From: Salminus brasiliensis | Taxonomy: Eukaryota; Chordata; Actinopteri; Characiformes; Bryconidae | DNA: 64,000 nt | Assembly: GCF_030463535.1 (NCBI RefSeq) | Contig: NC_132878.1 | Coordinates: 86,279,355-86,343,354, forward strand | Reading direction: 5' to 3' | Part shown: positions 1 through 64,000 of the stretch, one piece after another | How positions within the stretch are numbered: the stretch's first letter is position 1 | Layout of the letters: every line of letters starts with the position of its first letter | Notes under the pieces: generated by a model | What the model was told of the DNA's origin: nothing | What the model saw: the letters and a program-made list of their open reading frames with translations, nothing else | The model's database searches: none | Program-made: the position numbers and the translations under genes

Positions 1-44
1 AATAATTAGCAAACTTTAAGAGAAAGGGTACAAAAGCTTGTTAC

Positions 45-396
45 CGGGTCAGTTGGCTGATACTCCCGACAGCGACCCTCACACCAACTGCACTCTGGAT
101 TTTTAAGACACAGACTCTCATCAGGTGCCTCAGCACACACAGCATCCTATTAGACAGAAACATACACATACAAGAAAACCTTACTTCTACTACAGACTGG
201 TTGATTGTGATAATATATTGTCATGCAAAAACCTAGTATCTCTTTTTTTTGTTATTTTCCCACTGTGAATGTGAATCTGGCAGTTCCTCTTTAACACATG
301 TTTAAAAAGAAGATTACCAAAATATAGATTTTATTATAAAAGAGAGAGAGAGAGAGAGCTGAGTCACATGACTGGAGGACTGTGCAAAGTTCAGAG

Positions 397-449
<53 letters not shown>

Positions 450-3400
450 TGTGAGTCAACCCAAATGTGCTTTATTTACACATAAGTGCATCAGTCACAC
501 CAAAAACACTACTTCTCTAAACCTGAGTTTCTAGCATTAATCTGTGTGGTGGCTCTTGCACCATGGATAGGAAGTTTCTCTAAGCGTTCTCTAAGGTCTT
601 AAACTTTATCTACTATTCAAAATGACCAGTAAACATACATGTGTTTCCTACATTTTTATATTTTTATATATATATGAGCTGTCTCTCACCACTTTCTTTA
701 GGTACTATTTTGTCTCATATCATCCTAGATGTACCGTTTCATTAATTCTGACTTAGTATGTTTCTCCAGAACAGAGCTGAGCAGAGCCCATATCAAATAA
801 AATCTTCTTCAATGACTTTGTTTACTTCTTAAACATTTAATTATACAGCGGTAAAAGGGCAAAAACTGTGGAACCTCCCTTTAATTTTCTGTACTAAAGA
901 CTTGTGCAAGTAAGAGTTCCATCGTACCTGGATAATTTTTTTTTGTACTTTTTACTTATAACAGTTATGATGATAATTTACAAATTGCACTCACTCTGTC
1001 TCCAGGATCACTGATGACAAACAGTGGGACTTTGTATGCCACCAGGTCGCCAAGTGCAACCCCGCTATAGCCGCCAGCAACAAGTAGTACACGACCGTCC
1101 ATCACAGCGGCAACATGGGAGTAACGACCTCTCACCGGCTGACTTCCTATTGGATTATGAATGGAAAAAGCACTTTAGACACACAAGGCTTAAACAGCAT
1201 TAGCTATGATCAAGGGAAATATGTATATTGCTGTTTTTACATTCACTGCCCAGCTCTCCTCTTTTCATTCTATTAATAAAAATACACTTACGATGCTGCA
1301 GATTCTCTCCAGCAGAAACCCACTGGTGGCATCCAAGGTGGTAGAAGAAGATCTCTTCGTCATAGCACTTTTCCTCCATGTAATGGATGTGCACATTGCC
1401 ACCTGAAGAACAAAGACCGCCCATTTTTAGCACAATTTAATGACAGCTGAAAAGTTTGTAATGGTTGTCCAAACACACACACTCCACAGCTTGGTTACTG
1501 TGAAATGACCGCAAAATGTGAAGTAAAAGAACTAACACTAACCATACACCACCATGTAATTGCCAATGATGGAGGCTGAATGGAAGGCTCGCTCTCGGGG
1601 TCCGTTAGCAGGGAAACGGGAACGGAGGGAGGTCCAGAAACGTTTATCCACATGAAACACGTCTGTGGAGTTTACCCGCACACTGAACCTGAGGAAAAGA
1701 AAGCTCTTGAAAGGCATGTATGGAATTAGGACTACTGTCCTATTCCAAACAAATCTACCTGAATAGGTCTTCACTGAAAATGGTTTTTACACTGCTATAG
1801 AGGAGGAGAACATTGTGTAAACTTGATTTTTTCCACAAAACGTCATACCTGGCTGTAGTGGGTCTATGTCCTCCATATACTAGCAGAGTTCTAGATGGAG
1901 CGTGAAAGACCATGCTGTGACCTGCAGTGGCAGGAGGCTTTCCACCATATGGCTGCACCGTCTCCCAGACTCCGTTCCACAGCCGAAAGCGGTAGAGAGA
2001 GGAGGAAAACATGTCTTCTTCTGTGCGCCCTGTGGACATAAAGGGGAAATGGGAGAGAAAGCTTTAAAAAAAAAATAATAATAATAACTAAAAAAAAAAA
2101 GAAAAAGAAAAAAGAAAACTGCTATAGTGCTCATGAGCAAGGCACTAAAGCATACCAACTAACTGAAAATATCAGTAGGTACAGAAGCGTTCTTTTATAA
2201 TGACAGCAGGAAGAGGTCTGTATGATGGCTCAATATGTTGTTAAGAAAGCTGTTATTTTGCAACTACTGGTTACATAATGAGTACTCTGTTACATGTAGT
2301 CCTGTTGACCTTTCTAATATGAGCTTACACTTACCCCCAAATATATAAAGATAGTTGTCTACAATAGCCGCTGCATGATTTGCCAGCCTAGGAGCCCCTG
2401 GGGCAGAAGACTGGCCAAGCTGTTGCCATTCATCTTGCTGTGGGCGGTATAACCAGACATCACTAGCCAATGAGTGGTTGGCAAGCTCACCACCATAGAT
2501 CACCATGTTACCCTGCCATTCCACTGCTGTGTGAGAATGCCGTGCACTCTTTTAAAAGAAAAAGAGAAAAAACAGAAAATTAGCCGACCAACATAACGTA
2601 CACACAATCAATGCAAGCAGAAAGAGTGACAAAAAACACACAAAAAAAAAATAAGGATCTTACAGGGGCAACAGAGTGTAGCTTCTTCTCCCATTTATTG
2701 GTTGAGAAATTGTACTCCATGAGGTCACCCAGTGCTCTGTTCAAGTCAAAACCTGAAATACGAAATAATATCCATTTAGAGACTTAAAGAATCCGGCACT
2801 TCTTCATTTTGTTATGAGTATCCTTGGCATGATCATTTATACTGAATACCGCAACAATTTACATTTGTAATACTACAAATTCATTAGTCTGTATGCATAG
2901 TCTAACTGCCATCAACATCACTGACACAGGGAGAAGGATTGCTTTCAGCAAAATTACACTGCTACTGTTTAGGTGTTTAGCATCTGCAGCCTAGCATTAG
3001 CCACCTGGCTATAGTTACCCTTCTACCTTAAAGCACCATTATGTATCATATTTACCTTAAAATAGCAGCTTCAAAATCATTGTGATGCACCAATGACCTG
3101 TAATGTTGAGAACAGCATCTCCATAATTGCTACTCTGGGCAATGCTAATCTATGTAACTTTGGTGAAACGGAGCAGGACAACGATTAAAATCCTGTAATC
3201 TTGCTCTACTAGCGCAGTCTTCATTATTCTTATACTTCAGATCCCGGTTCTGTACCTCTCAGCTTATCCAGAAAAATGTCTGTGTAAAGTGTGTCCTTAA
3301 GGGGTGGCTCAAAGCATGAATTACACTTTGTCCTCCTTAAATTCATATTATTTGCCTGTCCAGCACCGAGTGGGGCCAGTAGTTACTTCGAATGACATTA

Positions 3401-6400
3401 AGACTTTCTCCAGAGCCTGGGAAAGAATAGTACCCTAAAGGTACACATATGGCTGTAAGATGGTGGTATATGCAACAATTTATGGCAGTAAGGGAGTATT
3501 GTGTGTAATGTAAACTAGAGATATAAGGACTAATCGACTATGTATCAGTATTGGCCAATGTTCAGCCCAAATATGCGATCAGGTGACATTTCTATCCAAT
3601 CCCGAGAGCTGGTCAGATCATATGATCCATATCTGGTGAGTTGCTCTGCACTGTGTGCAGCACATCAGTCACAGGACCCTGCAGTTCCTCATTCAACAGC
3701 TATATGAGTAATATGGATCTCACTCATGGCTACAGAAGCCTGTTATAGCCAGTGTAGAAATCTGCTCTGCATGCAGAGCCTCTGGTGGTTTTTGGACATA
3801 TCTGATTCAAGTTCAAATATTTGTAATATGTGTAAAACTAGCTCTGCCTCGCGAGAAAGCAGTGTAAACGCTTTTAAAACAACTATCCAGAAAACGTACC
3901 ACTCCGAAGAGTACATCAGTTAATACAGTGGGTGTGAGAATACAGCTGAGCTAGCAAGCAAACACCACCAACGACCCTCTTAACTACTGAACCTTCTTTT
4001 CTAACTACTGAACCTTCTATGCTCAGTCACAGAGCACCCACAAAGACTTCTTCCCACTCACACTACAGCTGAATTTCCACCCATTCAGTTCAGTTGGAAA
4101 TAACCATACAGATTATATCAACCTGTACATTTAAACTGCTTTAAACGAGTGCAATATGGTACATAGAGAGTATGTATAGTGTATGTGTAGTGTGTATAAT
4201 GTGTGTGTATGTGTGTATATATATATTTATCAAATACGGTATAAGTTAATTGTAAAGTGTAAATATTTAGTATTCAAATTTTTGTACTTTTGTCAAGAGG
4301 AGACCCCAGTCTTTTCACTCTTCTATAAACGTACCTCCAAACATGTACAAGGCCCTGGTGGAGGACAAGTAGACCCCAGCTGATGCAGTCCGAGGGGAGG
4401 CCTTGACATCCCCAGTGTTAACCTCCCACCACTGTCCCACACCACTGTTGTCACGGAGACCAAGCTGACAGCTCTGACCAACAAAGCCAGAGTTACAGAG
4501 GCAACGCTCTCCCCTCTAAAGGAAAGCAAGCAAGCAAGCAAGAGATATCACAATTACAGTTATGCTTTATACACACAGAAATCTAAATTATTTACTTAAT
4601 TTCTAAATGGGTAGTCAGAGTAATCACACAGATACTGGTGCTATAACATCCAGGAATATTATCAACATGCAGTAGCCATGCACCAAAATGTTAGCCACTG
4701 ATACAATAAATAAAAAAAATGAACAAAAGTGGCACTAACAGAGAAAATGGCTTTTTTTTGCATTCAACATTTCTAGTAAAGCAGTAGAACCACAAGCAAA
4801 ACTACGAGCCTACCTTATCACAGTGACCGTGGTCATGGTGGGTACAATCTGAAGAGCAGAGCCGCTTAGTGCAGTCCACCCCTCCCCAGCCCTGATGGCA
4901 CTGGCAACGGGATGAGGCTGAATCGCAGCGCCCATGACCTCCACAGTCCCCAGGGCAAAGTGAGAACGTATAAGTGGCATTGAAACCCAGCAGGTTGTAG
5001 TTAGCATCACTGAAGAGGTGGAGCAGCATCTGCAAATGAGGAGCAGAGGTAAGAACAGGAAGAAATGGTAGAAAGAGGGAGAAGAAATAGGATGTAGGTC
5101 CCAGCGTAGGCAACATGTGGCTTGATGCGGGTACAATATGCGCTCACAAGGCATCTGATATTAATGTTTGCTGCTAATATCTTGACTATGCAAAGTATGC
5201 AAAACATGCCTTCACTTTAAAGTCTCTCATAAACTTATAGGGGATTCTAAGAAATTTACAGCAGGTTTAACAGTCTGAGGAAATCACAAGCAAAACTGAG
5301 TAGCTCATGTTAAACTGCAATAAGGTGCACTTCCACTATCTCCACCCATTATTTACAAAGTACTCCCTAATACGTTTATGCACGAGGAAAAGCAATTATG
5401 TTTCGCCCTATGCACAAGGTCCATAAACTGCATGTGCATCATACATAGCATGCAGGCAAAATCAGTCCAATATGCACCTAAACAGACCTAGTACAGCATA
5501 CTCAGACAGGATGAAGAAAGATAAATAAAAGTGGAAGTGGACAAGAATTAATTGGCTGATGTTCCCCAGGATTTCCTGTCATACAAACCAGCATTACGTA
5601 AATGGAACTAAATCCAAACATCCACAAGGTTTCTCCATCAGCAATGCTTAAATGCTCTGCAGTTTATGTACTTATGACTGAAAGATGCCCTTTCAAACAA
5701 ACCATCATGAAATCAAGAGCTGTCAGTTACACACATTTTCTCATATTTCTGCTTTGTGTTTCCTATTTAAACTTCTCTGAACACCCAAGTTTAATATTAT
5801 CCAAAAATGTCAACATATCAAAATGTGTCTAATATAAGTACTGCTCCTGACGCTTACCAATATCAAAAACAATCTTGAGAAAAGTCCTAACAGAAAGTCT
5901 ACGTCAGATCCATGATGTGTTTTTAAAGTGCAGAACCGTTCACAACTCTGCTCTTATCAGAATCTTTATTAGTGGGTTTTAAGAAGAACAGTTTGTAAAT
6001 ATGGCTCAATGTTGATTAGCTTAGGTAAGGCAGGATAAGTCCTCCAACTCAGACTAAGAACTGGCTTAAACAAAGATAAATGATAAAGTTGCCACTGCAC
6101 AACACAACACTTTAAGCACTGCAAAACAATCTGTAAAACAATGTTTTTCGCCTTCTGATGCAGCCTAAACTGAGCTATCATCATGCCCTGACAACGCAGT
6201 GCACTGGGTAATGGACTTTAAATCAACACAGCAACTTTCCTTGATTCCACAGAGGCTACAAATCCATTCACTCATGGAGCAGGAACGTTTTCTGCTCACC
6301 TTGCCAGACTTTGCCTCTATTGGTTGGGGAAGTGTAGTGCCACTCAGACTTGCTAGCAGGGGGCTCTGATAGGAGTCTCCATCATAGATGAACAGGTAGT

Positions 6401-7435
6401 CATAGGTGCACTCTGTCTCCATGAAAGTGAAATTGAGCACTATGTGATAATTGCTGCCAGGAGCTGCGAGAGAAGGAAAAAGAGGGTTTATCTGTGAGCA
6501 GAATGATCGGTGTAGAATATTATAATGATAAACTGTAGAAGAAAAACACTGTATCCTTTATGAATGATCCTGCATTGCAACAATAAATGTAATGTAATAC
6601 CTTTTAATATAACTGTTATATTAACTGTTAATAACTGTTAATATTATGTCTTAAAATAGCCAGTAAGACTAATAAGACAAAAAGAATAAGTGAGCTTTTT
6701 TAAAGCCCCCTCCTAGCATTTTAAAAGCTCAGAGTTACAGACACGACAATGAAAGTGACAGAAGCATATGTCCTGACGTGCTCAAGTAATATTGCAGACT
6801 TTACACATATGCAGCGTTATGCAGTTTTCATGAGTAGTCTTGTGCAGATCCACCAAACTTCCATAGTGGAGTAACAGTGTTTTGGCCCAGAGGGACAAAT
6901 GACAGAGATACTGATCTCCTTATTACAATCAGTGGAGCGGCAACATTATTCTGAAGCTGCTATTTTACGGTACAATTGCTGCATAATGTTGCCTTTAAGC
7001 TAGAGTTGCAAACAACAGTGTGAGTAAAAGTAGGCAAACTGTTTAAGCAATACTGCAAAGTTCATGAGCAACTGAGTCAACATTAGGAGGGAATCAATAT
7101 TACATATAAAAACCCGGGACACATGTTGTTTTGGATGGTAATTAAAATGGCTATATTTGTGTTGTAGACATCACAACCCCTAGTGTGTCCTTTTCTCCAG
7201 ATAATTTAGGATGCCTTATGCTGCATAAGATTTCTTATCCATTTTGTCATTTATAGGACTCTTTATATTTTTATTGTTCTGTATCTTATTTTATTTATAT
7301 CTTCATATAATACCATTAATCTGCTCTTGTTTTTGTTCTTTTCACTACTTTTGTGCTTCTGTAGTTTGTGAATTGCCATGTGGGGATTAATGTAGTAATC
7401 CTTGAGAATTTCCCCACTGCGGGACTAATAAAGGA

Positions 7436-7467
<32 letters not shown>

Positions 7468-7483
7468 TCCATCTATCTATCTA

Positions 7484-7524
<41 letters not shown>

Positions 7525-8045
7525 ACAAATCTAAACCAATAAGTTTGCCTACAACGCACCATTTCACATCAGACGACTCTGAATTATTCTGTTTACATTT
7601 AAGTGACTAAATTATGCAGAATATTTGAAAATTTATAAAACACCCTTTTAGTTCCTGTGTACTACTAATTTGGTGTATTAATGACTCTCCTTCCTCTAAT
7701 ATTTTGCTGTATCATGGATAGAGTATGTATGGTCACACATTTTGCCACACAAACATCACCTTCTACTTAAAATAAGCACAGTAAGCACTGTTAGACATCA
7801 AAGCAGACACTGCTGAAGCAAGTGTCAAAGTCAGACACCTACAAACAACTGCAGTCAATCCATTCCTCTTGACACTCACCTGTGATGAGCCATTCACAGT
7901 TCCCATTCACTGAATAGTTTCCTGGCCCGTCTGTGACATATCCTGGGGGTCCTCTCAGGATCTGCCTTTGGCCTTTACAGTCCCCTGCCCAACACACAGG
8001 GGCCAGCAGGAAAGGCAGGAACAGCGCAGGAACAAGGGAATCCAT
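45..8045 (-). CDS. megf8: MEGF8, N-terminal 574 codons (11 exons), continues beyond the left edge
   Basis: This is a large type I membrane protein which in vertebrates restrains Hedgehog signalling and acts in left-right and limb patterning (known for the family). Exons, in transcript order: 8045-7880, 6463-6300, 5029-4814, 4515-4335, 2752-2664, 2548-2335, 2029-1849, 1688-1543, 1402-1292, 1146-995, 146-45. All junctions are GT-AG and phases join without a stop. The start was chosen at 8045 because it opens a signal peptide (MDSLVPALFLPFLLAPVCWA) followed by the CUB start. The CUB domain spans about residues 22-133 and includes TECTYDYLFIYDGD. Two EGF modules follow at about 136-200. Kelch repeats run to about 540, with repeated GG doublets (GHSMVFHAPSR, YMVVYGGNVH). 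The last exon begins a PSI domain with Cys pairs and the ECSWC pattern. The match to human MEGF8 is strong along the whole length. The downstream two thirds of the gene lie outside the window. Confidence 0.95.
341..447. repeat. (AG)n and (AC)n microsatellites in a megf8 intron
   Basis: An (AG)9 run at 341-358 and an (AC)n run of about 24 units at 399-447 are seen directly, in the intron between the last two megf8 exons of the window. Confidence 0.95.
7395..7524 (+). repeat. LINE-like 3' tail with compound (TTATC)n (ATCT)n (GTCT)n microsatellite
   Basis: The sequence tccccactgcgggactaata followed by simple repeats resembles the 3' end of fish L2/CR1-type LINEs, which often end in short tandem repeats (family knowledge). 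A reverse-oriented relative lies at about 29503-29535 in the 4.1 gene. It sits in the first megf8 intron. Confidence 0.6.
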
Positions 8046-8900
8046 TCTCTCCTCCAGCCAGATGTGGAGGAGGGAGGCAGTGAGAGCTGGAGGTCTTGCT
8101 TGCTCACAGTTTGGGGACCTTATAAGAGAAATGTAGCTAGCTAAAATGTCAAGGTCTGCAAGCAAACATACAAACAATCAACGTTACAACTGCCTTACAG
8201 ATAGATAGCTACCTGAACAAAGAATCGAAGTGACTGGTAGCAGTTTTACTAGGAAAGACGACTAACGTTAGCAAACATCGACAAAACTGGCAAAACTGGT
8301 GGACCTTTCGACTTTGGCCATCACAGGGTTGGCACTGAAGTACCTAGCGGTTCGTTCAGCTAGCTTTAATAACGAAGCCTTGCTCTTAGGAGAGCTAAGC
8401 TAGCTATGTTAGCTAGCTAATATACAAGCAGGATATGACATATTTGACATAGCTAATTCAGTCGGCACAAGAGCAACGAAAACAATAGTCGTTTCTGAAA
8501 GGTTGCAGCCCGTTGGCAAGCCTGTTACACCAAGAGATAAGCTAGCTAGCTAGGTCCAGCTAACGCTGCACAGACCTCCAGCTGCTAGCATACGAGTCAC
8601 ATCTGCATTAAAGCTCAACAAACCCTTTATCGTTAACTTACCAATTTCCGAGTCCTTATCTTCATTCTTTAAAGCATATATTTACTGATTAATTACATTC
8701 TGCCAATCCTACTACTGCTGCTGCTACTAAATCTGATCATATCGCCTGACTGAGCTAACCCAGCTAACTGTTATTGTTGTGATAGCGGTCGGTTCCACGA
8801 GAACGTCTCAAGGCGGCGCAGGACGGCGGCCTTTAAAGGCTCCACTAGCGGGCTAACGTTAGCAGCCTTTTGCGGTCTACAGTTGTATCTAGATCTACTG
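8046..8900 (-). promoter_or_regulatory. 5' flank / probable 5' UTR and promoter zone of megf8
   Basis: This is the non-coding stretch upstream of the megf8 signal-peptide exon. It holds repeated CTAG/GCTAGC palindromes (for example around 8360-8420 and 8540-8555) and a short GC-rich patch at about 8805-8835 (ggcggcgcaggacggcggcc). No TATA box or transcription start can be fixed from sequence alone. Promoter status is inferred only from position. Confidence 0.35.
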
Positions 8901-9077
8901 CGACCAAAGTCACTTTAAATGTCGCCGACGGTCCAGTCGTATATTATAACATCAGTTTTGCGACCCCAGACTACTCTACATAGCACAGAGCCCAGAGTAG
9001 GACTTCTATGGAAGGATGTTAGTGCTAGCTAGCTTTGCTGTTTGTGCTGAAGACCCTCAGCAGCATCTGTATGTATT

Positions 9078-9335
9078 AGCAGTGAATGAATCATTCTTTG
9101 AACCGATTCTTTTCAATACAGTCAAGTATTGAATCACAAGCGCATTTCTGGTATTTAGCTACGTATTTGTAAATCACATAAGCTCTGAATCAAATTAAAT
9201 TGTTTCGAATTACAGCGTATATGGAGGGACTGAGAAGAAATGCCATTGCTGGACGAAAAAGAATGAATTGGACGTTGGATTCATTCACTGACAATTTAAA
9301 GAATCGGTTTGGTAAACTGAATCACTGAACCCTAA
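9078..9335. repeat. Possible MITE with imperfect terminal inverted repeats
   Basis: The left end (gcagtgaatgaatcattc then ccgattctt) is partly mirrored by the right end, which reads on the other strand cagtgattcag then ccgattcttt. Similarity is imperfect and no target duplication is clear. The rest of 8900-10330 shows no gene. Confidence 0.3.
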
Positions 9336-10330
9336 TAATAAAACAGTGCCTGCATTGCTCTCCATCAGGAGCTATCAGGACTGCAATCTCAAACATGTGT
9401 CTTGAAAATGTCTTATATCCTCATTAGCACGTTTCTATATTAGATTAGTAAAACAATCAATCAGTCATTTTGGGAATTTGTTACTCAAGTATTATATGCA
9501 GACAATACTATATAAATATTTATTATATTGTTTCTTAAATGACTGTAATGTTCAGGGCATTAAATAGGGTTATATCCAATTTTATATATTTTTATATCCA
9601 TTTTATCCATTCATTTGTCCTCTTATGAATGTCTCTGTGGGTTTTGTTTCTTTTGAGGTGCTCCCACAAACATACCATGTTGTAACTTTATGTCTGTGTG
9701 TTCACACACTTCGTTGTTCACATCTCCATCCATTATGGAGTAAACAATGCATTTTGAAACCAGAACAATTTTCACATTGAACATGAAACAAGAAAATGTG
9801 CTATTGCATGAAACAGATCATTTAATTATATCTTGATACTGTGGTTTAGGGAGATAAAAACAACACAAATATTTAATGAACACCTACATCAGTGAACAAA
9901 TGAATGAATTAACAGAAAATGCCTGTGTTACAGTTTTGGTCTTATTCTCTAAGTCTTATTCCTCAACCCTCACTTCTCTCCTGGACTCACTTTTTAATAA
10001 ACAGTTGCCTCATTGTATGTTTTGGCTGCTATAAGCAAATGAAAAAGAGGGGAAAGTATGTTTATATATAGTTTACATAAATGACAATGTTGAGTTATAT
10101 GATATATAAATATACATGTTCTGTGACTAGTATAGTTGACAGCATGCTTGAATTCACTCCCACTCCATTCATTTTTGTCTAATTTAAGGATATAATGAGA
10201 AGAGGGTGGTCTACTTTTGTCTCTACGGGTCTGAATAAGATAATAATTACTGTCAACTCAACTTTATTAAAACTGCACCTTTTAATTTAAAAGCATGATA
10301 AGACAACTTTAACTCTAAACAAACAATATA

Positions 10331-11763
10331 CACTGCTCAAAAAAATAAAGGGAACACTCAAATTACACATTCTAGATCTGAATGAATGAAATATTCTGAT
10401 TGAATACTTTGTTCTGTACAAAGTTAAATGTGCTGACAACAAAATCACACATAAATCATCAATGGAAATCAAATTTATTAACCAATGGAGGCCTGGATTT
10501 AATTTTGTGTCACACACAAAATTAAAGTGGAAAAACACACTACAGGCTGATCCAACTTTGATGTAATGTCCTTAAAACAAGTCAAAATGAGGCTCAGTAT
10601 TGTGTGTGTGGCCTCCACGTGCCTGTATGACCTCCCTACATGGTGGATGGAGCGAGACATGATGTCCCAGATGTGCTCAATCGGATTCAGGTCTGGGGAA
10701 CAGGCAGGCCAGTCTATAGCTTCAATGCCTTCATCTTGCAGGAACTGCTGACACACTCCAGCCACATGATGTCTAGCATTGTCCTGCATTAGGAGGAACC
10801 CAGGGCCAACCACACCAGCATATGGTCTCACAAGGGGTCTGAGGATCTCATTTCGGTACCTAATGGCAGTCAGGCTACCTCTGGCGAGCACATAGAGGGC
10901 TGTGCGGCCCTCCAAAGAAATGCCACCCCACACCATTACTGACCCACTGCCAAACCGGTCATGCTGAAGGATGTTGCAGGCAGCAGATCACTCTCCATGG
11001 TGTCTCCAGACTCTGTCACGTCTGTCACATGTGCTCAGTGTGAACCTGCTTTCATCTGTGAAGAGCACAGGGCGCCAGTGGCGAATTTGCCAATCCTGGT
11101 GTTCTCTGGCAAATGCCAAGCGTCCTGCACGGTGTTGCGCTATGAGCACAACCCCCATCTGTGAACATGGGGCCCTCATACCATCCTCATGGAGTCGGTT
11201 TCTAACCGTTTGTGCAGACACATGCACATTTGTGGCCTGCTGGAGGTTATTTTGCAGGGCACTGGCAGTGCTCCTCCTGTTTCTCCTTGCACAAAGGCAG
11301 AGGTAGCGGTCCTGCTGCTGGGTTGTTGCCCTTCTACGGCATCCTCCACGTCTCCTGGTGTACTGACAGACACAGCAAACCTTCTTGCCACAGCTTGCAT
11401 TGATGTGCCATCCTGGATGAGCTGCACTACCTGAGCCACTTGTGTGGGTTGTAGAGTCCGTCTCATGCTACCACGAGTGTGAAAGCACCACCAACATTCA
11501 AAAGTGATCAAAACATCAGCCAAAAAGCATAGGTACTGAGATGTGGTCTGTGGTCCCCACCTGCAGAACCATTCCTGTATTGAGTGTGTCTTGCTAATTG
11601 GCAATAATTTCCACCTGTTGTCTATTCCATTTGCACAACAGCATGTGAAATTGATTGTCAATCAGTGTTGCTTCCTAAGTGGACAGTTTGATTTCACAGA
11701 ACTTTGATTTACTTGGAGTTATATTCTGTTGTTTAAGTGTTCCCTTTATTTTTTTGAGCAGTG
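10331..11763 (-). mobile_element. Tc1/mariner DNA transposon, near full length (1433 bp), TA-flanked
   Basis: The terminal inverted repeats are cactgctcaaaaaaataaag at the left and its complement at the right, continuing through ggaacac, and both ends abut TA. The element is in the reverse orientation. It is a typical fish cut-and-paste element carrying one DD34E transposase gene. Confidence 0.93.
10506..11467 (-). pseudogene. Tc1-type transposase, inactivated
   Basis: The reading starts at 11467 ([12 protein letters not shown], helix-turn-helix part) and runs toward 10506. After VSVST the frame shifts: conserved sequence resumes in another frame near [14 protein letters not shown] (11227). 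A TGA stop at 10988-10990 interrupts HHGE/SAACN in the same frame, probably a CGA to TGA CpG transition. Catalytic parts are still visible: FTDESRF (first Asp), MQDNARHH (second Asp) and PDLNPIEHIWD (Glu). The copy cannot make an intact transposase as read. Confidence 0.88.
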
Positions 11764-12399
11764 TATAACAGTACAATCAGAAAACAACAAATATGAACAT
11801 ACTACAAGTATGTGCCAAAAATAAAAAAAGAGTAAAAAAGAAATATATCAGATCTCACAGAGGTAGCTTTGGTAATGTCTCTGTTGACCACGTCTACATT
11901 TGTGAACATGATATTTGATGAAGCAAAAAATGCAAAATGACCCCCTGAGAACAGCAGGCTATGGTCAGGGATTAGGGTCTATGGAAATCCATGTCAAGTA
12001 AAATGAATTTCTCTCATCCCTGCACTGGCTACAAGTTCATTCTGCTTGGATTATAAAACACTGCTCTGAACATATTAAGCTCTGAAACACTTTCAAGGCT
12101 ATACGCATCACTTCTGGACAACATGGAAGTAAACAGGTATCTGTGCTAGGCTAAAAGCACTGTCCAGAGAATGGCCGACTGGAGGAAACATCACTGCGAT
12201 ATCCATGTGAAGGCTAGGGAAGTGAGCAAGCACCCGTGCAAAGGTAATAGGTAACCCTTGCGGACCCTACTGCAGTCTTTTGATCTACAGCTAACCACAT
12301 GCTGTGCTAACTGTACATTCAGTCAATATGTGAAAGGTCTAATTAACAAGTTTTGGGTACAAGGGCATAACCTATGGATATGTGTATCCGGACTACTAG

Positions 12400-13030
12400 T
12401 AAGAATTACTGAAGAATTACTAGACCCCTGTAGTAGATTTCACTAGTAAAACAAATAATTACTTTTTTTAATTGCACTATTTAATAGTCAGAATTACAGT
12501 GTAGACCTCTGGCATAGGCCTTACTAGTAAAAGAAATAATCATTGATATTTGTAATTGGACTTTTTACTTGTCAGAATTACAGTGTAGACCTCTGGAGTA
12601 GATTTCACTAGTAAAAAAAGAATTACTTTTTTTAATTGCACTATTTAATAGTCAGAATTACAGTGTAGACCTCTGGAGTAGATTTCACTAGTAAAACAAA
12701 TAATTACTTTTTTTAATTGCACTATTTAATAGTCAGAATTACAGTGTAGACCTCTGGCGCAGGCCTTACTAGTAAAAGAAATAATCATTGATATTTGTAA
12801 TTGGACTTTTTACTTGTCAGAATTACAGTGTAGACCTCTGGAGTAGGCTTTACTAGTTAAAAAGAAATCATTTATATTTTTAATTGTACTATTTAATAGT
12901 CAAAATTACAGTGTAGACCACTGGAGTAGGCCTTGCTAGTAAAACAAAAATAAATATAGATTTTTTAATTGCACTATTTAATAGTCAGAATTACTATTTT
13001 TACTACAGAATTGTAGACCTCTGGAGTAGT
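12400..13030. repeat. Minisatellite, about 7 copies of an 80-85 bp unit
   Basis: The core agaattacagtgtagacc recurs at about 12489, 12573, 12653, 12734, 12818, 12901 and 12986 (spacings 84, 80, 81, 84, 83, 85). Between cores lie ctagtaaaa and aattgcactatttaatagtc or the variant aattggactttttacttgtc. The two variants tend to alternate, giving a roughly 165-bp higher-order unit. Short ttactagtaa palindromes recur into about 13500. Confidence 0.9.
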
Positions 13031-13539
13031 TTTTAAAAATTAATTTTAAAAAAGTTTGTGCTGCTGAATTGTTCATATATTGAAAGTGAATATAAATGTA
13101 AATATATAAAACTACATTTTATATATTATATAGATTATATATATTTATATACATTTTATTCTACATTTATTATTCTATTACAACTAGCCAAAACCAAATA
13201 GGAGTTTTATTAAATTAGCTTTTGTAATAGTCAGAATACAAGTATTCACGTACATTACATTTATTTTGTAAACAAAAAAAGGCAAATATATTTAACTAGA
13301 TTTTTTACTAGTAAAAAAGAGAATTGTATTCCTTGTAAATCAGTGGAAACATGCAGTATAGCTATAGTGTCCCGGCAGCGACTAGTCATCTGCCTTTATA
13401 AATCTGTAGATCTGGTCTTATTATTAGTGAAACTAGTTTTGCACTAGGATATACTGCATTACAGAGCTCCTGAATTTAATCTTTACTAGTAAATCTTTAT
13501 GTTGTACCGCTGATGGTATTTTAGGCTAACTCTGCTTGC

Positions 13540-19693
<6,154 letters not shown>

Positions 19694-19949
19694 TGTTGCA
19701 TGCTGTTTAACCAAAGAACTGCTCTGCCAACACTGGGTAAATCTCACTAATTTGTTTTATAGGGTCACTATATTTGTTTTTTAGAATAAGATAGTCATGT
19801 GAAAAATGACGACATCCCATGCAAGCCTTTGTCTATTTGACATATTTAAACATTGCAGCATTTGATGGCTTATCAGTTTCAAACATCTGATTCTGTGTCA
19901 GTTAAATCTAAATTCTTGCACCACATGATGACTCACTTCACATGTTATG

Positions 19950-20200
19950 GGCGTGGAAGTCACGCCCTGTAAGATATGCCCAATCTGAAGAAGTTAGCAA
20001 AGAGGCTAAAGCTAGGAAGCTTGCAGATCCAGCCTCAAGCCAGCAGCCTCTTCTGTCTTTGTTCAACAGTGCAAAAGACCAGAGCCATTAAGAGGAAAAT
20101 AATGGAATTCATAGCATTGGATGGCCAGCTATTTTATCTAGTCGAGGACAGAGGTTTTAGATACATTACTGAGCTTAAGATACACAATACAAAATAGACT
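19950..20200 (+). pseudogene. hAT/ZBED-type transposase fragment
   Basis: The frame holds RAIKRKIMEFIALDGQLFYL followed by VEDRGFRYITEL. This resembles the hAT transposase stretch with an Ile-Ala-x-Asp then Val-Glu-x-x-Gly-Phe pattern. It is short with no flanking termini. The resemblance is judged by eye. Confidence 0.5.
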
Positions 20201-20764
20201 TCTCCAACATCATGCTACCAGAAATGTTTTATCTCATTTCACAGCACACATGCAGTCTACCCTACGCAGGTCCCAAGCCCATAGAGATACTGTACTTCAT
20301 TTTTAGTTGGTATGTAAAAAGAAAATGTTTGTCTGATACCCTACTGTACTTTATTTTGAGATTTGAGAATTTTAAATGAAAGAAAATGTATGTATATTGT
20401 ATGTGAATTTGTGTAATATAAATGCAGTTAGGATACCCCCATATTTATTACTACTTAAAGTGTCAGCTGAAGATGATTATAACATGGTTAGACAGAGTTT
20501 TGGAGGAGCCTGTCTTATTTAAACCTCAGACGAGATCCAAAACTAGTTAACTTTGTCCAAGAAATAATTGAGTGGAGAGTGAAGAACATGGCCAACATGG
20601 CCAGGTGAGGCCATTATTTATTAAGCGCTTTTCACAATATTTTGTCACTAGGCAGCTTCGTAGAGATCTGAGTCCGAGCCTAAAGAACAGCATCTACCGT
20701 CAGAATTACACTGCACAAGCTAGATTTTAGGGGACGTGTGCAAGGAAAAGACCTTTTCTGTTAA

Positions 20765-20990
20765 AGAAACAGGGTAAGACTGAGGTTTACCAGAGAAACA
20801 GACCAAGACCAGGACATCTGGAACAATGTGTTTTGGACAAATGAATTAATTCAAGGTTGAAATGTGTGAACACAGATAACAGAGGACCTGTTTGGCGTAA
20901 ACCAAACACAGCATTTGAGCACAAGACCCCATATCAACTGTAAAGCATGGAGGTGGAAATGTCATGGGTTGCTTTGCTACAGCTTAGGGT
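20765..20990 (+). pseudogene. Tc1-type transposase fragment
   Basis: The stretch tggacaaatgaattaattca, then tttggcgtaaaccaaacac and aaagcatggaggtgg, follows the DNA of a common fish Tc1 family around the first catalytic Asp (W-T-N/D-E). No inverted repeats remain. The rest of 19694-22740 shows no gene. Confidence 0.6.
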
Positions 20991-22739
20991 GTCCCCATTT
21001 TTTCCTGCCAAAATATCAAATTTCTCCTAATTACATTTCTTCAGTTTTATGTGTTTTAGTTATATGACCTCCATCTCTCAATATAATTCAAATGATAATG
21101 ACATCTTTATGTTTAAATATGTTAAAGACAAAGGTTTTCATGGGGTGTCCTCTTTTTCGCAAGACTGTATTTACTGATGCCTTTTTAGCAGAGCTGAGTG
21201 CCTTTACAGTCTTTTACTGCAATCCTGGGACTCCATTACACTGCACAGGCTTATGTATTCACTCGCTAGCACTTCAGCGTGTGCTATCATGGACGATCAC
21301 TTTGGCATGCTTCCCTGTACATAATGAAATAACAGAAGATCTGTTTTGAAACATATTTGTCACAGAAGACAATGAACAGATGCTTCAGCTTGATCACTGA
21401 TCAAGGCAGGAGCTTTTAAACATGGGTGTAACAAAGCTGAACAGGGTGGCAGTTGTAAACCTCTGCAGTGCAAGATTACAATTGCATGGGAGTCCTGCAG
21501 AATGACTATTTACTACAACATGACAAGTCTAGAAATATGCAAGGGTGAGTAGAAAGGAACATTTTATAACATAAGAACATATATAGAAACAGTAAAGAGT
21601 TCAAAACGTATGGTGTTTAACTGTACTTGATTTATGACAAGATTTAATAAATATTTTTTTTATATATTATGCATATTATATTTCTTAACAAGCTACTGAC
21701 ATTTTTGTACCTGAGAAATGCTGTTGTAGCTCTTTTGGTTCCACCATTTTTGTAATTCCAATAGACGATACAACTGAGCAACTGAATAGAAATAGTGTGG
21801 TGGGAGAAATTACTGTGATGCACAACACAAGAATCAGGCTAGGACAAAATGTAAGTCTCCCTTTTACAAATCACTCTTATGATCCGGATTGATTATGAAG
21901 AAATATTTACATTAAATTATAGTTATTTGTATGAGGTTTTGGGTTACTTTACACTGTTTGTTATTTTAGCAGCTGTGTTTAACATCTGTTGAAAATAAAT
22001 GAAGGGTTTTGAATAAATTGTGGGTGTTTGAGACCTCTCTCTTGAGTGTTTTTGTTCTTAAATCAAGAAAACAAACAAAGTCTTAAAATTTCTTTTTATT
22101 AATACAGAAATGTTTTAGGTTTGACACTGCTCCCAGAAAACACATAGTGCCCATCAGTGAGCTCCCACAGTGTGCCCACACCCTATGGCTCTTTAAAATG
22201 CACATGGGAGAATAAGATTAATTGGCTGCAAAGTAGACAGAACAGAAATCAGGCACATCATAATTCTGAGATATCGTCAACATTTTTAAATACTAACCCT
22301 ATTGAGAACTATAATACACCTCATTCTATCAGGACGAGTATTACTGGTAATTCTGTTGGACATTTTTCTACCAGTAAATAGAATATTAATTGGCTGGCAC
22401 AGCAGATACTGTTTTTTCATTGTTGTTGATGATGTAACTGGTGATAACAGTAGCCCAATAAATTCTGAGGTGTATAGAAGCAACTTATGAGCTCAAACAT
22501 ATTACTAAAGAAACTGAAAAGAGTCCAGTTACTCACCTGATATGAATTTCATTAAGTAAGCCATTCATATGGTGAAGGAGCCCCTTGCTTAGCAAAGCAT
22601 CACTGATGCTTAAGATATGATGCGTTTGAGTCGCAGAATTCATTTAGGCCTTTGCATGCAAAGAATATGCAGCAAAGCACTAAACATGGCTAATGTACAA
22701 TACATCATACAAGTATGATCAAAACTGTGGCTGTGTTTT

Positions 22740-23845
22740 TAAAAGTGAGTCGCTCTCTTGAGGTCATGCCACAGCATCTTATTTAGGTTGAGGTCAGGAC
22801 AGGTTGACTGGGCCACTCCAGAAGGCGTATTTCCTTTTGTTAAAGCCATTCTGTTGTTGATTTACTTCTATTTTGGGTGTAGTCCTGTTGCATCACTCAT
22901 CCCCTGTTGAGCTTCAGTTGGTGGACAGATGGTCTTATGTTGTCCTGCAAAGTGTCTTAGTATACTTGGGAATTCATTTTTCCGTTGATGACAGCTGATC
23001 TGTCCAGACCCTGAGGCAACAAAGCAGCCCCAAACCATGATGCCCCCGCCACCATATTTCACAGTTGGGATGAGATAGCGTTGCGTTGTGTGTTCCATCT
23101 AAACAACTCAGTTTTGGTTTCATCTGTTCATTGAATATTTTGCCAGTATTGCTGTGGAACGTCAACAAACTTCAAACATGCAGCAATGTTTTTTTTTTGT
23201 TTTTTTTGGACAGCAGTGGCTTCCTCTCTGGTATCCTCCCATGAACTCTGTTCTTGTTTAATGTTTTACTTATTGTAGATTTGTCAACAAAAATGCTTTA
23301 GCTGTTCACCTCGTTGAGCATGCTGCGCTGTGCTCTTGCAGTCATCTTTACAGGACGACCACACCTAGGGAGAGTAGCAACAGTTCTGAACTTTCTCCAT
23401 TTGTAGACAGTCTGTCTTACCGTGGACACTTGAACATCAAGGCTTTTAGAGATACTTTTGTAACCCTTTCCAGCTTCATGCAAGTCAACAAATCTTGAAC
23501 GTAGGTCTTCTGAGAGCTCTTTTGTGCGAGGCATGGTTCACATCAGGAAATGCTAAAACCTAAAACTGGTGTGTGTGTTTTACATGGCAGGGAAGCTTTA
23601 ACCAACACATCCAATCTCATCACACTGATTGGACTCCTGGTTGGATGACGTCATTAGCCTAGGGGTTCACATACTTTTTCCACCCTACACTGTGAATGTT
23701 TATATGTTGCGTTAAAAAAAAACTTCAATACACATCATTAATTTAAGCAGTGTTTGTCTATTGTTGTGGCACATTTAATAACCAGTTTATTCAGAAATCC
23801 AAGTAATCCCAAAGCGTTCACATACTTTTTCTTGAAACTGTGTTA
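22740..23845 (-). mobile_element. Tc1/mariner element with long 5' inverted repeat, 3' truncated and internally deleted
   Basis: The 5' end on the minus strand starts near 23842 with caagaaaaagtatgtgaac. A second direct repeat, gtggaaaaagtatgtgaac, is near 23685, an IR/DR-type arrangement. A transposase remnant starts at 23534 ([14 protein letters not shown], then a helix-turn-helix) and is open to 23298. Later parts are broken by stops and deletions but readable (VPQQYWQNI, the glycine-rich G-G-G block near 23040, LLEWPSQ). The distal inverted repeat is missing at about 22740. Confidence 0.85.
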
Positions 23846-23930
23846 ACTTACAGCAACAGTTAAGAATGTTGTTCTTCTTGAGAAGTTACTATTTTGGAGA
23901 GATAAAATAGACAATATGTAATCAATATTA

Positions 23931-24556
23931 GTCACCTTGCGTGTTTCCGTTTGTGGTAACTTCAGGCTCCTGCAGATAGCATTGCATAAAGATGATCAGG
24001 CTATAAATATCTGCAAGCTGGATTCACAGATTGAGAAGAGGTGGTACAGTGCAGTGAATGTCTCATTTGATGTGTGGAAAATGGGTCACAGAGCAGATGA
24101 TAACGATTGGCTAAAAGGAGTGATTGCATTTGAGCATGTCAAAGGCCACAGTGTGAAGGAACATAGCTGAAGCTGCAGGTCTATGCGAGTGTATGGTCAT
24201 ACAGGTCTACCAGCAGTGGCAAAAACCCCAGTCTACACAAAATCTTTGTCAGAATTGTGACCAAAAGACTGATGGAAATGAACAGACTGGGACTGCCAAC
24301 ATGTTTCCTGGCTTCTGAATGAAAATCCCTCTGCAGGGAATTGCATTTTCATTCACTAGCCATGAAACCTGTCTGCAGTCCCTGTCCACCACTTTCATCT
24401 GCTCTGTGACCCATTTTCCACACATCAAACAAGACATTCACTGCACTGTCCCACCTCTTCTCACTCTATGAATCCCATCGCACACCCCGCAGGTATTTAT
24501 AGCCTGATCATCTGCAGGAGCATGAAGTTACTACCACCTTAAACATGCAAGGTGAC
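23931..24556. mobile_element. Foldback element with inverted arms of about 170-180 bp
   Basis: The left arm (gtcaccttgcgtgttt, gatgatcaggctataaat, gatgtgtggaaaatgggtca) reappears as its reverse complement in the right arm, about 24385-24556 (tgacccattttccacacatc, atttatagcctgatcatc, gcaaggtgac). Family unknown. The loop has no convincing gene. Confidence 0.85.
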
Positions 24557-24633
24557 TATTCTTTTGGTCCGGGGAGCTTATATACACAGTGTCGTTTTAT
24601 CATCACTGTAATGTTCTGTTAAACACTGTTCAC

Positions 24634-25099
24634 ATACATGTCCAAATGTTTGTGTACACCCCTTATAATGAGTGCATTTAGCTATTTTAAGTTGCAGCCA
24701 TTGCTGACACAGATGTACACACACAGCTTTTCTGGTCCCTATAGAGAAGTACTGTGGCAAATTGAATAGGACTCACTGGAGAAAATGACATAATGCACTG
24801 GCATCATGCCTAAAGCCAGGCGTGGGCTAGAGGTGTATAAAGTCCCCCAGCACTGAGCTGTGGACCTATGTTCTCTAGGATGATGGGTGATGCTTTATCC
24901 AATACTTTTGTGAAGAGTTGGAGAGTTGGTATAAGGTTAGGTGGCGATAATCCAACATCCTGACCTCACCAACGCTCTTGTTGCTGAATGCGATCAAATA
25001 CCCACAACAATGCTATAATATGTAGTACAATACGTAGCACCCTGGATTACATAAAAAGAATGAATAAGCGGGTGTCCCAATACTTTTGTCCATATATTA
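24634..25099. mobile_element. Non-autonomous DNA transposon family A, copy 1
   Basis: The left end is atgtccaaatgtttgtgtac and the right end is gggtgtcccaatacttttgt then ccatat, with a roughly matching inverted-end theme. Other copies are at 43606-44089 and 59202-59545. Internal blocks are shared (ccctatagagaagtactg, caccaacgctcttg). Confidence 0.7.
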
Positions 25100-25654
25100 G
25101 TAAAATATAATTTATGAATGCCTCGTTGGTCATTGTACTGGGCTTGGTTAAAGATAGCGCTCTTGCTGCTGTGGCTCCTTTCTCACTTATCTCAATTGTG
25201 AACGTCATGGAAGCTTCAGCTGAGTCAACTCCCACATCTTCAGGTCCTACACTTGGCTAATGAAGTGAGTGCTAATGAACACTTGGCATGATCAGGTGAG
25301 CTAATTCTTCTTGAGTGTTTTAAATGGCAGTTACTGTTTTAACTTTTTTTACACTGCAAATGAAGTCTTGGCAAAGAATTAGGCTTTGTGTTGTCATATG
25401 TTGTCAGTTATTAAAGTGGAAATACTGCTTAGAGCTTAACTGTGCAATAGAATATAGAGTGCCTGGAGTGCTGCATTGATATGGTGTCAGTCCAGCTGTC
25501 ATTTCTACATTGAAAATATAATACATCAACACATTTTAGTCATTATGTTAAATGTAGTAATCGTGTTAATTTAATATTGTGTGGAATTGAGGGGCACATT
25601 TGGGCCTTTAATAAGGAACTTTTACACTGTAAAACTTTTACACTGTTTTTAGTT

Positions 25655-25850
25655 TTCTTCATGATTTGAACCCTGTAGCTGATCCGAACACTGTGTAAAA
25701 AAGTCTGGATGAATGGACCAGTAGAAATGTTTTAAATTACTTTTATTGTACATTGACTTCCATTTAAAATTAAAAACTATTTTACCGTCTCCTGTAAAAT
25801 CCCTATTTTGGAGATATGTGTTTTTGATTGGACAGCAACAAAGTCTTTGA
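25655..25850. repeat. Dispersed repeat family B, copy 1
   Basis: Blocks such as tttgaaccctgtagctg, tggatgaatggaccagtag and ttggacagcaacaaa recur at 31388-31445, 31775-31830 and 45425-45600. On the other strand they recur at 33930-34030, 54195-54400, 53401-53598 and 55013-55227. The surrounding 25.1-27.0 kb shows no gene. Confidence 0.7.
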
Positions 25851-27053
25851 GTATTTATCACAGCTTCTTCTTCATTGGAATCTAGATGCACTAAGTGCCT
25901 TTAGAGGTTCTGTAGATGATCCACAGAAGTTCTCAGTATTGATAATGGCTAATATGGCAAATAGAAATTCATTAATATTAGCTACTTGTTTCAGAACCAT
26001 TAACTGTGCACTATTAAGCTATTGTGGTATTGCACTTTCAGACTACATTTTATACACTTGATACTTATTCAAATGTGTTAGTAGAAGAAGCTTCAGTGAG
26101 GGGGCTATAAAGCATGTTGTTTTTTCAGCCGCGCCTATTCTTATCTGTAAGCTCGTCTGTGGACTAATCCGTCAGTAGACTAATCCGTCAGTAGTGGTTA
26201 GAAAAGAGTGAAGGCATTTCATCACACGTAAATAAATTGAGCATTAAACCTCATTTGGATGTATAATAGCCTCTGGAGTGATTGAATTAATGGTACATCT
26301 TTATGAATTCTGCATGTGTGGTCGGAGCATAGCTCACACCAAGCCCTGCAAGTTTGTGTGTATGAGCGTATTAGCGCGCGCATCTGAGTGGGGCACTTGT
26401 TTATCTGCTTAAAACACTCATAGCCCTATCTTACAACCGGACTGTCCCGGGTGGGGGAGGCAGGGAAATCTACTGTCCCTCACACACATACGTAGAAGCA
26501 AACACGTATGCTCACAGTTGCGCACATTAGTAGCCTCAGTAAATATAATTATTATTATCACAACAGAATTAATTGCAGTATATGTGCAGGTGTCACTGCA
26601 CAGTAGAATAGTGAACCACCACTCCATGACTTCTGATGAAGTCTTTTACTGCCAGACATGGGATTTTGATTTCTAGTCATAAAAGCAGTTCATAAAAGAA
26701 AGTTTTTCTGAGACCTGCACCAATGCTGTAAACTGCCATTTCTAAATTACCTAATGAACTGAGGAAACAGCTACCTGAAAACACTTTGCTGTGTTCTCAT
26801 AGCCTTCTCCTGCTTTGTAGGCATCAGCTATTTTTATATTCAAAGTGCTAGGCAGCTGCTTATAAAAGCCCATTTTTGCTAAATACTGGGACAAGGTTTC
26901 AGAAGCTTTGCTATTTGCATCTCCTGGCCTTTCCTAACAATGATTATGAATAACTCATAGCCCTAACAGAATAATGAAGGTCCGAGACCTTAGGTATTAT
27001 CAGGTGTTATCAATAAACCATGGCAAATCTAAAATATGAATACATTTTTGCAG

Positions 27054-27141
27054 CTTTGTCAGCCATGACCAAAGTGGCAGATTGCAAATGATGAGAGGGC
27101 AAGTGTGAGCTGCTCAGGAGGAGGGAGAGAACAGAGGAGAA
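27054..27141 (+). promoter_or_regulatory. Probable 5' UTR part of the ATG exon, with a short upstream ORF
   Basis: The acceptor-like acatttttgcag ends at 27053. An upstream ORF of eight codons begins at 27066 (atgaccaaagtggcagattg, then TGA). A second in-frame TGA precedes the main ATG, so the FERM start at 27142 needs either this UTR or an alternative upstream splice. This is inference. Confidence 0.4.
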
Positions 27142-27277
27142 ATGTTCCGTTGTCAAGTGAATCTTTTGGATGACACCCGCATTGAGCGGAACCTGGAGGT
27201 CAGTCTTGGTTATACTGAAACAGATGTATGTCCCCCAAAAGTCAGTAAACACTTTCTGTCAAAAAGCACACATTTTC

Positions 27278-27321
<44 letters not shown>

Positions 27322-27927
27322 GAAAAATGCAGTGGGCCAGGTGCTGTTCGATGAGGTTTGTAATCATCTCAACCTGCTGGAAAGGGGCTACTTTGGCCTG
27401 GCAACGTGGGATTCCTCCAACAACAGGGTAATGAGTTAACACTGTTACACAGCATACACTGCTTATTACAGTCTTACAAAGCACAGCTTCACTCTATTAC
27501 ACAAGCTTGATCAGCCTTCAGAGAGACACCTCTCAGTATGTTAGCTGCATGTCTACATATAGTCGCATTTCTAGGCCTTAGAGTCCCACAAAACTTGGCA
27601 ACAGATGGTTGGAAATTCATTAATTCTCTATTCTTTGAAAAGTGTGGTGTCCATCACAGTTTCTCAACTGGCCTTCTTCTTCTACCTTCTTCAGGTGTGG
27701 CTGGACTTTTCTAGAGAAGTTCACAAGCAGATCATAGGTGTGGTTCTTTCTTTTGTGGAGTGTTTAAAGCATCTTCTTTCTGTGTGTTTATGTGCAGCTC
27801 TGCTTATGCTCTTCTCTTCTTGGTCTAATTTCAGGTCACGATGCTACCTTCACTTTTAATGTCAAGTTTTACCCACCTGATCCTTCCCTACTGGCGGAGG
27901 ACCTCACCAGGTACTCCATTCTACATA

Positions 27928-27977
<50 letters not shown>

Positions 27978-28725
27978 TGTTTTTCAGTGTCAAAGTGTGA
28001 GGCCATCCATGTGTCCTATGTGTTTTATATATTACCTATACACCGCATATTATGACCACCTTTTCATATAGGAGCAGTCTGTAGTTCTATAATTACAGAC
28101 TGTAGTCCTTCTGTTTCTCTGCATAGTTTGTTAGCCTCATTTCACCCTGTTTTTCAATGGTCAGGACCCCACAGTACCACCACAGAGCAGCTATTATTTA
28201 GGTGTTGGGTCATTCTCAGCACTGCAGTGACTCTTAACCTAACCCTAAGCTTACTTATAAACTTAACTATTGTAGAAGTGAAAATCTTGCAGTTTCTGCA
28301 GGAGTTTGCATCTATGAATTCCTTTTTTAGAAGCACCATAATGAAGTAAAGCATAATGATGTGGTGCTGCTGTTTTCTCACATATGAGGACATGACAGAC
28401 TGGGCTGTTTGTACATGGCAAAACAGCGCCCCAAGTGGACGTGACTTCCTTGTGAACTAGAAAATATGTACAAATGGGGCAAATTTATGAACACTCTGAG
28501 CAAATATGGTTCTATGTAGTCCAAAAACAGGGTTCTTTGATTCATAAGAGGGTTTACTTGTATTTGAAGAACCATTTAGATATAAATTGTTACTTCTAAA
28601 TAAAACCATTGCCTTGACTGCAGAACCATGAATAGAACCCTTTGTTTGAATTACATAATATTTTTTTTTATGTCTTTATCTATTTCACTTTATTTACTGA
28701 TTTGTAAGTGTGTGTGAATGTGTGA

Positions 28726-28763
<38 letters not shown>

Positions 28764-30217
28764 AGATATTTACTCTGTCTGCAGGTGAGGACGGACATCA
28801 TGACCAACCGTCTGCCCTGTCCATCAGATATGCTGGCAGTGTTGGGGGCGTACACAGTCCAGTCAGAGTTTGGGGATTATGACCCTGACGTACATGTGCC
28901 GGGCTACCTCAGGACCATACCTCTCGCACCCATTCAGACCCCAGAGCTGGAAGACAGTGTGACTGACTTGCATCGCACATACGAGTATGTTACCCATCTA
29001 TTCACACACTGTGTTTTTCTTTTTCCAGTTAATTAAACTTACACTTGATTGTAACACACATGGCCTCTAACCTGGGCAATTGTGATATGTTTCTTTGTAG
29101 CTCAACAAAGAGAATAGTGAACTTAATAATTTTACTATTAAATACTGCTACTATATAAGTATTATATTGTAAGTGCAGGGGAATGCCTCAACATTATTGC
29201 CCATGTTATTCACCTGTATGCTTTGCAGCAGATTAAGACTATAGAATGTCAGTACATTATTTCTTTAAAGGGTACATTTTCAAATGGTGTATATGAATGG
29301 TTGAAATGTAAACTGGAGAACAAAAGAGAAATTTAGCAGCCTGGCTTTCTGTACAATGGTGGCGTTGTGGTGGGATATCACATATACAGCACATTTTATA
29401 TAGCAATTTCATTTACGCTTCAAAACCATCAGTGAGCCAATACACATCTTCTTAGTTGTTATTTGCAATGTAATATAGTAGCGGTAAATCTGAGAAAGGA
29501 GAAGATAATCTTTTATTAGTCCCACAGTGGGGAAATTAGTACAACCAATAGTTTAAAAAAATAAATCTGTGTTAAGCCAAACCCGTATCCCAAAACTGTC
29601 AATTAAATGTAATTTAATAGCTTTTCTATGACGTTTTTTGAGGCATTACACACTTCAATTCTGACTTGGTAAACTTCCGAAGTCTTTTACGAAGTTTTTA
29701 TTACAAAGGGATTCCAGAAGTTGAGAGTAACAAATTTTGCTAAGAAACTTTTAGAATGAACTTCATTATCCAATGAGAAAAGAGCTTCCAGTTACATATG
29801 ATATGATGTGAATGTGACAGGGGTGAAATCAAGTCTTTAGACAAAGATGTTAGAGAAAAGTTTGATGAATTTGACAAAATGCATTGAAATAAATACAGTA
29901 ATTTATTTACATCCTTATTATTATTATTTACAGATTGGCAGGACCACAATTGTCATTTTAGACTGCAGTCTCCCATTAGTAAAAGAGTGTATATTGTTTT
30001 TTTGCTTGTGGTTTTTGTGTGTATTTGTGTAGGATTTTAGTGAAGGATGTTAGTGATTTGATAAATTTAGAGCATTTACCATCAAACCTCTCAGTTGTTT
30101 CTACTGATAAAGAAACATTTGTACTAACATATTTTGAAATGCTGGAATGTCTCAACATTTTGTTGAGAAATGTGTTAATATGTCTAACACATTCACTAAT
30201 AAACACATTATTGTGTG

Positions 30218-30278
<61 letters not shown>

Positions 30279-33200
30279 ATGCAGATCGATGACTCCTGCT
30301 CAGGCAGATGAGAACTTCCTTCAGAATGCTGTGACACTCCCTTTATATGGAGTAGACCTTCATCATGCAAAGGTAAAACATGTGACCATACTGTCCTCGT
30401 ACACTTTGTATATTTCATGTGTTTATGTGCTGGTGACACATTTGTGAACACCTCGATCTCTAGACTTGTTATTTAGTTGTTAATCTAATCATATGAAATT
30501 TGATAAAGCCTATAATTTGATAACCACTACATATCATTTGGGAACTACAAACCGGATTCCAAAAAAGTTGGGACACTAAACAAATTGTGAATAAAAACTG
30601 AATGCAATGATGTGGAGATGGCAAATGTCAATATTTTATTCGTAATAGAACATAGATGACAGATCAAAAGTTTAATCTGAGTAAATGTTACATTTTAAAG
30701 GAGAAATATGTTGATTCAAAATTTCATGGCGTCAACAAATCCCCAAAAAGTTGGGACAAGTAGCAATAAGTGGCTGAAAAAAGGAAATTGAGCATATAAC
30801 GAACAGCTGGAAGACCAATAAACACTAATTAGGTCATTTGACAACATGAAATGACTACAGGAAATGAGCTTCAAGTTAAATATGACATGATGTCTGTGTG
30901 AAATTGGTGAAGCATGAAGCCGGGTGTTTCTTTAAAAAAATGTTTGATGAATTTGACCAAATCCACTGAAACAAATATATAATCGTACAGTTTATACTTA
31001 TTTTTTTATATTATATATAAATAATAAGTATATTTTTATTTTATTTATATTATTGGATTAATATGTATTAAAATATCTGAACTGATTGGCAGGACCAAAA
31101 TGATCATTTAAGACTGTAGAGTCTCCTCTGAATAAATGAATGTGTGATTTTTTTCTGCTTGTGGTCTTTGTGTGTATTTGTGTAGGATGTTAGTGGAGGA
31201 GATGTGAAGCTGGGTGTGTGTGGTGATGGAGTGACGGTGTATGAGGGCAAGGCAGCGACACACAGTTACTCCTGGCCCAGAGTGCTGAAGATTTCGTATA
31301 TCCGCAACAAATTCCACTTCAGAATCCGCCACGCACAGGTAACCAATCGAAGTTTTATAATCCCATGATGTAGTCAACTATCTCCATTTTTGTCAGTTTT
31401 CTCCATGGTTTGAACCCTGTAGCTGCTCTATACACTGTGTACATAATTGTTTATTTGGCAACGATTAAATGTGCAATAACCAAAGATGTTAAAAGAATAT
31501 GCAGTAAGTCAGCAAGACACCAAGAAACTAGTACCCCTAACAACTGTGCAAGACCTGGTAAACCACCAACCCACCACCACCAGTCTTTTCCGAAGTTTTT
31601 ATTACAAAGGGATTCCAGAAGTCGAGAGAAACAAATTTTCATAAGAAACTTTTAGAATGAACTTCAGAACTGCATTATCCAATGAGAAAAGAGCTTCCAG
31701 TTACATATGACATGATGTGAATGTGACAGGTGTGGAACCAAGTGTTTCTTTAGACAAAGCAGTTGTCTGTTTTTAGTGTCATCCATTGTTTAAACCCTGT
31801 AGCTGCTCTATACATAATTGTGGATGGATAGGCCAACAGAATTGCTCTAAACAACTCTGAATAAACAGAATATACACCCGATACACCCGAAGAAATCAAG
31901 CTCCACTTTGGCCTTGGGCAATATCCCAGTATCCACAAGTGTTTCTTGCGCTGTGAAAAGATGACTCAACACTTTTGATCTGAAACAACGTTGAGCTGGA
32001 GAGAGGCTTTCATGGAATTGACTTTGAATTTTAATCAACATAATTTACTTAAGATGTAGTGAAAGCAGTTAAACACAACAAATTCTCTCATTTTAATATG
32101 TTGACATCCAAGTCAAGTTAACCAAGTCAAACAACCCCTTTGGGTAAGGAGTGGGGTCTGACCACACCGAACTCTGGACCGCAACATAGATGAACATGTG
32201 TGGGATTACTTGGACCAACTTTAAAGAAAGTAGATTTCTAGCCTTAAAACTGAAAGCAAGTCGGGTTTTTTTGTTTGTTTGTTTGTTTTTTGTGATGATG
32301 GAAACGAATCATTTGTACTTACTTTGGCCACCTTTACTGGAAATGAAGTAATGAAGGATGCTCTGTCTTTCACAGTATTTACTGACAATTTGCATATTTA
32401 ACAGGATGCTACTGAAAGTACCATCAGCTACATTCTGCCCAGCTACCGTGCCTGCAAACGACTGTGGAAAGTTGCTGTGGAGCACCATGCCTTCTTTAGG
32501 TGGGTGGGTGTGTGAGTGTTTTGTAGGAGTTAAAGTAGTTGACATTATATTATAATGTAATGAAGTGCATTGGTTTAATCTAAAAAATAAAAGTGCTGCA
32601 ACTGGCTCTTTGAGCGATGCTAATAAAGAACCGTTTCTGCTTCCATAACAGACTTTACATTCACTTCTTTAAATCTTATAAAGATATTAATTAGGGATGT
32701 CCAACAGTAAGTGAATCATGATCATATTTTTTATGATTCAAGTACCTTAATGCAGAGTATTGGCAGATAGAAATCCCATCATATCTGGTCTGATCTGATC
32801 TTTGCATTTCTATAAATAATACATCCACACAGTTTAGGTAGCATGTGCTGCTAAATAATACTCAAGTAAGCAGTTTATATAATGAGACATTCTGGGCTCA
32901 TTTATTTAGTTTGAAAGCCAACTTTGTTTAAAAATGACCATTTTATAGTGAGTTTAACCCAGCCCATGGGCCGCTGGCGGGCCGGAAGTGTTATTACAAA
33001 TTTCTGTTACCAAAGAATTGCCCCACCAGTTTCCACAAGTCCCTGTAGTTACTGAGTAACACGCCTAATTGTGTAATAAGCCTTGCTGCTTTATAGGGGT
33101 TAATATCTCATAATCATATAATCTAATAATAATTATCTAAGAGTAACTGACCCCCAATTAGTCAGTTCCCAGTTACTTTAAAACACTGCAGTGAAATCAG

Positions 33201-36200
33201 TGAAATCAATTGTGTTGGAACGAGGCAATACAGACTCTCTCTCTCTCTATATATATATATATATTTACCTACTGATGTAAAATAATTATTTTTAGTGTGG
33301 GGACCATGCTCTGCTTTTGTTTATTAGCATCCTCCACTGCACCCAGTAGTTAGGACTTCCTTATCACAAACAATGAAATCTTCAGACTTCTAAAGGTAAC
33401 AGACACATCTGTACAACACGTGTGTATCCTAGGAACCACCGTCAAGATAAGTATGAGGGAATCCTGCAACTAGGATCCAGGTTCCGGTTCCGTAGAAACA
33501 CCCATACTGAGACTCTGGAAGCCAGCTCCAACATCAAACGACCAGGTCCACCCGTCGCCCACACTGCAATCAAGAAAAAAGGTGTGTGTGTGTTTGTGTG
33601 TTATTTTGTGTCTGTGTGTACAGTGATCTATTGAGTGAGCTTATCCTATGTGTTAACTGCCAATGCCACCTTCCAGCAAAGGATAGCATGCTTCGGGCTT
33701 TAAGGAGCCCAACCCGAATTCAGCTTGACGATTGGTCCCAGGTGTTCAAGTTTGACCGCTCACGGCCCACTTCTATCCCAGGTAAACGTCCAACATGAAG
33801 CATTAGGTACACATTTATAACTGCCCTTTAGTATGCACAGCTATCCACGGATATATGGATTAATCAGCAGCAGAATAATGTTGCAACATTAACAAGCATA
33901 TCATCACTGTCCCGCAAAAACCTTGCATCTTCATAATGGCACCTTTACAGTAGAAGGTAAAAATCTTCTTCATATTTTACCCCAGGTGGTTTTGGAACAT
34001 TTCTATTGGTCCATTCATCATGTGATTTTGTTAGATTCGCAGTATGTCAAAAAAAGTGAAAATGCTTGCCATCAGCAGCCAGATTCCGAAAGAGCAGTTG
34101 GCCTTGCTCTCTCAGGGGTGGGTTGATGGCACTTCTTCCCCATATCACTCTTATCATACTCTAGATAGTCTGAGGAGACATGTGTTGGTCTTTACCCTTG
34201 TAGGATTGGGGGCATGAACGGGGATTGGGTAACTGGCCTTCCAAATTGGGTAAAAAATTAGGTACAATTTGAAAAACAGCAGAAATTTAGTTACAAGGTT
34301 TTTGCGTGACAGCGACAGTATGTTTGGAGACCTGTATGTAAAGACAGAATGCACAGAAATACTTCAGAGACATCGTAGTAATTGCTTTGTGTGTACAGAG
34401 ACCACCTATACCTACCAAGAGCCATCCACACAAGCTGTTACTAAGGTCCACAGACACAAGGTCACAAAGACAGGTGCAGATGAGGAGGAGGATGATGATG
34501 ATGATGTGCCAGAGGAAGAACAAGAGTGGTATCAGCTGCTTGGTGGACGTTCCGTACTCAAACAGGTCACTTTGTCCTCAGGTAAGTTCGGTCTTTTCCC
34601 CTCATTTAGCTACACTTTTCTCCCCTCTGTGTTCTGGATGTATTTCATTAAGAGAGAATTGCCCTCATGTGGGACATTTCTGTTACCGGGGAGCGTCCTG
34701 TGTGAACATTGCTTCATCCTAATCACCCTAATTCACCCACTTGGATTTCAGTTATTTGAGGTAGACCAACACTTAAAAGAGCTTGGGTGTCCCAAGTTAG
34801 GCAGTCCCCCTTATTAGGACAGTGCAACCTATTTTAGTACCAAAAACTGCTTTGTAATGGTGTGGTTCTGAGTATACTAGTAATAAAGGTTCCTCCAGTG
34901 ATCTTTTATCAGACATTGCATGCAAGTTCTTTAAACATTAAAAGGCCTGTATAATATGAAAAACAGCCCGTTTAGAAATCACTGTTTCTGTGATGTTACA
35001 AGAACCAACTCATTTATATATCTCCTCTCATTCAGCCTTCCACAGTTTAGCTCCACCCCTTTATACTGCAGATCACAGGAGAGTGCCAGCTCTGAGTACT
35101 TTCTGAATGAGACACAGCACAGGTCGTCTGACAGGCAGTCAGTCATTTGTCTGATATCCATCTTAAAGGTGCAGTAACAGAAACAGCTTGTTTAATTCTG
35201 AGAGTTAAGAGAGGTTGGAAATGGTGGTCTAAATATGATTTTTTTTTTTACCATATTTGGAACATAAACCTGCAGAAAGATTCTAAAGAAACCCTTCTGG
35301 CACTTTATTTTACAGTGGGTTTTTTCATAATGCATAATGTCTTCAGAGCTTGGTATTCCTTAACATGATTGTAAACATTTTGCAGATACTGAAAAATTGG
35401 AAAGTGCACAGCCCCACCGTTGGAAACACAATTCTAACGACTGGTTGGATCTCCTCTACCCCAAGACATCCGAATCCTCTTTTTGGGAACTGGAGACAAC
35501 ACCATGTAAGTTGGCAATCATATTCTTTATTATAATTGAAATGAAAAAGAAAATGATTAAACTGTATCCCATTGTACTAGAAATAAATAGGTCTGAGTGA
35601 CTGAGACCGCTGTGTATATTATATACATAAACAGTGAAAGCACAATGAACACAGTGTTTATTGTGTTATTGTCATTTTCTTATTATTTAAACTTAAAATT
35701 AACGCCAGAACTGTTATAGTAATTTTAAGATTCTCATCTATTTCTAGGTGAATAAGCAAGTTTAAGCACATTTGTGAAATTGGCTATGTTAATATCTTTC
35801 TACAAAAAGATTCTTCCAGTGAAGGCCTTGTTTAGATGATTATCTGGTAGACTGGATCTACTCATCAGGTGCTTTTGCCAGCAGCTTTAGTGCATTCAGT
35901 TTATTTCTATATTATATACACCAGCAATAACACGCTCAGTAATAACAGGTGTAGTGAAAGTAAAAAACCCTGATTATCTACAGTGGCTTCTGTCAAGGCA
36001 GCAAGTGAACAGTCAGTTCTTGAAAGTTATGAGTTAAAAGAAGAACAAATGGACAAGCATAATAATCTGAGACACTTTAGGAAGAACCAAACTGTGATGG
36101 CTAGACGACTGGGTCAGAACATCTCCAAAACATCAGGCAGGTCTTGTGGAGTTTTTCTGGTATGCAGTGGTCAGTACCTAAAGCAAAAGTGCTCCAAGAA

Positions 36201-39200
36201 AGGATAACCAATTAAATGGGTCATGGGCACCTAAGGCTCATTTATGTGGTCCATGGAGGGCCCGCCTCACAACTTACAGGACCTTAAAGGATCTGCTGCT
36301 AACGTCTTGGTGCCAGATACCACATGACACCTTCACAGGCCTCTGTTAGGATAAGAGCACTGTTAAGGTTGGTTGATTAATACCATAGAGGTTTTTTGTA
36401 TTCCTTTAAAGTGTAATTATAACTTCCATTCACTTGACTCAATTGTCCTATGTTTTACACTTTCTATTTCAACCTCCCTTTTTATGTTTTTTTTTTATAG
36501 TTTGATTTTATAGTTTTATTCTTTGATTTGTGATCAGCACTTTGAATCACCTTTGCCTATAAAATGTGATCTAGAAACTTCTCTTATCTAATTTTTCTGT
36601 TTGTTGTTGTTGTTGAAGCTGGAGATCAGAAAGAAGATTATGAGAAGAAAGAATGGAAAGCGAAAACTACAGAGGAGAGCACTAAGATTGTCAAAATAAC
36701 AAGAGCTGAAGGATTGCAGAAGGTTATTGAAGAAACACTAGAAGACGAGGGAGACATAGAGGGATTACAGAAAGTGATCATTGACAAACAGATGATACAG
36801 GAAGTAGAAATGTATGAGGGGCAACCTCAAGACGTTTTTGTTGAACAAAAGATAAGAAGGGTGGAAATAATAAAGGAAACAATAAAGGAAGTGATGATAG
36901 AGGAAAGTCAGAAGGCTCCTGAAGAAAAGATAAAAGGATTAGAGAAAAGATTACTAGAAGTGGAGACTATTGAAAAGAGACTGCAGGATGTCGAAGATCT
37001 GAAAGTCAGATTACAGCAAGTAGAAATGTTGGAGAGGAAACTGGAGCAAGAACAGCGGGAACAGCTGCGAGATGAGCGGGAAGCTTGGTACATTCTGCTG
37101 GATCACAAACCATTAGTGTCAGGTATGCGTGATCAGCTCTGTAATACTCACCACATACCAGGTCATGTTCATCCCATATTTACATACATTTACTCATATT
37201 TACTCAAATGCAATTCTCAGCCAAATGGAAAGTCTCTCAGCCTAGATGTGTTTGGTGTCCAAAGTTACCCTTATTTCCTTTTGCACTGGAACTCGGAAAC
37301 TAATGTAGCTAACAAGTACTGGATACTTACATCCTCCAGTTAGCATTGTACAAACCGCAGGCCTAAAGATCACTCGCTTTCCTTAAAACAGTTGTTAAAG
37401 TGTCTGTGTTTTCTTCATTGTACTAATTTGTGCTGAGGTCCCAAATCAGAAATAATTCATTTTAATATGATACATTAAAATTAAACACATTTATTTACTC
37501 TGTTGTTAAAACAGATTTATGTAAATGAGTTATGTTCCGATTGGTTGTCCGATTGGTAACATTCAGTATGCATTTAAAATAAATATATTAAAGATCAATT
37601 ATATACATGTATCTTCACACTTTAATACATTTATGTTTACAGTCAGCGGTTCTAATGAATCGACTGATGAGTAATTTATGGTATATATAAATAGTAGTCA
37701 TATCTAATAATCTGCAGTAAGAATGAGCGAACTCCAGGTCTGAGATGTGTACTGTGGTATAAATGATATCCTCATCTGATCTCCATTAGAGCTCATTGAG
37801 ATGGTTCAGCATAGAGAAGCCGTAAAAAAGATGGAAGAGGAGCCACCGCAAAAGGTCACACCACTCCAGATCCGAGGTATCTGGCATATTCTGCTGGAAT
37901 TACTGCCACGATCACAATGGGCCACCCATCTTCCACGGGCTCCTTCAGGTACTTATTTTATTTACTTTACATACTTAATTACTTGTCTTAAACCGCACCA
38001 GGTTTTATATATGTTGCTTCATCACATATTACAGTGTGCAGACTGTTGTCAAGACCCTCAAAAGTGTGAAAATCATTCATTTCATAGGTCACCAAATGTT
38101 CTCCAAGAGCCTAATGTTAAAATTATATTATCTACAGACTGTTCATTTGCTTCACTCAAGTCTGTTTTTGCTGTCGCACATCATCCACAAACAGCGGTTT
38201 GTTGTTGCTCGTTTTGGCAAATGACCCTTCCCTGTAAAAGTAAGCAGTTCTTGACAGTGAGGGATCAAACCCACCAGGCTCTCTGGTTGACAGGCATGTG
38301 TCTTATTCAGACTGGATTAGTTCATCAGGGGGACATCTGTAATTAAACATTTTACACACCTCCTTAGTGATAAAACTCTCACACCCAGACGACAATAAAG
38401 GTACCACCGGATAACCTGCAGAAGGTGTGCAATAAATAGATTTCTCACTTTTTATTTTAGTGGAGGAAATCGTCCAGGAGCCTGTGTCATACATGGCAGT
38501 AGAGGAGAAGAGATGGCAGGAGGAGATGAGACTACGAGAGGAGAGGAGGAGATCAAGTCAGATAACCACACAATATACCTTCCCGGCCGAGAGAAAGCCG
38601 CAGACGGACGAGAGGGACGACTGGTTTAACCTGCTGGATGCTTCTTCTAAAGAATCAAGTAAACCCTTAACCATAACAGACAAAGTGCATTATGATCAGA
38701 TTTCATAGGACAAAACACACCAATGTTTAATTACTGTCAATTCCATTCGTTTATACTGTTTATTAATAATCAGTTTTAGCAGGTGCTATAGATAATGACC
38801 ATTTTCCCATTCTTTCTATGAAATCTAATAATAATTATGTAAAAATAGCTGTTTTTCAGCTGAGTATTGATAGATGGCAAGCATTACATTCACAACAACG
38901 TTCAGAAATATAAAATATTCATGGCCTGGGAATCATTTACAATTTTTAGCACCATTTTCTGTCTCTGGGCACCAACAACAGCCAATAACCCACTAACAGC
39001 CGTATTAGTATTCAGAAATAAAAAGCTTTTCCCAGCACAGAGTGAAAAGACAGGGTGCAATTGGCAATAGTATATAAAGTTGGTGTAAATCCAAGAGAAC
39101 AAGAGAGTTCAGTCAAAACAAGGCATGTCAGGTTTGATGCTCTTTTAGGTTCTCATGATTTATCACCAAATACTGTGATAACAAGATATTTTTAGAAAAT

Positions 39201-42200
39201 ATTATGATGTAGAATTTGATCAGTACCACCAAGCCCTACAAGGTAACAATAGTGCTTTGACGGTTCCAGTGATGGGTTATTCGTCACAGGGTTGTGGGGC
39301 AATCCGTTTTCAGAACAAGAGCTATGTTATTTTATACACCTGAGTTTTTGAGCCACCTGTGTACACACACCTCAGCCTGACACGAGTAATTCACTGTGAA
39401 TCTTGTTTGTTCTAGTGTTTGGCAAAGTTATGGAGCTCTATGAGGAGACCAAAGAGGAGAAGGTGAGGCTTGTTGAAGAGCAAATGAGTTTCATAAAGAT
39501 GGAAATGCCCTTTGAATTCGTCCCGAGGACTCCAGAAGAACTGCAAGAAAGTGACCGCTGGTTTCTGCTTTTGGACCCAATACCTTTGGAGAAGAGAAGT
39601 GTTCTATCAGGTAAAGATGTGTGTCTGCGTCACATCTGTACAAGCAGCCATACAAATTTCCCCTTTAACAACTGTCTTTTCGCAGTGATCACCATTACTT
39701 TATGTATAAAGTACCAGTCAAAAGTTTGGTTAAATGTGTGCTGATTATCATCTTAAAAATATTTGATCCAAATACTACGGTGGCCATACGCATGTTTTCA
39801 GAAAAAGAGAACATTGGAGACACATGACTATCCACTGTAGTTAAGATGTCGTGGCTAGAGGGGTTTTTATTAGGCCTAAGTTGTAGGACTGTGGCAGTGT
39901 GGATGTGTGAGGGTGGAAATACCTCTCAAACCATGCAGCTACGGTTAAGGTTAATGTACATAAAGAGAGATAGAGATAGCCTTAATAGCCTGTATGACAC
40001 ACATTTAGGGGCAGTGGTGGCTCAGCGGTTAGAGCACTGGTCTATTGATAACAAGGTTGTCGGCTCGGCAAGCTGCCACTGTTGGACCCTTGAGCAAGGC
40101 CCTTTACCCTTTCTGCTCCCCGGGCGCTGGAGTTGGCTGCTCACCGCTCTGGGTGCGTGTGTGTGTACTCACTGCCCCTAGTTCACTAGTGTGTGATTGA
40201 GTGTGTGTTCACTACCACAGATGGGTTAAATGCGGAGGACACATTTCGCTGTACAGTGACAAATACGTGTACCTTTACCTTTTTTTTACCTTTTGACCAA
40301 ACCATCTCCTTTTAGTTCTATGCACAACTTAGGCCTACTTAAAACCCCCCAGCCACAACATCCTAACTACAGCTTGATCATATCCTAAAATATGATCATC
40401 CTAGTTTTTGGATCAGATGTTTTTAGGATGATGATCAGTACACATTCAACCAGGTGTGTCTGAGCTTTTGACTGGTACTGTATATTTTTTCTTTATATAA
40501 AATTTTCTTTATATTTGTTATTGTATATAGTCATTTTCAACTAAAAAAATTCACTGTTTGTTTACTATGTCTTTTATGAGAACCCATAGCTCCATAGAGC
40601 TTTGGTTTTCCTGAAACAAGCACTGTGCATTGATCATTAATAGCAGTAGTTCATTAACATGTCAGTATTTATTGGCCTTTGTTAAGAACACTGCTCATGA
40701 AAACACTGCAGAGGCAATGACAGGCCAATACTGTGATAATCTCCACTGGATATTTCTGCATATTTATTGTGGTAAACTGTTGGTTTCTGCAATTTATGAA
40801 CATTAGAGCATTCCTTTTTCAGTAAACAACAAATCAAATACTTGTTGCAGCCCTAGACAGTAGAAAGTTTATTCTGCTCATTCTTGCTGAAACTCATGCA
40901 TCATTTCTTTCATTTATTTTAATTCGCAAATTCATTTTTAACCTCTGCCATCACAGATCCTCTGGAAATAAGGATGAAAGAGGAGCAAGCATGGAGACTG
41001 AAAGAAGAAGAAAAGAAAAGGCAGCTAGAGAAGAAGAAGACGATTGCTGAAGAAACAGGTACAGATACACCCCACCCACACCCACCGCTTACAAACTCAA
41101 ATTAGAACAAATGTTCCACTTAGGGGTTGGCAATATAATAATATTTGATCATATTGTGAATTAAATTTCTTTAAAAAAAAGTGAAGAACAATGATCAGCT
41201 GCATGTTTTGTAATTAGACAGGTTTAATTGGATGAAGTGCAACACATTAAAAAATCAAATACAAAATCAACAAAAAAAAACAAATAAAAAATCCCTGGAG
41301 AATTAGTTTTTAGGAATCTGGCGCAACAAATGCATTTTGTCTATAATTACATTTATCATAATAAATATCATGAAAATGTAAAATATATATTAAAATATCA
41401 AGATATAATATTTTTCTACCATATTGACCACCCCTAGTCCTACTACTAACGAAGCTGAAGGACTGCTCTCTGAATCTTAATGTCTTAACCTGCTGCTTAA
41501 TACACCTGATTGTCTATTCACATGCATATATTTGTTATTTATTTATTCTGTTGGTTTATATTTCATTATTATATTATAATTTCCTGTCATATTTTTTGTC
41601 AGCTGTCCATGTGGTGGTGACAGTGATTGAAGAGAAGAAAGCTGAACAGAAGATCAGAATGGAGGAAGTGAGGAAGGAACAGAAGGAACTCATCATTGTG
41701 GAGAAGAGAGAAGTGCAGCTTCTACCAGAGAGAGAAGCAACAACCCAGAGAGATATTTACGATGACTGGTTTATCCTTTTGGATAAATATCCTAAAGGTA
41801 ACAGGGGGTCAGCCAGGTGTCCCTCAGTATTAAATATGTCATGAACCTAAACTTCACCAAGCCTCAGAAAGCGAAGAGAAATGTCTTACAGTAAAGCGAC
41901 AAGAACCTAAAACTGCTATGTACAGGAATGAGACACAGTGTCTTCACACCACATCTTCATGTTCAAATATGATTCTCTTAAAAATAACAAAACACAGTTC
42001 CCATGTTCACACCTAGCTGCAACTGAAAGTAAGTGTATTCTGCATAACGTATGTTTGCTGTGTGTTTCAGTGCCCGTGGCTGAGGTATATGAAGACACAG
42101 TAGGCCTGAGAATCCAGCCAAGAGTCTCAACAGTGTCTGAGCAGGTGACCATCATGGAAAAGGTAGCAATCATTGAAGAGAGGCCCTCGATCATTGAAGA

Positions 42201-45200
42201 GAAGAGAGAAGTCAGAGCTGGAGAAGTGGAGAGGAAGGTTCCAGCTGTGCTGGCTGATGATGACAACAGCTGGTTTGTGCTCTTTGACAAAGCACCGTTT
42301 GCTGAGAGTGTTCCCATAGGTAATGACACCAGACCCTCACTCATGGTTCAGTCTAAGTCTCTAAGCTAGGACAGACTTGGTAAATACCTGACCACTTCAA
42401 ATCATTCATTTATAGTATTACATGATAATAGTAATTTATAGAACAGACAATAGTAATTTATTGTGAACTCAAAGGATCTGTCAGTGGCATTGATTTTACA
42501 GTTATTCCTGAATAATAGTTACTTGAAAACAGTAAACCCTTAAATGTGTCAAATAATGTATTTATTGAGTAGTTTAAGCAGTTCTTTGATGTAGGATTGG
42601 CAAGTGTGTGACTTTGGTTGTGACAAAAAATGCTTAGATGTTTTTTTTTCAACCCTGTTTACAACCCTGTTGTTTAGCCTCAGAAGGAAACACACTGATA
42701 TTCCTTTTATGAAAAGCTCTGCTACTGGCTGGTTTACAGATACGGAGAAAGCTTGCAGAATGTGCACATTTTAGCATAGTTTTAACACTGTAAAACAGAT
42801 TGTAGGGGGGTTAGCTTCTAGCCTTACCCCTCTTACTTTCCCAGATTTAGCTTTCTCAAGTCATACGAGTGATGTGTGTTTAGCTTCGCTCTGGTAGTCA
42901 GCTGAGGTAGTCCAGTTTGTTGTCGAGGGAACAGACAATGTAGAAAAGAGGTGGTTCAGAGTCTGGATGATGAGCTGCTCTTCAGTGTTAGAAATATCAA
43001 CTACAACATATTTGACTAAGCCCACTTCAATGCTAAAGGGAAAACCATGTGACCCAAGCCTGAGTTGTTTTTGTTGATTTGCTCATTAATCTCTCTTTGA
43101 CTGCTGCAGAGGTTTCAGACTCATGGTATGCAGAGGAGAAGATATATAGAGAGATAAAAGAGAGGAGGATCCAAGAGGAGCAGAAGAGAAAACGTGAGGC
43201 CGAGGACAGAGTTGCTCGCGTAACTGTGGAGACAGAAGAGGAGTTTGAGATGGAGGAGGGTGAAGATTGGTTCATCCTTCTGCGAACATTAGGTAAACAG
43301 AGATGCACATGGCTGTCGTTTTTTGAGTTGCAGTCTCTATTGCCTGGAGGTCTAAGTGTCTGTTTCTTTTCCCATGTGTCTCTCTCCATCTCTCCTCTGG
43401 ATGTAAACACAGCGGACAGGAGAGCCGAGGCAGAGCGGCGTAGAAAAGAAGAGGAGTGGGAGAAGCAAGTCATGGTTGAGGAAAGGAGAAAAGGATCAAC
43501 CAAACCAGATATTATGTTTATTTATCAGAGAGATGTTAAGGATGACTGGTTTCTACTTATGGATGCTTCTATTAAAGTGATAGGTAAACACATTTTTACT
43601 CATACGCTATATGGACAAATGTATAAGGACACCTGCTCATTTATTGCCTCTTCTGAAATCAAGGCTAGTAAAAAAAAAAATCATCCTTTTTAGTTGGCCT
43701 AACTGCCTCTACTGTCCAGGGAAGGCTTTATACTAGATTTTGGAGCATTACTGTGGTGAATTGATTGTGTTCAGCAACAAGAGTGTTGGTGAGGTCAGGA
43801 TGTTGGGTGATCACTATCCCCACCTCATCCCCAACTCCCTAGACCATCCCAAAAGGATTAGATGGAGCACCAACCATCATTCCAGAGAACACTGTTCCAC
43901 TGTTTATACCCCCAATAAGTTCATCTGCTCCAGAAGGTCCAACTTAGCAGTACTTCACTACAGGGACTAGACCAGCTGTGTGTGTGTGTGTGTGTGCATT
44001 TTCACATCTGTGTCAGGAAGTAGCACAGTAGCTAAATGCATTCAATAGCAGGGGTGTCCACAAACATTTGGACAAACATTTGGACATATTGTGTACTTTG
44101 TATCTACACTCATGTTCAACTATTGAAAATACCTTACATGCAGTGCGTATATATAATGCACAGGGTCTTCAAGGCTGGAACAGAGGACCACTGTGGCAGG
44201 TGGTAATCAGTCATAATGAGCAATTCAATCTCTCTGTTTGTAGATCGTGAAACTCCCCCCTCCATCTCCCCTCCAGTGGTTGTGCCTAAACCCCGTCCAG
44301 AGCCTACACCCCGTCCAGAGCTTAAACCACGACCAGAGCTTAAACCCCGTCCAGAGCTAAAACCTCGTCCAGAGCTTAAACCCCGTCCAGAGCTTAAACC
44401 CCGTCCAGAGCCTACACCCCGTCCAGAGTTTAAACCCCGTCCAGTGCTTCCGGCTGACCATCCAATGACCTCCACTCCCACTGCACAACCTGCCTCCTTC
44501 ACCAGACCCTCCTTTCAGGACGAGACACTGAAGAGCCTGGATTACACACAGGAATCTGAGGTTTGCAACACACATGCAAACACATACACACACACACACA
44601 TACACACACATGTACGCTATAAACCTACAAACCTTAAACTGAAGCTGGGGCTCAGCAGTCTAATGCGCAACCCCTACGGCTCGGGGGTGGCTAGTTATAA
44701 CCATGATCTTGAACCATGCTGCTTTGCCATCAGCAGCTGGAGTCAGAGAGAGCACAATTGGCTGTAGTCGTGGGTGGGAATATGATTCTCTGTCCTCTCA
44801 TCACACTCAGGCGGTGTTGGCAGGCGCAGGCGTCTGTTAGCAGGTGTGGTAGACTTGGGCACCCGGCGCTTTCCCCTGAGCGTGACAGCTGCTGTAAAAA
44901 TTTGGAAGTGGTAGTGGATTGCTTCACATGTATCGACATGAGACATGTGTGAAGTCCTTACCCTCCTAGTGTAGGGGGCATTGCTAGTGCTAAGAATGGG
45001 TGGGTTATTTGGCAGTACCAAATTGGGGAAAAAGAGAAACGTTAATGAAACTAATTTATATATATAAGAAAGAAATAAACTATAGCTATCATGTTTCATA
45101 CATGGTGAACAATGTAAGTGGAAGTTGGGAATTCTTAAAAATCCATTTCAGTGTAAAACTACTGTAGATGTAATTTCATTGCTTTCTCTGCCATTACAGC

Positions 45201-48200
45201 TGGAACCAGAGTCAAGCCTTATCATAAAGGTAAAGAACTAAATCTCTCCTTTCTTTTATATCTTAATTTATATCTTAACTAGTAATCATATCTGACACTA
45301 TGAAATTATGAAACTATGACAAAGAATAATTCAACTCAAAAGTTGTCCAGTACTTCATTTAGGCCTGGAAATATGGCCAAAATGTCTATATTACTGCTGT
45401 GATGCAAGAACCTTGTACAGTTTTTCCCTTTTTAACATTATATGAATCTGGCAGTTGTTCTTATAATCTATCAAAATTTCATGATGAATGGAGCAATGGA
45501 AATTCTCCACAATCTTTTTACATTGACTTCCATTGAAAGTTAAGAAGGTTTCTTCCTTCTCCTTTAAAGTTGCCATTTGAAGTTGCAAGGTTTTTGCATA
45601 ACAGCTACGATATACAGTATTATTGGTATCTAAGAATTTGATGTAAAGCTTCTGCATTGCTGACCTTTGCCTCTTTGTTTTTAACCGATCACAGAGAATG
45701 ATGAAGAGAATGCAGAATGAAAGCATTTATGTCCGTCACAGCAAGCGAATGTTGGAGGTATGTGGACGTTAAGATTTACTTAATGCCGACGCTAGCTCAT
45801 ATGTTCTCAAACACACTCACTCTCTCTTACAGGGCAGTGATGTAGCCCATGAGGTGGTACTGAAGCAACATGCCAGCACCAGTGAGCTAAAGCGGAACTA
45901 CATGGAAGATGTGCCGGTGTTTGGCCCCACCGACTGGGACAAGCGCCTCTCCACCCACAGTCCTGTCCGCATCCCTCAGACAATCAGTGACCAGGTCCTC
46001 ATCAGCATGGACACAGTGAGTCACACAAACATAGACTGTATGCCCTCTAGCTGCCTGATGTCATTTATGTTGCTTTGCAGTGTTTACTGGATGAAACAAA
46101 CAGCTGCATTTATTTACTGCATTTAAATATCAGGAGCATATACACCAATGTTATATATTTCCCATGTAAATTATTCTGCCATATTTAAGCTTAAAGCTTC
46201 AAATTTCACTTACATAGTATTCAACCAAGTAGCATTATGTAAACTGTGTGTCTAAATCAGACACACAGACACAAACCACATCAAGTAGTCTTTAGTAGAC
46301 TTGCTTATGTGGTTTCTGAGAGTGTATGACATCCTGTTATCTACAGACATGTAAAAAATGTAAAAGCCAAGGAAACCCCCTTTTTAACATATCTAAATAA
46401 ATGGACATGTGATCTTCATTGGAACAATATTGAGAGATGGGGTCATTTAACAGAACATATACAACTAAAGAAATATATTTAATCTAATGTAAAAGAAATG
46501 TAAGAAAATGTGGAGAAATGTAATTACCATTTGTAAAAATGTAATTCATAGAATTTTAGTTTACTTTTGAGTTTAAAGTTGGTACACCCCACATTTGTAT
46601 TACTATGGCTAAAATGGAAGAAATGAGAATCAGGTGCAACACATCAGAGAGGATTTTAGGCTGTGTCCGAAACTGTGCTCTATTCACTATTCCCTACATG
46701 TGGAAATCTGAATCACCATTATAGGGAACAGAATTCACTACATACAAGATAATGAATGACTTGTTATACATGTGAGCTCACAGCTGTACGACAGCAGAGT
46801 ATGTATCATAAGCAGTCTGAATATCACTCTACCTCAGAGAAGCTACACGCAAATCATCAAGCCAAACAACGCGATGGATTATAGGTGTTTTAGTGTACAT
46901 CGTTTGTAGGCTACATATTACGGTAGTAATACCGTGGGATTGTTACAGTGCGCTAAAAATTTGGCACTAACTGGCACTAAAATTTGGGCACCAAACACCA
47001 AAGTAGTGCAAATTGTTTTGTTATGTTAAAGGCATAAGTTCCTTGAGGAACCGGTGGATCTGAAACGGTGGATGAACCTCTTAAGGTGTTTTGAGGAACC
47101 TTCAAAAAGAAAGGGTCCCTCAAAGCACTGTAAGAGATTTCGCTGTCCACTAAATCATTTCTCTACAGAACATTTAAAACAACTGCCAACATGTCCAGAT
47201 CAGGCTGACCTAGAAACTTCAAGTCTCCAACAATCCTAAAATGTCATCACAGGATCTACAGGCAGCTCTTGCCACAGTTAATGTCAAAGTGCAGTATCTA
47301 CCATCAGAAAGAGACTGTACAAGTTTGATTTTCATGGTGCACGTGGAGGAAACCCTTAACGTACATTTATCTGTTCAGAGTACATTGATCCAGAAGTCCT
47401 GATCTTTGTTTTGGCGTTCTCTGGCAAACTTTAGTCTTATCCAGATGCTTTTCTTTGACGACAAGGACTTCCTCCATTTCTTAAAGTTGTGACTATATAT
47501 TTATATCACATTTGATCCATATATGTATATGGACATTGTACCATAATGGTTTAATAGTGTGTCCTCATTGTTTCACATGACTTTAAACAAATGAACATAA
47601 GAATTCACATAGCAAAAAACATTATTAGCAGAAGTACCATGTTGAAGGCGTCGTAGTCCATTCATTTTAGAATTGTTCGAGGAGAAAATTGTGTATGTTT
47701 CATTTCATTTATTCCTTTATTGTGTGAGCATCCTTTTAACTTTGTTTCTTGCCTTCTGCAGCTGGAAACAGAGACAGTCATTATCAGACAGGTCAGACAC
47801 TCAATCCCTCCTTTCTCTTTCATCTATTTACTGTACATTCAAGGTGACAAGTTGTTAAGTAATCTTAGACATACTGTACAGGGGATGTACAACATAATGG
47901 AAATGCCACATAAAACATTCATAATTACAATATAATTACAGACTGTAGCCCATCTGTTAATGCGCAGCCACCTATTCATCATCCACCATTGGAAAGAGAC
48001 CATCTTAGGACCACCACTGACTAATTGGATGGTGGACCATTTTCAAAACTGCAGTGCCACTGACATGATAGAGACGTCTTAGTATGTGTTGAGAAATGTT
48101 CACAGACTGAAAATATATAGCCGACACTGGTCTTGTGGTCAGAAACTGACCAGGGAGGAAGGGCTATAGAAACACATATTGCACATGAAAGAACAGTAAC

Positions 48201-48903
48201 TAAGGTAGCTAGCTGTACACCTATACTGTGGTAAGGGTAAGTGCAGACTGCACCCAAGCAACACTGCTGAGACTGATACAGTCATAGTAGTGGGACACAA
48301 ACATGCCTACCTAACAGCTGTGCTGATAATAGATGTGCTGTTCATCACCTAAATAATATCTGGTGTATGGCGGTCCTGTCATGGTCCTTTTCCGCTGATT
48401 GATTGGGTAGATGAGGCCAGCAAATAGTGAATGAAAATATGGGCTACAGTCACACAGTGAGTGTAAACATACAAAGTGCTGCTGTACGTAAGTGTACCTA
48501 GCAAAGTGGCCAGTGAGTTTGATTGTTTAATATGAGGTTTCCATATTTCCATTTTTTGGACACCTCCTGTATTTGCTTATGAGGTCTCTGACACTGTATG
48601 ACATATTGTTTCTAAACAAATGTACAGACAAAATATGAGGTTGCTATCGACCATTTTTAGCTACACTTAGCTACTTTTGTCATTTTTTATAATGAAACGT
48701 TTGTCATATAGTGTGAGAGAACCTCTGTGGATCAAATTATGTTATTATGGATCCACCCTGTTGCCTTGCCTTACAATTGGTTTTATGGAAGCGGAAAAAA
48801 ATAGAGAGTGAATGAAAAGGATCCATCACTAACACATGGTTTTACTTTCCAGGTGGTAGAAGAAGAAGTGTCGGACATCACTGAAACGTCTTTTTCTTAC
48901 TAA
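27142..48903 (+). CDS. epb41: Protein 4.1 family cytoskeletal adaptor (FERM-FA-W-motif array-SAB), 1340 aa, 27 coding exons
   Basis: Links spectrin-actin to membrane proteins (family knowledge). Exons: 27142-27198, 27323-27427, 27695-27737, 27835-27910, 28766-28984, 30285-30372, 31186-31338, 32405-32499, 33433-33581, 33677-33781, 34399-34581, 35386-35505, 36619-37122, 37790-37948, 38461-38658, 39416-39610, 40957-41058, 41603-41797, 42071-42319, 43110-43292, 43413-43583, 44244-44560, 45200-45229, 45695-45757, 45833-46015, 47762-47791, 48853-48903. All junctions are GT-AG and phases close to 1341 codons. FERM at residues 1-279 ([25 protein letters not shown]), FA at 280-330 (LGSRFRFR), repeat array 329-1116, Pro-rich 1117-1222, SAB 1233-1314 ([21 protein letters not shown]). 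The canonical 4.1 C-terminal domain is absent. The start matches the internal ATG (80-kDa form) of 4.1R, and an in-frame TGA lies upstream. Upstream headpiece exons were not found. It could be an ohnolog rather than strict EPB41. Confidence 0.9.
27279..27320 (+). repeat. (TG)n tract forming the 3' splice site of FERM exon 2
   Basis: About 19 TG units end in tatag just before the exon at 27323. Confidence 0.9.
27928..27973 (+). repeat. (CA)n microsatellite after FERM exon 4
   Basis: About 22 CA units start 18 bp past the exon end at 27910. Confidence 0.9.
28711..28760 (+). repeat. (TG)n tract before FERM exon 5
   Basis: An interrupted TG run ends tgtatgtag directly at the exon start 28766. 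Confidence 0.9.
30213..30276 (+). repeat. (TG)n tract before FERM exon 6
   Basis: About 31 TG units with one TT interruption, then ttaatgcag and the exon at 30285. Confidence 0.9.
30541..30880. repeat. Dispersed fish repeat (aaccggattccaaaaaagtt family)
   Basis: The motif ccaaaaaagttgggacac recurs in weaker form at 30742 (ccccaaaaagttgggacaag). The left part resembles a very common non-autonomous fish DNA element. It is intronic. Confidence 0.5.
34060..34265 (+). mobile_element. SINE-like repeat family C, copy 1
   Basis: The run gagcagttggccttgctctc followed by ggggtgggttgatggc, and later ccaaattgggtaaaaaatta, is shared in diverged form with 44645-45045. It is intronic. Confidence 0.5.
35835..36345 (+). 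mobile_element. Internally deleted Tc1-like element in an intron of the 4.1 gene
   Basis: DNA blocks gtgatggctagacgactgg, tctggtatgcagtggtcagt and later ggatctgctgctaacgtctt belong to one common fish Tc1 family, with most of the transposase middle removed. Its start carries an acceptor-like tctacag at about 35982 and an open frame to 36207. Confidence 0.7.
36619..37122 (+). other. Largest array exon: coiled coil with 10-residue repeats
   Basis: This 504-bp exon encodes about 168 residues. The units [30 protein letters not shown] and [10 protein letters not shown] are four tandem decapeptides, and GLQKVI occurs twice upstream. It ends with EAWYILLD. The composition predicts a long charged helix (inference). 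Confidence 0.85.
39706..40490. mobile_element. Tc1-like non-autonomous element with nested SINE
   Basis: The left end aagtaccagtcaaaagtttg is mirrored by the right end gcttttgactggtactgtat. A SINE occupies about 40008-40280. It lies in the intron between array exons 16 and 17. Confidence 0.7.
40008..40280 (+). mobile_element. tRNA-derived SINE, plus orientation
   Basis: The head ggggcagtggtggctcagcg is A-box-like and is followed by a diverged B box. The body shares ctgccactgttg, ctcactgcccctag and atgggttaaatg with the copy at 14765-15012. The tail is gtgacaaatacgtgtacctt. Confidence 0.75.
41121..41437. mobile_element. MITE copy 4 (same family as 14631), diverged
   Basis: The ends taggggttggcaatataata and ccatattgaccacccctag are mirrored; the inner block ggatgaagtgcaacac matches the other copies. 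Confidence 0.6.
43606..44089. mobile_element. Non-autonomous DNA transposon family A, copy 2
   Basis: The ends tatggacaaatgtataagg and ggggtgtccacaaacatttg are shared with 24634 and 59202. It is in reverse orientation relative to copy 1. Confidence 0.65.
44244..44560 (+). other. Exon 22 of the 4.1 gene: coding minisatellite, nine PRPELK-type units
   Basis: From about 44290 to 44450 an 18-bp unit (ccccgtccagagcttaaa) repeats nine times with PT, LK or FK variants. This gives a Pro-rich, SH3- or polyproline-like stretch between the W-motif array and the SAB region. Phase 1 in, phase 0 out. Confidence 0.9.
44645..45045 (+). mobile_element. SINE-like repeat family C, copy 2
   Basis: Includes agagagcacaattggc and, near the end, gaatgggtgggttatttggc and ccaaattgggga. 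It shares a theme with 34060-34265. Confidence 0.5.
45200..45229 (+). other. 30-bp microexon ([10 protein letters not shown]) of the 4.1 gene, duplicate of 47762-47791
   Basis: Phase 0-0. It has 22 of 30 bases in common with the microexon at 47762 ([10 protein letters not shown]). The downstream intron start is also alike (ctctcctttcttt versus ccctcctttctct), so exon and flank were duplicated together. Confidence 0.7.
45695..46015 (+). other. Spectrin-actin-binding (SAB) exons of the 4.1 gene
   Basis: The 63-bp exon 45695-45757 ([13 protein letters not shown]) corresponds to 4.1R exon 16, also 63 bp, whose inclusion controls spectrin-actin binding in red-cell maturation (known). Exon 45833-46015 carries [11 protein letters not shown] and [11 protein letters not shown], the conserved SAB core. 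Confidence 0.85.
46667..46965. mobile_element. MITE family D, copy 1
   Basis: It begins gctgtgtccgaaactgtgct then ctattcactat. This matches the reverse complement of the right end of the copy at 55328-55703. Confidence 0.6.
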
Positions 48904-49000
48904 TACATTAATCCCAGATGCACTGCAGTTATAGCTTTTGTACCACATTAATAATGCATTTTAATCATTAGAGCTTGTATTTGATACTAGTCTATATACA

Positions 49001-49993
49001 GTTGGTGGGGAGTTTACATGCACTTATCATGGACATGAATGTATTGACAATATTGGGTTTCCAGGGATTTTTGGGGCAGAATGAGTGAACAACATGCATC
49101 TTACAGGAACACAGGGTCAAATATATATGTGCAGGGTCAAAAATTTTTACCCACTTGCTTAGGCCACAGACTCTTAACTTTCTGTTAGTGATCATGATCG
49201 ACTACAGCTGGTAGCTTCTCTGTGCTCACATTAAAGGGTTTATTACACTGATTGGAATGACCAACACACAGTACAATGAGAAAGGTTCAAGATAGTATTC
49301 AATATTTCAATTCAATAGTTCAAGTCTCAGTATAGGTCTGAGAAGGATGGGTGTAGATTTACACAAGTCAGAAATGTCTCTTGGAGCCATTTCTAGACAA
49401 CTGCAGGTTCCAAGATCACCAGTTCAAACAATTGTAAGATGATGCATTCAACCCCAAGAACACTGTACCAACTGTTGAACCTGGTGGTGGTAGCATCATC
49501 GTGCTCTGGGGTAGTTGTGCTGTGAGTTGAATTGGTACATTGCCAAGTAGGTGTTCAAAACAGGACAACCTCAAACGCACATTAAAGATGGCTGTGTAAT
49601 AGAAAAAACAGGCCAACATTAAGCTTTTGGATTGGTATTCAGCCACCTCAGCCACAACCCTATTGAAAATATGTAGACTGAGCCTTAGAGTGAGGTCTGT
49701 GCCAAAAAACCAACACATTAAACTGAACTCTATAAAGTCTGCCAGGAACATCAAATATCCAACCAAGATTCTGACAGAAACGTGTTGTTGCAGTTAACTG
49801 AATATTAACCGAATATGTAGTGTGTTGTATGTATATTTCTGACCCTGTATTAATTTCAGAAGATTCTCAAAATGTAAGCATGTGCACAACATATATGTTA
49901 AAGATGTATGTTGTTCACTCATTCTGGCCCGGAAACAAAGCCAGTTAAAATAATTTCATGATGAGTGTATGTAAATGTCTGACCAAACTGTGT
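49001..49993 (+). mobile_element. Deleted Tc1-like element, about 990 bp
   Basis: The left end acagttggtggggagtttac and right end gtaaatgtctgaccaaactg are mirrored imperfectly. Decayed transposase-like DNA lies between, with many stops. Confidence 0.65.
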
Positions 49994-51276
49994 TATAATA
50001 CACAACATGCTGCGATTCCTATAACCTTTGTGAGAAGCTACATAGTGAGTAATTAATGAGAGAAAAATCTTTTTCATGTTTTTAGGAGTAGATTGATGAA
50101 AGCAATATCTTTGACTAAAGCTACAACCCAGCTAAATGAAAGTCTACCACTGTGTTAATTTAGCATTGCTGATCCCACAAAACCTATCATTAGGAGACCA
50201 ATTTGGAATGACTCTCAGTACATTTTGATTTCTAACAAAAGAACAAAACTGACTAAAACTAAACTAAACTTTTTTGGAAAATATAAACACAACTTTCTAT
50301 TGATTTCTAACTAAAATACACAAACTAAAAGAAGCAGGGTGAATGTTCCTGTGCACTGAAAAATATTGCACTAAATTCAACTTAATTTTCTCATTAACAT
50401 AGAAGGTCAACACAGTTTTGTTTGGAATATCAGTCTTGTAATAAATTAAAGAATACATGTGAAAAAGTTTGGGTTTGTGTACTGTATATTTTATGTGAGT
50501 ACTTTGTGTTTATATGACACATATTTTCCTATATATACTTTTTTAATTGGATGTAATTTTATGTTTGACACCTGCACAAAGAGAAATTCTTTGTACACCG
50601 ATGTGATGAATATAGATTCTGATTCCAATTCTGATAAATTAATTAAGCTGAATCTCAAAAATATAGTTTTTCATGCATTGCTTCAGGCATGATTCAGGTA
50701 CCTTAAACTGGTCACATACTTATAAGGGAGAAATCCACTGATTATTTTTATATTCTACATAGTAATTCAAAGGATAAGATGTAAACAAAGTTATGTATTA
50801 TCCAATTTGTTATGGTTTTATGTGAGATGCTCCATTGTAAAGAAATTTGTTGAATGTTGAAATTGTGTTGAATGTTTTTTGAATACGCTGCCCAATTCAT
50901 AATGAGAGGGCTTTGGGATTAAAACAGTCCCTCATTGGCAGAGAGGTACGTTTAAGGCATCATTAGGCAAAAAAAGCCTACCAATGTTTTACCATGATCA
51001 ACATTACACTTACAAAACTCTAAAGGTGTGCAGGTGTATTGTAGGCAGTGTGGAGGCAGGACATTAGTCCGAGTTCTTTTTTTACTGTTGCTCTCAGTAG
51101 AGTCCAAAACAATGTCCATAGAACTAATGAGAGCAGTTAGGTCCACCCATGAACAATAACAAAACACTAAAGTAACAAAGTGCAGAATGATTACAAAAGC
51201 CAGAGAACAGACCCACAGAGTGTTTAACACCCAGGTAGTATCTTCAACAATCAACAATGCAAGATGAAGACACAGA

Positions 51277-51576
51277 GGGTGCATCCAAGTTGCATACTAC
51301 ACACTAACACTGTACGTTAATACGGTATGTATTAATCTTAATAATGAGAGTTTGGGTTAGTACACCAAATATTAACATACTAATCTGTTTCACACCAACA
51401 GGAAATGATTAAGGACAATAGCGTCCACTGAAAGCATACTTAAAAACTAACCGGCTGTAAGTATGCATTGTGGATTTTTAAAACATACTCGAGTTTACTT
51501 TGTACTACATACTCCACTAACATTCTACATATTAAGAAACCAGCATTAGTAAGTAGTGTGCAACTGGGATGCACCC
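51277..51576. mobile_element. 300-bp MITE with inverted ends
   Basis: The left gggtgcatccaagttgcata and right agtgtgcaactgggatgcac (then cc) are inverted copies. Internal sequence is AT-rich and non-coding. Confidence 0.75.
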
Positions 51577-54500
51577 ACAGCAAACACAGGTATATACCTC
51601 CAAACTCCACCTGAGACAACTGGGCAGGATAAGGAAAGGGCATGGCTACAAAGTAGGCACAGGTGGGAACACTAAAGAATGGGCGGGGCTAGGGAGAATA
51701 TAAACTAATACCCCAGCAAATGGGGTATGAAAACAAAAGGGACAGAGACTAAAACAAGGGATGGGCCTGGGCTAAACATGACAGTTGATTTACTGGTAAT
51801 TCTGGATCACAATTTAAATGGCTATATTTGCAGTGAAGACATTGCGACCGATGGGTCCTCTTATGACCACTGTATAGAAACTGGTAAGTTACACACAAAA
51901 CGGATAAGTGAAATTCCCATTAACACCTGAGCAAAAAACAATCGGGGTAAGGAAGCTGACGTTGCTCTGTTCACAACCATAATCAAAAGTCCATCTGTCA
52001 CAGGAGCAAATTCACACTGAAAACGGAAATGACTTGCTGCAAAGGCTACAGGGTTTGATAAGACACGCTAAGCTGCTGCAGTGATTGCTGGGCTGCTGGT
52101 CACCAGACTGCCCGACTGGGCTGTGCATTCACGGCTCTGACTGCATGGCTGCTGTTTAGGATTATCTGTTAATAATGAAACGCTGGATTAATCGCCACTT
52201 TCTGGACTGTCATAAAGCATGAGCTTTACACACTCAATACACACGCCCCTTGTCTCAGAACAGGAGTGCTGATATAGGACCAGTGAGGGTACTGAACTGA
52301 ACTGAATTCAATCCCTATTGAGCAGTTAACCTCTGGACGTCAGCAGTAAACAGAGCAACAATAGTGTACAGGGTTTATAAGATGAATGTGCAGGCTGGCT
52401 TTGGGAAGCTTGATCACAGCTGGTGTGTGTGTGTGAGTGGAGGGGGTTGTTCCCCATTTATACACCATCTGACATTTCTGTGAAGTTCAAAGACTTCTCT
52501 TTGGACAAAAGCAGTAACCTACTGTAGGTTAGCTTGTAGAGAGAGGCAGTATGAGAGTCCGATATGAGGAGGTTAAATGTACAGCCTAAACAAAAAGGGT
52601 TCTATACAGTCCTGAAAAATGTTTTCAGTGCTATCTAGAACCATAGTAGTACATATTCTACACTTTGGGTCAAACGAGTTATTAATGACCCTGATTTATG
52701 ACCCTGAGTGACAGGTCAGTTTAATTGACAGGACACACTTCCAGTCCCCCTGCTCCTCAACGATTTATGGCACCGATGTCGCACAGTTTGGGTCAGTCAA
52801 ACACAAAGCATTTAAATATGTTAATGTATATTGTATATTGTATATTGTATGTATATTCTTCAAAAACAAGTTGAAGACATTAAAACATTTCATAAACAAG
52901 AAGTTAATGATTCTAAAATAGTTAAAGAAATGACTTGTGCAAGAAACAAGTTGCGCATTGGAACCTGGAAAAAAACAGGAACATCAGCTTGAGTTCTGGA
53001 AAAGAACTGGAAAATTCTTGACTGGTCAAGTCATTCACTTACGTTTGCCCTTTATATGCTGGAGAACGAGTTGCAGATTTCGAGTACTGAGCAAAGTTCA
53101 TTTACTGTATGTTCCCCGGCTATGTTACAGACATTGTGGTGCCGTGATAAGTGTGTGTGGGAGGGGGGTTAGGCACAAAAAGTGATGTAATTCCTACATG
53201 GTAATACTGAAATATGAAAAAAAATTACTGTTAAATATCTGAGAATGTGAACTATAGCTTCTTAAGCTGCATTGGATTAGGCACTCTTATAACCTAAGAA
53301 TACAGTCAGTTTGTTGCTTTGTGTAATTACAAAAACAATATTTTTCAATATAGTCAGTTTCTGCAGAGGAAAGTTTTAAAATGATGCCTTTCCCTCTACC
53401 ATTATTGAGAGCACTCTATATAATCACTGTCCAATAAAAAGATGTATCTCCGAAATGGGGATTTTAGTGGAGAAGGCACAGAAGTAAGTACATTTCAAGT
53501 AATTTAGTAAAGTGTTTCTATTGGTCCTTTCATTCAGAATTATTTACACAGATTACAAAGCAGCTACAAGCTTCAATCACCGGGGAAAACTAAAAATGAA
53601 CACAAATTGGAGATACATGGTTTTTATTGGACAGCAGCTGTCTCCTTGTAAAGTAGGGCAGTCCTATTGATTTTGTTAAACTGAAGACATTTGTGTTTGA
53701 GATTAGAAGATGAATGAGATGAGACAGTAGATCAGAATTTCAGCTTTTATGTTCTGATATTTACGTCTAGATGTTGAACAGCTTGAACATGGCATCTTTG
53801 ATGGCAGACCACCCAATTTTAAGGTAGGCAACAGAACTGGAAGAGATTGTTTGCATGCCCTGGGCTTGCAATACACGCATCAAGCTGGCGACACAATGGC
53901 ACCACGTAACTGCTGCACTGTTCTTTTCTGATGTGTTCTCAGGCTGTTACCACAATGTCTTTCAGCTGCTGTTTGTTTGTGGGATGTCTCTCTTCAGTCT
54001 TCTCTTTTTGAAGTGCTTGCTCCGTTGGGTAAAGGTCTGTTTATTGACTTGATGAGTCTTAACCCTTCCACTTTTTCTCCATGATGAAGTCCTTTGTTGT
54101 GTGTGTTTGGCTCACAGTCTTGCTGCATGAAGTACCTTAAACCTAAAAAAAATTATTTTTATAAAAAAGAAAATACAATATTTTACAGGGTAGCAGCCTG
54201 AATCTATATATTTTCCCATCGATTTTTAGTTTTCTACACCATTTGACCCCGACAGCAGCTTTTTACATTGTGTGTCCATTTCCTGATGAATGGATTCATT
54301 GAAATGGTCCCAAATGGCGAGGAATACAGTGTCTTCATCATTTACTGATTTGGAAAGTTCTGAACATTTTTGCTTCTCTTGTAAAGTTACCATTTCACAA
54401 ATATTCTTTAACATGTATGTATTTATTATTCATCCTGATATTGTATTTTTGGCACTGAAAACAGTTCTCTTATACCTTATACTCTTTGGCTGCAAAGTTG

Positions 54501-55327
54501 CTCATAGACACACGTGTGTCTGTAGTCTGTTCTCTATTTGATCTATCTGCAATGCAAACTCACTCAACTGACAAACTCACTCATACAGAAGGCAATGTTA
54601 ACATGGCTGGTTCAGTGGATCTCTTTGAAATGAAAGATGGAACACTTATGACTCCTGTGATATATCAAATAGCTGTGACAGCAACTTCCATTGAGCAGGA
54701 ACCAGACAGACTCTTTGTGAGGCACAGAACACAATCAACACTCTTCAGAAAATATTGCAAAACATAATTATTTGGAGTCACCATTGAAGAACCACTTCTG
54801 CCTTCCCAAAGAATGTTTCTGTGCATGGTTGGACCTTTGTAAATGCAATATGTGAATGAAGGCCTGAAATCAGTCGTAGAAATCACTTTTACTTCTAAAA
54901 ACCTTTTCTTAAAGCTTCTTCAAAGCACCTTAAGAGCTTTTTCCACAGTTTTAAATTGAATAACCTCCAAAAGTTCCTCAAGGATCCTATACTTTTAACA
55001 CTGTAGAGAAACATTATTGAGGACACTCTATATAATCACTGTCCAATAAAAAGATATATCTCCGAAATGGGGATTTTAGTGGAGAAGGCACAAATGTGAA
55101 CTTTGAATTGAAGTCAGTTCATTCCAAGTAATTTAGTAACGTGTTTCTATTGGTCCATTCATTCAGAATTATTTACACAGATTACAAAGCAGCTACAAGC
55201 TTCAAACACCGGGGGAAACTAAAAATGTTTTGAAGACACTGTAGTTATGATCTTGTGAGCTAGTCAAAAGTATATAGCTAGATTTCTCCTGGACATCCCC
55301 TGCCAGAGTAGGGTTCTGTTTAATTCC

Positions 55328-55703
55328 ATCACCGAAACTGTGCCCTATTTACTATATAGTGATTCCACAATTGTTGAGGTGTCCGAAACGTATAGCCAAT
55401 TTTACTGTGCACTGTAGCAATCCCACAATGCACCAAAATATATAGAGCATATTTGAGGTACACTAAAAGCACGTACTGGAATATCCATAATCCATCACAG
55501 TGTTTGTTTTTTGCAGCTTCTTTGAGAATGAGTTCAGACGACGTTCAGATCAGTTATGCGATGCAATCTGCTGTCGCACAGCAATGAGCTCACTCGCATG
55601 CCAATGTGTCTCATTCTGTTGTGTATAATAGTGCTGTTTAAAGTGATCTGGATTTTTACATGTAGGATATAGTGAATAGAGTGTAGTTTCAGACACAGCT
55701 CTG
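55328..55703. mobile_element. MITE family D, copy 2
   Basis: The left end accgaaactgtgccctattt and right end tagagtgtagtttcagacac then agct are inverted relatives. It matches 46667-46965 in the opposite orientation. Confidence 0.65.
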
Positions 55704-56213
55704 GTCATTAAGCACTGGTTTCCAAACCCTGTGTTGGAGGATTACTAATTTTCCACACAAGGGGAGGATAAGAACAGGTAAAATGAGCACAGTGGCATAT
55801 ATAAAAACACCACTTATTGTGTTCATTTTATATGTAATATTACAATACATATTAGTATATTTATGAGTAAATAAACACTGACTACCCAGATGAGCAACTT
55901 TTTAATTCAGATTTTCCCAGATCTACATCTTCTGCACAACACTCTGTAGCTGAAATATGAAGAGTAAAAAGGGTATGGACCTTTGGACTGTACAGCTTCT
56001 AGACACTAGAAGGCCAGCTGTCCCATTTTTGAAGGTACTTCAGAAAATATAGAAGCCATAAAGAAAAGGGAGGAAAAGGTGGTGGAGGGTGAAGGTTTTG
56101 AAAGTCTCTACTTTCAGAAAGCAGAAAGTATAGAAAGGAATTTATAGGAAGAAGGTGAACTTTTAGACATGGTCTTTGTCCCAAATGTCAGATTGAACGG
56201 CTCCTTTCTGTGG

Positions 56214-57062
<849 letters not shown>

Positions 57063-59201
57063 CTATCTTCAGAATGTGTGAGTTTGCCAAAAAAATATTT
57101 ATTCAAAAATATACAAAAGGCGAAAAACTTTCACATCACCCAGGTTTAAAACAGAGCTGTCAGATTCAGGTCCGTAAAGTAAAAATCCTCACCAGCATTT
57201 GTTTGGAACAGCCTGGAAAGTTGTAGTTAGCTCAAACTAGCAGAGATGTCTAGAAGTTGGAACAAGTCCCGGTGAGGCCTGAACTTGCCACCTTTGCAAG
57301 GCAGTGCACTCACATTATCTGCCAAAAATATACGATCATTTCTCTAGATAAAAAGCACCTCTAGTAATATGCACTCTAATAATTTTTTAGCTTATTTTTA
57401 AGCTTGTGTGATTCTACACAGTTTTCCACAGTGCAGTTTGGTTAGGTACTGTGAGGCAGAGCCACTAGGTTACTGTCTATGTCATAGTAACAGTGTAGCC
57501 AATGGGTAAGTTTCAGTGTTAATTAAGAGCACCTGAAGAAATCAGAATAGTTAACAGCACCTGAGGAAGCTTTTGAAGGGATTTGAACAGAGTTGTCACA
57601 GATCAGAAAGAAAATATCCATAAAATATAGTATATATATATATATATATATATAAGTATAGTAGTATAAATATATAAGTTTTACTACTTTCTATCACATG
57701 CAATCAATCAATGTCTGAGGCTTCGACCTTCATCATAACCTAATGTTAGCTTGCTATTAAGTTATAGTGTTTTCACTCTTATTCAATGGTCAGTGGTAAT
57801 TGTGGCTTTTTTAAACGATTTTTATTTCTATGTTTTCTGCTCAATAATTCTACTGTATTTTGCTAACCTAGCTAGCTAGTTAACCACACCAACCTGTTTA
57901 GACTAGTCCTAATATCACTACTTTTTTTAATAAAATATTGGAAAAGATGTTTGACTGTACATAGAGTATAACAAAACCAAGGCAAACAGCTTAACAGGAA
58001 TTATAGGACAAAGTAACCACATCATTGGTTAAACTAAGCACTAGGGTTGTGGGATTTGTCCAAATTGGGTTGTTTTAGTGTACCATTTTTGAGAGTGATA
58101 CAGTAATTAGCACATTGCTGATGGATCTGTGTGTAACACTGCGTTACCCCTAACACCGCCATGTGGGGGGCTGTGCTTTAGCCTGGCTAGCTGTCACTGT
58201 GAGTTGTGTATGCTTTAAAATAGAGCGTGATTATAATATAGAGGTGAATTTAGCGACCTACACGCACAACTCAGTATACAGAAACACAAGAAAGTTGTTT
58301 AGCCGTCTGGCACAAACACAGCCCTGAGTGTGAAAGAGGCATCTGTCACGGATGATGTTGCTTCAGTGAACATGAGAAAATGATCAAAACCACACAGTAC
58401 ACAGACCTGTTTAACTACATAAAGAAGGTTCATTTTACCCTGCATTAGTGTGTACCCACCCTCCCTCACTCCAGAGAGGGGCCTCCTACTCTAGTCAATC
58501 AATATGTTACATTTCAAACTCTAGTGGACAGTTGCTAAGAATTAGGGCAGCCCAATAAGCCTAATGAATGTCCCATCAGTTGGCCTGAAGTGGTCACTGA
58601 CTCTCTTGGTGGAGATCTACCATGGCGCAGAGTTTAGCTCAAACACTAACATGAGGCCTTATCTAAACACAAGCCAGGCAGGGAAAAGAGGACAAGAAAA
58701 ACAAATTTAATCTGAGAATTCCAGAACAATAAACACAGGCCAGATCTGGAAATGCCTTTGCTTTGTTAGGAGACCAAAACCAGAGTAGAGGAACCTTTTT
58801 TTAGACCTCCAGTTCTTTTGCAGTGGTCTGTCCACTGTGTTTAGAAAAATCCTGTAGATTAGATTTAAATGAGATTTGTCTTAATGATAGTCTGCTGAGA
58901 TCTATTAGGTTGGTGTGGTTCAGGCTCAGCGTGTGCATAAGGCTGCGTATAAAGAAGCTGGAGACAACCATTCACTATTTCTGTCTGAACATGACTTTGC
59001 ACACAGATTAAAATACTAGTCCTGGACAAAACCTCCATCCCCAGCAATCCTTGCTTGCACAACTAAGACTTTTTATGATGGATTAAGGATTTTGCGCCGG
59101 ATCAAAGAGGCATCTTTCCCTCTTTATATTAATATGGATTTTTGAGCCATGTTTGCATACCCTCCCCCTTCTCTCTTTGTGCAAAATATATATAATATCC
59201 T

Positions 59202-59545
59202 ATATACTGTGTGTCCAAATGTTTGTGGACACCCCTTCTAATGTATGCATTCAGATACCTTAAGTTGCGCCTATTGCTGAAACAGATCCAAATGCACACA
59301 TAAACACACACACACAGCTTGCCTAGTCCCTGTAGAGAAGTATTGCCAATAGAATTGGACTCTCTGGAGCAGATGAACATGAACCTTTTGGCACCTTGCA
59401 TTATGGCTGGCATGGGCTAGATGCAAATTCTCTGGACTGATGGTGCTCCATCCAGTATATTTGGAATTGGATGAGGGTTTGGAAATGAGGTGGAGATGGA
59501 ACTGACCTTTCTAACGCTCTTGTCATTGAATGCAACTAAATTCGC
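59202..59545. mobile_element. Non-autonomous DNA transposon family A, copy 3
   Basis: The left end gtgtccaaatgtttgtggac is clear, and agtccctgtagagaagtatt matches copy 1. The right end is degraded. Confidence 0.65.
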
Positions 59546-60535
59546 TCCAAAATAAAAATCCAATAACCAAACAAAAATGACTAAGTGGATTACTTTACTG
59601 GATCAAGGACCCCCCCTTAATTCCAGTTCCACTGGGCAGACTGCAAATCTGAATTCTGCCTTAAATTAACATAGTGGACACATTTCATGCATGTAAAGAA
59701 TAATTTGACGTAGAACACGTTCAGACAGCAGTCAGAGATCCCTCTGTATAAGATAGTCTGCAAAATAAACAAGTATGACTGTAAAATCCCTACCTTCAGA
59801 GACTGAATGCCTTTAATTCTTAGCTTCCTCACTCAGTCCAGTCCATGTAATGCCAGGCCGCACAGCACAGGAGAGCTCCATTAGGTCAGTCTGAGCTAGC
59901 TCACACTCACAGTTCGGGGTTTTAGCACTGTGGATGGGCTTTCATCGTTCTTCCCTTCTAACTGACAAGAGCGACAGATGTGCATGCAGGGAGTGAGTAT
60001 AACCCCAGTGACGTAGAAAAGAGAGAGGGAGAGAAGGGGAGGGAGGGAGAGAGGGAGTGAGTGAGAGAGAGAGAGAGAGACTGGGTAAGGGTCATGGGAA
60101 GATTTGTGCAGGCCTGCTTGGTCCCACGGTGGGCATGCTGACCTATTCTTAGAGTCGCCTGGGATTCAGGCTTATTTTACACACCAGCTCTTTATGGACA
60201 CTGTTTATTATTCATTCTCGAGACGTCAAACTAATCTTTATTCCTCGAGCATGGAACGTGCTTTTCAAATTTCAAATCATACCATTCAAATCTCAGCTGA
60301 GACTTGGTGAAATGTCCTTAGCTTCGAGGTCACTGAGAATGAAATTTCATTAGAAAATGGCTTTTTGAGGTTTAATTTTGTTCTGTTTGGTCTTATATGT
60401 GACTAGATCAGTACTGGAGATCAGTTTGAAAGAAGGGGCATAAGTGACATTCTCTATAATCTTATTATAGTTTTTAACAAATTAAGACAAAGCTTTGGGT
60501 TTACTTCATAAAAATGTAGCAAATGCTTTTTATAG

Positions 60536-60900
60536 GCAGCTAGGAACCGTTCTGCTCTTGTCCTTGTGCAATATTCTTGATTTGTCTTGCATGCACATTA
60601 ATTGATGAAGATTAAGGTGCAGTTTCCTTCTGACTCTTTCATGTAGGTCATGTTTGTGCAAGCAATGCAGCACAGAAGAACAGTGAACGTTCAGTCCTAC
60701 GGCTGAACCTTCCATCAGGTCCTTTGCTATCCTGGTCCTAAAGGGTTTTTTCTCAGTTCTGAGTTTTCTTGGTGTCCCAGACCTCACCCTGACTTCCACG
60801 TAACTGGCATTTCTTAAAGCAGCATTATGCAGGAACTGGTATAAACTGGTCTTGCTCCCTATGGTTAGGAAGTGTAATATTTGTTTTGAGCCACCACTAA
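60536..60900 (-). pseudogene. Possible decayed Tc1-type transposase N-terminal region
   Basis: An open minus-strand frame has KLRTEKKPFRTRIAKDLMEG and then LHCLHKHDLHERVRRKLHL, reminiscent of the Tc1 helix-turn-helix stretch (a basic R-T/K run, then A-L-H-K-x-G-L-x-G-R-x-x-R-R-K). No termini were seen. Confidence 0.4.
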
Positions 60901-62467
60901 AGGACAATTATTTATTTTGTATCATGTATAATGAATCATGTGGACGAGGCGGTAGAGTAATATTACAGGATTTTACACAAATCTGATTCAGTTTTTGACG
61001 GCTTCACCAAAGTACCATACTGTAATTAGCAGCGGGCCGAGCCCAGAGTCGCAACAAGAGCGACACTATTCGACATTACAAGTCAGTAAAGCATCACAAT
61101 GATTATGAAGCTGTTGTTTTAAGGTAAACATACAGTTTTAGACAGTAGAAATTGTGAGGTGGAAGCATTTCAAACCATTTTACAGACTTCCACTGTTTTT
61201 CAGACATGAGTTCATTTTCTGATCCTTTACAAATTAATCAACAAAACCTTTCTTAACAAATCGTTAATCGGCATATCAAGTTATTGCCCACATCTGTGCA
61301 CAATACAAAGTTCACTGGGTATACAACTGCAAATGAACACTTGCACGTTTACTTTCTTTTAAACAAATATATAACACAAAAAAAAACAAAGCAGACGCTG
61401 ACTGAATTACCCCAGACTGTAAATCAGAGCTTCATTTTATTCCATCAGACTCTTGACATAGTTTACATTAGGTCTGTTAATTTTCAATTAAATCTTTACA
61501 CAAGAATTGTTCTGTACACTCACACATTTGATCAGGTCCTCTGGGGATCAAAATACACATATCTGTAGATCATTCTTAGGACATGGAGGAATTCACTGTA
61601 CAGCAATTTACAGTTTTTTTTCAATGCATTTCACAAAGCACAATATTCATACTAGTACACACCAACTGAGACATTCATTGAAAGATTTCCCCAAACCAAG
61701 AGATTCCCGACGCAAAAGAGAGGAAAAAAAAGCAGCGCACTCTCTCTCGCTTCTTCTCTCATACTTTTACAGAAGCGCTCGCTCTCGCACTAACACATAC
61801 ATGCACACACACACACACACTCAGACTCACATCACACCATAATGGTCTTTTATATACCCATTCAGACCCTTTTGGGATGTGTGGTCATTTACAAAGATGT
61901 GGTTTTTGCATCTTTCTAAAAATTACTTTGTACATTTCAAGTAAAAAGGTCCACCAATGTGGAATTTGTTTACTCTTCCAACACCACTTAAGCGGAAATT
62001 TAATAAAATCATAAATACGATTAATAACCAACTGACATTTTGGTACCTCAGACCATGCACTCTCCAGTCCAATAAAGTTCATAACAATCAATCAATTTAT
62101 CAAATAAGAGGAAATAAATTAAGGTAAAGCAGAGCAATGAGAAGCAAGTTTGGAGCAAAAAATATGGATAAAGGTCTGTCTGTGCAGCAGCATGGTCCTC
62201 CCACTTCGAAAAAGTTTGATTGCTTAGTCTTACCATAGGACCATCAGTGTAAACCAGCGTTTCAAGAAATAATCTGCTGAAACCAGTCTGTTTGCTGGAT
62301 CACCTTTCAGTCAGAGGGTAGCCTCAATGATTGGCCACTACTTGCCATTATTATTACTGTATTGTTTAGACAAAGGCAGGACAAGATGCAGAGAAAATGC
62401 TTTGACACCAGTCTTATTGGGTTGTAATTGTGCATGGCTCTGTTGAGACTGGTTGCTGGGGGCGGGG

Positions 62468-63962
62468 CTACTCCTCATCTGCACTCTTCAGCATAAGAAT
62501 GCAGTTGTAGATTTTAAGGGCGGGGCCCAGCTTTATACTTAAAATTTTGACAATGTCCGACTGGGTGAGAAGGAGGAAGGCCTCACCATCAATTTGCTAC
62601 AAGAAAGGCAGAGGAAGAAAGAAGAGGGAAAAAAAAAAAAAGAGTATTAAAGACATTAAATTACACTAAGTGTGCTCTATTTACAAAACTGCAGCTGGTT
62701 TCTACACATTCTGACAAGTGAAACAGTAGATTTTACCTAGGATGTAATAACATGACGTACTATTGTATTATACCAAGACCATTATGTCAGTTTGTGTCCA
62801 GCGTGTTATACTGGGGCAAGTGGTGAGCTCCGATGATGGAGCTACCTAGAACTTCTAGTTCTCTGAAAGCGATATTACCCAATTAATATTTCGCACGTAG
62901 AATTGCTATCAGTCTGCAAACTACAGAAAGAACACATTTGTTTCCAGTGTAGATGGATTGTATTTATTTAGTGTAGATTTTCAAATCTTTGCAAAAGCCC
63001 ACAATTAATTTTTTTTTTACATTTTTTAATCTATGGCATTTTGTCTGATTCTCTTACTTGGAATAACTGACACTTAATTCACTTAATGGGCGAACCATTA
63101 CACTCCTACTAATCAGATTTTTCATTTTTTTTATTTTACCTCATTCCTGAAGATGGCAGCATGTTCTCTGCAGCCTGGTAACTTCCGTACAAAAGTTGCA
63201 ACCTGACAAAATGCAGCACAAAATAAATACATTATCACTATGTTCCATTTGTGCACAAAATGACCTGAATACACCAGTCTGCAAGCCTTGCTTGGTTTTT
63301 TGTGTTTTTACCTCTTCTGTGCTCCACTTGGCCACTGTCTTGGCATTGAGGCCTAAGGCTTCAGGAAGAAGTTTGCCATGCTTCTCCCAACAGTGCTGAA
63401 ACTTGGGCGGTTCCCATCCGCAGAACACAGAGTCATGCAAGAACTGCTGCAGAGAGTCTACAAAACACAGACCATTTAGAGGCCAAGGACATGCTGAATT
63501 TTATTTGTTACAATATCTTAGGTAGGTATATCACATAAATCATACCACCATTCAGGGGACTACCTTTCCCATTTCCTTCTTGCTTCACCTGATGGGGTTT
63601 TACACATTTAGCTGCTGTGGCAGTCCTACAACAGATTGAGAAAAACAGAAATGAATTAAAGACCACATACAGTGTGAAACAACTCACTTCCCACACACAG
63701 TTCTGAGTACATGATCAAATCACACTCCTTTTGCTATAACTATGATTTATGGGCACCCCACCTTGCTGGCAGTGAGTTGTCTGTGCTTTCTGCAGGTTCC
63801 AGACTGTTACCGGTGGGTGTGTGAGCTGGTGTTTGATTAAGTGATTCGGTGCGGCGATTTCTTGGAGGTCCACTAAGAGTGACCGGTCTCTCTCCACTCA
63901 GCCTGTCTGGTACAAGCCCTTCTTTATTGAGATTCAGTTCCGAGTATGGACAGCTTACTGCC
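62468..63962 (-). CDS. L3MBTL-family chromatin protein, C-terminal 5 exons with SAM domain (partial)
   Basis: Exons in transcript order: 63962-63762, 63625-63546, 63457-63312, 63202-63140, 62596-62468, ending in TAG. Phases 2, 1, 0 and 0 join correctly. The first exon has CPYSELNLNKEGLVPDRLSG, like the C2HC-finger-adjacent linker. Exon 3 ends VAKWSTEE and, with exons 4-5, encodes a SAM domain (VATFVRKLPGC, then IDGEAFLLLTQSDIV and KLGPALKIYN). This layout is that of the L3MBTL1/3/4 group of MBT-repeat Polycomb proteins, which read methylated histone lysines, with the SAM used for oligomerising or partner binding (known). The MBT repeats lie outside the window to the right. The exact paralog is unresolved. 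Confidence 0.85.
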
Positions 63963-64000
63963 CTGAGAGAGAGAGAGGCAGACCAAGTCTTTTACTGTTG

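Follow-up and report, generated by a model that had tools for sequence, protein, structure and literature searches.

The systems described so far that lie closest to this locus are protein 4.1R and the LC3-interacting regions (LIRs). Human 4.1R and the C3 paralog of the same genome carry a FERM domain, a FERM-adjacent (FA)-like segment and a spectrin-actin-binding (SAB) region that starts with a 21-residue, exon-16-like piece, while the LIRs of p62, ankyrin-B/G and PCM1 are built around an acidic-W-x-x-L core. In the window, that is the whole 64,000-nucleotide stretch of Salminus brasiliensis DNA analysed, we found a gene that shares these 4.1R parts, its FA-like segment scoring below the profile cut-off, but differs by additions between FERM and SAB, namely twelve symmetric exons, eleven of them with a W motif, and a KPRPEL repeat, as well as by an undetectable C-terminal domain (CTD). 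Ten of the eleven motifs have the core in common with LIRs; unlike the known LIRs, however, these predicted sites show added constraint at positions +1 and +4 from the tryptophan and are repeated about ten times in tandem, each copy on an exon of its own.

Results

A diverged 4.1R-like gene

The gene was modeled with 25 hand-placed, predicted exons (Table 1), encoding 1314 amino acids without a stop; the open model begins at FERM. E1-E12 join both the FERM and the SAB exons in frame, in agreement with the earlier note, which had placed the array between these regions. All three lobes (FERM_N/M/C) score above the Pfam cut-offs, the best PDB match being the FERM domain of human 4.1R (358 bits), and sequence identity amounts to 58% with human 4.1R and 56% with the C3 paralog. 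In a tree with the paralogs, this FERM domain sits on a long branch, that is, it is fast-diverging. The FA profile reaches 26.1 bits at a cut-off of 30.6, whereas SAB reaches 61 bits at a cut-off of 27 and was also recovered in the genome search. E15 has the length of the human 4.1R exon 16 peptide, given as 21 amino acids in the accessible part of PMC10887211.

A genome-wide profile search (E up to 0.01) returned 16 CTD matches at six other loci and none at this gene. Likewise, searching positions 45901-64000 with five paralog CTD pieces yielded no convincing remnant, but chance-level matches alone. As no CTD was found, we regard the gene as a 4.1R-derived paralog rather than a full 4.1 protein. 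We infer that it is epb41a and that the C3 paralog is epb41b; in the available portion of PMC11426453, epb41b is named together with slc4a1a, ank1a and sptb in a catfish spleen cluster. From their place in the tree, the C25, C27 and C14 paralogs appear to be of the 4.1G/B/N type.

Table 1. Predicted exons of the 4.1R-like gene, in window positions, with leave-one-out (LOO) motif scores
Feature	Position	Strand	Length	Motif	LOO score	Remarks
FERM exons	27142-27198, 27323-27427, 27695-27737, 27835-27910, 28766-28984, 30285-30372, 31186-31338, 32405-32499	+				Spliced in frame
FA exon	33433-33581	+				Ends in phase 1
E1	33677-33781	+	105 nt	DDWSQVFK	1.0	Weakest motif
E2	34399-34581	+	183 nt	QEWYQLLG	5.5	
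E3	35386-35505	+	120 nt	NDWLDLLY	7.7	Final base T
E4	36619-37122	+	504 nt	EAWYILLD	18.2	Long charged helix (predicted)
E5	37790-37948	+	159 nt	GIWHILLE	5.5	
E6	38461-38658	+	198 nt	DDWFNLLD	25.4	
E7	39416-39610	+	195 nt	DRWFLLLD	21.2	
E8	40957-41058	+	102 nt			Charged, helix-like, without putative docking motif
E9	41603-41797	+	195 nt	DDWFILLD	24.9	
E10	42071-42319	+	249 nt	NSWFVLFD	9.5	
E11	43110-43292	+	183 nt	EDWFILLR	16.2	
E12	43413-43583	+	171 nt	DDWFLLMD	14.9	
E13	44244-44560	+				Proline-rich; KPRPEL repeated about nine times in 18-nt units; phase 1 at start, 0 at end
E14	45200-45229	+	10 residues			Phase 0
E15	45695-45757	+	63 nt (21 aa)			SAB match begins here
E16	45833-46015	+				Remainder of SAB and linker after it; last exon placed

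Twelve symmetric exons between FERM and SAB

The array spans positions 33677-43583, and all twelve exons are flanked by AG and GT, have lengths divisible by three, are of phase 1-1 and contain no stop when joined, which confirms the shared phase described from the raw sequence. At window composition, the probability of 788 open codons arising by chance is about 10^-23 and that of twelve lengths divisible by three about 10^-5.7, both only rough values because the exon ends were hand-chosen. GC content at the three codon positions of E1-E12 is 0.571/0.313/0.485, compared with 0.371 in introns. That the array is an artefact, with frames open by chance or a decaying gene that is not expressed, would be in line with the long FERM branch and the missing CTD, features that could reflect relaxed constraint; against the open-frame and length odds, the AG/GT ends and a 25-exon model free of stops, we consider it extremely unlikely.

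The earlier proposal that these exons can be skipped or multiplied without a frame change stood in large part, as 89 out of 91 junctions among array exons stay open. E3 ends in T, so that its direct joining to E5 or E11 creates a TAG in the remaining two cases; skipping of E4 alone, which brings E3 next to E5, is therefore not neutral.

The array among paralogs and in the genome

The genome holds six other SAB/CTD loci. No W-motif array was present in the FERM-SAB interval of the four that we read, and in each of them the FA exon is followed by a phase-1 donor, where the array lies in our gene. The C25, C27 and C14 paralogs share this donor with our gene and have the order FERM-SAB-CTD, but lack a row of W-motif sites in that interval. 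In the C3 paralog, the exon following FA starts in phase 1 and has a possible phase-0 donor, which matches the phases of E13.

Searching the genome with E9-E10 returned E9, E10 and E12 (E 0.004) plus one row elsewhere at E=8.3. A DEWFILLD pattern search gave 16 matches in total versus 23 for the reversed-pattern control. Clustered frames at C1:94286270-94287049 were considered as a candidate second array and rejected, the 1500 bases there being a TGGA-rich satellite; the other matches were single, four of them representing one repeated sequence. The 788-residue array had no match among PDB sequences at E up to 1. With the motif profile, seven PDB chains named SAKe6 came up (E 0.038-0.89) and were discarded as sums of weak repeated stretches, none significant singly. 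E4 DNA had no match among plasmids, an uninformative comparison. In the open PMC literature, no description of a comparable array was found in the titles and abstract beginnings of the matches listed, and no paper was found on epb41a and zebrafish.

A recurrent tryptophan motif near the exon ends

Eleven array exons, all except E8, carry the motif W-[F/Y]-x-L-[L/F/M]-[D/E], with its tryptophan 7-21 residues upstream of the exon end. The consensus and counts first reported proved correct: tryptophan occurs in 11/11 sites and position +3 is leucine in ten and valine in one. Position +4, which is L, F or M in every site, is constrained as strongly as +3. The remaining positions vary: +1 is hydrophobic in 9/11, and acidic residues occupy -1, -2 and +5 in 7/11 sites each. 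A PSSM scored the eleven sites, on which it was itself trained, at 18.5-31.1, with 9.2 for the next best match in the window, and ten Markov-resampled windows contained 0-5 matches scoring at least 10. In leave-one-out scoring, five of the eleven motifs (E10, E3, E2, E5 and E1) lie at or near chance and rest on their exon-end position, which speaks against docking. Upstream flanks of the motif exons showed no detectable homology overall (mean z 0.13; most similar pair E9-E12, z 4.3). The motif is thus retained amid diverged flanks, as had been claimed, a pattern that fits constraint on a docking motif.

Single-sequence AF2 models place the E4 motif within a helix (block mean pLDDT 88) and also predict a helical E9 motif, at low confidence (block mean 59). 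The motif may accordingly be a structural helix end that merely terminates or packs charged helices, with the array setting linker length and engaging no partner. The flanks are indeed charged and helix-prone, and the predicted helices run through the motif; a spacer, however, need not preserve W and L while its flanks lose overall similarity, and we rate this explanation as rather unlikely. Possible, if doubtful, is a helical hydrophobic docking motif (WxxL-phi), comparable to NR-box and FxxLF peptides, for an unnamed partner or the protein's own FERM lobe. It would account for the invariant W, +3 and +4 positions and their i, i+1, i+3, i+4 spacing; the looser WxxL-phi pattern occurs in 11/11 motifs versus a control mean of 0.41, and the E4 motif falls inside a predicted helix. 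Those models, however, are single-sequence, and the E9 prediction is of low confidence.

Candidate partners

Pattern definitions follow the ELM resource and general background, except for the LIR core, GIM and DDW. The patterns for a clathrin box, kinesin light chain W-acidic, AP2 WxxF, GAE or an LD-motif were dismissed, with 0/11 motifs fitting in each case. Acidic dileucine sorting signals for AP adaptors ([DE]xxxL[LI]) fit seven of the eleven motifs versus a shuffled mean of 0.16, but misfit E1, E4, E5 and E10 and leave the invariant tryptophan unexplained, making this a very unlikely reading. Still less credible are cortactin-like, Arp2/3-binding acidic motifs: [DE][DE]W occurs in 5/11 motifs (control mean 0.54), and cortactin DDW is needed for Arp3 binding according to the accessible text of PMC5675706, but DDW is missing from 6/11 motifs and the invariant +3/+4 hydrophobics would go unexplained.

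Among the named partners, ATG8 proteins (LC3/GABARAP) appear likeliest, at a low probability, and we judge them the most testable. If the motifs were LIRs, about ten ATG8 sites would connect the spectrin-actin skeleton with membranes coated by ATG8, autophagosomal ones among them, a reading that we place on the unlikely side. The LIR core [ED].{0,2}W..[ILV], defined like the GIM pattern after the available parts of PMC7564214 and PMC6499816, fits 10/11 motifs, whereas shuffling gave a mean of 1.26 and 0/500 shuffles reached ten; 0/8 other tryptophans in the array fit the general LIR form. Proline occurs at +6 to +8 in 6/11 motifs (p ~0.001, post hoc), as it does in the PCM1, ULK1, ATG13 and FIP200 LIRs in the accessible sections of PMC6499816. 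The same sections report a FIP200 LIR peptide array in which a hydrophobic, aromatic or acidic +4 raised LC3B binding; a hydrophobic +4, as in our motifs, speaks for the LIR reading, as does the binding of GABARAP by single ankyrin LIRs, with a sub-nanomolar KD of the ankyrin-B LIR for GABARAPs in the available part of PMC7564214.

Several observations weigh against LIRs. The pattern was chosen post hoc from 13, of which seven beat all 500 shuffles, and the motif also matches other motif classes. The LIR core needs neither an aromatic +1 nor a hydrophobic +4, both of which are constrained in the array. The GABARAP-type GIM [WFY][VI]xV matches 0/11 motifs, the E5 motif falls outside the LIR core, and E12 has methionine at +4, which gave no LC3B gain in the FIP200 array of PMC6499816. 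Finally, the models point to a helix, not a strand, although a helical LIR has precedent in the accessible part of PMC6254359. PMC13297032, considered as a report of LIRs in 4.1R, concerns myogenin stability instead in its available text.

Discussion

We lean, with modest confidence, towards a real, lineage-specific multivalent docking array in a diverged 4.1R paralog in which no CTD was found. This explanation is supported by the twelve symmetric exons, the open 25-exon model, FERM and SAB above Pfam cut-offs and the exon 16 length of E15; by the invariance of W, +3 and +4 next to unrelated flanks, with no other array tryptophan fitting the LIR core; and by the phase-1 donor after FA in four paralogs without a comparable row, along with an E9-E10 search that found essentially the array's own exons.

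In the paralogs, a phase-1 intron comes directly after the FA exon; symmetric phase 1-1 exons would have been added there, each, E8 excepted, contributing a charged, helix-prone spacer and [D/E]-W-[F/Y]-x-L-[L/F/M]-[D/E]. FERM would anchor the protein to the membrane and SAB to spectrin-actin, with the array offering the same docking site as many as eleven times; a cytosolic partner would then bind by avidity and gather in clusters at the membrane skeleton. For most array exons, gain, loss or skipping might leave the frame intact. More specifically, and unlikely in this full form, the 4.1R paralog might be a multivalent autophagy scaffold, whose roughly ten ATG8 motifs on exchangeable exons would hold membranes coated with LC3/GABARAP at the spectrin-actin cortex, the dose being set by exon number.

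Should a partner dock, the locus would show cleanly how symmetric exons can multiply a short linear motif within a membrane-skeleton protein, with copy number, spacing and partner readable exon by exon. If that partner were ATG8, the spectrin-actin cortex would be linked to autophagic membranes by a high number of motifs. Docking, if true, would suggest that a 4.1 scaffold is able to lose its C-terminal domain and acquire a multivalent motif array.

Structure of the gene and its exon array

Hand splicing placed 25 exons in the 4.1-like gene, with AG at 24/24 acceptors and GT at 25/25 donors, and yielded a stop-free model of 1314 codons whose first exon begins with ATG. The 80-kDa start of 4.1R lies at the FERM domain, and the open model, beginning at its own FERM domain, resembles it. 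FERM_N, FERM_M, FERM_C and SAB scored above their Pfam cut-offs, the FA profile (FERM-adjacent exon, 5' of E1) stayed below its own (26.1 versus 30.6 bits), and the array exons E1-E12 gave no Pfam match at E up to 1. Among PDB structures, human 4.1R was closest to the FERM region (358 bits), followed by 4.1B (335 bits). Exon E15, at the start of SAB (63 nt, 21 residues), has the length of the 4.1R exon-16 peptide, which an excerpt of a review describes as promoting the spectrin-actin interaction (PMC10887211). Hand splicing placed no terminal exon 3' of E16.

Features of the window, with coordinates
Feature	Coordinates	Remarks
TRIM-type gene	13714-19690	open frames with RING, B-box and PRY-SPRY; upstream, same strand as the 4.1-like gene
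4.1-like gene, open frame	27142-46015	model covers 27142 onward
Array E1-E12	33677-43583	exact span
Exons with an additional W near the start of the charged stretch	36619-43583	E4, E6, E8, E11, E12
E7-E8 intron element	40012-40300	resembles a tRNA-derived SINE (by eye)
E13 repeats	44287-44449	about nine 18-nt repeats encoding KPRPEL; proline-rich, in the array-to-SAB linker
Region 3' of E16	46015-46126	possible splice at a gtgagt donor, or possible read-through to a stop ending at 46126
Region searched for a CTD remnant	45901-64000	

The earlier note's description of twelve same-phase (1-1) exons, eleven of them bearing a motif, held up: all twelve are in phase 1-1 with lengths divisible by three, and only E8 lacks the motif W-[F/Y]-x-L-[L/F/M]-[D/E]. 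Aligned on W in exon order, the 11 motifs read S, Y, L, Y, H, F, F, F, F, F, F at +1, V followed by ten L at +3, and F, L, L, L, L, L, L, L, F, L, M at +4, with an acidic residue in 7/11 at each of -1, -2 and +5; odds for these columns are post hoc, the W alignment having been picked beforehand. Upstream flanks were overall no more similar than shuffles (mean z 0.13; top pair E9-E12, z 4.3), so the motif is the part retained, bearing out the claim of Trp and Leu/Val at +3 in 11/11 motifs amid diverged flanks. Since the sole W of E8 is the early one and E9 has only the docking motif, the two may be a single unit divided by an intron.

The exons had also been proposed to be skippable without harm to the frame, which is true of all except E4, the largest: 11/12 single-exon skips stay open, and of the 91 forward joins that the exons from FA to E13 could make, 89 contain no stop. 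The other two, E3-E5 and E3-E11, create a TAG, and the former breaks the reading when E4 is skipped.

A PSSM built from the same 11 sites that it scores gave them 18.5-31.1, with 9.2 next best elsewhere in the window; ten Markov-resampled windows held 0-5 matches of at least 10 each. With leave-one-out scoring, E4, E6, E7, E9, E11 and E12 reached 14.9-25.4, and E10 (9.5), E3 (7.7), E2 (5.5), E5 (5.5) and E1 (1.0) are indistinct from background by this score alone.

Distribution and origin of the array

Across the genome (1.066 Gb, 103 contigs), the strict pattern [DE][DE]W[FY]x(L/F)(L/F)[DE] matched 16 times versus 23 for the reversed control, with clusters in the window (C1:86279355-86343354; at E6 and E9) and at C1:94.29 Mb. 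The latter was rejected as a second array, being a TGGA-rich satellite (L045 1-1500) whose frames mimic DEWFILLD repeats. Because the strict pattern detects only 2/11 window motifs, weaker arrays elsewhere could escape. A search with the E9-E10 protein gave back its own two exons, E12 at E 0.004 and, on C7, a single row at E 8.3.

SAB matched at seven loci including the 4.1-like gene. The 16 CTD matches (E up to 0.01) all fell in the other six, leaving the 4.1-like gene with none; five paralog CTD pieces gave only chance-level tblastn matches downstream. The FERM-SAB interval was read at four of these six loci, C27, C25, C14 and C3, where PSSM scoring of 100, 100, 15 and 18 kb, respectively, peaked at 13.0, 11.6, 8.8 and 13.3 anywhere and at 9.3, 11.6, 8.8 and 8.6 within the interval on the gene strand. 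These intervals held no motif array, only isolated, dispersed matches, as many as resampled DNA; C1:31 Mb and C5 matched neither the strict pattern nor the E9-E10 protein in genome searches. As far as we looked, within these loci and patterns, the array appears restricted to the 4.1-like gene.

In a rough FERM tree, its rows assembled from tblastn matches whose ends include some chance residues and that of C14 partial (221 of 278 columns), the gene grouped with C3 beside human 4.1R with weak support (0.538), on a branch of 0.63 versus 0.17 for C3. Its FERM is 58% identical to that of human 4.1R; against the four paralogs, identity was 52-56%. By boundaries read by eye from homology, the FA exon of all four paralogs ends at a phase-1 GT after SLDG (C3 has a possible alternative donor, likewise phase 1), and the following C3 exon enters in phase 1 and can exit in phase 0, as E13 does. 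Because of these shared phases, E1-E12 occupy an old phase-1 intron between counterparts of two adjacent paralog exons. Gain in the 4.1-like gene would be a simpler account than loss in the paralogs.

Candidate partners of the motif

Thirteen motif patterns were counted against 500 shuffles that fixed W and permuted the other residues within exons.

Motif patterns matched in the array and in shuffled controls
Pattern	Motifs matched	Control mean
LIR (LC3-interacting region) core with acidic residue	10/11	1.26
General LIR	10/11	2.22
WxxL-phi-like	11/11	0.41
Acidic dileucine	7/11	0.16
Acidic dileucine, loose	7/11	0.41
SUMO-interaction-like	6/11	0.50
[DE][DE]W	5/11	0.54

Seven of the 13 patterns exceeded all shuffles because the same conserved residues are common to them; the counts therefore order the readings and name no partner. 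The general LIR core occurred at 0/8 other W of the array.

Two AlphaFold2 models, both from shallow input, bear on an LIR. The first (eight aligned window pieces, E9 first; mean pLDDT 71.6) is a single helix at 2-60 with the motif-bearing ten residues at 59; in the second (E4 alone; 68.9 overall), the motif falls within helix 101-161 (block mean 88). Charged sequence of this kind is readily modelled as helix. Both models incline to a motif at the end of a helix, which makes a pre-formed LIR strand less likely. LIRs are described as strands in an excerpt of PMC7564214, which also gives sub-nanomolar affinities of the ankyrin-B LIR for GABARAPs; the abstract of PMC6254359 describes a helical LIR in Trim5alpha.

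According to part of PMC6499816, LC3B binding by the FIP200 LIR improves with a hydrophobic, aromatic or acidic residue at +4 and not with M or most polar or basic ones. The LIRs of PCM1, ULK1, ATG13 and FIP200 carry proline at +6 to +8 in that text, as do 6/11 array motifs (p ~0.001, post hoc). The GABARAP-type GIM ([WFY][VI]xV) described there matched 0/11 motifs, as did the clathrin box, KLC, AP2 WxxF, GAE and LD patterns.

Overall, the E1-E12 array is real, coding-looking and unusual. Pattern counts single out no binding partner among the candidate readings, and the best reading of the array is a putative multivalent docking array.
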